Assembly: GCF_003584565.2 (NCBI RefSeq) | Contig: NZ_CP031010.1 | Location: forward strand, 186,001 to 250,000 | Reading direction: 5' to 3' | DNA length: 64,000 bases | Source: Alteromonas sp. RKMC-009 | GTDB lineage: Bacteria > Pseudomonadota > Gammaproteobacteria > Enterobacterales > Alteromonadaceae | In this document: positions 1 to 64,000 of the stretch, piece after piece | Numbering within the stretch: the stretch's first letter is position 1 | Layout of the letters: each line of letters starts with the position of its first letter | Program-made: the position numbers and the translations under genes | The notes under the pieces: generated by a model | Databases searched by the model: none | What the model was told of the DNA's origin: nothing | What the model saw: only the letters and a program-made list of their open reading frames with translations

Positions 1-36
1 TGAAAAGAAGATTCGTTAACAGCAAGGACATGAGAT

Positions 37-2238
37 ATGAGAACTAATCAAAGAACATCACTTGCCAGTGCGGTTGTGCTGGCTTTGTCCGGCATTGCCG
101 GTACTGCTGCTGCGCAAACAGATAAGAAAGATGACGATAAAACACTGGAAGTGATTGAAGTAACCGCGCAGAAGCGGGTGCAGAGTATCAATGATACCGC
201 TATCGCCATCAGCGCAGTGAGTGGCGATGACATCACCAACCGCGGCGACAGCTCCTACGATGCTGCCATTAAAGGTACACCGTCTGTGAAAGTGCAGGGC
301 ATTGCTCAGGGGGCTCAGGTATTTATTCGTGGTGTGGGTTCCCAGATCGATCCTGCCTTCGCCGACCCGGCAGTGGCAACGCTGATTGATGGTGTGTATA
401 CCGGCAGAACTGAATCTGTGCAGGCGGGCACTTTCGACATCTCACGAATCGAGGTATTAAGGGGGCCGCAGGGAACCTTGTATGGCAGAAACGCGTCTGG
501 CGGCTCGATGAACGTTATCACCCGCGACCCGGTGTTGGGTGACGTAGAAGGCTACGTCACTGCACAACTGGGCAACTTCAGTATGAAACGTCTGGAAGGC
601 GCACTTAATCTACCCGTCGGCGAAGATTTTGCCATTCGTGTTGCCGGATATAAAAGTAGCCGGGATGGTTATTTAAGTGATGGCAGTATGGAAGATGACT
701 CGTCAGCGTTACGGGTAAAAGCCCTGTATGTGCCTTCTGATGAAACCCGCGTGTTGTTCAAATACGAGAAATCCACCTATGAAGGCAATGCGGCAAATAC
801 AGTGCCGGTAGAAGGATGGGAAGGTAACCTCACATTTCCGCCGTTTCTCGCTGCTTTCGCCCCGGATGGTTGGGTGACGGACAATCCTGACGACCCGTGG
901 ACAAACGACAAGTATCACCAACCCGGCCTCAACAAGCGTGACTCGGTTACCTATTCATTGCAGGCGAGTCAGGACTTTGACTGGGCTACAGTTAATGTGA
1001 TTGCGGCTTATTCAAATCACGAAAACTCCGAGAAAACCAGTCATCTGTTCGGTATTACAGACCCGGATATCTTCCTCGCCTGTGGTTCATCGGATTGTTA
1101 CGACGATAATACCGGTAATGCAGATTATAAAACCGTTGAAGTACGCCTTGATTCACCGGCCAGCTCGGACGTAATGTGGATGGTTGGCGGTTATTTTCTG
1201 AAAAGTCAGGGGGATGTGGGCGGTGACGGACAGGAGCTGACACTGGGTGATGCCATTTATACTTACAACCAGGCGTTCGCTCCCAGTGAGACAAAAGCCA
1301 TTTTCGGGCAGATGACTTATCCGTTGTCGGATACCCTGCGTCTGACAGGTGGTTTGCGTTTCAGTAATGATACCCGGGAGAACAGTTATGAGCTGTATGA
1401 TCCCGAGGGTGTGCAACTTGAAACCGACAGTCAGACCACGGAAGACGACTCAGTTACGTGGAAAGCGGGTATAGAATATGATGTCAGCGACGATCAGCTT
1501 TTTTATGCGCATATTGCTTCCGGGTTTAAGCAAGGTGGCGTTAATACCACAGTGCCGGTGACGGATTTCGACCCTGAAGAATTGATCAGTTACGAAGCCG
1601 GTATGAAGAACACGCTGCTGGACAATCACCTGCAAGCCAACTTTGCCGTGTTCTACTATGATTACATGGATTACCAGGTCCCCACGCTGCAAAATATCCC
1701 CGTTGGTGATACCGGCGAGATATCTTCTTTCCCGGTGGTGCTGAATGCCGGAGACAGCACTATTTACGGTGCGGAAGCGACATTTGACTGGATTGTGTCA
1801 GATGCCGGCAGATTGAAAGCATCCATGAGCTATCTGAACACCGAATATGGCGAAACAGAGTTACCGGTCAACCCGTTTATCGACGGCGGCCCTTATCAAC
1901 TTGAAGGGCGGGAAATGGTCAACGCGCCTGAGCTTACCGCGATGCTGGGTTATGAGCACAGCTGGTATCTTGACAGCGGCTCACTGATTGCGGGCATCAC
2001 AATGAATTACTCCAGTGACTATATGACTTCCGTTGAGTTTTATGTGCCCGGAGCGAGGCAGGAAAGCTTCACCCGCACCGATGCAAGCATTCGTTATGAA
2101 TCTGACTCAGACTGGACGTTGGGGCTGTGGGTGAGAAATATTGAAGACGAGGCGCAAACTACGTATGTATTTCCTGCATACAGACGTTTTGTTACTTCTC
2201 CCCGAACCTTTGGCTTAAATTTCACATACCGTTATTAA
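37..2238 (+). CDS. TonB-dependent receptor 1
   Basis: Outer-membrane active transporter of 733 aa that would import a substrate using TonB/ExbBD energy. Visible parts are a signal peptide ending near residue 26 (GTAAAQ), a TonB-box-like LEVIEVTAQKR at about 36-46, a plug domain with the signature RGPQGTLYGRNASGG from about residue 142, and a beta-barrel ending in an aromatic residue plus Y (NFTYRY). An AAGGA ribosome site lies about 8 nt before the ATG. Most similar in style to the receptors at 6758, 29942 and 33343. It stands next to the dehydrogenase operon 3636-6497, so an algal or plant-derived glycoside or aromatic substrate is plausible, but the sequence does not reveal the ligand. Confidence 0.95.
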   Translation: MRTNQRTSLASAVVLALSGIAGTAAAQTDKKDDDKTLEVIEVTAQKRVQSINDTAIAISAVSGDDITNRGDSSYDAAIKGTPSVKVQGIAQGAQVFIRGVGSQIDPAFADPAVATLIDGVYTGRTESVQAGTFDISRIEVLRGPQGTLYGRNASGGSMNVITRDPVLGDVEGYVTAQLGNFSMKRLEGALNLPVGEDFAIRVAGYKSSRDGYLSDGSMEDDSSALRVKALYVPSDETRVLFKYEKSTYEGNAANTVPVEGWEGNLTFPPFLAAFAPDGWVTDNPDDPWTNDKYHQPGLNKRDSVTYSLQASQDFDWATVNVIAAYSNHENSEKTSHLFGITDPDIFLACGSSDCYDDNTGNADYKTVEVRLDSPASSDVMWMVGGYFLKSQGDVGGDGQELTLGDAIYTYNQAFAPSETKAIFGQMTYPLSDTLRLTGGLRFSNDTRENSYELYDPEGVQLETDSQTTEDDSVTWKAGIEYDVSDDQLFYAHIASGFKQGGVNTTVPVTDFDPEELISYEAGMKNTLLDNHLQANFAVFYYDYMDYQVPTLQNIPVGDTGEISSFPVVLNAGDSTIYGAEATFDWIVSDAGRLKASMSYLNTEYGETELPVNPFIDGGPYQLEGREMVNAPELTAMLGYEHSWYLDSGSLIAGITMNYSSDYMTSVEFYVPGARQESFTRTDASIRYESDSDWTLGLWVRNIEDEAQTTYVFPAYRRFVTSPRTFGLNFTYRY

Positions 2239-2257
2239 CGGTATGCAGAAATCAAAA

Positions 2258-2285
2258 AAGCAGCTTTATAAAAGCTGCTTTTTTT
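2258..2285 (+). terminator. Intrinsic terminator after receptor 1
   Basis: Ten-base arms AAGCAGCTTT and AAAGCTGCTT around a 3-nt loop, followed by a run of T. It ends the receptor 1 transcript. Confidence 0.9.
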
Positions 2286-2299
2286 AATTCTTTTCGCAA

Positions 2300-2404
2300 T
2301 TATGATGACGGCGATTCTGAAATTTCCGGTGATTCCGCATCTTCGTTTTTCTCAATAATTTCCGGATTGCACATCGTTAAAATATCGCAAAGAAAATACA
2401 TCAT
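2300..2404 (-). CDS. Possible 34-aa small protein
   Basis: ATG at 2404 with a GGGAG ribosome site 8 nt upstream opens a 34-codon frame (starts MMYFLCDILTMC, acidic C-terminal half ending SPSS). It fills most of the gap between the receptor 1 terminator and the epimerase gene. No family is recognised, and a chance frame is quite possible. Confidence 0.2.
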   Translation of the reverse strand: MMYFLCDILTMCNPEIIEKNEDAESPEISESPSS

Positions 2405-2480
2405 TTGGAATGTCTCCCGTCTGTAAGATGAACCGAATATACCGCCACATCAACAGCTTTACAAGTGGAGAACAATAAAT

Positions 2481-3407
2481 TTACAAAAGCGTGTTTTTCA
2501 CCAGTGTTGTAATGTCACCGTCGTGGCGGAATCCCGCATGCTCTGCAGCTGGCGTGAACAAAGGCGGCTGTTTTCCAAATCCTTCTTCCAGCGCTGCATC
2601 CGGCTTCCAGCTCACCAGTTCTTCAGACGCGCCGGTCTGCGAGGCAATTTCCTGAACCAACTCACGCATACTGACTCTCACTGCAGGCAGCGTAACCACA
2701 CGGCTTACAGGCATTTGTGAGCTGTCCAGCACGGCAGCATTCAAAAGGTTATTCACACACTGGTTCACTGACATCAGCCACATGGTAGCCTGTTCAGACA
2801 CCGGAGAAACATAGGGTTGACCGTCTTTGAGTAAATGGAATACATCACTCAGAAAAGCTGATTTAAGGCCACTTTTGGCCAGCGGACGGGCGACAATGCC
2901 AGGTAGCCTCACTGTAACGGTATCGGCAAGTTTGCGGCGGGAAAAATCAGCCAGAGCTAACTCTATCATGGCCTTATGCGTGCCGTAGGTCATGGCCGGT
3001 ACAATCGGGGCATTGTCGTCTACCACGTCAGGCATAGGAGCGCCGAGGACTGCTATGGTGCTGGTGTATACAATACGCGGGCGGTGACCATTTTCGCACG
3101 CCTTTGAAAACAGGGTCAGTGTGCCATCCAGATTCACTGTTTTGGAGAGTGCGGGGTTCTGTTCTGCTGCACCGCCGGGAACGGCTGCAAGGTGGAACAG
3201 AATATCACAGGGTGATGAGAACACTTCTGACAGCATGGTTTCATCAGAAAAAGGGGTTTCAAACGCCGCAACCCGGTCATGATTTTTCAGGAAATCGGGT
3301 AATACCATATCAATGGCAATCAACTGCCAGTCCGGCTTTGCCAGAATAGCATCACACAACTTTTGTCCTACGAAACCGCCTGCGCCGGTTACCACCACTC
3401 TTTTCAT
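2481..3407 (-). CDS. NAD-dependent epimerase/dehydratase family (DenD-like) dehydrogenase
   Basis: Extended short-chain dehydrogenase of 308 aa. The N-terminal Rossmann motif TGAGGFVG and the active-site pair YGTHK are both present. The overall pattern resembles D-erythronate dehydrogenase (DenD) and related sugar-acid oxidoreductases, so it probably oxidises or epimerises a sugar acid or keto-sugar using NAD. Start: two ATGs lie six bases apart (3413 and 3407). The second is chosen because an AAGG ribosome site is 9 nt before it. It is transcribed divergently from the monooxygenase operon across a palindromic operator at 3496, which suggests joint control. Exact substrate unknown. Confidence 0.85.
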   Translation of the reverse strand: MKRVVVTGAGGFVGQKLCDAILAKPDWQLIAIDMVLPDFLKNHDRVAAFETPFSDETMLSEVFSSPCDILFHLAAVPGGAAEQNPALSKTVNLDGTLTLFSKACENGHRPRIVYTSTIAVLGAPMPDVVDDNAPIVPAMTYGTHKAMIELALADFSRRKLADTVTVRLPGIVARPLAKSGLKSAFLSDVFHLLKDGQPYVSPVSEQATMWLMSVNQCVNNLLNAAVLDSSQMPVSRVVTLPAVRVSMRELVQEIASQTGASEELVSWKPDAALEEGFGKQPPLFTPAAEHAGFRHDGDITTLVKNTLL

Positions 3408-3495
3408 TTGCATTTACCTTTTTCTCATTGTGGATACAAATAATAAAACACCTTTTAAAGCGTAAATATTCGTTTTCCAGATACATTTTATTAAT

Positions 3496-3512
3496 AAATC
3501 CGATTCGGATTT
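3496..3512. promoter_or_regulatory. Perfect palindromic operator
   Basis: AAATCCGA-T-TCGGATTT, eight-base perfect arms around one base, sits in the 228-bp gap between the divergent epimerase gene and the operon starting at 3636. It is likely the binding site of a dimeric repressor controlling both. The regulator is not identifiable here. Confidence 0.6.
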
Positions 3513-3635
3513 CACGCCCTAATTTCTTATAAATACACTCACTGATTTATACCTGTTGACTGCGTGAATTTGTTTGTCAGGAAAACATGCCTGAAATTAA
3601 CAAAGCAATTAATCTGAAAATTTTGGAGTGAAAAT

Positions 3636-3935
3636 ATGGTGACAGAAATGGCGCGACTGGTCGTTTCTCCTGAGAACAAGATCCGGTTTGAAAAAGCGGT
3701 CTCTCTGGCTGTGGAACACTTCAAACAAGCAGAAGGTTGCCACAGCTTTGCTCTGGATGCAGTGATTGAGAACGAAGGCGAATATGTTTTGCTGGTGCGC
3801 TGGGACTCTGTCGAAGCGCATATGGAAACTTTCCGGCAGTCTGAAGGCTTTGCAGCCTGGCGGTCGCTGGTGTCTGAGTTCTTTATTGCCCCGCCGGCGG
3901 TGGTTCACACCAGAACAGTGATAGACGGCTTTTAA
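3636..3935 (+). CDS. Antibiotic biosynthesis monooxygenase (ABM) family protein
   Basis: A 99-aa cytosolic protein with the ferredoxin-like ABM fold pattern: beta strand MARLVVSPE, helix [18 protein letters not shown], strands around YVLLVRWDS and helix [14 protein letters not shown]. Relatives include YgiN-type quinol monooxygenases and small heme or flavin-free oxygenases. TGGAGTG precedes the ATG. First gene of a tight operon (gaps of 26, 8 and 2 bp) with a HisD-like dehydrogenase, an SDR and a VOC protein, which suggests an accessory step in oxidising the same compound. Cofactor and substrate unknown. Confidence 0.85.
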
Positions 3936-3961
3936 TTACCCTATTTGTAACGGAGACCACC

Positions 3962-5290
3962 ATGGCTATTTGGTTAAAGCGGGGCGCGGAAGCGCAGGTT
4001 AAAGCAGATGCTGACCGCAAAGTACGCGAGATTGTAGAAGCGACACTTGAAGACATTGAAAAGCGGGGCAATGCGGCTATCCGCGATCTTTCCGTTAAAT
4101 TTGATAACTGGGACAGAGAAGATTACCGGCTGACAAAGGAAGAAATTCAGGCGTGTATGGACTCGCTGTCTCCACAAGATCTGAAAGACATTGAATTCGC
4201 CCAGACGCAGGTGCGTAATTTCGCGCAAATTCAGCGCGACTCCATGAAAGATGTAGAAGTAGAAACTCTGCCCGGTGTGATTCTGGGGCACAAGAATTTA
4301 CCGGTAAACGCTGCCGGTTGTTATGTGCCGGGCGGAAAATATCCGCTGCTGGCTTCCGCTCACATGTCGGTTATCACCGCAAAAGTGGCCGGTGTTCCCC
4401 GTGTTATTACCTGTGCGCCACCGTTTAAAGGCAAACCTGCACCTGCCATTGTTGCGGCACAGGCACTGGCCGGTGCGGATGAAATTTATGCGCTGGGCGG
4501 TATTCAGGCTATCGGCGCAATGGCGCTGGGCACCGAAACCATCAGTGGTGTGGATATTCTGGTTGGCCCGGGCAATGCGTTCGTTGCTGAAGCGAAGCGT
4601 CAGTTATATGGCCGTGTAGGTATCGACTTATTTGCCGGTCCTACAGAAACTCTGATCATTGCTGATGAGTCGGTAGACGGTGAAATGTGTGCTACTGATA
4701 TTCTCGGTCAGGTCGAGCACGGACCGGACAGCCCGGGTGTGCTGCTGACTAATTCAGAAAAACTGGCCAGAGAAACCATGGCAGAAATTGAGCGTCTGCT
4801 GGAAATTCTGCCTACCGCCGACCATGCCCGTAAAGCGTGGGAGACCTTTGGTGAAGTTATCGTGGCAGAAAGCTATGAAGAAATGGTGCAGATTGCTGAT
4901 GAGATTGCCAGTGAGCACGTGCAGGTAATGACGGCTGATCCGGATTATTTCCTTAAAAACATGACTAACTACGGCGCGCTGTTCCTTGGTCCGCGTACCA
5001 ATGTGGCGTATGGCGATAAAGCTATCGGTACTAACCACACGTTGCCAACAAAGAAAGCCGCCCGTTATACCGGTGGTCTGTGGGTTGGCAAATTCATTAA
5101 AACCTGTACCTATCAGAAAGTGGTTACCGACGAGGCTTCTGCATTAATCGGTGAGTACTGCTCGCGCTTATGTGGTCTGGAAGGCTTTGCCGGTCATGGT
5201 GAACAGGCAAACCTGCGGGTGCGTCGTTACGGCAATATTGATGTGCCGTATGCCGGAACGGTTACACCCACCGCAAAAACGAAGGTTTAG
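3962..5290 (+). CDS. HisD-family NAD-dependent alcohol/aldehyde dehydrogenase
   Basis: A 442-aa member of the histidinol dehydrogenase fold. Residues equivalent to the HisD zinc site and catalytic pair are visible: Q and H in [11 protein letters not shown] in ASEHVQVM, D in [10 protein letters not shown] and H in [11 protein letters not shown]. No other his genes are nearby, and it sits in a catabolic operon. It is therefore more likely a HisD paralogue of the kind used in catabolism (HpsN, the dihydroxypropanesulfonate dehydrogenase, is a known example), performing a four-electron oxidation of a primary alcohol to an acid. The ribosome site CGGAG is 10 nt before the ATG. Confidence 0.88.
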
Positions 5291-5298
5291 GAGTCACT

Positions 5299-6072
5299 AT
5301 GACAAACAGTACTTTACCGGCATTACCGGACTTTCGTCTGGAGGGTAAACGGGCACTGGTTACCGGTGCAGGGCGGGGCATTGGCCTCGCCATTGCTGCC
5401 GGACTGGCGGAAGCCGGGGCATCGGTAACACTGGTTGCCCGCTCCGCCGGCGAAATTCAATCTGCGGCAGAGGCCATTTGTGCGCGGGGCGATAAGGCGC
5501 AGGCTGAGGTACTGGATGTCAGTGATCTTAATGCAGTGCGTGACTTCTTCGAACGGCACGACCCGTTTCATGTGCTGGTCAATAATGCCGGTACTAACCG
5601 GCCAAAACCGGTCACTGAAGTCACAGAAGACGACTACGATGCGGTACTTAATCTGAATGTGAAAAGCGCCTATTTTGTCGCACAATCCTGTATTCAGCGC
5701 ATGATTGCCGGTGGCGTTAAAGGGTCGCTGATTCACATCGGATCGCAGATGGGACATGTGGGCGGCGTTAACCGCTCGTTATATTGTGCATCGAAATGGG
5801 CACTGGAAGGCATGAATAAAGCCATGGCCCTCGATCTCGCTCCGCACGGGATCCGCACTAACACTATTGCCCCTACGTTTATTGAAACGCCGCTGACCAA
5901 ACCTTTCTTTGAGGACAAAGCTTTTCTGGCTTCTGTGCTTGAAAAAATCAAAATCGGCAGACTGGGTAATGTGCAGGATCTTATGGGCGCGGCATTGTTT
6001 CTGGCATCAGATGCATCCGCATTAATGACCGGCACCAGTCTGGTAGTCGACGGTGGCTGGACAGCGGAGTAA
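5299..6072 (+). CDS. SDR family oxidoreductase
   Basis: Classical short-chain dehydrogenase of 257 aa with the coenzyme motif TGAGRGIG near residue 20, NNAG, the catalytic Y and K in YCASK, and a C-terminal SLVVDGGWT typical of the family. TAGGAG precedes the ATG. It lies 8 bp after the HisD-like gene and 2 bp before the VOC gene, so all three are probably translated from one message. It likely interconverts a hydroxyl and a keto group on the operon's substrate. Confidence 0.92.
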   Translation: MTNSTLPALPDFRLEGKRALVTGAGRGIGLAIAAGLAEAGASVTLVARSAGEIQSAAEAICARGDKAQAEVLDVSDLNAVRDFFERHDPFHVLVNNAGTNRPKPVTEVTEDDYDAVLNLNVKSAYFVAQSCIQRMIAGGVKGSLIHIGSQMGHVGGVNRSLYCASKWALEGMNKAMALDLAPHGIRTNTIAPTFIETPLTKPFFEDKAFLASVLEKIKIGRLGNVQDLMGAALFLASDASALMTGTSLVVDGGWTAE

Positions 6073-6074
6073 GC

Positions 6075-6497
6075 ATGACTGATAACGTGTTACCGGAATT
6101 TATATTCCATCATGGCGGTGTAAGTGTGCCTGATCTTGAACAGGCAAAAACCTGGTATGCCAGCGTGCTGGACTTTGCCACCGAGCGGGAATTTTACATC
6201 GAAGCTGCCAGGGCGAAGGTGGCGATGGTACGACGGGGTGACCTGCGCTTCGAAATATTTGAAGTGGAAGGGGCGGCTTCGTTGCCCGAAGAAAGGCGGC
6301 ATCCACCGCAAGATGTAAAAACCCACGGCAATAAACACGTGGCGTTCAAAGTACCTGATCTGGAACGCTTTCTCGACGTTGTGGAAGCTCGGGGAGCCGA
6401 TGTTGCCTTCGTGGTCAGGGAGAAGTTTGGTAAAGGCTGCTTTATCCGCGATTGCGCAGGAAACCTTATTGAATTTGTTGAAGAAAACAGAAGCTAA
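6075..6497 (+). CDS. VOC (glyoxalase/dioxygenase superfamily) protein
   Basis: Single vicinal-oxygen-chelate protein of 140 aa. The paired beta-alpha-beta modules are visible, with a metal-type His in FHHGGVSVPDL near the N-terminus, H in NKHVAFKVPD and the terminal E in GNLIEFVEE. Members act as lyases, epimerases, dioxygenases or resistance proteins on metal-bound substrates. Last gene of the operon, followed by a strong terminator, so probably an epimerase or lyase in the same pathway. Confidence 0.88.
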   Translation: MTDNVLPEFIFHHGGVSVPDLEQAKTWYASVLDFATEREFYIEAARAKVAMVRRGDLRFEIFEVEGAASLPEERRHPPQDVKTHGNKHVAFKVPDLERFLDVVEARGADVAFVVREKFGKGCFIRDCAGNLIEFVEENRS

Positions 6498-6520
6498 CTG
6501 CCTGCGTTTCTGTTGTCCGT

Positions 6521-6555
6521 AACGGCAGTGTGTTTATCACACTGCCGTTTTTTTT
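6521..6555 (+). terminator. Strong intrinsic terminator of the 3636-6497 operon
   Basis: Twelve-base perfect arms AACGGCAGTGTG and CACACTGCCGTT with a 5-nt loop, followed by a T run. Confidence 0.93.
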
Positions 6556-6757
6556 CGCCCGACATTCACTATTGCCGTTACGAATATCTGGCATCGGTAA
6601 TGACGATTTAATTTAATCTTCACGTTTCTCTATTGTTGTTCCGTTGTTAATCAATTGTGATTGCTCATAGCGGTTAGCCGGCGCACTATTTTGTCGCCAG
6701 GATAATAAACCGCCCCGGCGTTTCACAAACGGATGAGAGAACCTGGAGTACAAACCT

Positions 6758-9058
6758 GTGAACAAAACGCGAATCCCTACCATGCTCGCCCTGGCTGTTG
6801 CTGCTGCCGTGACCCCGGCTTATGCACAATCAGATAATGAAACCGCGCAGTCCGGCCTGGAGGTTATTGAAATCACTTCCCAGCACCGTACTGAGAATGT
6901 GCAGAAAGCGGCACTGGCGGTATCGGCCATTTCCACAAAGCAGTTGGAGAAGAGCGGTATTACGCAGCCTGATCAATTGTCATTTTTAGTGCCTGCACTG
7001 CAAATCAACAAGACCGGCGGCACAGGGAACAGTTTTTACGTACGGGGTGTGGGTACGCAGGGTACGAATGCGTTTGCCGAAAACGCGGTGGCCTTCAACT
7101 ACGACGGTGTTTACATTGGCCGTCCTGGTTCCGTGGTGGGAACTTTTTTCGACCTTGAGCGACTTGAGCTGCTGAAAGGACCTCAGGGAACGCTTTACGG
7201 CCGTAATGCTACCGGCGGTGCTATCAATGTTATTTCCCGCAAGCCTGAGTTGGGCTACACAGAGGGCTACATTAGCGGCAGTGTTGGAAATTATAATTCA
7301 CGTCAGTTGGCGGGCGCGGTAAATGTTGCTGTCAGTGACAACTCAGCTTTGCGCATTTCCGGGCAGTGGGTCAGCCGCGACGGGTATTTATCAGACGGTT
7401 ATGATGACGAAGACGGAAAAGCGTTGCGGGTGCACTACCTGTATGCCCCCAATGATAAATATGACGTATTGCTGAGCGGTGACTACTACAAGGCTGGCGG
7501 CAAAGGTGCGGGCAGTGTGCTGATCTCTGACGGCGCGCCGGAAATTGATGAGCGGATTGGTGGTGCAGACCCGGTGAGTATAGCGGCATTTGAAGCAGCC
7601 CAACCCACCTCCTTTTTCCTCAGCCGCCCTGAGTTTGTCAGTACTTACATGGATTTTGAGACCTTCAATTTCTATGACGCTGACGAGGGCGTTGATTACG
7701 AAGGCTATCAGGACAGTACTTTCTGGGGGGTGTCCGCCACTATCAACGCTCACTTTGACAGTGGCTCGCTGACGGTTATTCCTTCTTACCGCGTGGCTGA
7801 GCCTGACACAACCTTCTACTTGCCTGGTTTTCCGGTTATCAACCAGGACGAGAATAAGCAAAGTTCACTGGAAGTGCGCTTCGCCTCAAACGATACCGGC
7901 GCAATTAAGTACGTTGCCGGTGCATTCATTTACGCTGAAGATCAAAAATCTTTGACCTGGGCGGCGCCTTTTTCCTTTGCTGCTTCATTATGGGGGCCGG
8001 CTGGTGAGTATGTTTACTCTGATCTAGGCACAGACAGTCAGGCGGTGTTCGGACAAATGACCTGGTCGGCCACTGATAACCTCCGCTTTACTTTAGGTGC
8101 CCGTTTCACTGATGAAGAAAAAGAGATGCAGGTGCGTCAGTCCCCGCTGACGCTGGAAACGTATAACTTATACGACTTTAACAATACGCCCGACACTGTG
8201 CAGGCTGAAGACGAGCGCTCTTTCAGCAACTTCACCTACCGCGCGGGAATTGAATACGATGTGAATGCAGATTCCATGCTGTATGTGAACTACACCACCG
8301 GCTTTAAATCGGGCGGCTTCTTTGCTGACTCTGTCGATAACTCCTATGAACCGGAAGAAATCGGCGCGCTGGTGGCCGGTAGTAAAAATCGCTTTATGGA
8401 TAATCAGCTACAGCTGAACATTGAAGCTTTTTACTGGGACTATAAAGATCAGCAGGTGACTTATCTGGGTTACTTACCGTCCGGCGCATTTGGTTCTCTC
8501 ACTCGTAATGCCGGTGCTGCCACCATGCAGGGGGCAGAGGTAGATATTCAGTATGCTGTCAGCGATTACGGTTTGCTGAAAGCGAATATTCAGTATCTGG
8601 ATGCCAGTTACGATGAGTTCATTTATGACGGAGCAGGAGCAGACACAACAGTAACCACCTGTGCAACTACTCCCGATGATGACGGTACTACTCTGGTGGT
8701 TGATTGTTCCGGTAAACCGGCACTCAATAGTCCTGAATGGACATTGAATCTGGGGTACGAACACACATTCGAACTCAGTGACGGGCTTTATCTGGTGGGC
8801 TCAGTCTGGCATCACTACGAAACAGAACGCTATCTAGATATTGGTTACGAAGATTCACAAAAACAGGATGCTGTTGGTGTCACAGATCTATCATTTACAC
8901 TAGACAACGGCGGGGCCTGGACAGTGACTGTGTACGGAAACAATATCACTGACGAAACGGTACTGACTGCCGCAATACATCGCCCGGCATCAACCGCTAC
9001 TTATGCAGCACTGAAAGCACCACGTACTTACGGTGTCAGAGCTAAGTACAACTTCTGA
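6758..9058 (+). CDS. TonB-dependent receptor 2
   Basis: Outer-membrane receptor of 766 aa starting at GTG, with CTGGAG upstream. Signal peptide to about residue 24 (PAYAQ), TonB-box-like LEVIEITSQHR at about 34-44, plug signature LKGPQGTLYGRNATGG, and a barrel ending RAKYNF. It follows the operon 3636-6497 after a terminator and so has its own promoter. It contains a cysteine pair in an extracellular-loop-like stretch near residues 630-650, which may form a disulfide. Ligand unknown. Confidence 0.95.
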   Translation: MNKTRIPTMLALAVAAAVTPAYAQSDNETAQSGLEVIEITSQHRTENVQKAALAVSAISTKQLEKSGITQPDQLSFLVPALQINKTGGTGNSFYVRGVGTQGTNAFAENAVAFNYDGVYIGRPGSVVGTFFDLERLELLKGPQGTLYGRNATGGAINVISRKPELGYTEGYISGSVGNYNSRQLAGAVNVAVSDNSALRISGQWVSRDGYLSDGYDDEDGKALRVHYLYAPNDKYDVLLSGDYYKAGGKGAGSVLISDGAPEIDERIGGADPVSIAAFEAAQPTSFFLSRPEFVSTYMDFETFNFYDADEGVDYEGYQDSTFWGVSATINAHFDSGSLTVIPSYRVAEPDTTFYLPGFPVINQDENKQSSLEVRFASNDTGAIKYVAGAFIYAEDQKSLTWAAPFSFAASLWGPAGEYVYSDLGTDSQAVFGQMTWSATDNLRFTLGARFTDEEKEMQVRQSPLTLETYNLYDFNNTPDTVQAEDERSFSNFTYRAGIEYDVNADSMLYVNYTTGFKSGGFFADSVDNSYEPEEIGALVAGSKNRFMDNQLQLNIEAFYWDYKDQQVTYLGYLPSGAFGSLTRNAGAATMQGAEVDIQYAVSDYGLLKANIQYLDASYDEFIYDGAGADTTVTTCATTPDDDGTTLVVDCSGKPALNSPEWTLNLGYEHTFELSDGLYLVGSVWHHYETERYLDIGYEDSQKQDAVGVTDLSFTLDNGGAWTVTVYGNNITDETVLTAAIHRPASTATYAALKAPRTYGVRAKYNF

Positions 9059-9072
9059 TATACAGATAAGAG

Positions 9073-9109
9073 AAAACCCCGCTGACAGTTAACTGGCAGC
9101 GGGGTTTTT
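9073..9109. terminator. Bidirectional terminator between convergent genes
   Basis: AAAACCCCGCTG pairs with CAGCGGGGTTTT (12 bp). The loop holds a further CAGTTAACTG palindrome. A and T runs on the two sides serve both receptor 2 and the convergent SDR gene. Confidence 0.92.
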
Positions 9110-9160
9110 AATTGGCGGGTTATACGGGCAATGTCTTGCCCGCTATTCGCCAGACGACAC

Positions 9161-9955
9161 TTACCAGGCAATGGCCCCTGCATCAATGGAAAAATCTGCG
9201 CCGGTGACAAAGCTGGCTTCGTCACTGGCAAGATAGGTGGCGCACCAGGCAATGTCTTCCGGCTTGCCTAAGCGGCCCAGCATGTTTTTTGCCATGACAT
9301 TACTGAGGAACTCTTCATCGTCAATCACCGGAGCTGTGGCGCCGGTTACAATGAGCCCGGGTGATATAGTATTTGCCCGAACACCATGAGGCCCACCTTC
9401 CATCGCCAGTTGGCGGGTCATTGCCAACACACCTCCTTTGCCCGCACAGTGAGCCAGTGCGGCAGAGCCTTTTAATGCCTGGTAAGCGTTGGCCGAAGCA
9501 AAATTAATCACAGAACCGGATCCGGATGCTTTCAGATGTGGCCAGAATGCCCGGGTGACCAGATATACCGAGTCCAACTCTGCTTTTAAGGTTAACTGCC
9601 AGTCGGCATAGGTCATGTCTTCTATCCATTTAAACACGGCGGTGGCCGCCGCATTAACGATGATATTTAGGGAGCCGGTTAGCGTCGTCACTCTTTCACG
9701 CAAATTGGTGATGTCATCTTCATCGGTGAGGTCAGCGGCACAGGCGAACTGCAAAGACAGACCTTGTGACTGCGCTTCTTCTACCGTGCGCAGCGCCGCT
9801 TCTTCATTAATATCAGTGCCAATGACCGTCGCGCCCTGTCTGGCGAACATGAGAGCGCAACCTTTACCGATGCCGTCACCGATACCTGTGACCAGTGCGG
9901 TTTTCCCTGCCAGACGGCCGTTTTGTTCTGAAACCCTGTTACTTTCGCTTTGCAT
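9161..9955 (-). CDS. SDR family oxidoreductase with His in place of the catalytic Tyr
   Basis: A 264-aa short-chain dehydrogenase with TGIGDGIG near residue 19 and a family-type C-terminus (GADFSIDAG). The usual active-site YxxxK reads HCAGK, so the catalytic tyrosine position is histidine. An HxxxK form appears in some SDR subfamilies, so this need not mean loss of function. AGAGGA precedes the ATG. Divergent from the cupin gene, with a NodD-type box between them, so it probably belongs to the LysR regulon and acts on the aromatic substrate. Confidence 0.9.
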   Translation of the reverse strand: MQSESNRVSEQNGRLAGKTALVTGIGDGIGKGCALMFARQGATVIGTDINEEAALRTVEEAQSQGLSLQFACAADLTDEDDITNLRERVTTLTGSLNIIVNAAATAVFKWIEDMTYADWQLTLKAELDSVYLVTRAFWPHLKASGSGSVINFASANAYQALKGSAALAHCAGKGGVLAMTRQLAMEGGPHGVRANTISPGLIVTGATAPVIDDEEFLSNVMAKNMLGRLGKPEDIAWCATYLASDEASFVTGADFSIDAGAIAW

Positions 9956-10110
9956 ATTCTTTCCTCTGAATTATTTGAATTAAGTGTAAAAAATGTTGCG
10001 AAAGTTTGAAAATTTGCGTTACTGATGAGCCGAATCCCCCGCACAGATAGTGTGTTGTTACGGGCAAGCCGCGAAGCTGTTGTGAATCATTTGTTATTGG
10101 AATGTGTGCT

Positions 10111-10125
10111 ATCGGCATAACCGAT
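10111..10125. promoter_or_regulatory. NodD-type LysR box 1 (ATC-N9-GAT)
   Basis: ATCGGCATAACCGAT: perfect arms ATCGG/CCGAT and the ATC-N9-GAT spacing bound by NodD/NahR-type LysR regulators. It lies between the divergent SDR (9955) and cupin (10193) genes and shares CTATCnGnnTnACCGAT with the box at 16529. Confidence 0.6.
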
Positions 10126-10192
10126 TTGTGCGCACAGAGCCTGTCAGTACACTTTGAGTCATAACATGAACATGCTCAAAGAAAGGTAAACG

Positions 10193-10684
10193 ATGGGACG
10201 ACTTAAAGATGTACGCCGTGTGGTAACGGGGCACGATGAGAATGGCAGATCGATTTTCAAAGACGATCAGGCTTTTGAAACAAAATTAATTCCCAGCGGT
10301 GATGCGGAGTTTGCACTTGTCTGGACAGCGCCTGATTTGCCGGTGGAAAACAATGATGAAACCGACGGTCGTTACCGTGATGCCGGACTCACATTGAACG
10401 GCGGTTCTGTGATCCGTGTGGTGGACATGCTGCCGCAATCGGCGTCGCCTTTTCACCGCACCAACAGTCTGGACTACGGCATTGTGCTGCAGGGCCAGCT
10501 GGAACTGGAGCTGGACGATGGCAACAAAACTCTGCTTCATGCCGGTGACATCGTAGTGCAACGGGGCACTATCCATCTTTGGCGGAATCCGTCTGAGAAC
10601 GAAGTATGCCGTATTGTTTTTGTACTTACAGAAGCAACGCCGGTAGAAATTAACGGTGAACCTCTGCCGGAAGTTCACCCTTAA
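10193..10684 (+). CDS. Cupin domain protein
   Basis: A 163-aa cytosolic protein with one RmlC-type cupin barrel in the C-terminal two thirds. Motif 1 is SPFHRTNSLDYGIVLQGQ, with the motif-1 metal site reduced to one His. Motif 2 is HAGDIVVQRGTIHLWRN. A short N-terminal part (DVRRVVTGHDENGRS) resembles the lead strand of small catabolic cupins. AAAGG precedes the ATG. First gene of an operon with a large FAD oxidoreductase 13 bp downstream. It could be a dioxygenase-like, isomerase-like or ligand-binding cupin. Confidence 0.85.
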   Translation: MGRLKDVRRVVTGHDENGRSIFKDDQAFETKLIPSGDAEFALVWTAPDLPVENNDETDGRYRDAGLTLNGGSVIRVVDMLPQSASPFHRTNSLDYGIVLQGQLELELDDGNKTLLHAGDIVVQRGTIHLWRNPSENEVCRIVFVLTEATPVEINGEPLPEVHP

Positions 10685-10697
10685 CAGGAAGTAAAAA

Positions 10698-12551
10698 ATG
10701 GCTGATTTTGATGTAATCGCAATGGGCGCAGGCCATAACAGTCTGACAACGTGCGGATATCTGGCAAAAGCCGGAAAGAAAGTACTGCTGCTGGAGCGCC
10801 ATGACTACGCCGGTGGCGGTGCAGCCACACAGCAAATCCTGACCCCGGGTTACCACCACGATCTGCACTCCAGCGTGCATATCATGATTCAGGCGAATCC
10901 GCTTATTACCAACGATGAACTGGATTTGTTCAAAAAGTACGGCATGGATTACAAATATTCAGACGTACCTCACGCCACTATTTTTGCCGACCAGTCTGCA
11001 CTGATGACCTACAAAGATCTGGATAAAACCTGCGAAGGCATGGCGAAAATTTCTCAGCGCGACGCTGACGCGTACCGTCGTTTCGTGGAACTCGGCCAGA
11101 GCATGCTGCCAATGATCATGCCCGGTATGTATAAGCCTCAGCCTCCCCTTGGCGCGCTGATGGCTATGCTGGACAGCAGTGAAGAAGGCCGTGTGATGAT
11201 GGACATGATGCAACGCAGCAGCATGGATATCATTAACACCTGGTTTACCCACGACAAAATCAAAATGCACATTGCCCGTGCGGTGTCTGAAAACCTGCAG
11301 TTGCCTGATGAGCTGGGCACTGGCATGGGTACGGTGATGTTTACGGCGCTTATGCATACCTACGGTGTGGCGCAACCCTGGGGCGGTTCCGGGAAGCTGT
11401 CTGAATCTATGGTCCGTGCCATTGAAGCCACCGGCGGTGAAATTCGTTATAACAGCGAAATCAGGCGCATCCTGGTGTCAGGCGGTAAAGCCAAAGGCGT
11501 TGAACTGACCACCGGCGAGAAAATCATGGCACGTGACGCCGTTATCGGTTCCATGCATCCCCATAAAATCCGCCAGTTTGTTGATGGTGTATCTGAACCT
11601 GTACTCAAGCGTGCTGAAAATGCCAGTCTGGCTGCGTTCAGTTTGTTTGTTTCTCACTACGATCTTCGTGAACCCGTGCAATTCCGGACTTCAGAAAAAG
11701 ACGTGGAAAAAGCCATCATGCTTACCCTTTGTCAGCATGAATCCATGGCGGATATGCAGCGTGACTTCGATGCCCTTAAGCGGGGTGAACTCACCGACAT
11801 GATGTTCTCTGCCGGTAATGATGAATCTAAAACCGATCCTACCCGTGTGCCCAAAGGGGCCGGTATGTGGCACAGCACCGGTTTTGCGCCGTTCAATCTG
11901 CTTGAAGGTGGCAGCAGCCGCTGGGATGACATTCGTGAAGCTTACGGTGAAGAACGCCAGAAGCAACAGGGCAAGTTTGTGTCGAACCTCAACAGCGACA
12001 ATATCATCGCTCATAAATTCTATACGCCACTGGACCTGGAGCGTAATTCTCCGAACTCCATGGTGGAAGGTGATGTGCACGGGGTTGCACCGTATTTCTA
12101 TCAAAGTGTGGGGCACCGTCCTACGCCGGATCTCGGTCAGTTTAAGGTGCCGGGTATCGATTCACTTTATCTGGTTGGTCCGTCAATGCCGCCTGCCGGT
12201 GGTGTGGTGGGGGCGGGTCGCGCCGCTGCCATGGTGATGTTTGAAGATCTGGGCATGGATTTCGACAGCACGTTCCAGACCGGCGAAAGCAAATCCAAAA
12301 ATACCGTGAAGGCCAGAACACAGGCGCCGGATGACGGTGCAGTGCGACTGTTCGACGAAAACGATGCTGAACTGATGACAGTTGACAGCATTGATACACA
12401 AGATGATGAGCTGGTGGTACGGGGCAAAACCTTCGGCACCATGCCACTGACTGCCCGTCTGGGGCCCGGAGACTTACGCAGAGCCGCGAAGATGGCGCTG
12501 TCTCCGGCGAAGTTCATGACAATCGTAAAAATGCTGTTCAGCAAAGATTAA
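10698..12551 (+). CDS. Phytoene desaturase/PYROXD2-like FAD oxidoreductase
   Basis: A 617-aa flavoprotein. The N-terminal dinucleotide motif GAGHNSLTTCGYLAKAGKKV and the C-terminal FAD contact region (LVGPSMPPAGGVVGAGRAAA, about residues 493-512) match the phytoene-dehydrogenase-like amine oxidase fold. About 85 extra C-terminal residues of mixed character follow the FAD domain. It probably desaturates or oxidises a ring substrate. AGGAAG precedes the ATG. It lies between the cupin and MFS genes, apparently co-transcribed, under a possible LysR box. Confidence 0.85.
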   Translation: MADFDVIAMGAGHNSLTTCGYLAKAGKKVLLLERHDYAGGGAATQQILTPGYHHDLHSSVHIMIQANPLITNDELDLFKKYGMDYKYSDVPHATIFADQSALMTYKDLDKTCEGMAKISQRDADAYRRFVELGQSMLPMIMPGMYKPQPPLGALMAMLDSSEEGRVMMDMMQRSSMDIINTWFTHDKIKMHIARAVSENLQLPDELGTGMGTVMFTALMHTYGVAQPWGGSGKLSESMVRAIEATGGEIRYNSEIRRILVSGGKAKGVELTTGEKIMARDAVIGSMHPHKIRQFVDGVSEPVLKRAENASLAAFSLFVSHYDLREPVQFRTSEKDVEKAIMLTLCQHESMADMQRDFDALKRGELTDMMFSAGNDESKTDPTRVPKGAGMWHSTGFAPFNLLEGGSSRWDDIREAYGEERQKQQGKFVSNLNSDNIIAHKFYTPLDLERNSPNSMVEGDVHGVAPYFYQSVGHRPTPDLGQFKVPGIDSLYLVGPSMPPAGGVVGAGRAAAMVMFEDLGMDFDSTFQTGESKSKNTVKARTQAPDDGAVRLFDENDAELMTVDSIDTQDDELVVRGKTFGTMPLTARLGPGDLRRAAKMALSPAKFMTIVKMLFSKD

Positions 12552-12594
12552 ACAATAACAACTCTACTACGGAAAGGCTCCGGGAGGACGCAAC

Positions 12595-13818
12595 ATGGTT
12601 ACCAGAAAGGCAGGTACGATACAGGGAATTATTCTGATACTTCCTATTACACTCACAGTGATGGGGGCCGTGTTGTTAGCGCCAATCATGCCATTGCTTA
12701 TGCAGGCCTTCGGGCATATTGAGCATGCAGATTACCTGGTGCCTATTCTTATCTCCATCCCGGCTTTGTGTATTGCTCTCGGTGCGCCGCTGGCCGGCTG
12801 GATGGCAGACAGAGTAGGGCGCAGAAAGCTGCTCATCGGAGCAATTGGCTTATATTCAGTATGTGGTGTGTTGCCTCTGTTTATCACCACCTATCCGCCA
12901 TTGTTATTATCTCGCATTGGTGTTGGCCTGTGTGAAGCGGTCATTATCACCTGCAGTACAACGCTTATTGGTGATTACTTTTCCGGAGCACAGCGGGACA
13001 AATGGTTAGGCAGTCAGGCGGCACTGGCGTCACTGACGGCTATGCTACTGTTTCCTGTTGCGGGATGGTTGGGTCAGCAGTACGGCTGGCAGGGACCGTT
13101 TGCCATCTACGGTTTAGCGTTCCTGTTTATGATCGGCGTGATTGTATTCACATGGGATGTGACCAAGCAGGAAGCGGCAGAGACCGAAGTCGCGGCAACG
13201 CCGGCACAGGCAGATATGCCCGGTGCGCAGTTCCCCTGGGCACACATGGTTAAAGTGTGCTTCTTTACGCTGGTGGGCGGTGTGATGTTCTACATCCTTC
13301 AGTTCCAGTTAAGCAGTGCACTGGCGACGTTTGATATCCAGGATACCGGACAGGCTGGTCTGATGCTGGCGGTGGCAAGTATTGGGGTACCGGCCGGTGC
13401 GATTGCTTACCGCTATATTCACAAACTGCTCAATACACAAAAACTCATTCTGCTGGAGTTTGCGATTCTGGCGCTGGGCTTCTTTGGTATGTCGCAGGCT
13501 GATACTCCGTTAATGCTAATCATCACCGGCTCTATCAATCAGTTCGGTGCCGGCATGGTGCTGCCTACCATGCTAACCTGGGCGGTATCTCCTCTGGTAT
13601 TCAGCTTCCGTGGCCGGGGTACCGGGATCTGGCAATCAACCTTTGCTATCGGACAATTTGTGTCTACCGTCAGCTTCTCCTTTGTGTTGCAGCAGGTGGG
13701 CGGTAATAACTTTCAGGGCGCATTTATGGTGTTCTCTGTAGTGGCGGCCGCCATGTGTGTAATGACACTGTTGCTCATAAAGCCTGTACGCCCTGTGAAT
13801 ACGGCGATGGCACTTTAG
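12595..13818 (+). CDS. MFS transporter
   Basis: A 407-aa inner-membrane carrier with about 12 hydrophobic segments and the family's loop 2-3 motif GWMADRVGRRK near residue 75. GGGAGG lies before the ATG. It is a paralogue of the MFS at 58756 (shared pattern QGI..L...LGP/AVLL.PI and LVP.L...PALC.AL), which sits beside the second glycoside module, suggesting related substrates. Last gene of the cupin operon, followed by a terminator. Probably imports the aromatic compound or an intermediate. Confidence 0.93.
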   Translation: MVTRKAGTIQGIILILPITLTVMGAVLLAPIMPLLMQAFGHIEHADYLVPILISIPALCIALGAPLAGWMADRVGRRKLLIGAIGLYSVCGVLPLFITTYPPLLLSRIGVGLCEAVIITCSTTLIGDYFSGAQRDKWLGSQAALASLTAMLLFPVAGWLGQQYGWQGPFAIYGLAFLFMIGVIVFTWDVTKQEAAETEVAATPAQADMPGAQFPWAHMVKVCFFTLVGGVMFYILQFQLSSALATFDIQDTGQAGLMLAVASIGVPAGAIAYRYIHKLLNTQKLILLEFAILALGFFGMSQADTPLMLIITGSINQFGAGMVLPTMLTWAVSPLVFSFRGRGTGIWQSTFAIGQFVSTVSFSFVLQQVGGNNFQGAFMVFSVVAAAMCVMTLLLIKPVRPVNTAMAL

Positions 13819-13863
13819 AACAGTCGTCAGCGGCTCTTCGAAGATCCGCTCACTGAAAAGACG

Positions 13864-13900
13864 AAAAACCCCGCTACAGACTTTCTGTCGCGGGGTTTTT
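13864..13900. terminator. Bidirectional terminator
   Basis: AAAAACCCCGC..ACAGA pairs with TCTGT..GCGGGGTTTTT with one internal mismatch. It lies between the convergent MFS and SDR genes. Confidence 0.9.
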
Positions 13901-13966
13901 AATTAGCTTCTGAATCATTGGAAATGATTATGGTGAGACTACACCGGTATTTCCGGCAGGTAACAC

Positions 13967-14719
13967 TTAACAATCTGAGATCAGTGTTCCCCCGTCTACC
14001 ACAATATCCTGACCTGTTGTAAAGCCACCGGCTGCACTGGCCAGATAAAGTGCGGTAGCGGCGATTTCATCTGTTGAGCCAAGGCGGTTAAGTGGCGTTT
14101 GTTGCATACGTTTCGTCATAAACGCAGCGTCCGCCTGCAGATGTTTTGATAATGGCGTATCAATAAGACCGGGGCAAATACAATTGGCAGTAATGCCATA
14201 TTTGCCTTGTTGCACCGCGTAGTTGCGGGCAAGCTGAGACAGTCCGGCCTTCGTGACCGAATACAGCCCCAAGGCCGATGTGCCCCGTTTGCCCGCAATA
14301 CTGCCTACGTAAATTAACCGTCCGTCACCCCGCTGCTGCATGCCTTTAACTGCGGCAGCAGACAGTAACTGGGCTGACAGCAGATTAATTCTCATGGTAC
14401 GCAACCAGTCGGCCTCAGCGCAGTCGTCCATGCTTCCCACATGACCTTCAATGCCTGCGGTGTGAATAACAATGTCTACCGGCGCATTCTGAATATGCTG
14501 GATGAGCGCATCAGCACCGCCTTCAGCACTGAAATCCGCAGGAATATACACTGTACCGGGCGGAGTTTCCCGGAAGCTGTGCTCACGGTCAGCCAGAATA
14601 AGCTTTGCACCAGCCTCCAGAAAAAGACGGGCAATGGCACTGCCAATCCCGCCCAGTGCACCTGTCACCACTACGCGTTTGTTCTCAACGCTGAACAAGG
14701 AAGCGACATTAGCGGTCAT
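13967..14719 (-). CDS. SDR family oxidoreductase
   Basis: A 250-aa short-chain dehydrogenase with TGALGGIG at about 18-25, HTAG in place of NNAG, catalytic YSVTK near residue 156 and the C-terminal TGQDIVVDGGT. Its ATG overlaps the stop of the upstream fumarylacetoacetase-like gene by 4 bp (ATGA), indicating translational coupling. Third gene of the SDR/FAH/SDR operon. Confidence 0.92.
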   Translation of the reverse strand: MTANVASLFSVENKRVVVTGALGGIGSAIARLFLEAGAKLILADREHSFRETPPGTVYIPADFSAEGGADALIQHIQNAPVDIVIHTAGIEGHVGSMDDCAEADWLRTMRINLLSAQLLSAAAVKGMQQRGDGRLIYVGSIAGKRGTSALGLYSVTKAGLSQLARNYAVQQGKYGITANCICPGLIDTPLSKHLQADAAFMTKRMQQTPLNRLGSTDEIAATALYLASAAGGFTTGQDIVVDGGTLISDC

Positions 14720-15693
14720 GGTTTTACCATGATGTGGTCAATTTTGCCGAATACGCTCTGACCCAGGTGATCTTTCACGTCGAAGCTGAGGGATTCACCG
14801 TATTTTAGAAAATCGGTTTTCACTTCACCGTATTCCAGAATGTCCAGTGCACGGCGCTCTGCCAGACAGGCAGAACCTGTTTCTTTCCAGTCTTTACTGG
14901 AAACAGTGCCTGAACCTAAAATCATTCCGGCTTTGATGTTTCGGTTGTACGTGATGTGCTGAAGGATTTGCCCGAAAGAAAAGTCCATTTCGCCGCCATT
15001 AGGGTGACCAAACCATTCCCCGTTCCGGCTCACTTCCATGTTCAGGTGCACACGTCCGTCTTTCCAGGCATCCCCCAGTTCATCCGGGGTAACCGCTACC
15101 GGTGCAAACACGGTTGCTGGCTTTGCCAGTATAAAGCCAAAGCCCATTTGTAATTCACGGAAAAGATGCTTACGCATGCTCATGTCATTTAAAATGGTGA
15201 TCAGTCTTACCTTGTCCAGCGCTTCAGAGGCTGACGCCCCCATTGGAATATCGCCGGTAATCACCGCAAATTCCCCTTCAAAATCGGCATTATCTTCTTC
15301 AGAAGGGAATGCATAATCTTCATGGGGCCCCATAAAGTCATCGCTCTGACGCTGAATAAGAATAGGGATGTTTGGATCTTTCTTCACATCCAGGTCGAAG
15401 GCCTTTTCCATAATGTTGCCATGGTTTAAAAATGCCGAAGCATCAATGAACTGGTGGCAGCGGGGCAGGGGCGCCATAGCCTCCTGAGGATTAAACGTGA
15501 ATGCGCCTGAAACCGTATTGTCATTAAGCTTGTCGTAAATGGCGGTGAGATCAGCAAGCACCGCGTCCCAGTTTTCCAGTGCCAGCTGCATGGTTTTAGC
15601 AATATGGGAAACGTCTGCTGCCCGGGTTAAATCACGGGATACCACTAAAAGGGTTCCGTCGCGGGTGCCGTTTTTCAGTGTTGCCAGTTTCAT
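14716..15693 (-). CDS. Fumarylacetoacetate hydrolase family protein
   Basis: A 325-aa protein with the layout of bacterial fumarylacetoacetases. The N-terminal domain begins MKLATLKNGTRDGTLLVVS. The catalytic domain has the acidic metal-site region FEGEFAVITGD, LNDMSMR, the FGFILAKP stretch and GSGTVSSKDW. It would hydrolyse the C-C bond of a 1,3-diketo acid at the end of a gentisate- or homogentisate-like ring-cleavage pathway. Start at 15693 is preferred over 15750 because AAGGAG lies just upstream and family members begin here. The flanking SDRs are co-transcribed. Confidence 0.92.
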   Translation of the reverse strand: MKLATLKNGTRDGTLLVVSRDLTRAADVSHIAKTMQLALENWDAVLADLTAIYDKLNDNTVSGAFTFNPQEAMAPLPRCHQFIDASAFLNHGNIMEKAFDLDVKKDPNIPILIQRQSDDFMGPHEDYAFPSEEDNADFEGEFAVITGDIPMGASASEALDKVRLITILNDMSMRKHLFRELQMGFGFILAKPATVFAPVAVTPDELGDAWKDGRVHLNMEVSRNGEWFGHPNGGEMDFSFGQILQHITYNRNIKAGMILGSGTVSSKDWKETGSACLAERRALDILEYGEVKTDFLKYGESLSFDVKDHLGQSVFGKIDHIMVKP

Positions 15694-15703
15694 AGCCTTC
15701 TCC

Positions 15704-16447
15704 TTAAAAGTTAACGCCGCCGTCGCAGTTGATGGTTTGCCCGGTAACAAAGCCGCATTCTTCCGATGTCAGGAACAATAATGCGCCGGTTAAATCCTGA
15801 GGCTCTTCGGTTTGCTTAATCAGTTGCAGGTTATTTTTCACGTTGTCGAATAACTGCGGGGGTAAGTTTTTTGCCGATTCCGGCGTACGGGTAAGTCCGG
15901 GGGAAAGGGCATTGACTCTGACACCTGAAGAACTGAATTCCGCTGCCAGTGCGCGTGTCAGACCAATCCCCGCCATCTTGGTTGTCACATACGCCGAAAA
16001 CCCGGGCATAGCCGTGCCGGTGGTGCTGGAAGCGATTTGAACGATGCGTCCGTAACCCCGTTCAGCCATGCCCATACCGAAGGTTTTGCCCAGAATGAAT
16101 GCCGCTTCTACGTTAATGGCTTCAAATTTTCGGAAGGTGGCTAAATCAAGTTCCGCCAGGGGTATTACCGGCATAAAAGCGGCGTTATTAACCAGAATGT
16201 CTACCTGACCGAATTCATTCAGCACGTTATCAGCAAACTGCGAGACCTGTTCTGCGTCTGACAAATCAACAATTTCACTGTAAGCCCGCTGACCGGTGGC
16301 ACGAATCTCTGCTATCACGCCGGATGCATCCTGAATGTCGGCTATGGCGATATCGCATCCCCGTGATGCCAGAGCGAGAGCGAATTCCCGCCCTAATGCA
16401 CCGGCTGCGCCGGTAATTACTGCTATTTTGCCTTGATGTCCCGGCAT
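15704..16447 (-). CDS. SDR family oxidoreductase
   Basis: A 247-aa short-chain dehydrogenase with TGAAGALG, NNAAF, the catalytic YVTTK and C-terminal TGQTINCDGGVNF. The start at 16447 (MPGHQGKIAVITG) is chosen because CGGAG lies upstream and the longer frame has an unrelated 84-residue N-terminus. First gene of the SDR/FAH/SDR operon, with the NodD-type box at 16529 about 80 bp upstream. Confidence 0.92.
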   Translation of the reverse strand: MPGHQGKIAVITGAAGALGREFALALASRGCDIAIADIQDASGVIAEIRATGQRAYSEIVDLSDAEQVSQFADNVLNEFGQVDILVNNAAFMPVIPLAELDLATFRKFEAINVEAAFILGKTFGMGMAERGYGRIVQIASSTTGTAMPGFSAYVTTKMAGIGLTRALAAEFSSSGVRVNALSPGLTRTPESAKNLPPQLFDNVKNNLQLIKQTEEPQDLTGALLFLTSEECGFVTGQTINCDGGVNF

Positions 16448-16522
16448 AGTTTTTTCTCCGCAATGAGTTGTGAAGAAAGTGTAACAGCGGGGCTTTTGAG
16501 GGAATATTTGATTTGGTAAACA

Positions 16523-16549
16523 GCGACTATCTGTTTTACCGATAGTCGC
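16523..16549. promoter_or_regulatory. NodD-type LysR box 2 inside a perfect inverted repeat
   Basis: Nine-base perfect arms GCGACTATC and GATAGTCGC surround a 9-nt centre, so ATC-N9-GAT is present at 16529-16543. It is positioned between the LysR stop and the SDR/FAH/SDR operon start. It could also act as a weak terminator for LysR, but there is no T run. Confidence 0.65.
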
Positions 16550-16568
16550 CGTGAAGCTTGTATTGTGG

Positions 16569-17483
16569 TCAGCCGAAGGTTTCGCGGGCTGTAGTAATAA
16601 TTTGCTCACGTAACCATACCAGTGCCGGGTCATGATCGCGGTATTTGTGCCATTGCAATGCCCAGGCGATTTCCGGCAGTGGTTTGGGTAGCGGCACAAT
16701 TTTTATCGGGATGAGTTTTTGCCAGTGCTCTGCGAGATGCTGGTAAACCGTGGCAATTCTGCCGGTGCCGGGCAAAAACTGGGGAATGGCGTTAAAGGTC
16801 GAAGTAATAATTTCCACATTAGGTTCAACCCGCCACTGATCTTTCATCAGTACCTGGTCCTGGCTGGTTACCCGGCTGGTACCAAATTTTACTGTAACGT
16901 GTCCCAGGTTCAGGAACTCATCCATGGTCATGTTACTGTGCACGGCATCGTTCTGTGCGCAGGCGATACTGACAAATTTCTCTGAAAACAGTTCTACTGA
17001 AGGGTGATGATCAACCTTTACCGACGTGGGCATGATCATAAAATCCACTTCTGCACGGTCGAGCATTTCCCCGGGCTTATTGGTGGGGATGAAAAATTCA
17101 AACTGGATTTCCGGCGCCAGGGTATTGATATGCTTGGCTACTGCTGTGAGTAGCACTGTACTGCTGTAATCGCCAGCCAGAAATTTAAACTTCCGGTTAC
17201 AGGTAAACGGGTCGAATTCAATGCCCCGTTCTACCGTTGCCTGAATTTGCAACAGAATATTGTGAACCGGTTCGGCCAAGCTTTCTCCCAGCGGGGTAGG
17301 CTGCATTTTCGCACCCACCCGCACCAGTAGATCGTCATTGAAGAATTCCCGCAACCGCGCCAGAGCACCGCTGGTGGCAGGCTGACTCAAACAAATACGT
17401 TCAGCTGCCAGCGTAATACTGCGTTCGGTCAGCAAGGCATCCAGTGCTACCAGTAAATTGAGGTCGAGTCTGTTTAAACGCAT
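16569..17483 (-). CDS. LysR-family regulator of the NodD/NahR group
   Basis: A 304-aa activator with the N-terminal winged helix-turn-helix MRLNRLDLNLLVALDALLTE..AAERICLSQPATSGALARLR (residues 1-48), close in pattern to NodD and NahR, and a C-terminal effector-binding domain. NodD senses flavonoids and NahR senses salicylate, so an aromatic inducer is likely. It lies between the two minus-strand operons it probably controls. ATC-N9-GAT sites, the form bound by this group, occur at 10111, 16529 and 20082. Confidence 0.92.
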   Translation of the reverse strand: MRLNRLDLNLLVALDALLTERSITLAAERICLSQPATSGALARLREFFNDDLLVRVGAKMQPTPLGESLAEPVHNILLQIQATVERGIEFDPFTCNRKFKFLAGDYSSTVLLTAVAKHINTLAPEIQFEFFIPTNKPGEMLDRAEVDFMIMPTSVKVDHHPSVELFSEKFVSIACAQNDAVHSNMTMDEFLNLGHVTVKFGTSRVTSQDQVLMKDQWRVEPNVEIITSTFNAIPQFLPGTGRIATVYQHLAEHWQKLIPIKIVPLPKPLPEIAWALQWHKYRDHDPALVWLREQIITTARETFG

Positions 17484-17594
17484 GAGAAAACCTGCATGAA
17501 AGCCCTAAAGCACTAGTATCATTTTTTAACTATATGATTACAACAAAGAAAACATTATTTTACTTAAGGCTTTCGTATTACTAATAAGCAGGGG

Positions 17595-18728
17595 TTAAAT
17601 TGGCGCCATTAATGCGCTCATGGTCAACGCCATAACCTGAATATGCTCTACTTTTGAACCGCCGGTTTGCTCGATTTCACCGAGTCGGCGGGAGTTATTC
17701 ACAATCATACTGCAACGGGGCCAGCGGCGATTCTCGAAGCGGGTGAAGATCTCTTCTACCGTGCCACCTGATGCAATTTCATCGGCTATCACCACAGCAT
17801 CTTCATGGCCCATACCTGCACCCGACGCCAGATGGGGTGTTGTGGCATGAACTGCATCCCCCATCAGCAATATCCGGCCTTTAAACCAGGGACGGGGCAT
17901 GATCATCCCTTCCAGCGGGCGTGCCAGAATACTGGATGACTCAGAGAGTTCTGCTTTCACAGCTTCAATAACCGGTGCAGTAAAAGGCGCAATCAGGTTC
18001 TGCAGGTAAGGCAGCAGTTCGTCATCAGCGATGCGGGACTTTTGTGGCCGTTGTTCGGTGTAATTCAGGTACATGTGGGTGGATGATACCGGGGTAAAAC
18101 CAAGTTTACCGTTGCTTCCGTAAAACAATGCCGGACGTTCCAGACCGTGACGTTCCACCACCGCGCGCCACACCACCTGACCCGTATATTGAGGCACCGG
18201 TGCACCTTCAAAGTACTGTTCACGGGTTTTAGAAAACACACCATCTGCCGCGAGTACCATGTCAAACACATGCTCAGAGCCATCTGTCAGAATGGCTTTA
18301 ATGCCCTCTTCCTGCTCTGTCAGTGTTTCGTAGGTGCAGCCAAGGTGAACATGTACGCCACTTTGCTGCACTTTTTCAGCCAGAATACCGGCTAGTACCG
18401 GGCGCATGATGCCGCCACCGCCGGTAATACTTGAGCCGGGGACTGCAGGGGTAACAATTTGACGCAGGAATGTACCGTCTGCAGTGAGCATGTCGACGTT
18501 CTGGCAAATAGCACCGTGGCGGCGGAATTCGTCAATCAGGCCAATCTGCTCTATGGCCCGCAGCGACGGACCGCTTACTGTGATACCGGCACCGTCTGTT
18601 TTCCATTTTTCATCCAGCTCAACAAGGTGTACTTCTATTCCCTGTTTACTTAGCAGAATGGCTGTAGACATTCCGGTGAAGCCGCCACCGACAATTAGCA
18701 CTTTATTTACTGATGATGTCATGTTCAT
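17595..18728 (-). CDS. FAD-dependent aromatic-ring monooxygenase
   Basis: A 377-aa class A flavoprotein monooxygenase. The FAD-binding GGGFTGMSTAILLSKQG is near the N-terminus, and the GD motif GRILLMGDAVHATTPHLASG is at about residues 278-297, with AGMGHEDA following. Relatives hydroxylate phenolic acids (salicylate and 3-hydroxybenzoate hydroxylases) using NAD(P)H. Its ATG overlaps the Rieske gene stop by 4 bp. Third gene of the VOC/Rieske/monooxygenase operon. It probably prepares the ring for cleavage. Confidence 0.9.
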   Translation of the reverse strand: MNMTSSVNKVLIVGGGFTGMSTAILLSKQGIEVHLVELDEKWKTDGAGITVSGPSLRAIEQIGLIDEFRRHGAICQNVDMLTADGTFLRQIVTPAVPGSSITGGGGIMRPVLAGILAEKVQQSGVHVHLGCTYETLTEQEEGIKAILTDGSEHVFDMVLAADGVFSKTREQYFEGAPVPQYTGQVVWRAVVERHGLERPALFYGSNGKLGFTPVSSTHMYLNYTEQRPQKSRIADDELLPYLQNLIAPFTAPVIEAVKAELSESSSILARPLEGMIMPRPWFKGRILLMGDAVHATTPHLASGAGMGHEDAVVIADEIASGGTVEEIFTRFENRRWPRCSMIVNNSRRLGEIEQTGGSKVEHIQVMALTMSALMAPI

Positions 18729-19105
18729 GCTCTTTTTGTTTCTGAGCCAGGGTACCAGACCAGATCCCCGTGACTGTTTATTTCTACCTGTACCGGCGTT
18801 AAGTGAGTCCCTTTACAGGGGCCGGAAATACATAAACCGGTGTTGCGTTCGAACAGTGCGCCGTGTGAGCCGCATTTAATGAACTGGCCAGACCCGTCCA
18901 GAAAAGCATCTTTTTTCCAGGCCATGGACGCATGTTCGTAGCCCTTGTGCGGACAACTGTTACGAAAAGCAGCAATACTGCTATGGCCGGTTCTCACAAC
19001 AAAAATAGACGCTGCCTGCTGTGCGCCGGTGCTGAAACCTTTACTGGTATTCAGCGGAATATCGTCCAGCGCACACAGGGTGATGCCATCAGTGCGGATC
19101 GCCAC
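18725..19105 (-). CDS. Rieske [2Fe-2S] ferredoxin-like protein
   Basis: A 126-aa protein with the Rieske ligands C51-x-H53 and C78-xx-H81 (SCPHKG and KCGSHG) bound to a small beta fold. It is too small to be an oxygenase, so it is an electron carrier of the kind that serves oxygenases. The GTG start at 19105 overlaps the end of the VOC gene by 17 bp, and the stop overlaps the next ATG, so the three products are translationally coupled. A partner reductase is not visible in the window. Confidence 0.92.
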   Translation of the reverse strand: MAIRTDGITLCALDDIPLNTSKGFSTGAQQAASIFVVRTGHSSIAAFRNSCPHKGYEHASMAWKKDAFLDGSGQFIKCGSHGALFERNTGLCISGPCKGTHLTPVQVEINSHGDLVWYPGSETKRA

Positions 19106-20021
19106 CGGGCATCCATTTTTTCACCAGGGTGAAATTGAAAATTTGCGAGGCATCTGCGCTGGCCATGGCTTCCCGTGGCGTCCAGCTGTCATCATGCAGA
19201 TCCATATCTGCATCGTATTCAACGTGCACACCCATGGGGCTGTTGAAGTACCAGAAGTAGTTTGAACCGAAGATATGCCTGCCCGGACCCCAAAAGGTTT
19301 CGTAGCCTTTATCCTGAAAACGTTTGCCCGCCAGTAGCAGCTCGTTAGGCCCGGCCAGGTGGAAAGTAAAATGCTCACAACCCTGCATATGCGGCGGGGT
19401 ATCAATGAGAAACAGTGAGTGGTGGTCAAGGGTGCCCTGCGGGCGCAGAAACGGCCCTAACTGGGTGAAACGATCGGCAACCCGGAACCCGAGCCTGTCG
19501 ATGTAGAACGACTCTGCCTCTTTAATATTCGGAACGAAATAAACGACATGAGACAAGCTGGCAGGAATGATGTCGTAGCTGTCATCTGCGCCGGGTTCAT
19601 TTACCGGACGCTGTGGTGCGAAACCGGGAGAATTAATCTGCTCATTTTTACCGGTAAACGCCCTACGGCAGGTGATTTGAAACTTCAGCGCAAAACCGCT
19701 GTTGTCCACGGTAGACAGGCTACCGTCCTCACCGGTGACCACTTCACGGTCAGTGCTCAGTTCCGCCCTGATGGCATCCAGTGTGGCCTGGTTATCTACG
19801 CCATACACGGTTTGTCTCAGCATTGATGCGGTAGGTAACGGTGCAGGTAGTGCTGCATTATCTTTATGCCTGATGATAACAGCGGTGCCATCCTGTCCTT
19901 CAAAGCGGCCACCCTCATCAGATACATCCACAGGAACAAGGCCGTAATCGGTGAGGTACTGACAACAAGCCTGTACGTCGTCAACACCGAATACCAGTTC
20001 GTCTAAACCAACTATATTCAT
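19089..20021 (-). CDS. Two-domain VOC protein, extradiol dioxygenase-like
   Basis: A 310-aa protein with two VOC modules (about 1-130 and 150-295), the size of type I extradiol ring-cleavage dioxygenases. In the second domain, candidate metal ligands are H in LSHVVYFVPN, H in TLDHHSLFL and E in GVHVEYDADMD, the expected 2-His-1-carboxylate set. First gene of the operon with a Rieske protein and a ring hydroxylase, so ring cleavage of a catechol- or hydroquinone-like intermediate is the best guess. A VOC lyase cannot be excluded. Confidence 0.85.
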   Translation of the reverse strand: MNIVGLDELVFGVDDVQACCQYLTDYGLVPVDVSDEGGRFEGQDGTAVIIRHKDNAALPAPLPTASMLRQTVYGVDNQATLDAIRAELSTDREVVTGEDGSLSTVDNSGFALKFQITCRRAFTGKNEQINSPGFAPQRPVNEPGADDSYDIIPASLSHVVYFVPNIKEAESFYIDRLGFRVADRFTQLGPFLRPQGTLDHHSLFLIDTPPHMQGCEHFTFHLAGPNELLLAGKRFQDKGYETFWGPGRHIFGSNYFWYFNSPMGVHVEYDADMDLHDDSWTPREAMASADASQIFNFTLVKKWMPGGDPH

Positions 20022-20081
20022 GGTAAATCCATCATTTCTTTAACTTAAAAGCAGTGTAGAGAGATGGGGAGCGGGTTTGAA

Positions 20082-20096
20082 ATCGCTTGATTGGAT
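20082..20096. promoter_or_regulatory. NodD-type LysR box 3 (ATC-N9-GAT)
   Basis: ATCGCTTGATTGGAT keeps the ATC-N9-GAT frame but with less symmetry than the other two boxes. It lies 61 bp before the VOC start, where an activator would sit. Confidence 0.4.
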
Positions 20097-20154
20097 GAAG
20101 GTTATTTACAACTCAGATACAGGATGGAAACAATTGGTGGGCAGATGAAACAAG

Positions 20155-20178
20155 CACACCGGAGAGGATTCCGGTGTG
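20155..20178. terminator. Terminator hairpin after the alpha/beta hydrolase
   Basis: CACACCGG pairs with CCGGTGTG around an 8-nt loop. The best T run is on the plus strand. On the minus strand it still falls directly after the hydrolase stop. Confidence 0.65.
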
Positions 20179-20205
20179 TTTTTTGGCGTCAGCTTTAAAA
20201 ACGTG

Positions 20206-21357
20206 TTACTTCATTTTCTCAAATTCTGCTGCGCACCAGTCGGCAATGTAATCCCGCATGCCGGTACCGTTATCTGCGCCACAGTGTTCAATTTCGAAAT
20301 CTTTTTTGGTGAATACACGAATATGGCGGTGTGCACTGTTTACTGCCTGTTCATATGAACGATAGGCGTTACTTACCGGAATCTGGCGGTCGCCTTCACC
20401 GTGGGTAACCAGAAACGGCATCTTCATTTTCTCAATTTGACCGTCCAGTGTCACATTGGGCATATAAGCCATAAAGTCATCAAGGTTTTCCTTTCCCCAT
20501 ACCCACAGCACGTGATCCCAATAATGTGGCACAGGGTTCTCACCTTCACGCTCCATGCGCTCTTTTTGTCTCTGGCCCCAAACATGATTAGCACCCATTA
20601 CTGCGCACAGTGCAAAACGGGGTTCATTTGCAGCCGCACGTGGCGCGTAATAACCACCCAGTGATAATCCGAAAATGCCGATGCGACTGGCGTCCACATC
20701 ATCACGTGATGCCAGATAGTCGAATGCCGGTGTTGCCCACTTTTCTGTATCGTACACCGCAGTCAGGCCGCGTTTACGCAGTGCTTCTCCGGTACCGGGC
20801 TGATCCACAAACAAAGTGTACATGCCCCGGTCCAGGTTAGATTTACCATGACCCGCCATGTTCACCTGTTCTTTCATCGAGTCCAGACCATTTACTGAAA
20901 CCAGCGCCGGACGCTTAATGCCACTGCCGTCGTGAACGAAAATTGCGGGGTAAGACGTGCCTTCGTAAGGAATATCCACAAAATCGACATATAAACCACT
21001 GCACTCTACGTGTTTACGGTACAGCGCAAGGCCTTTGTCATAGGCTTCCCAGCGGGGAGCATAGTCTCTGGATTGCATGCGTTCGGCAGACAGATAGTAA
21101 CCGGATGCGCGGGCGTACTTTGTTCCGGCAGACAACAAATAGCCTTCTTCTTCATCTTTGCGGGCGTTCTCTTCGACCTGCTTCGCCACTGCAATCCAGC
21201 TGTCAAAAAGCAATTCTGTACCGGCATCCTCGCCATTAGCGGCAGCCTCCAGAATAGGCCGGCAAGCTTCATCCACTTCGCCGTGATTGCCGCCGCATAC
21301 GAGCGCCAGATTAACTTGCAGATTCCAGACGTAATTGCCCTTGAACGGTTCGAACAT
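20206..21357 (-). CDS. Alpha/beta hydrolase, dihydroxypseudooxynicotine hydrolase-like
   Basis: A 383-aa hydrolase with a helical N-terminal cap domain (about 1-120) and an alpha/beta core. The nucleophile is S232 in GLSLGG. D322 (HGEGDRQIP) and H357 (IEHCGAD) complete a likely triad. The cap and core pattern match 2,6-dihydroxypseudooxynicotine hydrolase, which cuts the C-C bond between an aromatic ring and a ketone side chain. CAGGAG precedes the ATG. It lies upstream of the VOC/Rieske/monooxygenase operon but is separated by a hairpin. A role in splitting an aryl ketone, such as a flavonoid-derived chalcone or phenone, is inferred. Confidence 0.85.
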   Translation of the reverse strand: MFEPFKGNYVWNLQVNLALVCGGNHGEVDEACRPILEAAANGEDAGTELLFDSWIAVAKQVEENARKDEEEGYLLSAGTKYARASGYYLSAERMQSRDYAPRWEAYDKGLALYRKHVECSGLYVDFVDIPYEGTSYPAIFVHDGSGIKRPALVSVNGLDSMKEQVNMAGHGKSNLDRGMYTLFVDQPGTGEALRKRGLTAVYDTEKWATPAFDYLASRDDVDASRIGIFGLSLGGYYAPRAAANEPRFALCAVMGANHVWGQRQKERMEREGENPVPHYWDHVLWVWGKENLDDFMAYMPNVTLDGQIEKMKMPFLVTHGEGDRQIPVSNAYRSYEQAVNSAHRHIRVFTKKDFEIEHCGADNGTGMRDYIADWCAAEFEKMK

Positions 21358-21592
21358 AATGGACTCCTGATACGGACAGACAAAGCCTGCCCTGATTTTC
21401 GAAAAACAAAATTATCCGTTCATCTTTGCTCATCATCGAAGAGGCTTTCAACGAAATCCGCATCGTTTATCCGGAATGTCCCTATCGCCCCGGCGAATAC
21501 TCAAGGTAATGGCAGTGTAGTGAAGAGAGTGAAGTAACGGTGTCAGAGAAAAGTACAGAAGGGTACAGGTAGTTTATTACATGTAAATGACT

Positions 21593-21602
21593 ATCGATAT
21601 CA
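21593..21602. promoter_or_regulatory. LacI-type operator candidate, copy 1
   Basis: ATCGATATCA inside ATGAC-TATCGATA-TCAT, near-palindromic and CG-centred as in LacI-family operators. An identical core recurs at 21784. Confidence 0.45.
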
Positions 21603-21783
21603 TTTGTTAAGTGCCTTTACAAAATGCTTGCAATCAAACGCATGTTTAATATATAACCTACCTGTTACATTAAATTAACCTTTTAAGCGTTTAATGCAAC
21701 AAAAAGGGCGATAAAGAGAGAAATAGCCCGATACGCGAAATGTGTGATGGGGTCTGAGAGCCAAAGCGTGAAACCATAATGAC

Positions 21784-21793
21784 ATCGATATCA
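21784..21793. promoter_or_regulatory. LacI-type operator candidate, copy 2
   Basis: ATCGATATCA inside TGACATCGATATCA (form TGAYATCGATRTCA), 65 bp before the receptor 3 start. The two copies are 191 bp apart, compatible with DNA looping. Confidence 0.5.
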
Positions 21794-21857
21794 CGGGGCG
21801 ATCAGTAAGGGACATGCATTTCATTTGTGTCACAAAAACTCAATTGGAAACCAAATA

Positions 21858-24800
21858 ATGTTTAAAAAATCAAAACTGTCATGCGCGGTGGCAGGTACTC
21901 TAAGCGTTGTGGTTGCGTCACAGGCCTTTGCTCAGCAAGCGCCGGAAGAAATGGAACAGATTGAAGTCCGTGGTGTTAGGGGATCACTGTCTCAGTCTAT
22001 GAACGTGAAACGTCAGTCATCTGGTGTTGTTGACGCCATTTCGGCAGAAGACATGGGTAAATTCCCTGATACTAACCTGGCAGAATCACTTCAACGGATT
22101 ACCGGTGTATCAATTAACCGGGTAAACGGTGAAGGTTCTGAAGTTACCGTGCGTGGTTTTGGTGGTAACTTCAACTTAATCACGTTAAACGGCCGTCAGA
22201 TGCCGGCTGCAAACGTAGCATCAATTACCGGTAACTCAGATGACCAGGGTGCTTCCGGTTCTACCCGTTCATTCGACTTCTCTAACCTTGCCTCTGAAGG
22301 TGTAAGCGGTATTGAAGTATACAAAACCGGCCGTGCAGCAGTACCGTCAGGTGGTATCGGTGCAACGATTAACATTAACACCATTAAACCACTGTCTCAG
22401 GGTGAAAACCGCATGTCTTTCGGTGCTAAGGCAATGAAAGACGAAAGTGGTGACGGCGTAACGCCGGAACTGAGTGGTATGGGTAACTGGTCTAACGACG
22501 ACAATACCCTGGGTGTAGCAGTATTTGGTTCTTATCAGGAACGTAATTCCGGTAGCCGCGTGATGAACGTGTCTCAGTATCAGCTGTTTAACTGGGATTC
22601 TACTTCACCGGGTACCTTTGGTCTGGTGGACGGGGCAACTGTTACCAATCCACCGGAAGAAGGTCAGCTGGTGGCGATGCCACCTAACGTAGGTTACGGT
22701 GTGAACGAAGACAGCCGTGAGCGTTTAAACGGTATGGTTACGTTGCAATACGCTCCGTCAGATACTCTGACCATTACTGCTGATGCGACCTATGCAAGCA
22801 ATACCATGGAATCCACCTCTATCACTGATGGTGTCTGGTTTGCCCGTCAGTTTACTGACATGGAATTCGATGGTAACCCCATTGTTGCCACACCTATCCG
22901 TTTCAGTGAAGACATCGACGGCGGTAAAGACTTCTTCTTCCAGAACCTGGCGCTGGCCGCGAAAGATGAAATGCACTCTTTCGGCTTAAATGCGAACTGG
23001 TGGGTGTCAGACGAACTGAACCTGCGTTTCGACGTGGCGTCATCAGAAGCTACAAGTGGTGGTGATGGTCCTTCCGGTAAAAACGTTGTACGTATGAACG
23101 TTGCCGGTGCAACTGCTGGCTGGCAGACGGTTGACATGTCTTCAGGCTTCCCGCAAGTGAGCATCGTGGTAGACGACTCAATTAAGGGTAACAATAACGG
23201 CATCTTCGATATGCCGGACGTAGGTCCTCAGGTAGCCCGTGCCATTGAATCTAACCAGAAGCAAACTGTTGATCAGGTCCGCTTTGACGGTACCTGGGAT
23301 CAGGGCGCAGACGTGAAAATCGACTTCGGTGTAGGTTATATCTCTACTGAGATGAACCAGAACCGTTTTGAGACCGAAGCGCAGCTTGGTGGCTGGGGTG
23401 TAGCTGATGTAGGTAATATTCCGGAAGGTCTGCTGGAAATCACCTGTACTGCCTGTGCGTTTGAAGATACCAATATCACTGGCGTAGCTGGTGCTGACGC
23501 CATGGCTGTTCCGGCCGGTTCAACGACTATTCCGTTAGGTAGCGTGTCATTCAAGGGGAATGCGGTAGAACTGGTTAACGCCATCGCGCCTATGTACGGT
23601 TACACTCTGGATACGTTCAACGCGATTTCTTCTGCTGATAACACAGTGAAAGAAGACATTCTGTCTTTATACGGTATGGCGTCAATGGACGGCGAACTGG
23701 GTGGTTTCGAGACTAATCTGGTAGTCGGTGCACGCTATGAGAAAACAGACGTAGAGTCGATTTCTTTACAAACCGTTCCGCTGCAAATCAACTGGGTATC
23801 AGACAACGACTTCCGTATGGTTCTGGGTGATGAAACGCAGGCACTGTCGCAGAAACATTCTTATGAAGCGTTCCTGCCGAATATCGACTTCTCGATTAAC
23901 CTGACTGACGATTTGAAAGCCCGTGCTTCTTACAGCATGACGCTGGCCCGTCCGGCCTATAACCAGATGTACACTGCTACTACAGTGGGTGCGCCTGGTC
24001 GTCCTACCTACCTGGGCGGACAAGGTTCCGGTAGCCGTGGTAACGCCGCGCTGGATCCGCTGGAATCAAATAACTTCGATCTGTCTTTAGAGTATTACTA
24101 CGGTGATGCGTCTATGGTGTCTATTGGTTACTACCGTAAGGACGTAGACAACTTCGTAGGTACACAGCAGGTTTCTCAAGGTCTGTTCGGTCTGCTTGAC
24201 CCTACTTCCGGTGCAGCCGGTACCGTGTCTGCTGAAGCGATTGCTGAACTGGAAGCCCGTGGTGTAGAAGTGACAGAGCGTAACTTCTTTACCATGACAG
24301 CACTGTTAACCAACCCGGATAACTTCCCGGGTGGTGCTGATGAGTTCGAAGAAGGTCAGGCATTCGCAGATGCAGTATTTGCTTCAAACAACGTTGAGCC
24401 GCAAGCCGGTGACCCGGAAATGCAGTTTGAGGTGACTCAACCTGTGAACAACCAGAGTGCACGTATCTCCGGTTACGAGTTCGCATGGCAGCATTTCTTC
24501 GGCGACAGTGGCTTCGGCTACCAGGCTAACTTCACCATCGTAGACGGTGATATCGGTTACGATGTAGGTGCGAGCCCTGCCATTGAGCAGTTCGCACTGG
24601 AAGGCTTAAGTGACAGTGCTAACCTCGTATTAATTTACGAGAAGAATGGCCTGTCTACCCGTATCGCTTACAACTGGCGTGACGCGTTCCTGGCAGAAGT
24701 TAACCGTTCTGTATCGTCACAGCGTAACCCGCTGTTCATTGATGAATACAAGCAGTTAGATTTGAACGTAAGTTATGACTTCACTGATGACTTCACCATG

Positions 24801-24923
24801 AGCCTTGATGTCATCAACTTACTGGAAGAAGGTCAGCGTCAGTATGGCCGTACACAAAACAACACGTTCTTTGTTCAGGAACTGGACAGACGTTTTGTAC
24901 TGAGTGCCCGTTATAGCTTCTGA
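21858..24923 (+). CDS. TonB-dependent receptor 3, large oligosaccharide-type
   Basis: Outer-membrane receptor of 1021 aa, longer than the others here. Signal peptide to about residue 26 (SQAFAQ), then the block MEQIEVRGVRGSLSQSMNVKRQ and MGKFPDTNLAESLQRITGVSI, the hallmark of the large receptors often tied to complex carbohydrates in Alteromonadales and xanthomonads. The barrel ends LSARYSF. The start at 21858 is chosen over 21825 because it opens the signal peptide directly. It has a smoother, highly expressed-looking codon style (many GGT and CGT codons) compared with its neighbours. Possibly LacI-regulated. Confidence 0.95.
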   Translation: MFKKSKLSCAVAGTLSVVVASQAFAQQAPEEMEQIEVRGVRGSLSQSMNVKRQSSGVVDAISAEDMGKFPDTNLAESLQRITGVSINRVNGEGSEVTVRGFGGNFNLITLNGRQMPAANVASITGNSDDQGASGSTRSFDFSNLASEGVSGIEVYKTGRAAVPSGGIGATININTIKPLSQGENRMSFGAKAMKDESGDGVTPELSGMGNWSNDDNTLGVAVFGSYQERNSGSRVMNVSQYQLFNWDSTSPGTFGLVDGATVTNPPEEGQLVAMPPNVGYGVNEDSRERLNGMVTLQYAPSDTLTITADATYASNTMESTSITDGVWFARQFTDMEFDGNPIVATPIRFSEDIDGGKDFFFQNLALAAKDEMHSFGLNANWWVSDELNLRFDVASSEATSGGDGPSGKNVVRMNVAGATAGWQTVDMSSGFPQVSIVVDDSIKGNNNGIFDMPDVGPQVARAIESNQKQTVDQVRFDGTWDQGADVKIDFGVGYISTEMNQNRFETEAQLGGWGVADVGNIPEGLLEITCTACAFEDTNITGVAGADAMAVPAGSTTIPLGSVSFKGNAVELVNAIAPMYGYTLDTFNAISSADNTVKEDILSLYGMASMDGELGGFETNLVVGARYEKTDVESISLQTVPLQINWVSDNDFRMVLGDETQALSQKHSYEAFLPNIDFSINLTDDLKARASYSMTLARPAYNQMYTATTVGAPGRPTYLGGQGSGSRGNAALDPLESNNFDLSLEYYYGDASMVSIGYYRKDVDNFVGTQQVSQGLFGLLDPTSGAAGTVSAEAIAELEARGVEVTERNFFTMTALLTNPDNFPGGADEFEEGQAFADAVFASNNVEPQAGDPEMQFEVTQPVNNQSARISGYEFAWQHFFGDSGFGYQANFTIVDGDIGYDVGASPAIEQFALEGLSDSANLVLIYEKNGLSTRIAYNWRDAFLAEVNRSVSSQRNPLFIDEYKQLDLNVSYDFTDDFTMSLDVINLLEEGQRQYGRTQNNTFFVQELDRRFVLSARYSF

Positions 24924-24944
24924 TTGAAGTTATAACAACCGTTG

Positions 24945-24980
24945 AAACCGCACCTGATAGTTGAGCAGGTGCGGTTTTTT
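24945..24980 (+). terminator. Terminator of receptor 3
   Basis: AACCGCACCTG pairs with CAGGTGCGGTT and is followed by T6. Confidence 0.93.
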
Positions 24981-25004
24981 ATGTCTGCCGTAAATAAAAC
25001 AGAA

Positions 25005-25042
25005 ATAAAAAAGCGCCGTCCCCACGCAAAAAGAACGACGCT
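25005..25042 (-). terminator. Terminator of the split deglycosidase operon
   Basis: On the minus strand, AGCGTCGT pairs with ACGGCGCT (one G-U pair) around a 15-nt loop and is followed by seven T. Confidence 0.75.
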
Positions 25043-25064
25043 GAGTAGTGCTCAGAAATGAGGA

Positions 25065-26063
25065 TCAGTACTGGCTGATGATGTGGCGGCACATCTTGTG
25101 ATGTTTTTCGACCATATCAAATGCGCTGACTTCATCAGCATCCCAGAATGCATGACCTTCCCATTCACTGGACATGGAAATTTCACGGTCTGCCTGTGCA
25201 AACACTTTCAGTATGGCCGCGTAATCAATGGACGGAGAGTCAGTGTTGTCTTCGTTAACTTCATAGAACTTACCGTGAATATGTACTGTGCGGTCCAGCA
25301 GTTCTTTCCAGTCTTCCGGCTTCTGACGGCCAAACATAGTGAAGATTAATCGGGCCTGGGCAACAGGCAATTCTGGTTCACCGGCGGCTTTGGCCGTTTC
25401 CGCAAATGCCATGTAACGTTCAATCGGCGTGCCTTCTGCCTTCCAGTGCGCTGTTAACGAGGCAACACCTGCGTCTGACAGACCGGCCATTTTAAGTTTA
25501 TCAATCATGCCCGGCGCAATAGCACGCATACTTGAACTGAAGTCAGGAACAAAGCCCAGGTATTCAGAATCGATACGCTCGTACACCTCACGGGTAGCCA
25601 TTACTTTTGGCGTGTTAGGCCCTTCAGGTGCGTGAATTTCCATACCCAGTTTTACGTTGGCTTTACGGGCGATTGGCTCCAGCTTTTCCAGTACCTCAGG
25701 GGTCAGACCGATCTGAATACGCATAACCGGGAAGCCCATTTCGCCGGCAAGTTCAATTTGCGGGCGCATGAATTCCACGCTTTGATCGGTATCCATCCAG
25801 GCTTTCGGATGTGTGGCGATGTCAGCATTACCCGCTAATGAAGTAAGCTGAAGTTCGTTTCGCTCAACAGCATTTAAGAAATCGCTGATGTCTTTCTTAT
25901 CGACCTTGCCGGGAAAGCCGCGCAAGCTCTGAAAACCAATCATCTCAAGGCCCGGGCCTAATTTGCGCTTACCCACTTCGTCGATGAGCGAGGGCAGGGT
26001 GTACTGGCCGGATAACCATTCATTAGTCATCGAATAAATTGTCACGCCTAACTGAATACTCAT
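25065..26063 (-). CDS. C-deglycosidase alpha-subunit-like TIM barrel (sugar phosphate isomerase/epimerase family)
   Basis: A 332-aa TIM barrel of the xylose-isomerase-like superfamily. Candidate Mn/Fe ligands are E142, D174, H263 and E300 (in MEIHAP, PDFSS, HIHGKF and SSEWEGH), and H144 in the EIHAP motif is a probable catalytic base. Such barrels paired with a small CGDB/DUF6379 partner form C-deglycosidases (DgpBC, DfgAB, CarBC), which cleave 3-keto C-glycosides. That partner gene is directly upstream with a 4-bp ATGA overlap. Start at 26063 with GAGGT upstream. The longer frame reads through the partner gene. O-glycoside 3-keto elimination is an alternative activity. Confidence 0.85.
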   Translation of the reverse strand: MSIQLGVTIYSMTNEWLSGQYTLPSLIDEVGKRKLGPGLEMIGFQSLRGFPGKVDKKDISDFLNAVERNELQLTSLAGNADIATHPKAWMDTDQSVEFMRPQIELAGEMGFPVMRIQIGLTPEVLEKLEPIARKANVKLGMEIHAPEGPNTPKVMATREVYERIDSEYLGFVPDFSSSMRAIAPGMIDKLKMAGLSDAGVASLTAHWKAEGTPIERYMAFAETAKAAGEPELPVAQARLIFTMFGRQKPEDWKELLDRTVHIHGKFYEVNEDNTDSPSIDYAAILKVFAQADREISMSSEWEGHAFWDADEVSAFDMVEKHHKMCRHIISQY

Positions 26064-26458
26064 TGTACGGTTACCTCTTTTTCGACATCTGTGCGTTGTA
26101 CCAGCGGGAAGTTGGGGCCGATGATGATGTATGGAATGCGGGTAGCCAGAGACACCGCCAGTTTCGTCTTTTCGCCGGCATTGACCGGAGATGCATCCGG
26201 CACCTGAAAGGTCAGTGCATCCTGAACAAACCACCAGTCTTCGGTACGGTCTGCCAGTGCACTGAGAGGTAACAGTTCACCCTCCCACTTCAATTTCACA
26301 TCCTCACTGGTAAAAGACTTATCGCCCAGTGTGATAGTAATGCTTTCAATACAAGACAAAGGTAATGAACGATACCAGGCAATATGCACCGCAACGTCAT
26401 AACCCTCTGATGTGCGTGAAACGGCATCGTCCCGGATCACGTTAGCTTCGAGTGTCAT
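26060..26458 (-). CDS. C-deglycosidase beta-subunit-like protein (CGDB/DUF6379 type)
   Basis: A 132-aa all-beta protein. It aligns by eye along its length with the first 120 residues of the fusion protein at 54765: RSLPLSCIESITITLGDK versus RGVPASLIDGIDIELNGK, then LPLSAL versus LSLAQL, and IPYIIIGPNFPL versus RPYIPGPFC. This is the pattern of the small beta subunit of C-deglycosidases, which completes the active site of the alpha barrel. GGAG precedes the ATG. First gene of a two-gene operon divergent from the GMC oxidoreductase, with a palindromic operator 32 bp upstream. Confidence 0.82.
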   Translation of the reverse strand: MTLEANVIRDDAVSRTSEGYDVAVHIAWYRSLPLSCIESITITLGDKSFTSEDVKLKWEGELLPLSALADRTEDWWFVQDALTFQVPDASPVNAGEKTKLAVSLATRIPYIIIGPNFPLVQRTDVEKEVTVQ

Positions 26459-26489
26459 AATGAATCTCCAGATAATGTGTCAATCAATA

Positions 26490-26507
26490 TTGGAATTTGT
26501 ATTCCAA
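26490..26507. promoter_or_regulatory. Palindromic operator TTGGAAT-N4-ATTCCAA
   Basis: Perfect seven-base arms, 18 bp in all, directly upstream of the beta-subunit gene. It is the strongest member of the RGAAT-N4-RTTCY series found at 26640, 29626, 29825, 33299 and weakly at 56295. The size suits a GntR- or LacI-class dimer. Confidence 0.7.
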
Positions 26508-26639
26508 ATTGTCAATCATGTTTTTAACAAAATTGTTTCATATAATTGGTTTTAAGGTGGATTCTCAGAGATTTTTGTAAAAATAAAGATCTTTTTTTAT
26601 CTTTTTTAGGCAGTTTTAAGGTTGTGATTGTTCTATTTT

Positions 26640-26653
26640 AGAATTAAAGTTCT
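26640..26653. promoter_or_regulatory. Operator of the RGAAT-N4-RTTCY series
   Basis: AGAATTAAAGTTCT within TAGAATTAAAGTTCTA, 22 bp before the GMC gene start, overlapping the expected promoter or leader. Confidence 0.55.
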
Positions 26654-26675
26654 ATAAAAATTGTGAGGTGCAATC

Positions 26676-28364
26676 ATGAACACAACAAAAGAATTTGATG
26701 CCATTGTGGTGGGCTCCGGTGCGACCGGTGGTATTGCCGCAAAAGAGTTGACTGAAAAAGGTCTGGAAGTCCTGTTGCTGGAAGCCGGCCCTGCGCTGGA
26801 TGAAGCCATTTTCAACCGTCCGCCACTGAAGCGCCCCGTGAATGTATGGGACCGCATGAAAGCCGGTGTATCTGGCCATCATACTCAGGCACGTTGTTCA
26901 TGGTATTCACCCGATAAAAAAGAATTGTTTGTAAACGATTTTCAGAATCCGTATACCACCAGTGGGGATGACTTCTTGTGGATCCGTGGCCGTCAGGTAG
27001 GTGGACGTTTCCAGTCTTGGGGTCGTGTTGCGGTGCGGATGTCTGATTACGACTTTAAAGCTGCATCCCATGACGGATTTGGCGAAGACTGGCCTATCGA
27101 ATACAGCGATCTCGTACCTTACTATGAGTCTGTGGAAAAAAGCCTCGGCGTTATTGGCCGTAAAGAAGGACTGGATAATTTACCCGACGGGGAGTTTATC
27201 CGCGAAGCAGGACTCAGCTCGTTTGAAGAAAAATTCAAGAATACCATTCAGAATAAGTGGGAAGACCGCAAGCTTACGCCGTGGCGCTATGTGCAGTCAT
27301 CGGCAACCTTGCCGGATGATACCGGCAGTAAGCATATTACCTCGCCAATTGCTGCGGCACTGGCAACAGGTAAACTAACATTACGTGATAACGCCGTTGT
27401 CAGCCAAATCGAAACTGACGCTTCAACGGGCCTTGCTACGGGTGTGACGTTCGTTGACCGCGAATCAAAACAGAAATACACCGTAAAAGCCAATGTAGTG
27501 ATGCTGTGTGCATCCACCATTGAAAGTGTGCGTCTGTTACTGAACTCAGCTAATGCGGCTAATCCCGATGGATTAGCAAACGGCTCCGGTGTACTGGGTC
27601 AGTATTTTATGGATCAGACCAACGGCGTGGTGTTTGGTAGCATTCCCGGCCACACCGGCTTTGAACTGGTTGACGGCAAGCATCCCGGCGATAACCACGG
27701 TGGTTTCTACATTCCCCGCTTCCAGAATCTGTCTGCTGATGACAATCGTTACGATTTCATCCGCGGTTTCAACATTCAGGGCATGATTGGCCGTATTCCG
27801 GTGCCGGATACCATCCCGACACTGTTCGGCTTAACGGTGCAGGGTGAAATGCTGCCCCGTCAGTCTAACTGCATTACAGTAAGCCGGAGCAAAAAGGATG
27901 CGTGGGGTATTCCGGCTGCCAATATTCATATTCAGTTGTCGGACAACGAAAGGAAGATGGCAGCAAAACAGATGCAGACCATTCTGGAAATGGTAAAAGA
28001 GATGGGCTGGAATGTGGAAATTGCTGCCAGCTTGCTGGATATCCATAATCCGGACTCTCTGATGCCAACGGCGAACTGGTTTGAGCGCATGATGTTCCGC
28101 CAGTCTTACAAGCGCAGTCTGGGTCTCGGCTCTGCCATTCACGAATGTGGCGGCGCTAAAATGGGCGCAACAGCGGAAACGTCGGTCCTTAACAAGCATA
28201 ATCAATGCTGGCAAATTCCTAACCTGTTTGTCACCGATGCAAGTAGTTTCGTCACGAATGGCGCCTGTGGGCCAACGCTGACGTCGATGGCCCTGACAGC
28301 GAGAGCGGCAGAGTTTATTGCCGGCAACTATGAAGGCAAGCCATTGACAACCCAAGCGGTGTAA
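26676..28364 (+). CDS. GMC-family glycoside oxidoreductase, C-glycoside 3-oxidase-like
   Basis: A 562-aa FAD enzyme. The dinucleotide motif VVGSGATGGIAAKELTEKG starts near residue 11. H489 in IHECGG is the likely catalytic base. The second active-site position, usually Asn, is G532 (GACGPTLT against QNPSLT in the paralogue at 60565). It lacks the CX5CX3C iron-sulfur motif of that paralogue and has no export signal or small subunit, so it is probably a cytosolic oxidase-like enzyme. GMC enzymes of the CarA type oxidise glycosides at C3 before a C-deglycosidase acts, and the divergent beta/alpha pair fits that pathway. Confidence 0.85.
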   Translation: MNTTKEFDAIVVGSGATGGIAAKELTEKGLEVLLLEAGPALDEAIFNRPPLKRPVNVWDRMKAGVSGHHTQARCSWYSPDKKELFVNDFQNPYTTSGDDFLWIRGRQVGGRFQSWGRVAVRMSDYDFKAASHDGFGEDWPIEYSDLVPYYESVEKSLGVIGRKEGLDNLPDGEFIREAGLSSFEEKFKNTIQNKWEDRKLTPWRYVQSSATLPDDTGSKHITSPIAAALATGKLTLRDNAVVSQIETDASTGLATGVTFVDRESKQKYTVKANVVMLCASTIESVRLLLNSANAANPDGLANGSGVLGQYFMDQTNGVVFGSIPGHTGFELVDGKHPGDNHGGFYIPRFQNLSADDNRYDFIRGFNIQGMIGRIPVPDTIPTLFGLTVQGEMLPRQSNCITVSRSKKDAWGIPAANIHIQLSDNERKMAAKQMQTILEMVKEMGWNVEIAASLLDIHNPDSLMPTANWFERMMFRQSYKRSLGLGSAIHECGGAKMGATAETSVLNKHNQCWQIPNLFVTDASSFVTNGACGPTLTSMALTARAAEFIAGNYEGKPLTTQAV

Positions 28365-28373
28365 ACAGCGAGT

Positions 28374-29582
28374 ATGACCGTGAAAAATACCTCATCAGGG
28401 GCAATGATCTTTGTTTACTGTTCATTGTTCCTTGATGCCATGGGACACGGCTTGCTTGCGCCGATCATCCCTACGCTCATCGGCGAGCTGGCAGGCGTTA
28501 ATGTCTCTGAAGCTGCTGTATACGGCGGCGCAATTGTTGCGCTGTTTGCCACAGTACAATTCTTTGCGACGCCATTGCTCGGCAATTTAAGTGATGCCAT
28601 CGGGCGCAGGCCGGTGCTGGTCACATCGATTTTTGCATTTGGCATTAACTACATGCTGATGGCAATTTCCCCTTACCTTGCCTGGCTCTTTGTGGCTCAG
28701 GGTTTTGCCGGTCTGTTTGGCGCAACACCCGCTGTGGCTGCTGCCTTTATTGCTGACAGGTATAAAGCCGGAGAACGGGCAAAAAGGTTTGGAACCCTTG
28801 GCGCGGCCTATGGCCTGGGATTTATGTTTGGTCCTACGCTCAGTGGCTTATTGGCTGAATGGGGGCACAGAGTCCCTATCTGGGTTGCCGCCGGATTGAT
28901 CCTGACTAACGCGGTGGTGGGGCTGTTTGTTTTCAAAGAATCGTTACCCGAATCAGCACGTAAGCCCTTCCGGCTGGCCGGTGCCAGTCCATGGGGAGTA
29001 TTTAAGCAGGTCAGCGTGAATAAGGCTGTGCCTAAATTGTTGCTCGTAGTGCTGTTGTTACACATTGCACTGAATACTGTACCCGTCGTGTGGCCGTATT
29101 TTACGACCTGGCAGTTCAACTGGACCGCCAGAGAGATAGGTTTGTCTATGGGCTTCTATGGCATATGTAGCATTATTGCTCAGGGCATTCTGGTGGGTAA
29201 ATTATCAGCCAGATTCGGTGACAAAGCTGTGGCGTTAATTGGTATGTCCGGCCTGGTGATCAGTTCGCTGGCATTTGCCTTCATTACCAGTCAGTGGTTC
29301 ATATTAATCTTTATCTTCCCAAGCGCCATGGGCTTCATGAGTAATGCCGGATTAATGAGTCAGCTGTCAGCCATGACCGATGCCTCGTCTCAGGGCGCGG
29401 CGCAGGGGGCGTTTTCTGCTACACGAAGTCTGGGTGCCATTATCTCACCGCTGGCGATTCCCCCGTTGTTTCATTTGTTTACCACACCGGACAATACGTT
29501 ACCGGTTTTCGCAGGGATCCCGTTTTTGTTAGCTGCGCTGTTGGCCCTACTGGCGATAATCGTCATGAAACGCACCGTCTGA
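28374..29582 (+). CDS. MFS transporter, TetA-like group
   Basis: A 402-aa inner-membrane protein with about 12 hydrophobic segments and the loop 2-3 motif GNLSDAIGRRPVL near residue 68. The N-terminal pattern LDAMGHGLLAPIIPTL resembles the tetracycline/H+ antiporter group. It lies 9 bp after the GMC gene, hence one operon. In this setting it more likely imports the glycoside or exports a sugar or aglycone product than a drug. It belongs to a different MFS branch from the transporters at 12595 and 58756. Confidence 0.92.
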   Translation: MTVKNTSSGAMIFVYCSLFLDAMGHGLLAPIIPTLIGELAGVNVSEAAVYGGAIVALFATVQFFATPLLGNLSDAIGRRPVLVTSIFAFGINYMLMAISPYLAWLFVAQGFAGLFGATPAVAAAFIADRYKAGERAKRFGTLGAAYGLGFMFGPTLSGLLAEWGHRVPIWVAAGLILTNAVVGLFVFKESLPESARKPFRLAGASPWGVFKQVSVNKAVPKLLLVVLLLHIALNTVPVVWPYFTTWQFNWTAREIGLSMGFYGICSIIAQGILVGKLSARFGDKAVALIGMSGLVISSLAFAFITSQWFILIFIFPSAMGFMSNAGLMSQLSAMTDASSQGAAQGAFSATRSLGAIISPLAIPPLFHLFTTPDNTLPVFAGIPFLLAALLALLAIIVMKRTV

Positions 29583-29625
29583 CCGGCGAAAAGCGCAGGC
29601 GACAATTACTCTTTACATTGTTTAA

Positions 29626-29639
29626 TGAATGTTAATTCT
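29626..29639. promoter_or_regulatory. Operator of the RGAAT-N4-RTTCY series (distal)
   Basis: TGAATGTTAATTCT, 44 bp after the MFS stop and about 300 bp before the receptor 4 start. Confidence 0.4.
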
Positions 29640-29824
29640 AAAAGTGTGTGGAGCCGGTTTTTTCGGCTTTATGCACTTTTTTCGTTCGTGCCATGTATCC
29701 GATGATTTAATTAATGTTATTTTTAATCAGTAATTTAAAGTCATTATCCGTTATCTAAATAGTCAGTATTGATTAATTTAATGTTAACAATCTGTTGACA
29801 TTATTTGTCTCGATCTATTAGTTT

Positions 29825-29838
29825 AGAATGGCAATTCA
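29825..29838. promoter_or_regulatory. Operator of the RGAAT-N4-RTTCY series (proximal)
   Basis: AGAATGGCAATTCA with GAAT/ATTC arms, 103 bp before the receptor 4 start, near the expected promoter. Confidence 0.5.
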
Positions 29839-29941
29839 CATTTCAATTAGTTGGTTTGTGAATTGGGAGAGCGACACAGCCTTACAACAACAATAAAAGG
29901 CTTACCGCTCAGAACATGACATAACACTGACTGGTGGACAC

Positions 29942-32275
29942 ATGCCTTACATCACACTAAAAAAATCAACACTGAATACTGCTATCTGCTGCGCTTTAGG
30001 TTTTCTGACAACGTCCGTTCTGGCACAGGAAACCACCTCAGAACAAACGAATGAACCGAAAGGCAGTGATCTGGAAATCATTGAAGTGACTGCGCAGAAC
30101 CGTGTTCAGTCAGTCAACGATGTACCGATTTCAATGAGCGTTGTCAGCGGCGAGCAGTTAAAAAATGCCGGTGTGACTGATATTCAGACACTGAACCGCA
30201 TTGCGCCGGACTTCGTTACCACAAACGATTCAATAGCCACTAAGGTATCCCTGCGTGGTATCTCTACGGAAAGTTCTGATGAGGCGCAGGATCAGTCGCT
30301 GACAGTCAGTATTGACGGTGAATACATAAACCGTCCCCGTGTGATGAACGCGGCAATGTTCGATGTGCAACGTGTTGAAGTACTGCGTGGACCGCAGGGC
30401 ACGCTGTATGGCCGTAATGCCACAGGCGGTGCGGTAAATATTATTGCCAATAAACCACAACTGGGCGAATTTACCGGTGAAGGTACAGTGGATGTGGGTA
30501 ATTTCAATTCCCGTAAAATTAACGGTGCGGTAAACATTCCAATCGGCGATAACGCAGCGACCCGTATTGCTGTGACGTCTACGCAGCATGACGGATACCG
30601 CCAGCACGCCAATCAAAATACTGAATCCGGTGACCAGGATGTGCAGGCGGCCCGTGTGGGTTTCCAGTTTGAGCCTACGGATGAGTTTACGGTTTATCTG
30701 GCTTATGAAACCAGTTCTCTTGATCAGCAGGTGCCATTCCTGGCGGCTTACGATTTGAACGCTTCCGGTCAGGCGGATGACGGCACCGGTAACTGTAATA
30801 CATCAGCGGGCTGGTCGCTGGTTGGCGTGCAGGACGGGAATACCCTGTGCGCACCGTCAAATACGAATAATCTCGCTACCATCGATAAAGAGAACTTTGA
30901 TGCCCCGCGCACTGCGCCGTTCGCTTTCCATAAAGTAGACAGCGACGCATACCGCGCTAACCTGACTTACAATGCAGATGATTTTACGATTTCTTATCTG
31001 GCGGGTTACCGCGACAGCACAGTGGATGCGGATGAAGCGCTGAATCCGGGATACATTTTCTATCGTAACACTGACATTAAAACGTTGAGTCACGAATTGC
31101 GTATCAGCGGCGGCGAAGACAAATTCTTCTGGCAGGGCGGAGCGTTTTATTTCAACGAAACTCAGGACGTTCACTCAGCACTGCTTTCTTACATCGGTGC
31201 ATATCCAAACGGTCCCCAGGGTTACTGGGTAAACACCTTCTATCGCCCCGACGTGGAATCCGTATCGTCGGCCATATTCGGTCAGGTTGATGTACCACTG
31301 AATGACGAGTTTACACTCATTGTTGGCGGCCGCTGGACTCACGACAGAAAAACAGCGTCGCAAACTAACTTACCCAGCGGACTGACTTTTGAAGAGCAGC
31401 CTGTTATCCGCCCTATCGACACTGCCGGTGGTGTAACTGAGGATCTTGCTTTCAACAATGACGAGTTTACCTGGGCGGTAGGCCTGAACTACGAGCCTGA
31501 CGATGATGCCATGTACTATGTGAAAGCCAGCAAAGGCTATAAAGCCGGTGGTTTCGACAGTACTAACAATGCTTACGACCCGGAAATCCTCTATGCCTAT
31601 GAAGCGGGTGTAAAAAGTCAGCTGGACTCAGGCAATCTGAATGGCTCGGTTTTCTACTACGACTATTCAGACTTGCAGGTTGCCGTGCTGCTGGACACCA
31701 CGAAAGGCGGACAAACCTTCAATGCCGGTAAGGTACGGATCTGGGGTGGTGAGGTGTCGTATAACACCTGGCTGACAGACTCTGACCGTTTCACCGCATC
31801 AGCTAACTATCTGAACGCCGAGTATACCGAGTTTGCGGCAGCCATTCCGGTACAGTGTCTGGGAGGATGCGGTACGACAGCAGTGAGCAGTATTGATGGC
31901 GAACTCATCAGTCTGGCAGGTAATTCTCCGTCGCAGGCACCTGAATTCATCTTCACTTTAGGTTACGACCACTATTGGGAAGTTGACGGTGCATCAGTGG
32001 TCGCCAGCGTCTTTTCCCGCTGGAAAAGCGACTATTACATGACCGCGTTCAACAATAATGACGGTAAGCAGGACAGCTTCTCCCAAACCGATTTATCACT
32101 GAAATACATCAGTGAATCAGAGGACTGGGAAGTGATGGCATACGTCAGAAACATTGAAGACGAACAACCGCTGACATTTTATTCTTACACAGCGGCAGGA
32201 CCGGATGATGTGCAGTTGTGGAGCTTTGGTGCACCACGTACTATGGGCGTTTCTGCGACATACCGTTTCTACTGA
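29942..32275 (+). CDS. TonB-dependent receptor 4
   Basis: Outer-membrane receptor of 777 aa with signal peptide to about 28 (SVLAQ), TonB-box-like LEIIEVTAQNR, plug signature LRGPQGTLYGRNATGG and barrel end VSATYRFY. It is a close paralogue of receptor 5 at 33343: both share AGFDSTNNAYDPE/AGGFDSVGSYAPE-type barrel text, a QCLGGCG/QCLGCD cysteine pair and the same C-terminal SFGAPRT motif. Both promoters carry the same operator type as the deglycosidase/GMC genes, so it is probably the glycoside importer of module 1. Confidence 0.95.
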   Translation: MPYITLKKSTLNTAICCALGFLTTSVLAQETTSEQTNEPKGSDLEIIEVTAQNRVQSVNDVPISMSVVSGEQLKNAGVTDIQTLNRIAPDFVTTNDSIATKVSLRGISTESSDEAQDQSLTVSIDGEYINRPRVMNAAMFDVQRVEVLRGPQGTLYGRNATGGAVNIIANKPQLGEFTGEGTVDVGNFNSRKINGAVNIPIGDNAATRIAVTSTQHDGYRQHANQNTESGDQDVQAARVGFQFEPTDEFTVYLAYETSSLDQQVPFLAAYDLNASGQADDGTGNCNTSAGWSLVGVQDGNTLCAPSNTNNLATIDKENFDAPRTAPFAFHKVDSDAYRANLTYNADDFTISYLAGYRDSTVDADEALNPGYIFYRNTDIKTLSHELRISGGEDKFFWQGGAFYFNETQDVHSALLSYIGAYPNGPQGYWVNTFYRPDVESVSSAIFGQVDVPLNDEFTLIVGGRWTHDRKTASQTNLPSGLTFEEQPVIRPIDTAGGVTEDLAFNNDEFTWAVGLNYEPDDDAMYYVKASKGYKAGGFDSTNNAYDPEILYAYEAGVKSQLDSGNLNGSVFYYDYSDLQVAVLLDTTKGGQTFNAGKVRIWGGEVSYNTWLTDSDRFTASANYLNAEYTEFAAAIPVQCLGGCGTTAVSSIDGELISLAGNSPSQAPEFIFTLGYDHYWEVDGASVVASVFSRWKSDYYMTAFNNNDGKQDSFSQTDLSLKYISESEDWEVMAYVRNIEDEQPLTFYSYTAAGPDDVQLWSFGAPRTMGVSATYRFY

Positions 32276-32305
32276 TCCGACGGTAATTGAAACTGTGTAA
32301 TCTTT

Positions 32306-32325
32306 GCCGCCCCTCGCCGGGCGGC
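32306..32325 (+). terminator. Terminator of receptor 4
   Basis: GCCGCCC pairs with GGGCGGC around CTCGCC, followed by a T-rich stretch. Confidence 0.7.
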
Positions 32326-32374
32326 TTAGTTATTTTTAACGAAAAGTATTTTCAGGCAATAAAGGAATTCCACT

Positions 32375-33022
32375 ATGCATTATCAGGGCGAGCAGTTTGA
32401 GGGAAAACATTTTGATGAAGACCTCGAAGCCGTAAAATTCGAAAATTGCCGGTTTATCGATTGTGACTTTACCCGTGCAAAATTATCAGGCGCAGAATTC
32501 TCAGGTTGTGCCTTCACCACTTCCGACGGCGATAAAGGTTGCAGCTTTTCATTTGCTGATATTCGCGACACCAGCTTCCGAAATTGTCGCCTGGCACTGG
32601 CCAGCTTCCGTGGTGCTGACGGATTTGGCGCTGAATTCAGAGATTGTGATTTAAAAGGCGCTGATTTCAGGCAGGCATCTTTTGCTAACTTCATCACCAC
32701 AAAATCTTACTTTTGCTCAGTTTTCATCACCGGCTGTAACTTAAGTTATGCCGATTTCGAAGGGCAATTATTCGAGAAGTGCGAACTGACCGAAAACATC
32801 TGGCGCGGTGCGAATCTCAGCGGCGTCAGTATGGACGGGGCTGATCTCAGCCGTGGCGATTTTTCTTCAGACAGCTGGGGCACATTCAGCCTGAAAAACT
32901 GTGATCTACGCCATGTAGATTTACATGGTCTCGACATCCGCAGAATGGATTTAAACGGCGTGAAAATTTGCGACTGGCAACAGGAATCCCTGCTCAGTCC
33001 TCTCGGGTTGGTGGTGAGTTAA
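32375..33022 (+). CDS. qnr: Qnr-type pentapeptide repeat protein
   Basis: A 215-aa right-handed quadrilateral beta-helix protein made almost wholly of A(D/N)LXX-type repeats. It follows the Qnr template from end to end: an 11-residue N-terminal lead, CxFxxCDF, GCSFSFADIRDTSFRNCRL, the two loop-bearing segments, YFCSVFITGCNLSYADF, CELTENIW and the signature C-terminus VKICDWQQESLLSPLG. QnrA-type proteins share these landmarks and have nearly the same length. Qnr proteins mimic DNA and shield gyrase and topoisomerase IV from quinolones. The native role is unknown. AAGGAAT precedes the ATG. No LexA-like box is evident upstream, unlike qnrB. It sits between two TonB receptor genes. Confidence 0.88.
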   Translation: MHYQGEQFEGKHFDEDLEAVKFENCRFIDCDFTRAKLSGAEFSGCAFTTSDGDKGCSFSFADIRDTSFRNCRLALASFRGADGFGAEFRDCDLKGADFRQASFANFITTKSYFCSVFITGCNLSYADFEGQLFEKCELTENIWRGANLSGVSMDGADLSRGDFSSDSWGTFSLKNCDLRHVDLHGLDIRRMDLNGVKICDWQQESLLSPLGLVVS

Positions 33023-33040
33023 CGTTTTTCTGTTCCTTCC

Positions 33041-33068
33041 GGGCCGGCTTCTCCCCTCCTGCCGGCCC
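33041..33068 (+). terminator. Hairpin after qnr, weak terminator
   Basis: Perfect eight-base arms GGGCCGGC and GCCGGCCC with a 12-nt loop, but no T tract. Confidence 0.4.
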
Positions 33069-33298
33069 TGTAATACACTCCGTTCATGCTTCGAATAATC
33101 CCTGCATTCACTCCTACGACGATACTTTGTAAATTATAATTAAAGTTCTAATTAATGATGGTTTTCTAATCATCTAATCCATACTTGCATGTATCTGAAA
33201 ATAAACATCTTTTGTTATTTCATTACAGTTTTCGTAAAGCTGATATCAATTAAATTAATGTTAAATAAATTAACGGTATGTTGATCTGAATCACAAAT

Positions 33299-33312
33299 AG
33301 AATTAGCATTCC
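33299..33312. promoter_or_regulatory. Operator of the RGAAT-N4-RTTCY series
   Basis: AGAATTAGCATTCC (right half ATTCCAA identical to the site at 26490), 30 bp before the receptor 5 start. Confidence 0.55.
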
Positions 33313-33342
33313 AATAAATTCACATTAACATTGGATTGCGAA

Positions 33343-35667
33343 ATGGAAAAGAGCAAACTGACTCTGGCGTTGTTGTCAGCTTTCATGGGCGTTTCTGCTA
33401 CCGGTGCGGTTGCACAAGAGCAGGAAAACGCCGGACAACCTCAGGCGACAGAGACTGAGTATGAAGTTATAGAGGTAACTGCGCAGAACCGTTCTCAAAG
33501 TGCGCAGGATGTACCTATTGCGATGAACATTCTCACCAGCAAGGATATTGAAAAGGCAGGGGTTACTGATCTCAACGGCCTGACCCGTCTTGCCCCCGAT
33601 GTGCAGATCACCAACGATACGGTTTTTACTCGTATTGCTATCCGGGGTATCGGTACCAACAGTAACGATGAAACGCAGGATCAATCACTCACCATCGCTA
33701 TTGACGGGGAATACCTTAACCGTCCAATCAGTTTGAATGCATCGCTTTTCGATATTGAGCGTGTCGAAGTGCTTCGCGGGCCACAGGGAACGCTTTATGG
33801 CCGCAACGCCACAGGGGGCGCGATAAACATTCATGCTCGTCGTCCCGGTGATGAATTCGGCGGCAACGCATCTTTGACAGTAGGGAATTTTGGTCAGAAA
33901 ACTTTTGAAGCCGGCGTGGACATTCCCGTCAACGACACCACCGCAATCCGCGTGGCAGGCTTAAGAGCTAAGAACGACGGTTACACTTATCATCCTAATA
34001 TTGATCAGCGCAGTAACGATCAGAATGTGACGTCAGGACGAATTTCTATCACCTCTATGCCAACGGCTAATTTGTCTCTGTATGGTGCGGTGGAGCTGGT
34101 GGATGTAGACCAGGCATCCAATGTAAGCGCATATGTGAACGTAAATGAAGAGGGGAACCGTGCAGATGAAACCGGCCCTGATTTCGCTGACGGCTGTTCC
34201 GGCAGCGGCTGGCAGGAGATTGCACCGGAACTGGACGGTATTCAGTGTATTCCGGTAAATACTGATTACTTATCGCAAATAGACCGTGATAATTACGATG
34301 CGCCTGCGACAGGTGTGGGCACGTTTGAATCCAGCCAGATTGCTGCACGGGGACGGGTTACTTACTACCTCGATAACCTGGAATTAAGTTATCGCGTGGG
34401 TTACAGGGATTCTGAATCCAGCGGACAAACTCCCCTGGCTCCCGCTTACATGTTCTATAACAACAATCTGGACTCAGAGTCTTTGAGTCAGGAGATCCGT
34501 CTGAACAGCGAAACCGAAGGTGGCATCATCTGGCAAACCGGTCTGTTCCTGTTTGATGAATCCCAGTTCGTGTCCCGCGGTTTGTACACGCCTTATGCCG
34601 GTGAAAACGGCAGCTACATCACCTATTTCTACCGCCCGTTTGTTGATGCGAAGTCGTACGCTGCATTTGGTCAGGCGGAAATTCCGTTCAGCGATAAGTG
34701 GACGGCTATTGTTGGTGCCCGCTGGACTAAAGATCAGAAAGATGCGCAGTTTGATAACTTTGGCTTCCAGTTTAATTCCGGCTCAGCCCCTTTGACTGAA
34801 GGTGCGCCGACGGTACTGGATTTAGAAGCCGATGCATCAAAATTTACCTGGACGGCTGGTCTTAATTATCAGCAGAACAGCGACTCTCTGTATTACGGTA
34901 AAGTCTCTACCGGATTTAAAGCAGGTGGTTTTGACAGTGTAGGCAGTTATGCGCCGGAAACCGTAACGGCATATGAAGTGGGTAGCAAAAACCGGTATGC
35001 CAGCGGTCGCTACACACTGAATTTGTCGGCATTTTATTATGACTATAAGGACCTGCAGGTAACTGCCCTGATTGACAGCAGCACCGGTGCGCAAACCTTC
35101 AATGCCGGTAAAGCTGAAATCTATGGTCTGGAATCTCAGTTTACAGCCTATGTAACAGAAAGCGGTAGGTTAATCCTGAATGCGAACTATCTGCACAGCC
35201 AGTACAAGTCTCTGCTGGCCAGTGTGCCGGTGCAGTGCTTAGGGTGTGACCTTAACGGTGTAGGTGATTTAACCCCGGACCCGGACAATGTGGTGCAGCC
35301 AGATCTGGGCGGTAACGACACGCCGCAGGCACCGAAATGGGTAGTCTCAGCAGCGTATGATCAAATCTGGGATTTATCCGGTGGGGCAACGCTGACAGGC
35401 AGTGTGTATTTCCGCTACAAAGACAGCTATTACACCAATATCTTCAATTTCAACGACGGTCAGCAGGACGCATTTACGCAAACGGATTTAAGTCTTGAAT
35501 ATGCGAATGCCGATGGCGACCTCAGGATTCAGGCCTATGTCCGTAATCTGGAAAACGAACGGCCGGTAACCTTCTCGGGATATACCAGCGCCGCGTCTGA
35601 CGATATTTACGCCTGGAACTTTGGCGCACCGCGCACCTATGGTGTTAAGTTATCTTACGACTTTTAA
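33343..35667 (+). CDS. TonB-dependent receptor 5
   Basis: Outer-membrane receptor of 774 aa. The start is taken at ATG 33343 rather than the TTG at 33331 because it opens the signal peptide (MEKSKLTLALLSAFMG, cleaved near GAVAQ). TonB-box-like YEVIEVTAQNR, plug signature LRGPQGTLYGRNATGG, barrel end VKLSYDF. It is a paralogue of receptor 4, from which it is separated only by the Qnr gene, indicating a tandem duplication followed by insertion or retention of qnr. Shares the operator series of module 1. Confidence 0.95.
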   Translation: MEKSKLTLALLSAFMGVSATGAVAQEQENAGQPQATETEYEVIEVTAQNRSQSAQDVPIAMNILTSKDIEKAGVTDLNGLTRLAPDVQITNDTVFTRIAIRGIGTNSNDETQDQSLTIAIDGEYLNRPISLNASLFDIERVEVLRGPQGTLYGRNATGGAINIHARRPGDEFGGNASLTVGNFGQKTFEAGVDIPVNDTTAIRVAGLRAKNDGYTYHPNIDQRSNDQNVTSGRISITSMPTANLSLYGAVELVDVDQASNVSAYVNVNEEGNRADETGPDFADGCSGSGWQEIAPELDGIQCIPVNTDYLSQIDRDNYDAPATGVGTFESSQIAARGRVTYYLDNLELSYRVGYRDSESSGQTPLAPAYMFYNNNLDSESLSQEIRLNSETEGGIIWQTGLFLFDESQFVSRGLYTPYAGENGSYITYFYRPFVDAKSYAAFGQAEIPFSDKWTAIVGARWTKDQKDAQFDNFGFQFNSGSAPLTEGAPTVLDLEADASKFTWTAGLNYQQNSDSLYYGKVSTGFKAGGFDSVGSYAPETVTAYEVGSKNRYASGRYTLNLSAFYYDYKDLQVTALIDSSTGAQTFNAGKAEIYGLESQFTAYVTESGRLILNANYLHSQYKSLLASVPVQCLGCDLNGVGDLTPDPDNVVQPDLGGNDTPQAPKWVVSAAYDQIWDLSGGATLTGSVYFRYKDSYYTNIFNFNDGQQDAFTQTDLSLEYANADGDLRIQAYVRNLENERPVTFSGYTSAASDDIYAWNFGAPRTYGVKLSYDF

Positions 35668-35681
35668 TTGTGTGATTGAAC

Positions 35682-35705
35682 AAAGCCCCGTTTACCGGGG
35701 CTTTT
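35682..35705 (+). terminator. Terminator of receptor 5
   Basis: AAAGCCCCG pairs with CGGGGCTTT around a 5-nt loop. It lies just before the esterase gene. Confidence 0.88.
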
Positions 35706-35729
35706 CGGGCTCAGGGAGTGATTAAACGT

Positions 35730-37334
35730 ATGTCTTTCATGAACAGATTTTACGGAGCAATGCTGGTTTGTATGTTGGCCGGATGCAACGGAGCGCCGGG
35801 TACTGATACGAAGGCCAGTAATTCGCAAGCTGACAGCGAACCACGGGTTACGGTATCTGACGGTGATTTGCAGGGCCGGACTCTGCAATCCGGCGTCACC
35901 GCTTTTCTGGGCGTGCCTTATGCTGCCAGTACCGGCGGTGAGAATCGCTGGCGCCCGCCGCAACCTGTAGCAGCCTGGCAAGGCGTGCGTGATGCAACAC
36001 ACTTTGGCCCGGATTGTTTGCAACTGCCGCCTCCGTCCATGAAAGCCCCCTGGGGACCGGAATTTCTTACGGACAATGATATGAGTGAAGACTGCCTGTC
36101 GCTCAATATCTGGATGCCTTCAACCCGTTCGGACAATAAAGTGCCCGTGTTGGTGTGGATCCACGGCGGTGCCTTTATTGGTGGTGCAGGCGGAATCGAC
36201 ATTTACCACGGCGATAAACTGGCAGAGCAGGGCATTATCGTTGTTACCATTAACTACCGCCTTGACGTATTTGGCTTCGCCGGCCATCCTGAACTGGCAA
36301 CAGAATCAGATTACGAAGGTCAGTATGGCTTGCTCGACCAGGTAGCAGCAATTAAGTGGGTGCAGAAAAATATTGAGGCTTTCGGTGGCGATCCGGATAA
36401 CGTGACCGTCGCGGGGCAGTCTGCCGGCGCAGATTCAGTGCATGCATTGATGGCGCATCCTGAAGCAGAAAAGTTGTTTGCCAAAGCCATTGCGCAAAGT
36501 GGCTCCGGGATGGGGATTACTCACCCGGACAGAGCAAAAGCAGAATCGCTGGGGTTGGCTCTGCAACAAGTATTGAATGCAGACAATATTGCTGCAATGC
36601 GTGCACTGCCGGGTAAAGAGATACTTGAAAATGTGCTGAACATCCCTGTGCCAATGGCGATCATGCAGTTCCGTCCGGTTCGCGATGGCAACTTCAGTAA
36701 GCAGCGCTCAAACAAAAATATATCGCTACTCACCGGTTTTACCGGCAACGAGAACAGTTACTTTCTGCCCGAATGGCATGTTGAAACTGAAGACGATCTC
36801 CGGGGCGTGATAAAGGCCAATATGGTTGATGACACCGTTACTGACGCCATGGTGAAACTCTATCTTCAGGAAGCAGATACTCCGCAAAATGCGGCGCTGC
36901 AATTTCTGCGGGACAGGGCATTAATGAGCCTGCTTAACTGGGCAGAGCAGTATCACGATGCCGCAAATATTCTGGCTTATCAGTTCGACTATGTGCCGCC
37001 CGGTCCACCTGAAGGCTTCGGCAGCTTTCACTCGTCGGAAATCCCCTACGTGTTTGGTCAGCTCGACGCCGGAGACAGGCAGTACTCTGATGCTGACAAG
37101 GCGCTGTCAGAATTATTACAGAATCACTGGCTTGCATTTATTAAGTCAGGAAAAGACAAGGTGATTGCCGGTGACGACTGGCCGGCGCTGGCGTCCGGGC
37201 AACTGCTGGTTGTCGGTAAAGAAGGCAATGCAGCCGCGGAGCCTGTGCTTACAGAAGACAAGATTCAGTTGTTTGAAGAATCGTTAGCAGCAGGCGGGAC
37301 GTTGGGGATGTTTTCGGCAGAGGGGTTTCATTGA
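35730..37334 (+). CDS. Type B carboxylesterase lipoprotein
   Basis: A 534-aa esterase of the carboxylesterase/acetylcholinesterase family. A signal peptide ends in the lipobox LAGC (about residues 13-16 from 35730), so it is probably a lipoprotein. Family marks are EDCLSLNIW, the oxyanion HGGAFIGG and the nucleophile S231 in GQSAGA. The likely acid is in the ENSYFLPE region, and the His is in FGSFHSSEIPYVFG. Start 35730 has GGGAG upstream; the longer frame would run through the terminator. It probably removes acyl groups (acetyl, galloyl, feruloyl) from incoming glycosides before or during uptake. Confidence 0.9.
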   Translation: MSFMNRFYGAMLVCMLAGCNGAPGTDTKASNSQADSEPRVTVSDGDLQGRTLQSGVTAFLGVPYAASTGGENRWRPPQPVAAWQGVRDATHFGPDCLQLPPPSMKAPWGPEFLTDNDMSEDCLSLNIWMPSTRSDNKVPVLVWIHGGAFIGGAGGIDIYHGDKLAEQGIIVVTINYRLDVFGFAGHPELATESDYEGQYGLLDQVAAIKWVQKNIEAFGGDPDNVTVAGQSAGADSVHALMAHPEAEKLFAKAIAQSGSGMGITHPDRAKAESLGLALQQVLNADNIAAMRALPGKEILENVLNIPVPMAIMQFRPVRDGNFSKQRSNKNISLLTGFTGNENSYFLPEWHVETEDDLRGVIKANMVDDTVTDAMVKLYLQEADTPQNAALQFLRDRALMSLLNWAEQYHDAANILAYQFDYVPPGPPEGFGSFHSSEIPYVFGQLDAGDRQYSDADKALSELLQNHWLAFIKSGKDKVIAGDDWPALASGQLLVVGKEGNAAAEPVLTEDKIQLFEESLAAGGTLGMFSAEGFH

Positions 37335-37379
37335 GATCCCCGCTTCGGAAGAGTTTACCTACAGAATGTGGAAGCGATT

Positions 37380-37556
37380 ATGAGTAATACAATTGAATCA
37401 GAATTTGAAAAGTGCATTTCGAAACAACAGCAATCCGAGATATTAATACTGGAGGTCGGGAAAGGATTCCAGCAATTATCTGAGGGCCTGGTTTCAGGGA
37501 AATCAGCATTGGATATATTAGTTGAAGTGAGTAAGGAAATTGATGGAAAGCTATAA
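37380..37556 (+). CDS. Hypothetical 58-aa protein
   Basis: Short frame from ATG 37380 (MSNTIESEFEKC) to 37556, mostly predicted helix, with no recognised family and no clear ribosome site. It lies 45 bp after the esterase. It may be a gene remnant. Confidence 0.3.
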   Translation: MSNTIESEFEKCISKQQQSEILILEVGKGFQQLSEGLVSGKSALDILVEVSKEIDGKL

Positions 37557-37632
37557 ATTATCAGAGGATTGCGGAAGATTTAAGGTTTGAGACTGGAAGT
37601 ATTTATCAATCTATTCACCGCTGGTTAGATTT

Positions 37633-37989
37633 CTAACCAGCAAGATTTTTCGCATATTCAGACACCAGTTTCCGGCTGCTTTCAAGCTCATTCATTTTCG
37701 TATTCAGGCGCTTTATTTCGTCATTGAGCACCTGCCTGACTTCTGTACATCCGTAAAAAGCAGGATCAGGATCATCGTTGGAAAGGCAGGTGAGCAACAC
37801 TTTTATGGCGTCCAGTTTCATGCCTGCGGTACTCAATATTTTTATGCATGATACCAGCTTTACCCACTTCTCATCATAGTGCCGGTAGCCTGCAGCACTT
37901 CTCACGGGCTTGATAAGTCCGGCATCTTCATAATAGCGGAGCATTCGCTGACTAACACCGGTGTGGGCAGATAAATCACCGATTTTCAT
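37633..37989 (-). CDS. MerR-family transcriptional regulator
   Basis: A 118-aa regulator. The N-terminal winged helix MKIGDLSAHTGVSQRMLRYYEDAGLI and wing GYRHYDE are typical of the family. A C-terminal coiled coil (about 75-112) is for dimerisation. One mid-protein Cys pair does not form a clear metal site. Divergent from the broken hydrolase gene at 38158, with a MerR-type promoter between them. Confidence 0.92.
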   Translation of the reverse strand: MKIGDLSAHTGVSQRMLRYYEDAGLIKPVRSAAGYRHYDEKWVKLVSCIKILSTAGMKLDAIKVLLTCLSNDDPDPAFYGCTEVRQVLNDEIKRLNTKMNELESSRKLVSEYAKNLAG

Positions 37990-38007
37990 TTCTTCTCCAA
38001 TGCAAGG

Positions 38008-38038
38008 TTGACTCTAACTGCTGTGTCAGGGTTTAAGC
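38008..38038 (+). promoter_or_regulatory. MerR-type promoter with 19-bp spacer
   Basis: The -35 TTGACT (38008-38013) and -10 TTAAGC (38033-38038) are 19 bp apart, with the dyad ACTCTAAC/GTCAGGGT (6 of 8 paired) in the spacer. This is the layout activated by MerR proteins through DNA twisting. It reads towards 38158. Confidence 0.65.
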
Positions 38039-38056
38039 TACTTCCCGATTTTTGCA

Positions 38057-38126
38057 GTTTGAGCCCCTTCCCGGATAAAAGAAATTCTTAATGTTCTCGT
38101 ATCCGGGATAAGTGGCAGGCTCAAAC
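38057..38126. repeat. Nested 70-bp inverted repeat
   Basis: Outer arms GTTTGAGCC/GGCTCAAAC and inner arms TCCCGGATA/TATCCGGGA, all nine bases and perfect, enclose a 22-nt loop. It lies in the leader of the 38158 gene. It could be a structured leader or a small palindromic repeat element. Confidence 0.75.
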
Positions 38127-38157
38127 AGAACATTCAAAGCATTGTGGAGTAACTACA

Positions 38158-38724
38158 TTGAAAAAAGTACAAGTGTTTATCGTTCACGGGTTTATGGCGT
38201 CTCCGGATGACCATTGGTTTAGCTGGCTTAAGCTGGAACTGGCAAAACGGAATATTGAGGCGGATATTCCTTTGCTACCTGACTCAGGTACACCGTCTGC
38301 AGAAGTATGGCAACAAACGCTTTCAGAGAGCATTAACAGACTCGACGAAAACGTTTTTGTTGTGGCTCATAGCCTTGGGTGAATTTCCGTTCTTCAAAAT
38401 ATTGCTGAGAGAATTAACGGAAGCCAACTTGGTGGTCTGTTACTTGTTGCAGGCTTTCAGTCGAAACTGGAAATGTTCCCGCAATTAAACCCCTTTGTGG
38501 AAACGCAGGTAGCGCTCGATACGCTGACATCAAACACAAACAGTATTGATGTTTTTGCTTCCCCTCAGGATCTGCTCGTACCGGTAGCGGATACCATAGC
38601 ACTTGCAGATAAGCTGAACGCAGGTTTCCACACTATCGCTGACGCCGGCCATTTTCTTGGTTCTGATGGCTATACGGCTTTTCCCGAAGTGTTAGAGGTA
38701 CTGTTAAAGCAAATCGAAAAGTAA
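38158..38724 (+). pseudogene. RBBP9/YdeN-type serine hydrolase with in-frame TGA
   Basis: Reading from TTG 38158 (GTGGAGT upstream), one frame encodes a small alpha/beta hydrolase: VFIVHGFMASPDDHW, PLLPDSG, nucleophile VVAHSLG, then a TGA at 38380-38382, then ISVLQNIAERINGSQLGGLLLVAGF and a C-terminal part with D (DVFASPQDLLVP) and H (ADAGHFLG) in catalytic positions. The frame is continuous except for the one stop codon, which falls directly after the nucleophile elbow. It is probably a recent nonsense mutation, with sequencing error or recoding as alternatives. About 188 codons, normal for the family. Confidence 0.8.
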
Positions 38725-38779
38725 AGGTAGAGCGGGCAGACATAATCGTTTGTCCGCAATTGCGGCTAAAAACCAAAAT

Positions 38780-38808
38780 GCCCGCTATTCAATGGTTATT
38801 GAGCGGGC
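38780..38808. terminator. Bidirectional terminator
   Basis: GCCCGCT pairs with AGCGGGC, with further pairing of CAAT/ATTG inside. T-rich downstream. It lies between the convergent hydrolase and nitH genes. Confidence 0.8.
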
Positions 38809-38841
38809 CGTTCTTTTTACTCTGCGAACAAAGCTGGTCTG

Positions 38842-40122
38842 CTAATCAGCATCTACAGGTACAGGGCAGGCCTTTCGCTTACCGGAAGCCTTTAGCTTTA
38901 TGATATTGGCGAGATAGGCAGCATCACTTGCTACGCCTGAGAAGCGACCAGAGCCCCAGGTATGAAGCCAGGGTAAGCCAATAAAATATGTGCCGGGAAC
39001 TGCCGTCACACCACGTTTGTGTGCTGGTGCTCCTCTGCCGTTAAATACCGGTAAGTCGAGCCAGTTGAAATCTGGCCGGAAGCCGATACACCAGATAATG
39101 GAAGTGATCCCAGAGTCTGCCAAATTAAGCTGTTCGCGTTCTGCCGAAGGTTGCCAGACTGGCTCGTAGGTACTGCCAGCGGGTGCAGAAATACCGTTCT
39201 CTTCAATGTAGGCATCAATTCGGCTATTGATGTTATTGTAGACCGAATCTGCGAAATCAAGATTTTCTGTTAAATCTGGTTGGAAGATCAGATTGTCGCC
39301 TTCGAACTCCGTCATTAATCCGAACAATTCCATGCCCTCAGTGGCGAACTTACGCAAATCAATATCTCTTCCGCCATCCCTGCCGGTGACATAATGATTT
39401 GTGTTGTCTCTCACACCTTCGCGTAGCGGATGCTCTTCCACTGATTTTTTGTAGTAACCCATGTCGTCGAGCCATTCCACAACGTCTTTACCACGGTATT
39501 GTCTGGCAACACGGGGTGCATTTCCCACGGCCAGAAATACTTTTCTTCCTGTAAGATGAATGTCTTCTGCTATCTGCGCACCGGACTGGCCAGAACCGAC
39601 TACCAGAACGTTTCCGGGCGGCAGTTGATCAGCGTTCTTATATTGATTTGAGTGGATTTGAACAATATTTTCCGGGAGGCGTTCAGCCATTCGTGGAATG
39701 ATGGGCTGATGGTAGCCGCCACTCGCCACAATAACGTGATCACAGGTGAATACACCGGCGCTGGTCTTTACCGTATATATGCCTTCGTCGTCGCGGCTCA
39801 CGTTTTCTACCGTTGTATTTTCAATTACCGGAGCATCAACTTTTGATGCGAATCGTTCAAGATAGCCAATGGTTTCCTCCCGGTTCATAAAGCCCTCAGG
39901 CTTATCACCATCGTACGGATGGTCGGGAAGTGCGCACTGCCAGTTAGGTGTAACCAGGGTAAATGAGTCCCAACGCTGGGTTTTCCAGCTGTTCAAAATT
40001 TGTGATTTTTCAATAACCAGATGCTTAATGTTCTCTTGTTGCAGACAATAGCTGACAGATAGGCCAGCCTGACCGCCGCCGATGATAATTGCCGGGTAAT
40101 GAGCAGGAGTTGTATGAGTCAT
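38842..40122 (-). CDS. nitH: MSMEG_0569-family FAD/NAD(P) oxidoreductase of the Nit1C cluster
   Basis: A 426-aa flavoprotein resembling flavin-containing monooxygenases. FAD motif IIGGGQAGLSVSYCL near residue 12 and NADPH motif VVGSGQSGAQIAEDI near 165. The start at ATG 40122 is preferred over the longer TTG frame. Last gene of the seven-gene minus-strand nit operon, in the position called nitH in cyanide-assimilating Pseudomonas fluorescens. Its substrate is unproven. The terminator at 38780 closes the operon. Confidence 0.9.
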   Translation of the reverse strand: MTHTTPAHYPAIIIGGGQAGLSVSYCLQQENIKHLVIEKSQILNSWKTQRWDSFTLVTPNWQCALPDHPYDGDKPEGFMNREETIGYLERFASKVDAPVIENTTVENVSRDDEGIYTVKTSAGVFTCDHVIVASGGYHQPIIPRMAERLPENIVQIHSNQYKNADQLPPGNVLVVGSGQSGAQIAEDIHLTGRKVFLAVGNAPRVARQYRGKDVVEWLDDMGYYKKSVEEHPLREGVRDNTNHYVTGRDGGRDIDLRKFATEGMELFGLMTEFEGDNLIFQPDLTENLDFADSVYNNINSRIDAYIEENGISAPAGSTYEPVWQPSAEREQLNLADSGITSIIWCIGFRPDFNWLDLPVFNGRGAPAHKRGVTAVPGTYFIGLPWLHTWGSGRFSGVASDAAYLANIIKLKASGKRKACPVPVDAD

Positions 40123-40141
40123 AATCGTTTTCGCCGTGTAA

Positions 40142-40426
40142 TTAAGGTTGGAATGAAGTAACAATCACTTTGCTTTCGGGAGCCTCAAAGGCATCGCACT
40201 TTTGATTGATGTCCGACAGTTGATCCATCGCGCTGGAACACGCATAGCCGAACTTCTTTTCAACGCGTTGACTGGCTGCGTGCAATGCTTCATTACAGAG
40301 AGCTTTAAATTCAGCGATGCCATAAGGTTGCTGGACTTTCAAATACTCGCGGATAACGGTTGAAGGTGAATAGCAGGCCTGAACAGAGTTATCAGGCCAG
40401 CGCACATGAAAGGTAGTTGCTGGCAT
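40142..40426 (-). CDS. nitG: MSMEG_0570-family nitrogen starvation response protein
   Basis: A 94-aa protein with the family pattern FHVRWPDNSVQACYSPSTVI at the N-terminus and YACSSAMDQL in the second half. No enzymatic motif is recognised. Always part of Nit1C clusters. Its stop/start spacing with neighbours is tight (1-bp contact with nitF, 20 bp to nitH). Confidence 0.9.
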   Translation of the reverse strand: MPATTFHVRWPDNSVQACYSPSTVIREYLKVQQPYGIAEFKALCNEALHAASQRVEKKFGYACSSAMDQLSDINQKCDAFEAPESKVIVTSFQP

Positions 40427-41409
40427 TAGTGTGTCTCGCTAAGTGTTAGTCGCGTTTCTCTGGCAGGCACCATAAAACGTGATTCAGTTAAGTCGAAGAA
40501 TGTTTCTGTCACGCCGTTGAAGGTGACAGTAATACGCTGGTTGCTGTTGATTTTTCCCAACAGTCCTGTGTGGATATTCCTGGTTTTGAACAGGTGTCTG
40601 ACTGCCTCCGCACACGCGGGCTTACAGCTAATCAGATAGCCGAAACTGGGAAACGTCCGAAGCCAGTCTTCCCAGCAAACGTCCGCGGGTTTAGGGATTT
40701 GCGAAAGGTCGATGTCTACGCCCGTTTCAGAGCAATCCATAAACATCGCGGCGGTGCCAAGAATGCCGGCCTGAGAGATATCTTTAGCGCCAGTGACACC
40801 GTCAATAGCTGCAATTAGGGGCAGCAATCCTATATCACCTTTCAGCTGGTCTGGCGGTGCAGAGGTTGCTGCATCCCAGTTCAGGAAGGGCTCACGGTAT
40901 TCACCCCGCAAGTCAATAGCGCAAAGCATTATGTCATCCTCGCAGGCGTCAAAGCTGGTGAGCAGGTTGGATGCCTGGCCGATTATCGAAACAGAAAGCT
41001 GATTAAGGCCACTATTCTGGCATGTGTGCCCTCCGGCTATTGGCACATCAAAAGCGCTGGATGCTGCTGTCATGCCCCTTAATAGCTGGCGCAATACGTC
41101 GTCATCGTCGCTCCAGATTGCATTAGTGATTGCTGTGGGTCTGCCACCCATGGCTGCAATGTCGCTGCAGTTCACCATTACTCCACACCAACCGGCAAAC
41201 CAGGGGTCATGTGCTACAAAGGCGGGAATAAAGCCTTCCATGGCGAAAAGCAGATGGCCGTCAGAAGAAGGCAAAACCGCAGCATCGTCACCATTTTTTA
41301 TGTTATGAGAGGCACCGCTGCCCACTGACTGAAGCACTTGCTTTAGCTGCTGTTTAGATCGTACGCCCGAATACTGGCGGACAATATCCAGTGTCTTCTG
41401 AAGGTTCAT
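40426..41409 (-). CDS. nitF: sll0787-family AIR synthase-like protein
   Basis: A 327-aa relative of the PurM/ThiL/SelD ATP-binding fold: NGDDAAVLP near residue 40, NCSDIAAMGGRPTAITNA near 83, AGGHTCQ near 125. It would phosphorylate or cyclise a substrate using ATP. Fifth gene of the nit operon, overlapping nitE by 4 bp. Confidence 0.92.
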   Translation of the reverse strand: MNLQKTLDIVRQYSGVRSKQQLKQVLQSVGSGASHNIKNGDDAAVLPSSDGHLLFAMEGFIPAFVAHDPWFAGWCGVMVNCSDIAAMGGRPTAITNAIWSDDDDVLRQLLRGMTAASSAFDVPIAGGHTCQNSGLNQLSVSIIGQASNLLTSFDACEDDIMLCAIDLRGEYREPFLNWDAATSAPPDQLKGDIGLLPLIAAIDGVTGAKDISQAGILGTAAMFMDCSETGVDIDLSQIPKPADVCWEDWLRTFPSFGYLISCKPACAEAVRHLFKTRNIHTGLLGKINSNQRITVTFNGVTETFFDLTESRFMVPARETRLTLSETH

Positions 41410-42002
41410 TGAATAGCTCCCTTCAACACGCTGGCCGTGACAGGAAATTCCAGAGCCGAAGAAGGAATACTGATTTTCTGACGCTTGCCTTCCACCCGAA
41501 ACCCATCTGCCGGTGTTGTCATTGGTGAATATGCATTTAAATCAGCCTCCATTTTTACGTGAGGCATATTTTGAATTGTCAGATAACCACGGGTTTCCCA
41601 GTTAAGGCGCTTAAACAGATTTTCATTCTGGGCCTGAACGGTCGCGAGAAAGGTATCGCAGCCCAGAGAATTCGCGCTTCTGACCGCTAATTTGATTAGG
41701 CTGGCACCCAAAATACCCTGGCGGCGAAATGCCGTTGCAACAGCGAGCCGTGAACCCCACCAGACCCGGGGTGCTGACTGATGAATGCGCACTGTGCCGA
41801 CAACCGTGTCAGGCATACCCGCTAACTGTCTGACTGCTACGAGGATGATAGCATCACAATCTATATCGTCGCGGTCGTGTTCTTTGAATAAGCCCTGTTC
41901 ATCACAGAACACACTACTGCGGATCCTGTAGGCCTGTTCCTTTTCCCAGTTATCGGTGGCCCATTTTATCTGGAATTGATCATGCCGGTACGAAGTCAGC
42001 AT
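41406..42002 (-). CDS. nitE: GNAT acetyltransferase of the Nit1C cluster (MSMEG_0567 N-terminal type)
   Basis: A 198-aa GNAT-fold protein with the beta-strand/acetyl-CoA loop around RLAVATAFRRQGILGASLIKLA. Start at 42002 because AAGGAGG lies 6 nt upstream; the longer frame extends into the radical SAM gene. It overlaps the nitD end by 23 bp and nitF by 4 bp. In some bacteria this domain is fused to other Nit1C parts; here it is separate. Confidence 0.9.
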   Translation of the reverse strand: MLTSYRHDQFQIKWATDNWEKEQAYRIRSSVFCDEQGLFKEHDRDDIDCDAIILVAVRQLAGMPDTVVGTVRIHQSAPRVWWGSRLAVATAFRRQGILGASLIKLAVRSANSLGCDTFLATVQAQNENLFKRLNWETRGYLTIQNMPHVKMEADLNAYSPMTTPADGFRVEGKRQKISIPSSALEFPVTASVLKGAIQ

Positions 42003-43110
42003 TTGCAGCCTCCTTTTCGTATTCAGACAGAGAAGAGCACGCACCGCATTTCACGCATCCGGCTTGTGTATCCTCGCCGCGCATACCTGAACTAACCAGT
42101 TTCTTAGCAATGGGTTTGAGTACACTTTCCATAAAGGCTGCGGAAGGGGGCGGGTGGTCCTCAAGGGGCGTGCCCCGTATCGGTACAAACGGAACGACAA
42201 ATGGATAAACACCCATGTCGATGAGCTTTTCTGAGGTGCTGATGATTGCTTCTTTGGAGTCACCCAGGCCGGCGAGTATGTAGGTGCTGACCTGTCCCTT
42301 GCCAAACACACTCACAGCCGCTTTAAACGCATCGAAGTATTCTTCCAGTGAGACCTTTGCCTTACCGGGAGTCATCACCTCCCTTACTTCCGGAGAGACG
42401 GCTTCAAGATGCATTCCCAACGAATCGATACCGGCAGCTTTCATGCGACTAAACCAGATGTGATCTTTAGGTGGTTCACATTGCCCCTGAACCGGTACAT
42501 CTACTGCTGCTTTAATTGCCTCGGCACTTTCGCACATAACTTTGGCGCCACGGTCTGACGATGCTGGTGTGCCCGTGGTCATAACGACATGTTTTACGCC
42601 GTCGAGCCTGACCGCAGCCTTTGCGACTTCAGCCAGTTGTTGCGGTGTCTTCCGCGCAATTGTTCTGCCTGCATCAAGGGACTGGCCGATTGAACAGAAT
42701 TTACAGGCTTTGCGTCGACTTTCGTAACGGATACAGGTTTGCAGCACTGTGGTTGCCAGTACATCTTTGCCGTGCAGCGTTGCTATCTGCTGATAGGGAA
42801 TGCCGTCGTCAGTAGTCAGGCCATAGAATGCAGGTGTGTTTGTACCGGTGATGTTTCGCACCGGGATGATCGTTTCCTGATTTCGCCGGTCCTTAATATT
42901 CCCATCTTCCAGCGTAAACGGTGACTCCCAGGCGCTCTGGGTATAGACAGGTAGCATTACTGTCGTACCATCTATGGTGAAAGCCTGATGATCCGACGGC
43001 CCGGCTCCGCCCCTGCGACTGACGTGGTCAGAATCCTGTCCGATCAGTCTGATGCCGCGGGTTTGCAACTCGGTTAACAGCGCGGAACGTGATTCAGAGT
43101 TGAGATTCAT
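41980..43110 (-). CDS. nitD: MSMEG_0568-family radical SAM protein
   Basis: A 376-aa enzyme expected to make a 5'-deoxyadenosyl radical. The [4Fe-4S] ligands appear as C126-x9-C136-xx-C139, an expanded spacing compared with the usual CX3CX2C. Extra cysteines in CVKCGACSS near the C-terminus may bind a second cluster. It overlaps the nitrilase gene by 17 bp. The reaction in the pathway is not settled. Confidence 0.93.
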
Positions 43111-44095
43111 TGGCCATCTCCTTAATTAATTCTCCTTCCGTACTGGCCGTAACTGTCTGAACTGAAGTCCTTACAACGTATTCAGAAGGTGCATCCTGAA
43201 TGTGCAGACTGAGTAGCTCAGGGCGGGCGTAATGACCAACGGAATCCATCATGCGCTTGCGTTTATCAATCAGGTTCATTTCAAGGTCGGCAACGAGTAA
43301 TCCTTCACCCTCAGTCAGCGGCGGCACGAGATGTTTACCCTCAGGGGAAATGATGGCGGTATTGCAACCATCTTTGATTGCCTTTTGCATGGCAGGATCA
43401 TCAGTAAGAGACTGGATTTGCGACTCTGTCAGCCAGCCTGTGGCATTGATAACAAAACAACCAGACTCCAGGGCATGATGACGAATAGTCACGTCCATCT
43501 GTTCGGCAAAGATGGGGCCAACCAGGGAGCCGGGGAATTGTGCGCAGTGAATTTGTTCGTGCTGCGACATAAGTGAATATCTTGCCAAGGGGTTGTAATG
43601 CTCCCAGCATGCCAGTGCGCCCACTCTGCCAACGGCAGTTTCCACTACTTTCAGACCTGACGCGTCGCCTTGTCCCCAAATCATTCGTTCGTGATAAGTC
43701 GGTGTAATTTTTCGTCGCTTGAGCACCAGCTCGCCGGTAGCATCAAAAATAAGCTGGGTGTTGTACAGTGAGCCATGGTCCCGTTCATTCACGCCCATCA
43801 CTATCACCATACTGTGTTCACGTGCTTTTTGTGAGAGCGCTTCGGTTACGAAGCCGGGTACTTCAACGGCTTCATTGTATAACTTAAGGTGAGGCTTTCC
43901 CTGTTTTACCGGGGGTAAAATGAAGGAAAAGTATGGGTAATAAGGCATGAACGTTTCTGGAAACACGATCAGCTCCACCTGCTTTTCAGCGGCCTCATCC
44001 AGAACGTTAAGAACTTTTTTCAGAGTACCGCTCAAACTTTCCAGGTCAGGAGAAATTTGAACGGCAGCAACGCGTACGGTGTCTTGATTTTTCAT
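43094..44095 (-). CDS. nitC: Nit6803-type nitrilase
   Basis: A 333-aa nitrilase with the full catalytic triad: E47 in VFPETF, K129 in [11 protein letters not shown] and C163 in [13 protein letters not shown]. It hydrolyses nitriles to acids plus ammonia. In the Nit1C cluster this gene is needed for growth on cyanide as nitrogen source in P. fluorescens NCIMB 11764. Second gene of the operon, 16 bp after nitB. Confidence 0.95.
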
Positions 44096-44111
44096 CGTTG
44101 CTGCCCTCCGC

Positions 44112-44594
44112 TTACACTGTCCAGGTATCGATGATCAGCGCGTCTTCACGTTTGTGAAGCAGCTTCAGATCAAGTACATCGAGAGGATTGATAGGTTTTA
44201 TACCTTCAATGAGTGAGCGCTCACCGTGTCCGTATAAAGCCTGCAATGCAAAGCGGCACGCATAGACTTTACCGCCTTCTGCCATGAACTTTTTAAGTTG
44301 ATTATTAAAGTTCATGTGACCCGGAAACGCTTCATCTCCAAGGGTAGGGAAGCCTCGCTGAACACCCAGGTTAACGCCCGGGCCGTATAGCAGGATGGAT
44401 GTCTCGTAGCCTTTACGCTGAAGGCGGGTTGCCTGCAGCATGTTGACAAAACCAATTGAACCTTCAAAAGCGACAGTATGGAACGTGACGAGCGCTTTCT
44501 CGCCCGGGTTAGCTTTAACGTCTTCAAATACCTTTTCTTCATAGTCGACAAAAAAGTCACCGTCTTTGTTTAAAGGGTAGTTTACTTGTGGCAT
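44112..44594 (-). CDS. nitB: MSMEG_0572/sll0783-family nitrogen starvation response protein
   Basis: A 160-aa protein with the family text [26 protein letters not shown] cut here into [10 protein letters not shown] and the DsrE-like stretch [20 protein letters not shown]. First gene of the seven-gene nit operon. The promoter lies in the 265-bp region shared with the divergent MocR regulator. No catalytic residues are recognised. Confidence 0.92.
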
Positions 44595-44674
44595 CAGGAT
44601 CTCCCGTAATGATGATTGTTATGAGCGCGGCTGTTACCGGCTTTCAGGAAATACATTGCAGAAGAAATGCCAGT

Positions 44675-44696
44675 GATTGCATTTAAAAAAGCAATC
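44675..44696. promoter_or_regulatory. Inverted repeat GATTGC-N10-GCAATC in the nit promoter
   Basis: Perfect six-base arms, 80 bp before the nitB start. TGATTGCA recurs at 44803, so it may be part of the same MocR control region. Confidence 0.4.
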
Positions 44697-44805
44697 AATT
44701 TGCGATAAGGTACTTTGTGAACATTTTTTAGCTATGATATTTTTTGAAAAAAACTCTGCAGAGCCTAATTTATTGGTCTTTCAGAGTTGATAAAAGTTTG
44801 ATGAT

Positions 44806-44842
44806 TGCACTTTGTGAGTGCATTACTTTCACTTATTGAGTG
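44806..44842. promoter_or_regulatory. Two tandem MocR operators CACT-N5-AGTG
   Basis: CACTTTGTGAGTG (44808-44820, within TGCACT..AGTGCA) and CACTTATTGAGTG (44830-44842) have centres 22 bp apart, two helical turns. They lie immediately before the MocR start, as expected for autoregulation and for control of the divergent nit operon. Confidence 0.65.
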
Positions 44843-44859
44843 CAAATCTGGAGTTGGTG

Positions 44860-46260
44860 TTGGTTAAATCACAAATTGAACGTTGGCAAAAAGCTATGGA
44901 GCGCAGAGGAAAGTATCCGACGTATAAGTTCCTGGCTGACTTAATTGAACAGGAAATTGAAAACGGGCTAATGCAGCCACAGGACAAGATTCCTCCTATG
45001 CGGGATCTGGCGCAATATCTGTCTATCAATTACTCCACAGCGTCCAGGGCTTATGCTGAGGCTAAAAAACGCGGACTTATCGAGACAGTAACTGGTGCGG
45101 GTACGTTTGCTAAAGGCAAGGTACCTGCTGTTAAACCCAGTCTGGCGCCCTATGAGCTCACTATGAATATGGTGATTGAGCCCGGTATTCCTACACTTAT
45201 AGAAGAGATAAAAGATGTAGCTCTGAGCACGATTAGCCAGGGCGATTTGTTCAAAATGCTTCGCTATCAGGAATATGGCGGTAGCAATGAAACCAAAGAA
45301 ATGGTGATCAGGCACCTGCTAAAAAAGGTGCCCGGTGCCAGTGTATCGAATGTGGTGTTGTCGCAAGGCATACACGCTATCCTCACCGCGCTGATGACGC
45401 AACTGCATGGCGAAGGAGAAGTCGTCTGCGTTGATTCGTTGACATATCCGGGGATTAAATCACTGGCGGCGCAGCTGGGTGTCAGGTTGCATGCACTGGA
45501 GCGGGATCACAGCGGGCCAACTGCATCATCATTTGAGAATGCCTGTAAAACCCATAAGGTGTCTGCGCTGTATGTTAACCCTGCTATGCATAACCCGACC
45601 TGCACAACTATTCCCCGAAGCCGGCGTGAGGCGCTGGCCGATGTTGCCTTACGATACAGTGTGAACATCATAGAAGATGATGCCTATGCGTTGCTTGCAG
45701 ACAATAAATTACCGTCATTTGCCAGCCTCGCACCTGAGTTGACGTATTATCTCTCCAGCCTGTCAAAATGCTTCGGGCCAGGCATTCGCTTTGGTTATGT
45801 CGTTTGCCCTTCAAACCGTAAAGCGGAGCATACTACCGGCGCATTGCGTTCGCTGAATGTGATGTCTGTTCCAATGGTTGAGTCAATGGTAACTAACTGG
45901 TTGAAAGAAGGAACGGTAACCAGAATGGTGCAGTCTGTTCAAAGGGAAGCCAATGCCAGACAACGTCTTATTAAAGAGATATTCAGAGACTTTGCCATTA
46001 ACATGGAGGAGAACGCTTTCCACTTCTGGTTGAAATTTCCCAAGCACACAGACTGGCATCCGGCTGAACTTGCCATCCTGTTGCGTGCTCAGGGGATAAG
46101 TGCAGTGGCCAGTGTAGCCTTTGCCACTGACAATCATCCGCCAGATGCCATGAGAATTTGCTTCGGAGGACCATTCAATCGGGCGGATATTGAAGAGCAG
46201 ATGCTGAAATTGAAAGAGCTTCTTATTCAGCCTGCTCACCTGGCGCCAACGCAATATTAG
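44860..46260 (+). CDS. MocR-type regulator (GntR HTH plus aminotransferase-like domain)
   Basis: A 466-aa regulator from TTG 44860, which has CTGGAG upstream. The alternative GTG at 44818 falls inside the operator repeats. The N-terminal GntR winged helix is KIPPMRDLAQYLSINYSTASRAY. The C-terminal fold-type I aminotransferase domain has the PLP lysine in YLSSLSKCFGPGIRFG. Divergent from nitB, so it is the likely local regulator of Nit1C, replacing the NitA-type activator reported in Pseudomonas. Confidence 0.9.
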   Translation: MVKSQIERWQKAMERRGKYPTYKFLADLIEQEIENGLMQPQDKIPPMRDLAQYLSINYSTASRAYAEAKKRGLIETVTGAGTFAKGKVPAVKPSLAPYELTMNMVIEPGIPTLIEEIKDVALSTISQGDLFKMLRYQEYGGSNETKEMVIRHLLKKVPGASVSNVVLSQGIHAILTALMTQLHGEGEVVCVDSLTYPGIKSLAAQLGVRLHALERDHSGPTASSFENACKTHKVSALYVNPAMHNPTCTTIPRSRREALADVALRYSVNIIEDDAYALLADNKLPSFASLAPELTYYLSSLSKCFGPGIRFGYVVCPSNRKAEHTTGALRSLNVMSVPMVESMVTNWLKEGTVTRMVQSVQREANARQRLIKEIFRDFAINMEENAFHFWLKFPKHTDWHPAELAILLRAQGISAVASVAFATDNHPPDAMRICFGGPFNRADIEEQMLKLKELLIQPAHLAPTQY

Positions 46261-46303
46261 TATGGTTGCGCAGCTAAACACTGCGCAATTAAACGCTGAG
46301 TAT

Positions 46304-47665
46304 CTATCTGCCGGAATAGAACGTCACGTTGCTGACCGTGGTCTGATTACTTTCAAGGTCGGTAACAGTGAACTGCACGTTACTCATTTGTTCAGCAGGG
46401 CGTTTCAGAGCTTCTACCGAAAATGGCACGATACGCTTTTCGCCCGGCGCGACACTGAATTCACCGGCTCCGGTTATGCGAAGTAACGACTGATCTTTTA
46501 TTTCGATAGTGAAGCTTTTTACTGTTCTGGCCTTGTTTAATAGCGTGAGCGTATAGGTGTTTTCAACTCTGCCGGCGCTGTTTTCACGGTACAGGGCGTT
46601 ACGATCGCGACTGATACCGGCTTCGAAATCCTGACGGTCAATTGCCCATCCGGCCATGGCAACGAGAATGACTATAATGGCTATGCCGTACAAATAGTTA
46701 GTGAAGGTTCTTGCCGGTTGGGCCTGCTGGCGTCTAAAACCGATGAGTTTTGTGGCATAGCCAAATTTATTCATCACCTTATCGCAGGCATCTATGCAAA
46801 GACCGCAGTTGATACACTCGTACTGTAACCCTTCTCTGATATCAATCCCTGCCGGGCACACCTGCACACACAGTTTGCAGTCAACACAGTCCCCCTTGTC
46901 TGAAGGCGCCGTGTAACGTTTTCTGGGGCCACGGGTTTCACCGCGGGCTTTATTATAAGTGACAAGAGACGTGCTGTTGTCGAACATAGCCGCCTGAAAG
47001 CGGGAATAAGGGCACATATGCGTGCACATTTTTTCCCTTATCCAACCTGCGTTAATGTATGTACATCCTGCGAAGAACAGTGTCCACCCGGTAATCAGTG
47101 CCGGCGCAGAAAACGACACAAATTCAGTATAAAGCGAGGCGGCAGGATAGAAATAAGACATAAAGACCAGCGCAGTCAGTAAGCTGATACCGGCCCAGGC
47201 TGTATGCTTGGCTGCTTTTATGGCAACCTTCCTGCCAGTAAGTGCTTGTTTATCCAAAGCCCTGCTCTGATTGTGTGTTCCCTCAATTCTTCTTTCAATC
47301 CAGTTGAAACCCAGCGTCCAGAGTGTTTGCGGGCAAGTGAACCCGCACCACACCCGGCCATAGTGGCGGGTTACCAGAAACAATGAAAACGCAGCAAGAA
47401 TAAAAAGCAGCGCAAAAATCATAAGATCCTGCGGGTACAGTACAGTGGTGAAGAGCGTCAGTGTTTGTTTACCTACATTAAACAGAATAGCCTGCTCTCC
47501 GCCGTACTGAATAAACGGCAGCAAGACAAACATCGATATAAGTACCACATTCAGGTACCGGCGTATTTTCTGATACTTGCCGGTTTCTTCACGAATATAG
47601 ATTTTAGATGGATTTACAGGAGTGCATGCAATGATGTCTTCCTGCCGGATTTTGACTACAGCCAT
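46304..47665 (-). CDS. ccoG: CcoG/FixG-like polyferredoxin
   Basis: A 453-aa inner-membrane protein with about five hydrophobic segments. CGFTCPQTLW lies in the membrane part, and two [4Fe-4S] motifs CVDCKLCVQVCP and CINCGLCIDACD lie in the middle, followed by a periplasmic immunoglobulin-like C-terminus. CcoG normally helps copper delivery during cbb3 oxidase assembly, but no cbb3 genes are here. It shares its regulatory region with the second MocR gene and the bd oxidase set, suggesting a duty in cyanide- or copper-stressed respiration. Confidence 0.93.
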   Translation of the reverse strand: MAVVKIRQEDIIACTPVNPSKIYIREETGKYQKIRRYLNVVLISMFVLLPFIQYGGEQAILFNVGKQTLTLFTTVLYPQDLMIFALLFILAAFSLFLVTRHYGRVWCGFTCPQTLWTLGFNWIERRIEGTHNQSRALDKQALTGRKVAIKAAKHTAWAGISLLTALVFMSYFYPAASLYTEFVSFSAPALITGWTLFFAGCTYINAGWIREKMCTHMCPYSRFQAAMFDNSTSLVTYNKARGETRGPRKRYTAPSDKGDCVDCKLCVQVCPAGIDIREGLQYECINCGLCIDACDKVMNKFGYATKLIGFRRQQAQPARTFTNYLYGIAIIVILVAMAGWAIDRQDFEAGISRDRNALYRENSAGRVENTYTLTLLNKARTVKSFTIEIKDQSLLRITGAGEFSVAPGEKRIVPFSVEALKRPAEQMSNVQFTVTDLESNQTTVSNVTFYSGR

Positions 47666-47721
47666 TAGCTTTTCTCCAAAGATGTATAAGCTAATGGTAA
47701 TTTTTATGACCGGACAAAAAA

Positions 47722-47752
47722 GGAACAGATCAGGCGTATCTTTATAGAACAG
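47722..47752 (-). promoter_or_regulatory. Direct repeats CTGTTC upstream of ccoG
   Basis: On the minus strand, CTGTTCT (47746-47752) and GATCTGTTCC (47722-47731) repeat about 23 bp apart, 60-90 bp before ccoG. The word GATCTGT also occurs upstream of the oxidase (49211) and of the sulfite reductase. Confidence 0.4.
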
Positions 47753-49162
47753 TTAATCCCCGGACCGCGTGATATTGATGATATAGCCCGTCAGTTTCTT
47801 GAGTAATGTGCGACGCGCCTCGTTTAGTTCAAACGAGGCGTTCAGCCGGAAGCAATGATTAAATTCATCATGCAGGCTGAACAGTTTTCCCGGGGCAATA
47901 GTAATGTGCAGGCGTAACGCTTCACGATAGATATCCATTGCATTCACGTGGGGCTGACATTCTATCCATAAAAAATACCCGCCCTCTTGCGCATGAATCG
48001 TAGCAACGTCCTGCAAAAGTACCTCAAGGCAGGCCAGCATGGCTTTTTTTCTGGTGATCAGCTTCTTACGAAGTTGCTTTAAGTGCGACTCGTAGTTTTT
48101 GGTAGACAAATAGTCAACCAGCGACAACTGCACAGGCGCACTGGTAGCCAGTGTACTCATCAGCTGTTGTTTCTGAATATCCAGTGACTGACGTCCTGCT
48201 GCCACCCAGCCAATCCGGTAGCCTGCTACCAGTGACTTGGAAAAAGATGAACAAAGTAAACTGTTCCCGTCTTCGACAAAATGCTTAATAGGCATCGGGG
48301 GCGTTTGACCGGTATACAATTCAGCATAAACATCATCTTCGATTAAGGTGACCCCGTAGGTTTTCAGCAACCTCGCAATTTGCTGCTTTTTGTCATCATT
48401 AAGTGAGTAGCCAACCGGATTCTGAAAGCTGCTCATCAGCCAGCATGCCTTCACCGGATGATTCTGAAAAGCCCGCTCCAGCGCGTCAATATCCAGTCCG
48501 TTCTGCGGCGAAACCGTTACTGTAATTGCCTTTAAGCCAAGCCGTTCCAGTGCCTGCATGGCACCATAAAATACCGGAGATTCAATCACTACCCAGTCAC
48601 CCGGCCTGGTACAGGATTGCAAACTCAGACTGAGTGCTTCAAGTGCACCTGCCGTGATAACAATTTCATCAGGGGAAATGTTCATGCCCCGCGCCGCATA
48701 GCGCTTAGCAATAATTTGTCTGAGTTCAGGGTTACCCGGTGGCAGGTTATCCATTGCACTGGTCAGTGAAATTTGTTGTGCCGCAGCGGCGATGGACTTA
48801 TTCAGGTGGTGCCTGGGATACAGAGCAGGGTCGGGATATGCAAAGCCTAAGCTGAACATATGCGGGTCGCGGGATGCCTGAAGTACTTCATAAACAAAAT
48901 CATTAATGCTGACCGCTTCCGCTGTTTGTACTTTGTTCTCAGAAGCCGGGCGGGCAGCTGCGGCGACAATAAATCCGGAGCGTTCATGGGAGCTGATCAG
49001 TCCCTGACTTTCAAGCATCTGATAAGCATGAAGTACGGTCATCAGACTGTAACCAGTTTGCCGGGCCTGCTTGCGCAGCGAGGGAAGCTTTTCATTTTCC
49101 AGCCAGATCCCCCGTTCGATCTGCTCTTTTATTTGTCTGGCTAAAATTTCATATTTCGCCAT
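47753..49162 (-). CDS. MocR-type regulator 2 (GntR HTH plus aminotransferase-like domain)
   Basis: A 469-aa regulator. HTH KLPSLRKQARQTGYSLMTVLHAYQ within residues 20-50, cut here for length, and the PLP lysine in LLCSSFSKSLVAGYRIGW. Divergent from the oxidase genes and directly upstream of ccoG on the same strand. Related MocR genes accompany cyanide-insensitive oxidase clusters in Pseudomonas, so it probably controls cioAB, ccoG and the sulfite reductase. Confidence 0.9.
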   Translation of the reverse strand: MAKYEILARQIKEQIERGIWLENEKLPSLRKQARQTGYSLMTVLHAYQMLESQGLISSHERSGFIVAAAARPASENKVQTAEAVSINDFVYEVLQASRDPHMFSLGFAYPDPALYPRHHLNKSIAAAAQQISLTSAMDNLPPGNPELRQIIAKRYAARGMNISPDEIVITAGALEALSLSLQSCTRPGDWVVIESPVFYGAMQALERLGLKAITVTVSPQNGLDIDALERAFQNHPVKACWLMSSFQNPVGYSLNDDKKQQIARLLKTYGVTLIEDDVYAELYTGQTPPMPIKHFVEDGNSLLCSSFSKSLVAGYRIGWVAAGRQSLDIQKQQLMSTLATSAPVQLSLVDYLSTKNYESHLKQLRKKLITRKKAMLACLEVLLQDVATIHAQEGGYFLWIECQPHVNAMDIYREALRLHITIAPGKLFSLHDEFNHCFRLNASFELNEARRTLLKKLTGYIINITRSGD

Positions 49163-49191
49163 TGCTTACTCCGGCTAAAAAGTTCATCAGA

Positions 49192-49222
49192 TTATAACAA
49201 GTGAATAAACGATCTGTTATAA
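49192..49222. promoter_or_regulatory. Inverted repeat TTATAACA/TGTTATAA in the oxidase promoter
   Basis: Perfect eight-base arms 15 bp apart in the MocR 2/oxidase divergent region. The right arm is preceded by GATC, giving GATCTGTTAT, similar to GATCTGTTCC before ccoG. CTGTACCTGTT at 49238 is repeated in reverse at 54527 before the sulfite reductase. Confidence 0.5.
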
Positions 49223-49345
49223 AAAAATGCTCACTTTCTGTACCTGTTTATTGTTCCTCTGCGGGTTTACTTTTAACCCTGTCAATAAAGGGTTTCGTCC
49301 AGTCGTTGTCTGGCCCGGAATCCGAACCATGTCAAAGAGGTCGTC

Positions 49346-49507
49346 ATGAAACTGTATTTACTCTTGTTGTCTTTATTCCTTGCTGCACCGGCTCATGCAG
49401 GTGGAGGCACGGTGTTAGGTATGATTTTTACTGTTGTTTTTGTTGTCGTCATGCTGGTGTTGTACTGGATGGTCGTGGCGGAAGTGGGCGAGAAAGATAA
49501 GAGCTGA
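49346..49507 (+). CDS. 53-aa secreted-type membrane protein upstream of the bd oxidase
   Basis: ATG 49346 with AGAGG upstream opens a 53-codon frame: a signal-like MKLYLLLLSLFLAAPAHA, a glycine-rich link, a transmembrane segment (TVVFVVVMLVLYWMVV) and a charged tail EVGEKDKS. It lies 37 bp before cioA and is probably in the same message. It does not look like CydX. It could be an assembly or stabilising subunit. Confidence 0.7.
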   Translation: MKLYLLLLSLFLAAPAHAGGGTVLGMIFTVVFVVVMLVLYWMVVAEVGEKDKS

Positions 49508-49544
49508 ACGTTGTAATAAAGCTAATGGCTTTTAGGAGGTTGTT

Positions 49545-50909
49545 ATGCATGAAATAGATGCATTTTTCCTGGCGAGAGTGCAGTTTGCTTTTACTGTCTC
49601 ATTTCATATTATTTTCCCAGCTATAACGATTGGTCTTGCGAGCTATCTCGCTGTGCTTGAAGGGCTATGGCTAAAAACCAGAAATCCGGATTACAAAGCG
49701 CTTTATTTCTTCTGGTCGAAAATATTTGCCGTTAATTTTGGTATGGGCGTGGTATCAGGCATTGTCATGGCATACCAGTTCGGAACGAACTGGCAGGGCT
49801 TTTCTCAATTCGCCGGCAGTGTTACCGGACCACTACTTACCTATGAGGTACTCACCGCATTCTTTCTGGAAGCAGGATTTCTTGGTGTCATGCTATTCGG
49901 CTGGCACAAGGTGGGGGAAAGATTACACTTTTTTGCTACATCCATGGTGGCACTGGGTACCTTCATTTCTACCTTCTGGATACTGGCGTCTAACAGCTGG
50001 ATGCATACACCGCAGGGTGTAGAAATCGTGAACGGGCAGGTAATTCCAGTCGACTGGCTTGCCGTTATTTTTAATCCATCTTTTCCCTACCGGTTAACAC
50101 ATATGACGCTGGCAGCGTATGTCAGCACAGCATTGCTTGTCGGTGCGGTGGGAGCGTGGCATTTACTCAGGGGAAACCAGTCAACAGCGAACAGAAAAAT
50201 GCTGTCTATGGCAATGTGGATGCTACTGCTGACAGTTCCTGTTCAGACATTCATTGGTGATCTTCATGGTCTCAATACGCTGAAATACCAACCTGCAAAA
50301 ATAGCTGCCATTGAAGGACACTGGGACAATTCCAGTGGCGAACCCACTCCGCTTATTCTGTTTGGCTTGCCTAATGAAGATAAAGAGGAAACGCAGTACA
50401 AAATTGAAATTCCCTATCTTGCCAGTCTTATTTTGAATCATAGTCTGGAAAAGCCCATTCCTGCACTGAAGGATTTTCCCAAAGATGAGAGACCTCCGTC
50501 TGCGGTGATTTTCTGGTCTTTCCGGATCATGGTGATGCTGGGTATGCTCATGTTGCTACAAGCATTTGTTGCGCTGGTCTTGCGCAAAGGCAGAAAGCTC
50601 TATCAATCAGGTTTGTTTCTCAAATTCGCTGTTGCGATGGGCCCCTCTGGATTGATCGCTATCCTCGCCGGTTGGTTTACCACCGAAATCGGACGCCAGC
50701 CCTGGACCGTTTATGGTCTGCAAAAAACGGCTGACGCTGTATCTGCTCATAGCACGTTACAAATGTCCGTAAGTTTAATCCTGTTTATCGTAATTTATTG
50801 TGCCGTCTTTGGTGCCGGGTATTTCTACATGCTGGTTCAGATGCGTAAAGGCGTCGTGTCTGATGCTGGATCTGAGCACGAAGTGCCTGTTATCTCTGGT
50901 CGTTTGTAG
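49545..50909 (+). CDS. cioA: Cytochrome bd-type ubiquinol oxidase subunit I, cyanide-insensitive type
   Basis: A 454-aa inner-membrane protein. Heme ligands can be matched to H21 (FHIIFPA), H186 (LTHMTLA) and M329 (SFRIMV). The GRQPW signature is in TTEIGRQPWTVYG. The quinol-binding Q loop is short, the form seen in cyanide-insensitive oxidases rather than E. coli CydA (522 aa). It oxidises ubiquinol and reduces oxygen to water without a copper centre. AGGAGG precedes the ATG. Operon with cioB and a DUF2474 gene. Confidence 0.95.
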   Translation: MHEIDAFFLARVQFAFTVSFHIIFPAITIGLASYLAVLEGLWLKTRNPDYKALYFFWSKIFAVNFGMGVVSGIVMAYQFGTNWQGFSQFAGSVTGPLLTYEVLTAFFLEAGFLGVMLFGWHKVGERLHFFATSMVALGTFISTFWILASNSWMHTPQGVEIVNGQVIPVDWLAVIFNPSFPYRLTHMTLAAYVSTALLVGAVGAWHLLRGNQSTANRKMLSMAMWMLLLTVPVQTFIGDLHGLNTLKYQPAKIAAIEGHWDNSSGEPTPLILFGLPNEDKEETQYKIEIPYLASLILNHSLEKPIPALKDFPKDERPPSAVIFWSFRIMVMLGMLMLLQAFVALVLRKGRKLYQSGLFLKFAVAMGPSGLIAILAGWFTTEIGRQPWTVYGLQKTADAVSAHSTLQMSVSLILFIVIYCAVFGAGYFYMLVQMRKGVVSDAGSEHEVPVISGRL

Positions 50910-50919
50910 GAGTCTTAAA

Positions 50920-51927
50920 ATGGGGTTTGATTTAAGCATTCTCTGGTTTGTCATTATTGTTTTCTCCGTTGTTATGTACGTTGCCATGGATGGCTTCGAC
51001 TTGGGGGTTGGCATGTTGCTGCCATTCGCTGCCGGCCGTGGTGAACGGGATGTGATGGTGAACAGTGTTGCGCCGGTATGGGACGGTAATGAAACTTGGA
51101 TTGTACTCGGTGGCGCAGGGCTGATGGGGGCGTTTCCCCTTGCTTATTCAGTGGTACTGGACGCTTTTGCTATACCGGCAACATTGATGCTGCTGGCGCT
51201 GATTTTTCGTGGTGTTGCATTTGAATTCCGTGTCAGGGCACTGGATAGTCATCAGGACTTCTGGGAGAAAGCACTGGCCGGTGGCTCGTTGTTAGCAAGC
51301 TTCTTTCAGGGCGTCATGGCCGGAGCGCTGGTGCAGGGGCTGCCTGTGGTGGATGCGCACTATGCCGGAACGAACTTTGACTGGCTTACCCCTTTTTCTG
51401 TTTTCTGCGGCATCGGACTTGTTGTTGCTTACCTGTTGCTTGGCAGTACCTGGCTGGTGCTGAAATCCGAAGGTGCTCTTCAGGAAAGATTACGGGCGTA
51501 TGCTCAAAAAGCGCTGGTTTTTATGGCGGTAATTTTATTTTTTGTCAGTGTGTGGACACCCCTTCAGAGTAACATGATTGCAAGCCGGTGGTTCTCTGCG
51601 CCTAACCTCTATTATCTCTGGCTACTTCCTGCAGGCAGCCTGAGTATGTTGATACTTGCAAAGCACGCCCTGGCAAAAGGGCACGAGTACACCGGTTTTG
51701 TTTGCTCACTGGGCGTTATTCTTTCAGGATTTGCCGGTCTCGGTATAAGTGTTTGGCCAAATATCATTCCACCCGGAGTGAGTATCTGGGAGGCTGCGGC
51801 ACCGCCGCAGAGTCAGGGTTTTATGCTGGTGGGCGCACTGTTTATTATCCCTTTCATACTTGGCTACAGCTTCTGGAGCTACCATGTGTTTTCCGGCAAA
51901 GTGAAAATGGGTGAGGGGTACCACTAA
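50920..51927 (+). CDS. cioB: Cytochrome bd-type ubiquinol oxidase subunit II
   Basis: A 335-aa membrane protein with about eight hydrophobic segments and the family marks MDGFDLGVGMLLPF, VWDGNETWIVLGG and VLDAFAIPATLMLLALIFRG. Start at ATG 50920, TAGGAG upstream; the longer frame lies inside cioA. It forms the heterodimer with CioA. Its stop overlaps the next gene's ATG (TAATG). Confidence 0.95.
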   Translation: MGFDLSILWFVIIVFSVVMYVAMDGFDLGVGMLLPFAAGRGERDVMVNSVAPVWDGNETWIVLGGAGLMGAFPLAYSVVLDAFAIPATLMLLALIFRGVAFEFRVRALDSHQDFWEKALAGGSLLASFFQGVMAGALVQGLPVVDAHYAGTNFDWLTPFSVFCGIGLVVAYLLLGSTWLVLKSEGALQERLRAYAQKALVFMAVILFFVSVWTPLQSNMIASRWFSAPNLYYLWLLPAGSLSMLILAKHALAKGHEYTGFVCSLGVILSGFAGLGISVWPNIIPPGVSIWEAAAPPQSQGFMLVGALFIIPFILGYSFWSYHVFSGKVKMGEGYH

Positions 51928-52061
51928 TGAAAGCGAATCATAGTGAGCCGGTGAAGAGACTGAGTTGGTTGGTATTGTTATGGGGATGCAGCGTACTGAC
52001 TTTACTCATCATTTCAGCATTGATGAAAGGGCTGATGTATCTCGCTGGCCTGACTACCTGA
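51927..52061 (+). CDS. DUF2474 small membrane protein of the bd oxidase
   Basis: A 44-aa protein (MKANHSEPVKRLSWLVLLWG, then a hydrophobic segment and LMYLAGLTT). This pattern matches DUF2474, found after CioAB genes and thought to be a small structural subunit. TAATG overlap with cioB implies coupled translation. Its end overlaps the convergent gene at 52014 by 48 bp. Confidence 0.85.
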   Translation: MKANHSEPVKRLSWLVLLWGCSVLTLLIISALMKGLMYLAGLTT

Positions 52062-52769
52062 TAGTAAAGACTGGCAAGGATACTGCCACCAGAGTTTTAA
52101 AAAGTTAGTCAGAATGGATAGCCCATGCGTGTTATCCATTTTAGCATCCAGTATTTGTTCGTTACCGTACAAATAGTCCGGATGTTCGTGCAGCCACATT
52201 ACAATGCCAGACCAGCTAAGTGACAATGACAGCGGCGTTGAATACGTCCGTTCGTTGAATCTGATTAACATCGGTTCTTGCCTGTGAGATTCTGCCAGTA
52301 CCGTTGCGGTTAACGGCGGGGGAGAGGATTTCATCGTGCAGATTGTCCAGCTGCTGAATCTGTCTGGCAGTGATGCTGTCAGAAAGTCCTTTTCGCTCAT
52401 ACTTTTATACACCGTTTTTAGTCCCGGCTTTTGCAGTTCAAGATTAACACCACCAAATACCGAATTAAGAACAAGGTGTGCAAATCCAAAACCGAATATC
52501 GGGCACGCATCATGACTTGCTTGCTTCAGCCACTGAAAAAGCCGGGATGGAAGGCGTGAATGGGCGGCGTTGTTCCATAGCCCACCCACAATGATAACGG
52601 GCTTGTTTCTGGTACATGGCAGGGGCTTATTGCTGTTGATGCAGCAAATCCGGATATCGTCGGGCGGGAGGCGAAGCGCTGCGACCAGATTGTTTAGCGA
52701 CGCTCCCTGTCGGACAATCAGCTCCGGCGGGAGCTGGTCGAGCTGGATAAATAGTATTGAAGCTGACAT
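52014..52769 (-). CDS. Degenerate class I glutamine amidotransferase-like protein
   Basis: A 251-aa protein. PVIIVGGLWNN and then GFGFAHLVLNSVFGG resemble the nucleophile region of class I glutamine amidotransferases (normally GxCxGHQ...GG), but the catalytic Cys position is Gly. A later HEHPDYLYG stretch resembles their HPE region. It is therefore likely non-catalytic for glutamine hydrolysis. It lies 11 bp after the sulfite reductase gene and is probably co-transcribed with it. The function is not known. Confidence 0.5.
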   Translation of the reverse strand: MSASILFIQLDQLPPELIVRQGASLNNLVAALRLPPDDIRICCINSNKPLPCTRNKPVIIVGGLWNNAAHSRLPSRLFQWLKQASHDACPIFGFGFAHLVLNSVFGGVNLELQKPGLKTVYKSMSEKDFLTASLPDRFSSWTICTMKSSPPPLTATVLAESHRQEPMLIRFNERTYSTPLSLSLSWSGIVMWLHEHPDYLYGNEQILDAKMDNTHGLSILTNFLKLWWQYPCQSLLSGSQASEIHQPFHQC

Positions 52770-52780
52770 TAATCACCGCT

Positions 52781-54472
52781 TCAGGCGGAATGAAAGTCGA
52801 CAGGAGAGTGGACAACAGGCTTTACGATACCCGCTTCAATGCAATAGTCTCCGAAACCGGTTTCTCTATTTTGCGACGCCCAACTGGCAATGAGTTCGTC
52901 TAGTGTCGACAGGATATCGCTTGTTGGCTGGTTGGTTTTATACAACCGGGGGATCCGCGTGCCGTTACTGTTACCGCCCAGATATAAGTCGTACCGGCCT
53001 ACTGCTCTGCCGACCAGTCCCACTTCAGCCAGCATGGCTCTGCCGCATCCGTTCGGGCAACCTGTGATGCGGAAAACGAAGCTTTTGTCTAACATATCAT
53101 GCTTCGCCAGCATCGCGTCTATCTGCTGACTGATGTCAGGCAGTGCCCGCTCAGCTTCCGCCATGGCCAGCGGACAGGTAGGGAACGAAACACATGCCAT
53201 CGATGCTTTACGCTGAACGGTAACAGTTGTATCAATCAGGTTATATTTAATGGCAAGTGCTTCAATAGCGGCTTTGTCTGCGTCGGCAACATTAGCGATG
53301 ATCAGGTTCTGATTAGGCGTCAGCCTGAAGTCGCCTTTGTGAACTTTTGCAATTTCAGCAATGCCGGCTTTTCTGTTTAAACTGTCATCGTCGGTTAAAC
53401 GGCCGCTGGGGATGAAAAGCGTTAAATGCCAGGCATTATCAACGCCGGCTACCCATCCGATCCTGTCGCCGCGATCTGTAAATTCAAAAGGCCGGGAGGT
53501 TACAAACTTCACGCCTGCGCGTTCTTCGACTTCCCGCTTAAATGTGTCTGTGCCAACCCGTTCAAGCGTGTATTTTGTTTTGGCGTTTCTCCGGTTAGTT
53601 CTGTCACCCCAGTCGCGCTGAACTGAAACCACGGCTTCAGCCACAGCAAGCACATTTTCTTTCTTTACAAAACCAAAGTCTGTTGCCAGTCTGGGCCAGG
53701 TTGTCTCATCACCATGAGTCATTGCCAGCCCGCCCCCAACCAGAACATTGAAACCAGTCAGGGTGTTATCATCGCCGATAGCAACGAAATTCAGATCGTT
53801 TGCATGGATGTCTACGTCGTTCTGCGGCGGAATGACTACTGTGGTTTTGAACTTACGCGGCAGGTAGTTGTTGCCAAGTACCGGTTCGTTCTCTTCGTCA
53901 GACTGCACCTTTTCACCGTCCAGCCAGATTTCTGCGTAAGCGCGGGTGCGTGGAAGCAAATGTTCTGAAATCTTCTTTGCCCACTCATACGCTTCCTGAT
54001 GAAGCTGGCTTTCTACAGGGTTTGACGTACACAATACATTCCTGTTGACGTCACCGGCAGTGGCGCGGGCATCCAGACCCAGTGAATTCAGTAACTGATG
54101 CACCGGTTTGATGTTGTGTTTCAGCACGCCATGAAGTTGAATAGCCTGGCGGTTAGTAATTCTAATCGATGCATATTCAGTATGTTCCGATGCAAATCTA
54201 TCGATACCGGCCCACTGCTGGGGTGTAACAATGCCACCCGGGAGCCGGATCCTGAGCATAACCGTGTGTAAAGGCTCAAGCTTCTGCTTCTGACGTTCCT
54301 GACGGATGTCGCGGTTGTCCTGCTGATACATGCCATGGAAACGAATTAACTGAAAATTATCGCCTTTAAATCCACCGGACAATGTGTCTTTGAGATCTTC
54401 AGAAATTGTGCCTCTAAGTAGATTGCTTTCGCGCTTCAGTCGCTCGTTATCAGATAGTGGATTCTTACTCAC
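52781..54472 (-). CDS. Sulfite reductase hemoprotein (CysI-like)
   Basis: A 563-aa siroheme/[4Fe-4S] protein. Cluster ligands C427, C433, C472 and C476 (CVSFPTC and TGCPNGC) have the same spacing as E. coli CysI. It reduces sulfite to sulfide with six electrons. No CysJ flavoprotein is nearby, so the electron donor must come from elsewhere, possibly a ferredoxin. It lies convergent to the bd oxidase genes. CysI paralogues accompany cyanide-resistant oxidases in some Pseudomonas, where sulfide production may help detoxify cyanide or repair Fe-S proteins. Confidence 0.93.
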
Positions 54473-54526
54473 TGTGGTGCCTTCGGAAAACTAAAAGGCT
54501 TATTGTTCTATCGGATCGGTTGGAGT

Positions 54527-54541
54527 AACAGGTACAGATCC
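54527..54541 (-). promoter_or_regulatory. Sulfite reductase promoter repeat shared with the oxidase promoter
   Basis: On the minus strand GATCTGTACCTGTT. The 11-mer CTGTACCTGTT is identical to 49238-49248 before the oxidase genes. Candidate MocR 2 site. The rest of the 292-bp gap before 54765 shows no gene. Confidence 0.45.
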
Positions 54542-54764
54542 TGCCTGATAATGAATAACAGTTATCAGCCAGGAGCACCAATTAAATAAAGAGAAACATT
54601 GCGTTGTATTCCTTCAGGTTTCTGAAACCGGACAGTAATTCGAATATTCGATAAAGCTGAATATATCTAAGAAATTGATACCAAATATCCGCAAAATTCA
54701 TTTCTTGAATGATAAGGCATTGCATACCATCGGCGTTGTTTACAACCAGTTAACAGGAGCCCCT

Positions 54765-56048
54765 ATGCTGGAAAGACAACTCGTACAAGCCAGAGGCAGC
54801 AAAGCCTTAACGCTGGGAGACGGCACGCCGGCCTTTCAGTTTCAAATTAAGAACCCGAATTACCGCGGTGTACCGGCAAGCCTCATCGATGGTATCGACA
54901 TTGAATTGAATGGTAAGCAGTATGCCCACGATGCGGCAAGCTGGACACTGGGCGGTCAAACCCTGTCACTCGCGCAATTGCAGGAAAGCGAAACCCTGCG
55001 CTGGCCGCTGGATGAACTGGCTACCATTACCTTGCCGGTTGATGCACCGTTAGAGGCGGGCGTACAGGATTTGTCTGTGTGTGTTTACATCAGACGCCCT
55101 TATATTCCGGGCCCGTTCTGCCGGTCTCCGTTTCGCGCCAAAGCAAAGCCGGTGATCATTGGTGAAAATAAGAATACCGGTATGCCGCTGAGCGTTTCTA
55201 CCTACAGCTACACCGGTGATATGTACACGCTCATTACGCTGGAAGACTTCATGGCAGATGCTGCGGATATGGGCGCGACCGGTATTGAAATGCTCGCTGA
55301 AGCTAATCTGCCCGGTTACCCGGATGTGTCTGCTGAATGGAAAGCAAGCTGGTTTGCTTTGCTGGAGAAGTATCATCTAACGCCAACGAATCTGGGGACC
55401 TGGATAGACACCGCCCGCTGGCACAGCCGTGACCTCACTGCAGACGAAGGCGCAGCGCAGCTGGAGCAGGATTTGAAACTGGCAGCAGAGCTAGGCTTTA
55501 CCTCTATCCGGCCAAAATTTGGTGTGACATCCCTTGAACTGGACCCGCACCCCATCTGGCAGGAAGCTGTGCTACGTGCCTTACCGCTGGCAGAAGAACT
55601 GAATGTGATTATTTGTCCGGAAATCCACAGCCCGACACCAATCAAACATAAAGTGACACAGGACTACATTGCTTTCATTAAAAAGCACAATACCACGCAC
55701 TTTAAGCTGATGATCGACACCGGTATCTTCCAAACAGCGCCTTGTGACGATGGCCACGAAGGTATTGAGGTGAAGGGTGGCAAACGTCCTCCGTTCCTGG
55801 AACCGCTGGCAGTACCCATGGCTGATTTTGCTGAAATTATGGAGCACGTTTACTTTATTCAAACCAAGTTTTTCGAGATCGACGATAACCTCAATGATCT
55901 GCACATTCCTTGGGACGCCATTGTTGCCACACTGAAAGAGTGTGGATGGAAAGGCTGGTTGTCCAGCGAGTACGAAGGCCGCAGAGAGCCATACCGGGGC
56001 CGTGATCAGGTTCGTCGTCAGCACGCTTTACTGAATAAGCTGTTATAA
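54765..56048 (+). CDS. Single-chain C-deglycosidase-like fusion (beta subunit + alpha TIM barrel)
   Basis: A 427-aa protein. Residues 1-130 match the small CGDB/DUF6379 beta subunit (see 26060). Residues about 140-427 form a xylose-isomerase-like TIM barrel like the alpha subunit at 25065. Metal-site positions are E286 (with H288 in EIHSP), D318, Q366 and E402. The position that is His263 in the split enzyme is Gln here (IQTKF versus IHGKF). Start at 54765 with AGGAG upstream. Known C-deglycosidases are made of two chains, so this is a natural fusion. Probably cleaves a 3-keto glycoside made by the GMC dehydrogenase at 60565. Confidence 0.8.
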   Translation: MLERQLVQARGSKALTLGDGTPAFQFQIKNPNYRGVPASLIDGIDIELNGKQYAHDAASWTLGGQTLSLAQLQESETLRWPLDELATITLPVDAPLEAGVQDLSVCVYIRRPYIPGPFCRSPFRAKAKPVIIGENKNTGMPLSVSTYSYTGDMYTLITLEDFMADAADMGATGIEMLAEANLPGYPDVSAEWKASWFALLEKYHLTPTNLGTWIDTARWHSRDLTADEGAAQLEQDLKLAAELGFTSIRPKFGVTSLELDPHPIWQEAVLRALPLAEELNVIICPEIHSPTPIKHKVTQDYIAFIKKHNTTHFKLMIDTGIFQTAPCDDGHEGIEVKGGKRPPFLEPLAVPMADFAEIMEHVYFIQTKFFEIDDNLNDLHIPWDAIVATLKECGWKGWLSSEYEGRREPYRGRDQVRRQHALLNKLL

Positions 56049-56065
56049 ATCAGAGGTAAATATTA

Positions 56066-56081
56066 AACCCGAACTCGGGTT
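56066..56081 (+). terminator. Hairpin after the fusion gene, weak terminator
   Basis: AACCCGA pairs with TCGGGTT around AC, 18 bp after the stop, without a clear T run. Confidence 0.4.
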
Positions 56082-56251
56082 CAATATTTGGTAAAGGCTT
56101 GAACAATCAAGCAATTTGATACCTGCCTCTTCAGCTATCTCTTTTATGGATGGAATGTATAAATATCTTTCATTCGATCGCTGATGTTAATAAAAGTTAT
56201 GCTTTATGTAACTTTGTTGAAGGTTAACGTGTAACATGACCCGGCTGACTG

Positions 56252-56277
56252 ACTGATTGACCCAATCAGTTTTTTTT
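56252..56277 (+). terminator. Terminator-like hairpin in the leader of receptor 6
   Basis: ACTGATTG pairs with CAATCAGT around ACC, followed by eight T, 60 bp before the receptor ATG. Either a late terminator of the fusion gene or an attenuator of the receptor. The palindrome could also bind a TetR protein. Confidence 0.65.
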
Positions 56278-56294
56278 GGCTTGATTATAAAACT

Positions 56295-56308
56295 TGAATG
56301 CTAGTTCG
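56295..56308. promoter_or_regulatory. Weak operator of the RGAAT-N4-RTTCY series
   Basis: TGAATGCTAGTTCG within TTGAATGCTAGTTCGA, 30 bp before the receptor 6 start, the same position as the site before receptor 5. Confidence 0.3.
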
Positions 56309-56337
56309 ACTTTTGTCGTAAAGTACTGAGAGATAAT

Positions 56338-58683
56338 ATGAAAAATATGAATTTGCCTTATAAAAAATTGGCAGTTGCTATTGCTACGCTGCTCACCACG
56401 CCTGTGATTCATGCACAGGAAGCAGACGTTGCAAACCCTGGTGCAACTGAGGATTCTGGTCTGGAAATCATTCAGGTGACGTCCCAGCGCAGAGTGGAAA
56501 ATCTGCAGGAAGTGCCGGTGAGTGTTACAGCTATCTCACCTACAGAGCTGGAGCGAAAGAATGTGTCAGACGTGTATCAGATGACACTGAATGCCCCAAG
56601 CTTTCAGATTGGCGAAGACAACTCCATGTCTATCCGTGGTGCCGGTACACTGGCGTTTTCTTCGTCGTTGGATTCCAGTGTGGCCGTGGCTTTTGATGAA
56701 GTGAATCTTGGCCGCCGTTATCTGATGGGCGCGGTGTTTAATGACATTTCACAAATTGAGGTATTGAGCGGACCTCAGGGTCTGTTGTTTGGTAAGAATG
56801 CCTCTGCAGGTCTGGTCAACATTACTTCTACTAAGCCACAGTTAGGCTACACCGAAGGTAAAATTGATGTGGAATACCAACTGCGTGACACCACACCGCA
56901 GGATGGCAGAAGCATTATCACCCGTGGCATGTACAACATCCCACTCACCGACAATTCTGCCCTGCGTATCAACGCTCACTATGCAGCTGAAGATCCGGTG
57001 GCCCGTGCTATCAAAGTGGTGGGCGATCCTAAACTGGACGAAGAAACCACTGACTGGGGTGTAAAGCTCAAGTACCTGAACGAGCTTTCTGAAGAAGTTA
57101 GCGTGTATGTGATTGCCGATACAAACAAAGAATCTGGTGTGGCCGGTAACTTTGACCGTACTTTCCGTTCTATCGGTGAGGGCAGCGGCAAGCTGGATAC
57201 TATTCTTGCAGACGGTGTCGTGCCGGGGGATGAAAACCTGGACTACGGCGCCGATGCCGACAATTTCCGTGATGTGGAAATGGGTGGTCTGATGGCGAAA
57301 GTCACCTGGGCTGTGAATGACAACTATGAATTGTCGAATATCACCGCATGGCGCTACTTCGAGCTGGTGCAGGGCACAGACGACAACATGGCCTCAAATG
57401 AACTGAACATCAATTTTACCACCAGTGAATATGACCAGTTTAGTAACGAAACCCGCTTATCGATGGATTTCGACAATATGCGCGGTCAGGTCGGCTTGTA
57501 TTATTTCCATTCAACACAATCAGAAGACCGTTTCCTTGCCGGTGATGGCCTGTTGCCAGCGTTCCTGTTGCCTAACTTCCCGTTCTGCGTGGGTGCCGAA
57601 GTGGTTGAAGGTGATATGTGTTCTGTCAGTAATGACCATTTTATCGGTAATGATACGGTCATGGATATGGAAACAGACAGTGCGGCCATTTTCGGTCAGT
57701 TTGATTTCCTGCTCACAGACGACCTCACTCTTACCACAGGTTTGCGCTATACCTACGACGAAATCTATATCGATCTGGCGAACTTCCAGCGCTATAACTT
57801 CTTCACCACCATCGGCACGCCGGCGTTAAGAGAAGAAACAAATTCGTCGGATAATGTCTCCGGCAAGGTATCGCTGCAGTATCAACTCGACGATGACAAA
57901 ATGGTTTATGCCTCCTATTCCCGCGGCTACAAGGGGCCTGGCTACACCAATACGCCATCACCGGAGCAAACGGATATCTTTATTCAGCCGGAAGTAGTCG
58001 ACAACTACGAGATCGGTGCGAAAACGGTGTGGCTCGACAATCACCTCATCGTGAATGCCAGTGTGTTCGATCAGCAGTTCGACGATTATCAGGTGCAGGC
58101 GTTTGATGCCGCTATCAGTCAGTCGGTTATCCAGAATGCAGCCAGCCTGTCGTCTACAGGTGTGGAACTTAGCATTACCGCTATGCCGTTTGAGTCGCTG
58201 ACGGTGAATGGCGGAGCTACTTTGATGGATTCCCAGTTCGACAGCTTCCCGGGGGCCGCATGTTACCCGCAACAACCGGACTGTGATGAAAACGGTACCT
58301 TTGATGCTGCGGGCTTAACACCGCCGACAGCCGCGAAGTTTACCTCAACCGCTTCTGCTACCTACGATTTCGAGTTGCCGCTGGACGGCTACGGATTCGT
58401 AACGCTGAACTATTACCACCGTGATCCGGTGAACTACCTGATTTCCAATGCGCCGCAAACCCGCATCGGCAATGTAGACCAGTTTGGTCTGAACATTGGT
58501 GTTCGTCTGGACAATGGCTGGGATATCACATTGTTCTGCAAAAACTGTACTGACGAGAAAGTGCCGGTGGCAACGGGTATCGACGCGGGTGACAGTGCTC
58601 AATACGGTACAACTTCAGTGGTACAAAGCTGGGGCTTTAACTCGGTGCGCAACATTGGATTGCGTGTGAGTTACGGCTTCTGA
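56338..58683 (+). CDS. TonB-dependent receptor 6
   Basis: Outer-membrane receptor of 781 aa with signal peptide to about 27 (VIHAQ), TonB-box-like LEIIQVTSQRR and a plug whose signature reads LSGPQGLLFGKNASAG, diverged from the RGPQGTLYGRNA of the other short receptors here. Three cysteine pairs (FCVGAE..CSV, CYPQQPDC, FCKNC) are unusual. The barrel ends LRVSYGF. It opens the module 2 set with an MFS, a Tat subunit and a GMC enzyme. It probably imports the module 2 glycoside. Confidence 0.94.
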   Translation: MKNMNLPYKKLAVAIATLLTTPVIHAQEADVANPGATEDSGLEIIQVTSQRRVENLQEVPVSVTAISPTELERKNVSDVYQMTLNAPSFQIGEDNSMSIRGAGTLAFSSSLDSSVAVAFDEVNLGRRYLMGAVFNDISQIEVLSGPQGLLFGKNASAGLVNITSTKPQLGYTEGKIDVEYQLRDTTPQDGRSIITRGMYNIPLTDNSALRINAHYAAEDPVARAIKVVGDPKLDEETTDWGVKLKYLNELSEEVSVYVIADTNKESGVAGNFDRTFRSIGEGSGKLDTILADGVVPGDENLDYGADADNFRDVEMGGLMAKVTWAVNDNYELSNITAWRYFELVQGTDDNMASNELNINFTTSEYDQFSNETRLSMDFDNMRGQVGLYYFHSTQSEDRFLAGDGLLPAFLLPNFPFCVGAEVVEGDMCSVSNDHFIGNDTVMDMETDSAAIFGQFDFLLTDDLTLTTGLRYTYDEIYIDLANFQRYNFFTTIGTPALREETNSSDNVSGKVSLQYQLDDDKMVYASYSRGYKGPGYTNTPSPEQTDIFIQPEVVDNYEIGAKTVWLDNHLIVNASVFDQQFDDYQVQAFDAAISQSVIQNAASLSSTGVELSITAMPFESLTVNGGATLMDSQFDSFPGAACYPQQPDCDENGTFDAAGLTPPTAAKFTSTASATYDFELPLDGYGFVTLNYYHRDPVNYLISNAPQTRIGNVDQFGLNIGVRLDNGWDITLFCKNCTDEKVPVATGIDAGDSAQYGTTSVVQSWGFNSVRNIGLRVSYGF

Positions 58684-58700
58684 TAACACCTGACAGATAA

Positions 58701-58729
58701 GGCTGCGTATATAGTTACGCGGCCTTTTT
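58701..58729 (+). terminator. Terminator of receptor 6
   Basis: Nine-base stem GGCTGCGTA/TACGCGGCC with one G-U pair, followed by T5. Confidence 0.8.
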
Positions 58730-58755
58730 GTCTTTCAACGACAGGAACGATATTT

Positions 58756-60003
58756 GTGACAGACTCCTCTTCCCGACATACCCCCCAGGGCATTGTTCTT
58801 CTTTTCGTGCCGGTATTTATCATGCTGGGGCCGGTACTGATTTCGCCCATTATCGGCTCGCTGTTTCAGCAATTCGCCGGTGAACCCTATGCCAATGTGC
58901 TGGTTCCTCTGCTGTTAACCGCGCCCGCGCTTTGTCTGGCGTTATGTTCTCCTGTGGCAGGGTTTCTTGCAAACCGCATAGGGGGCAAAAAGGTACTGGT
59001 ATTTTCACTTGCCTTTTACGGTGTGGTAGGGGCGGCGCCTATGTTTGTCAGCTCGCTGCACGGTATGTTGTTTTTCCGCATATTACTGGGTGTGGCTGAA
59101 GCCGGTATTATCACCGGCGGCATGGTATTAACTGCCAGCTACTTCAGCGGCGATGATCGTCAGAAATGGATTGCCTGGCAAAACGTCGCCCTGCCGTTAA
59201 TTGGCGCAGCATTATTGTACGCAGTGGGCATAGTAAGTCAGACAAACTGGCAAAATACCTTCGGGCTCTATGGCCTCAGTCTGATTATTTTTGTCGCTGC
59301 CGCTTTTGTTTTATTCGAGCCTGAAAAGCAGCTGGCAGCATCAACACATCATGCACCGGCAAGTAAGGTGCGCATTCCCGTTACTACCATGTTGCTGCTG
59401 GCGGCTATTGCTATTCCGGGCTCGCTGTCTTTCTATGCGGTGCCGGTAAAGCTGTCTTTTATTCTCCGTGAAATGGGCGAAACCTCACCGGCGGTGGTGG
59501 GCGAGCTCATGTCTATGGGATTGATTTTCGGGTCTCCCGCAGGCGCACTGCTGGCCAGACTGGTGAAACACTGGCGGTTTAGCTATGGATTAGTCTGCGC
59601 CATGCTGCTGATGGCTGCCGGGCTTATTATGCTGGGTATCGCAGAGTCCAAAGCCATGATGATGGCAGCAGTCATTATTCAGCAAGCGGGCGGCGGCTTA
59701 ATGCTGGTGGTCGCGCTAACACTGGTACTGCACATGGCTCCGAAAGGTCAGAGCGGTATTTACTCCGGCTACTGGTGGCTGGTGTATACGCTGGCCAATT
59801 TCGCCACGCCGCTGGTATTAACCGCGCTGGACGTTTTAACCGGCAGCAGTGCTGCCACCATGCTGACATTCGGTGTGATTGTTGCCGCTATCAGTGGCTG
59901 GTTACTGTTCGCCCGTCCGCTGGCAACCAGTATGGTGAGTGCATCAGACGCGAATTCTGCAACAAGGGCAAATACAAGTGCAGCAGGAGCTGGCCATGAA
60001 TAA
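58756..60003 (+). CDS. MFS transporter
   Basis: A 415-aa inner-membrane carrier starting at GTG with AGGAACGA upstream. About 12 hydrophobic segments, loop motif GFLANRIGGKKVL, and clear paralogy with the transporter at 12595. Its stop overlaps the next ATG by 8 bp, so transporter, small subunit and GMC dehydrogenase form one operon. It likely moves the glycoside or its keto form across the inner membrane. Confidence 0.92.
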   Translation: MTDSSSRHTPQGIVLLFVPVFIMLGPVLISPIIGSLFQQFAGEPYANVLVPLLLTAPALCLALCSPVAGFLANRIGGKKVLVFSLAFYGVVGAAPMFVSSLHGMLFFRILLGVAEAGIITGGMVLTASYFSGDDRQKWIAWQNVALPLIGAALLYAVGIVSQTNWQNTFGLYGLSLIIFVAAAFVLFEPEKQLAASTHHAPASKVRIPVTTMLLLAAIAIPGSLSFYAVPVKLSFILREMGETSPAVVGELMSMGLIFGSPAGALLARLVKHWRFSYGLVCAMLLMAAGLIMLGIAESKAMMMAAVIIQQAGGGLMLVVALTLVLHMAPKGQSGIYSGYWWLVYTLANFATPLVLTALDVLTGSSAATMLTFGVIVAAISGWLLFARPLATSMVSASDANSATRANTSAAGAGHE

Positions 60004-60568
60004 TCATTTTGACCACGCCCGCCGCAATTTTATTACCGGCATGCTGGTTGTGTCCGGTCTCACCGTTTTACCTGCAAAAGTGTGGGCAGTGGCAGAGAAG
60101 CAGCCTTCATCTAATCCGGATAATTTGTTCCTGAGCACCCTGTGCGATCTTGTGATCCCGCAAACGGATACTCCAGGTGCCGTTGACGTAAAAGTACCTG
60201 AATTCGTTGAGGTGGCCGTGAAACATGGCTTGTCCGGTGCGCCTGTGGATGCCCTCAGTCGATTTGAATTTGCACTGCTTAGCGACGTGCCCGGCTTCAA
60301 CACCTTAAGTTACCAGCAGCAAATTGAAGCACTCACCCCAATCGACAATGGCAGCTTCAGCCGCAATCCGGCAGAGAAACCACAAGGCGATCTGGCGTTA
60401 TGGAAAGCCATCAAAGCGCTTATTGTTACCGGCTATTACACATCGCAAGCCGGCAGCAGTGAAGAACTACGCTACGTGCTTATTCCCGGCAAGTTCGATG
60501 CAGATGTGCCCGCCGATGCGTCAACCCGCGCATTTTCAAGTGACTGGACAGGAGTAAAATTCGGATGA
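59996..60568 (+). CDS. Tat-exported small subunit of an FAD glycoside dehydrogenase (gluconate 2-dehydrogenase subunit 3 family)
   Basis: A 190-aa protein with a twin-arginine signal (HARRNFITGMLVVSGL) and a hydrophobic stretch to about residue 30. The body (LCDLVIPQTDTPGAVDVKVPEF, ALWKAIKALIVTGYYTS) matches the gluconate 2-dehydrogenase subunit 3 / LacC-type small subunits that pair with GMC flavoproteins and carry them through the Tat pore. Start 59996 with GGAG upstream. Overlaps the MFS end by 8 bp and the GMC start by 4 bp (ATGA). Confidence 0.9.
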   Translation: MNNHFDHARRNFITGMLVVSGLTVLPAKVWAVAEKQPSSNPDNLFLSTLCDLVIPQTDTPGAVDVKVPEFVEVAVKHGLSGAPVDALSRFEFALLSDVPGFNTLSYQQQIEALTPIDNGSFSRNPAEKPQGDLALWKAIKALIVTGYYTSQAGSSEELRYVLIPGKFDADVPADASTRAFSSDWTGVKFG

Positions 60569-62253
60569 GTGAGCAGTACGATGCCATTGTTGTGGGCTCC
60601 GGCATTACCGGTGGCTGGGCAGCTAAAACCTTGTGTGAACAGGGCCTGAAAGTGCTGTTGCTGGAGCGGGGTAGGGATCTGCCTCACCGCAGTGGCTATA
60701 AAAATGAGATGAAAGCCCCCTGGGAGTTGCCTTTCCGGGGCGAGGGTGACCAGGCTTTTCTAAACGAACACCAGGCCGTTCAACAGCACAATATCCATCT
60801 TGATGAATGGACACAGGACTACTGGGTAAAAGATTCCGACCATCCTTATCACACGCAGAACGATACGGCGTTTAACTGGTACCGTGGCTACCACCTGGGC
60901 GGTCGTTCAATAATGTGGGGGCGGCAGTGTTATCGCTGGAGTGATACCGACTTTGAAGCTAACTTAAAAGACGGACATGGCACAGACTGGCCGGTGCGTT
61001 ACAGCGATCTGAAAAGGTGGTACGACAAAGTTGAAGCCTTTATCGGCGTATCCGGTGCAAAAGAAAATCTGTCCCAGTTGCCGGATGGTCAGTTTCAGCC
61101 GCCCATGGCGTTAACGCCAGTGGAAACACACATGCGTGAGCACATTGCCGCACATTATCCTGATCGCAGGCTCACCATCGGGCGCACGGCCAACCTGACT
61201 GAAAGCAAGCCGGAAGAAGGCCGTGCCGCGTGCCAGAACCGCTATATTTGCGGGCGCGGTTGCTCCTATGGTGCCTATTTTAGTACCCAGAGTTCTACCT
61301 TGCCCGCCGCAATGGCCACCGGCAACCTGACCGTAAAAACCGATGCGGTGGTCGAAACCGTGGATTACGACCCGCAACTAAAGCGAGCCCGCGGGGTGAC
61401 GGTGATTAACCGTCTTGATCAAAAACGCACACAGTATGCTGCCCGCATGGTGTTTTTATGTGCCGGTGCCTTTAACTCCGTTGCCTTGTTGCAGCGCTCG
61501 GTGTCTGATGCATTTCCTCAGGGGCTGGCAAACAACAGCGGCGTACTGGGCAAATACATTATGGATCACGCATCCACTCTGGGTGTGGCGTCGATAATGC
61601 CGGGTTTCAATGATCACTATTATTACGGAAACCGGCCCACAGGTATTGTTATTCCCCGGTTTGTGAACATGGGAGAAGACAAGCGGGAGTTTTTACGGGG
61701 CTTCTCTTATCAGGGCGGTGCGTACCGGCCAAGCTGGAGCCGGGGTACAAACATGCCCGGACTCGGTCATTCATTTAAAGAAAATTTACGGCAACCGGGT
61801 GACTGGAAGTTTGTACTCACCACGTTTGCTGAGTGTCTGCCAAGGGAAGGCAATGCCATCAGCCAGAACTGGCAGGCAAAAGATGCAGACGGCTTGCCGG
61901 TACTGAATATCAATTTCGCCTTCGGTAAAAACGAACATGATTTGCTGAGTGCGGCGAAAGAAGAAGCCGCTGCTATGGTGGCGAAAGCCGGTGGCCATGT
62001 ACTGTTCGGCTCAGATCGGCCAAACCCCGGCGGCTCAGCCATTCACGAAATGGGCGGCGCGCGCATGGGGCGTGATGCCAGAACATCGGTTTTGAACGGG
62101 TATAATCAATCTCACGATGTCCCCAATCTGTTTGTGACAGACGGTGCTGCCATGGCATCGTCAGCCTGCCAGAATCCCTCTCTTACCTACATGGCACTGA
62201 CTGCCAGAGCAGCAACATACGCTGCAGAGCAGTTACGGGCGGGAAGGGTGTAG
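60565..62253 (+). CDS. Fe-S GMC glycoside dehydrogenase (glucoside 3-dehydrogenase-like)
   Basis: A 562-aa FAD enzyme. N-terminal motif VVGSGITGGWAAKTLCEQG. A CX5CX3C cluster motif at C223, C229, C233, the spacing that binds a [3Fe-4S] cluster in FAD glucose dehydrogenase. Catalytic H494 and N537. It has no signal of its own and is probably co-exported with the Tat small subunit encoded just upstream (4-bp overlap). By analogy with glucoside 3-dehydrogenases (LacA type), it oxidises sugar C3 and passes electrons to a cytochrome not found in the window. Confidence 0.9.
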   Translation: MSEQYDAIVVGSGITGGWAAKTLCEQGLKVLLLERGRDLPHRSGYKNEMKAPWELPFRGEGDQAFLNEHQAVQQHNIHLDEWTQDYWVKDSDHPYHTQNDTAFNWYRGYHLGGRSIMWGRQCYRWSDTDFEANLKDGHGTDWPVRYSDLKRWYDKVEAFIGVSGAKENLSQLPDGQFQPPMALTPVETHMREHIAAHYPDRRLTIGRTANLTESKPEEGRAACQNRYICGRGCSYGAYFSTQSSTLPAAMATGNLTVKTDAVVETVDYDPQLKRARGVTVINRLDQKRTQYAARMVFLCAGAFNSVALLQRSVSDAFPQGLANNSGVLGKYIMDHASTLGVASIMPGFNDHYYYGNRPTGIVIPRFVNMGEDKREFLRGFSYQGGAYRPSWSRGTNMPGLGHSFKENLRQPGDWKFVLTTFAECLPREGNAISQNWQAKDADGLPVLNINFAFGKNEHDLLSAAKEEAAAMVAKAGGHVLFGSDRPNPGGSAIHEMGGARMGRDARTSVLNGYNQSHDVPNLFVTDGAAMASSACQNPSLTYMALTARAATYAAEQLRAGRV

Positions 62254-62259
62254 TCACAC

Positions 62260-62297
62260 CGGGCCGGTATATTTGCGTGTTATACCGGCCCGTTTTT
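62260..62297 (+). terminator. Strong terminator of module 2 operon
   Basis: Twelve-base perfect arms CGGGCCGGTATA/TATACCGGCCCG, 9-nt loop, then T5. Confidence 0.95.
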
Positions 62298-62321
62298 ATG
62301 TGTTTTGGTGAGATTACCATG

Positions 62322-62969
62322 TCAGGCGTTGTGATCGGGGGAACACAGGTAGTAGGTTTGCACTTCGGTCACTTCTTCCAGCAATTCTTCCCAGCTCAAC
62401 CCTTCTGTAATGGGCTCCAGGCTGCCGAATCCCAGGTATCTTGCCAGCGACGTGTTGAGAATTTTAAAACAGGTATGGGCTACCCGTTCCGGGTTCTCCC
62501 GTTTTATCTCGTCTTTGAATTGCAGCAGCAGTGATTCATACAGCGCCTGACTGTTTTTATAAATTTTCGTACCGGCTTCAGAAACGATTTTGTCACTAAG
62601 GGCGAGTTTCATGAAGGCGCGGATAAGCGGCGCAAAAATTTGTAAATGTTCGGCGTATTCACGGCCAGCTTGCTTAATGGCTTCCTTTAACGACGTTGTG
62701 GTTTCAGACAGCTTAAGAAACCGGGCTTCAATATCTTTCGATGCTTGCAGGTACTCTTTTTTCTGTAATTCAATCAACAGGGTTTCTTTGCTTTCAAAGC
62801 GGTAATAAATAGACCCCACTGACACACCAGTCAGTTTACTGAGTTCTTTAAGCGTAAATTCATCAGGGCCTTTTTCTTTCAGTAAATTTGCAGACACCTC
62901 AAATATTTTTTCCTGAGCGTTACGGCTCCGGCGCTGCTGTGCCTGACGAAATCGGGCAGGTTCGTTCAT
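62322..62969 (-). CDS. TetR-family transcriptional regulator
   Basis: A 215-aa repressor. The HTH ELSKLTGVSVGSIYYRFESKETL lies at about residues 42-64, shown here in part as TGVSVGSIYYRFESK. The ligand-binding helical domain follows. Its own start is preceded by a palindrome at 62997. Divergent from the GH43 gene and convergent with the GMC operon, so it probably controls part of module 2. Confidence 0.9.
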   Translation of the reverse strand: MNEPARFRQAQQRRSRNAQEKIFEVSANLLKEKGPDEFTLKELSKLTGVSVGSIYYRFESKETLLIELQKKEYLQASKDIEARFLKLSETTTSLKEAIKQAGREYAEHLQIFAPLIRAFMKLALSDKIVSEAGTKIYKNSQALYESLLLQFKDEIKRENPERVAHTCFKILNTSLARYLGFGSLEPITEGLSWEELLEEVTEVQTYYLCSPDHNA

Positions 62970-62996
62970 CTTTTTCTTCTTTCTGTTATGGAATTT

Positions 62997-63019
62997 AACT
63001 ATCTGATTTTCAGGTAGTT
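62997..63019. promoter_or_regulatory. TetR operator candidate
   Basis: AACTATCTGA-TTT-TCAGGTAGTT, ten-base arms with one mismatch, 28 bp before the tetR start. Confidence 0.6.
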
Positions 63020-63115
63020 CTTATCAATGTTATTGATTTTTCAAATCGTTAAAAAAATGTTGTGATCTGGCATGCTGTGAAGTGCTTCTTTTCCAGTTGA
63101 GTCACTCCGGCATCA

Positions 63116-63180
63116 TGTGCATTAGCACGCAAAATGCTTCCCTTATGTGTTTTGATGCTAATGCACACATTCTTTTTTTT
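63116..63180 (+). promoter_or_regulatory. Leader hairpin plus T run before GH43 (possible attenuator)
   Basis: Perfect twelve-base arms TGTGCATTAGCA (63116) and TGCTAATGCACA (63156) flank a 28-nt loop and are followed by a T-rich run. It lies inside the GH43 leader, 53 bp before the ATG. It could stop transcription conditionally or be a repressor site. Confidence 0.5.
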
Positions 63181-63232
63181 ACAGAAAAAATTGTCAGGTT
63201 CGACAAAATCGGGCCTCAGACGGAGTAATGCC

Positions 63233-64000
63233 ATGCCAGTGTCACGCAGAGATTTTCTTTCCTTATCCACCGGAGCGGCCACCGGCCTGAGTTTATTACC
63301 GGGACTGTCTGTGGCATCAGCAAGCCAGCCTGCTTGGCGACGTTCAGCAGAAGGGCATCGTCAGGCTGACCTGGGTGACGGTACTTACCTGAATCCGGTA
63401 CTGGCCGGAGATTATCCTGACCCCACAATCCTGCGGGATGGTGACGATTACTACATGACCCATTCGTCGTTTGATGCTGCGCCGGGCATTTTAATCTGGC
63501 ACTCCAAAGATCTGGTGAACTGGCAACCCGTGGGCCCTGCGCTGGAAGAGCCGTTGGGGATTGTGTTTGCCATGGATTTAGTCAAACACAACGGCCGGTA
63601 CTACATCTATATTCCGTTTATGAAAGCGCCCTGGTCGCCGCCACTGGCAAGTTTTGCCAATATTATGGTGATTCACGCTGACAACATTGAGGGCCCATGG
63701 AGCGAACCTGTTGATCTGCACCTCGGCGGTGTGATTGACCCTGGCCACATCGTGGACGAGAAGGGGCAGCGCTGGCTGTTTACATCAGGCATTAAGCGAA
63801 TTCGACTGGCAGATGATGGTCTGTCGACCATCGGTGAGCTGGAGCAGGTGTATGATGGCTGGCAGTATCCTGATGACTGGATCACCGAAGCCTACGCACT
63901 GGAAGGACCTAAGTTATTCCGTCGCGGGGATTACTTCTATCTTGTGTCTGCAGTGGGTGGTACCGCTGGTCCTGCAACCGGCCATATGGTGATTGTGGCG
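63233..64000 (+). CDS. Glycoside hydrolase family 43 protein (partial, cut by window end)
   Basis: The first 256 codons of an open frame, no stop reached. Tat signal SRRDFLSLSTGAATG, then a five-bladed beta-propeller start: NPVLAGDYPDPTILRDGDDY with the catalytic base D63, and GGVIDPGH with the second conserved Asp. GH43 enzymes remove arabinose, xylose or galactose side chains. Start at 63233 with CGGAG upstream. Divergent from tetR. Its export fits trimming of oligosaccharides or decorated glycosides in the periplasm or outside. Confidence 0.9.
   Translation, partial: MPVSRRDFLSLSTGAATGLSLLPGLSVASASQPAWRRSAEGHRQADLGDGTYLNPVLAGDYPDPTILRDGDDYYMTHSSFDAAPGILIWHSKDLVNWQPVGPALEEPLGIVFAMDLVKHNGRYYIYIPFMKAPWSPPLASFANIMVIHADNIEGPWSEPVDLHLGGVIDPGHIVDEKGQRWLFTSGIKRIRLADDGLSTIGELEQVYDGWQYPDDWITEAYALEGPKLFRRGDYFYLVSAVGGTAGPATGHMVIVA

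Follow-up and report, generated by a model that had tools for sequence, protein, structure and literature searches.

The open reading frame at 54765..56048 (+) of a 64,000-nucleotide stretch of the Alteromonas sp. RKMC-009 genome (NZ_CP031010.1, positions 186,001 to 250,000; hereafter the window) raises the question of whether one polypeptide carries both subunits of a C-glycoside deglycosidase (CGD), what such an enzyme would act on, and whether it is new. The frame runs from an ATG at 54765 to a stop codon at 56048 and encodes 427 amino acids. By sequence reading, a Shine-Dalgarno-like AGGAG (54755..54759, +) lies 5 nt ahead of this ATG, and the alignments with relatives begin at residue 1 or 2; a TTG start at 54675 (457 aa) was rejected on these two grounds. 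The domain search of both halves identified CGDB (PF19906) at residues 2–113 (E = 1.1e-22; 80.4 bits, cut-off 27.6) and AP_endonuc_2 (PF01261) at residues 164–423 (E = 5e-18; 66.1 bits, cut-off 31.1), both over the curated cut-offs, and the CGD-type residues H288, E404, and Y33 were all present. These results confirm the fusion of CGD beta and alpha subunits that the initial annotation had proposed. The beta domain comprises residues 1–115 (54765..55109, +) and holds Tyr33, which corresponds to Tyr39β of PuCGE; the junction comprises residues 116–142 (55110..55190, +), and the alpha TIM-barrel domain occupies 55191..56042 (+). The N-terminal 134 amino acids alone matched the solved beta chains 8qvc_B, 7bvs_B, 7bvr_B, and 7dnm_B (E = 2e-9 to 1e-5), so that at the sequence level this part is a CGD beta domain and not a different fold. 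The NCBIfam search of the fused protein assigned no family. The protein would be cytoplasmic, as a reading by eye shows no signal peptide.

The fused frame, including the linker, was kept in four marine relatives with 62–75% identity, and in the same comparison the synonymous sites were near saturation and the non-synonymous sites were not. Sequencing error is therefore excluded as the source of the fused frame. The linker, which is short and variable and contains no added domain, was the least conserved part (33–59% identity against 69–80% for the alpha part), and the stop codon is absent where the fused genes cross the junction.

The best PDB match of the fused protein was 8QRZ_A (same sequence in 8UN2), a chain of 435 residues named “Sugar phosphate isomerase”, which aligned with residues 1–425 (E = 8.6e-127). 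It resembles the window protein in being a single, collinear chain with the beta domain followed by the alpha domain, in its 50% identity, and in the same mapped active-site residues, including Gln in place of the metal-binding His (in the motifs FIQTKF and FIQAKF of the two proteins). On the basis of this identity, the window protein likely folds as 8QRZ does, its beta domain packed against the barrel. Over its aligned 427 residues, 8QRZ shows 100% identity to a fused Microbacterium testaceum NS220 protein (L068). 8QRZ/8UN2 differs from the window protein in being actinobacterial and in that a second, divergent fused CGD follows its gene (L068), and it is known here from its sequence record alone. 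In the open-access literature, we found neither a paper behind 8QRZ/8UN2 nor a report of a fused CGD or its activity.

In regards to characterized CGDs, the initial annotation had described them as two-chain enzymes, which agrees with the available literature, including PMC8563793, whose authors found the two CGD genes side by side as far as they looked. The nearest two-chain solved alpha subunit was that of EuCGD (DfgA/DfgB; 7EXB and 7DRE, same chains as 7BVS; E = 2.8e-56), and its beta subunit matched the fused N-terminus with E = 1.9e-8, 8qvc_B being slightly nearer; EuCGD differs from the fused enzyme in its two chains, its gut Firmicute origin, and its retained metal His. PuCGD/PuCGE (DgpB/DgpC), AgCGD2, 8QVC (which we take to be the Deinococcus aerius CGD), and MiCGD (CarB/CarC) have the same two domains as the fused CGD. 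In the alpha chains compared (PuCGD, AgCGD2, and 8QVC), the catalytic His, Glu, and Lys are as in the fused CGD, whereas these three enzymes consist of two chains and have His, not Gln, as the metal ligand. According to the available descriptions of these four two-chain CGDs, a sugar-oxidizing enzyme acts first.

We scanned one genome per species using an alignment of three fused proteins, and the top 80 of the 95 confirmed matches gave 79 loci. The fused form was found in 59 of these 79 loci and the other 20 were not classed as fused, a ratio that is not a frequency because fused proteins served as the query and the scan covers the best 80 of 95 matches. Two of the 20 (L071 and L084) have the look of a frameshift. 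Within the same best 80 of 95 matches, actinobacterial records (Streptomyces, Geodermatophilus, Microbacterium, and others) accounted for 53 of the 59 fused loci and gammaproteobacteria for four (L018–L021); the last two were from Planococcus sp. APC 4015 (L046) and a 3.2-kb contig of Stenotrophomonas maltophilia (L061), whose copies are Microbacterium-like and whose records may be misassigned or contaminated. The suggestion that a single-chain CGD looks undescribed is thus overturned by this survey and by the solved homologue 8QRZ/8UN2: the architecture is not new and is widespread in actinobacteria. Plasmid records gave 22 matches, one of which, in Arthrobacter sp. StoSoilB13 (L097), has the fused form; three plasmid pairs from Croceicoccus/Novosphingobium (L098–L100, 44–46% identity) were split with the alpha gene first.

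The fused gene is rare near its own host. It was present in 2 of 60 relatives of the host (the window genome and G016), and a search of 295 genomes of the family at E 1e-40 gave three matches, i.e., the own genome, G1043 (intact fused gene, 61% identity), and G983 (short broken copy). Searches of the class (369 genomes) and the phylum (398 genomes) at E 1e-20 gave no match besides the own genome. The copy in the same-family genome G983 (L104, 1501–1992) is truncated and apparently a broken fused gene. The first fused gene of Microbacterium-type loci is followed, in 25 sequences, by another fused beta-alpha CGD gene, which is divergent and has His at the metal site. Two fused CGDs of different clades are in tandem there, the second open reading frames being, for example, L047 8177–9782, L049 8300–9784, and L097 7307–8794.

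The set of 131 beta-alpha pairs compiled from the loci and the window consisted of 86 fused, 28 split beta-first, and 17 split alpha-first pairs. Before counting, L015 and L016 (duplicates of the window and L020) and the loci under L013 in the domain search were left out; domain matches above E 1e-10, alpha sequences <260 aa, and beta sequences <85 aa were also dropped, the alpha sequence of L081 was unpaired, and L103 and L104 entered no pair count. For the trees, redundant rows (>85% identity to a retained row) were removed (68 kept), and the alpha tree contained 68 rows and the beta+alpha tree 61 rows, the latter without three long-branch pairs and the four PDB rows.

The metal ligands of AgCGD2 are Glu147, Asp179, His269, Lys271, and Glu305, and its catalytic residues are His149 and Glu307, as given in the available part of PMC8563793. 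By alignment, these residues correspond to E286, D318, Q366, K368, and E402 (metal site) and to H288 and E404 (catalytic residues) in the alpha domain of the window protein. The equivalents of E286, H288, D318, K368, E402, and E404 were invariant in 135/135 alpha sequences, and Tyr33 was invariant in 131/131 beta sequences. The fused protein departs from the metal set of two-chain CGDs (1 His, 2 Glu, 1 Asp, and 1 Lys) at a single position, where His is replaced by Gln366, and the other four ligands are kept. At this position, 80 of the 131 pairs have Gln and 51 have His, as do the four two-chain PDB chains compared. The pairs with Gln comprise 77 of the clade of the window protein, that is, every sampled member, both fused and split, and three Geodermatophilaceae pairs elsewhere. 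Gln366 could bind the metal, since Gln fills the same ligand position in the inosose isomerase IolI. The metal and activity of the fused CGD could differ from those of two-chain CGDs, considering that His269 is Gln366 here. Replacement of the metal His by Ala caused a drastic drop in the activities of PuCGD and MiCGD (PMC8563793, available part), and a clade-wide Gln at the position where Ala cost most of the activity makes the role of this ligand directly testable. A link between the fusion and the Gln metal site was rejected, because split members of the same clade have Gln and 25 fused sequences of another clade have His; three alpha-first Geodermatophilaceae pairs outside the clade, which also have Gln, are further evidence against it. 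The Gln in these Geodermatophilaceae alpha subunits, which belong to the 8QVC-like clade (L036, L038, and L042, alpha near 1100–2130), is apparently independent.

In both trees, the window protein grouped with Aestuariibacter sp. GS-14 and a gammaproteobacterial MAG with support values of 99–100. The clade around it contained 16 fused rows, the other 13 of which were actinobacterial (SH-aLRT 100). The place of this marine group among the 16 rows was not fixed in the alpha tree and was inside 15 of them with a support of 87 in the beta+alpha tree; the next larger clade (26 rows, support values of 92 and 98) contained no further non-actinobacterial rows. The nesting of the marine copies in an otherwise actinobacterial clade suggests lateral transfer from Actinobacteria, and we infer from it the direction of this transfer, by which the marine gene was probably received already fused. 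The G+C content of the fused gene (52%) is not distinct from that of the window (49.6%), and this resemblance neither supports nor opposes a recent transfer.

The fusion state requires four changes on the tree found, and three when only well-supported branches are counted. One of these changes was in the distant clade around AgCGD2 and concerns the second, divergent fused protein of the Microbacterium type (25 sequences, one of which is in the trees). In the first clade, to which the window protein belongs, forcing all 25 fused rows together cost 59 log units with an AU p value of 0.020, as calculated with a quick tree for a group picked post hoc. The number of changes and this cost indicate that fusion, or fission, occurred more than once. 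In the first clade, the stop codon of the beta gene and the start codon of the alpha gene overlapped as ATGA in 11 of the 13 split beta-first pairs, the other two having GTGA (L075) and a short gap (L085), and the fusion point in the window protein falls at the site of this overlap. An indel at the overlap would be the simplest cause of the fusion. An ATGA origin for every fusion was not borne out, because L042, a split member of the second clade, has a short gap between its genes. The second pair of L046 resembles a disrupted fused gene, and its label as split is doubtful.

The fused gene is followed by genes encoding a TonB-dependent receptor (56338..58683, +; PF00593 and PF07715), an MFS transporter (58756..60003, +; PF07690), a Gluconate_2-dh3-type small subunit (59996..60568, +, from ATG 59996; PF13618, searched from the longer GTG start at 59939), and a GMC FAD oxidoreductase (60565..62253, +; PF00732 and PF05199), which is probably the large subunit of a glycoside 3-dehydrogenase. 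The receptor and dehydrogenase that had been attributed to the fusion were thereby identified at the domain level. A receptor with 81–82% identity adjoins the fused gene in L018 and L019. The motif HARRNFITGM at the N-terminus of the small subunit resembles a Tat signal. The PDB relatives of the GMC enzyme were glucose dehydrogenase, the large subunit of fructose dehydrogenase, and, weakly, 7QF8 (E = 2.2e-11), the P. siccitolerans enzyme, whose relatives oxidize C-glycosides according to the available part of its description. A TetR-type regulator (62322..62969, −; PF00440) and the start of a GH43 glycosidase (63134..64000, +) come next; the latter continues beyond the window (L015:11135–12844, PF04616, E = 1.5e-85) and is followed in the genome by a GH106 α-L-rhamnosidase (L015:13029–16307, PF17132, E = 1.8e-218). 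GH106 genes were also found after the fused gene in L021 and in the actinobacterium L031, and this linkage would suit rhamnosylated C-glycosides. A sulfite/nitrite reductase gene lies directly upstream of the fused gene on the opposite strand.

In L018 and L019, the fused gene is part of one row in the order of α/β hydrolase, glyoxalase-fold dioxygenase, Rieske protein, FAD monooxygenase, fused CGD, TonB receptor, MFS transporter, and GMC oxidoreductase. L020 keeps the order of the first five genes, and the search beside its fused gene gave no receptor, MFS, or GMC homologue. At the position of the FAD monooxygenase, L021 and L103 encode a different enzyme of this type, with 77% identity to each other and about 25% to that of L018. 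The window contains homologues of the first four genes of the row at 17595–21357, 36 kb from the fused gene, with 45–56% identity (39–44% for the Rieske protein). These encode an FAD aromatic monooxygenase with a putative FdeE-like role (17595..18728, −; PF01494, E = 1.7e-27), homologues of which (45–46% identity) are encoded by the gene immediately ahead of the fused CGD in L018–L020; a Rieske protein with a putative FdeD-like role (18725..19105, −; PF00355); a glyoxalase-fold extradiol dioxygenase with a putative FdeC-like role (19089..20021, −; PF00903), whose matches to extradiol dioxygenase models fell well below the cut-offs; and an α/β hydrolase (20206..21357, −) akin to the 2,6-dihydroxypseudooxynicotine (DHPON) C-C hydrolase, with PDB 2jbw as its nearest solved relative (E = 1.4e-19). 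The module is adjoined by a LysR-type regulator (16569..17483, −; family by reading), with a 32–37% identical open reading frame upstream of the cluster in L018–L020, and an FAA hydrolase is encoded nearby (14716..15693, −; PF18288 and PF01557 on 14716–15750). The FAD monooxygenase, Rieske protein, and glyoxalase-fold dioxygenase occurred together in the window (17595–20021) and L018, as identified by Pfam, and in L019 and L020, as identified by similarity. The full module was not found in the 6–7 kb flanks of ten actinobacterial fused loci, of which L048 has one FAD monooxygenase match (28%).

As described in the available part of PMC8552027, FdeE together with FdeD hydroxylates the A ring of naringenin and FdeC serves in dioxygenation; the isoflavone cluster of Variovorax, which acts in A-ring cleavage, includes a hydrolase like the DHPON hydrolase (PMC11069340, available part). 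Likened by gene type only, the module of L018–L020 shares the FAD monooxygenase, Rieske protein, and glyoxalase-fold dioxygenase with the fde cluster of Herbaspirillum seropedicae, and the FAD monooxygenase, glyoxalase-fold dioxygenase, and DHPON-hydrolase-like protein with the Variovorax cluster. Unlike the rows of L018–L020, the available parts of the fde and Variovorax descriptions do not mention a CGD. Because the linked module matches the gene types of flavonoid A-ring cleavage, a flavonoid C-glycoside is the most likely substrate. The gene rows of L018 and L019 offer a testable route by which plant C-glycosides, which as a substrate class resist hydrolysis, could be broken down in marine environments.

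We consider it probable, at about 75%, that the fused gene encodes a single-chain CGD acting as a metal-dependent β-eliminase of 3-keto flavonoid C-glycosides after the GMC dehydrogenase. The first step would be periplasmic, where the GMC dehydrogenase, held by the Tat-exported small subunit, would oxidize C3 of the sugar of the glycoside, most likely a flavonoid C-glycoside. The fused CGD would then act on the 3-keto C-glycoside inside the cell. The metal, coordinated by E286, D318, Q366, K368, and E402, would hold the oxidized sugar, His288 would remove the C2 proton, and Tyr33 of the fused beta domain would bind the aglycone phenolate, and the aryl C-C bond would break to release the aglycone and 2-hydroxy-3-keto-glycal. 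The roles of the catalytic residues were measured in two-chain enzymes (PMC8563793 and PMC10628242, available parts). The GMC gene close to each of the four CGD loci of the genome and the gene rows of L018 and L019 favor this reading. Weighing against it are Gln366 in place of the metal His, the 36 kb between the aglycone module and the fused gene in the window, the reductase gene directly upstream on the opposite strand, the missing receptor, MFS, and GMC homologues in L020, and the absence of the full module from the 6–7 kb flanks of the ten actinobacterial fused loci, together with the weakly supported place of the marine group among the 16 rows. A single chain without subunit assembly would be a convenient tool enzyme.

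A different role for the same chain was also considered. The most serious alternative, although an unlikely one, is that the enzyme is mainly a 3-keto-O-glycoside (or broad) eliminase and that C-glycosides are not its natural substrates. The O-glucoside 3-keto phlorizin is another substrate of PuCGE (PMC10628242 and PMC13273386, available parts), the nearby GH106 rhamnosidase and GH43 (GH106 also in L021 and L031) fit an O-linked sugar decoration, and specificity for C-glycosides is not required of the GMC enzyme. However, the tyrosine retained in every one of the beta domains corresponds to the residue whose Y39F replacement in PuCGE abolishes nearly all of the C-glycoside activity and only part of the O-glycoside activity, and AtOGE, an O-glycoside enzyme, is a TIM-barrel homodimer (PMC10628242, available part). 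An ordinary sugar (phosphate) isomerase or epimerase, in which the beta domain would be structural only, agrees with the database name of 8QRZ and with membership in PF01261, but is very improbable considering the CGD beta domain with its invariant Tyr, the catalytic His, and the GMC linkage without an evident sugar-phosphate role; a plain sugar isomerase was rejected on the basis of this beta domain and the invariant catalytic residues.

The remaining alternative, an assembly or frameshift artefact of a two-gene pair, has next to no probability. A single indel at the ATGA overlap of the split relatives would join or part the frames, and L071 and L084 do appear frameshifted, but the fused frame occurs in L018, L019, L020, L021, and L103 with 61–75% identity, in 59 of the 79 loci that the best 80 of 95 matches gave, and in the solved 8QRZ. 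The artefact was rejected because independent genomes and 8QRZ carry the fused frame. Starting from the preferred reading as a single-chain CGD, a broader scenario can be proposed tentatively, at somewhat less than even odds. Fusion (or separation) of the beta and alpha genes of CGDs may have recurred, with one or more events in each of two deep clades and, in the clade of the window protein, at the ATGA overlap; the change from His to Gln may mark a second type of metal site with its own metal or regioselectivity; and the fused lineage in marine Alteromonadaceae may provide the entry enzyme of a single-row flavonoid C-glycoside pathway from outer-membrane uptake to A-ring cleavage.

The separate beta and alpha subunits that the initial annotation had noticed in the same window were confirmed by Pfam as a two-chain CGD pair at 25065–26458 (−), with the beta gene at 26060–26458 (PF19906, E = 3.1e-14), the alpha gene at 25065–26063 (PF01261, E = 1.9e-10), and an ATGA overlap between them. 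The pair is a distant paralogue, its local identity to the fused protein being 31% for the beta part and 24% for the alpha part. The genome contains four CGD loci, the fused one and three two-chain ones, and a GMC oxidoreductase gene lies within about 5 kb of each (identified by Pfam for the two in the window and by reading for the other two). The two-chain loci of the own genome at L013 6291–9999 and L014 8335–11991 are accompanied by small-subunit and GMC genes, named by reading. In L014, the beta and alpha genes are in the same frame with a single TAA between them. Two further putative catabolic groups were observed near TonB receptors in the window: a cupin and an FAD oxidoreductase (Amino_oxidase type) at 10193–12551, and a histidinol-dehydrogenase-like gene with SDR and glyoxalase genes at 3962–6497.
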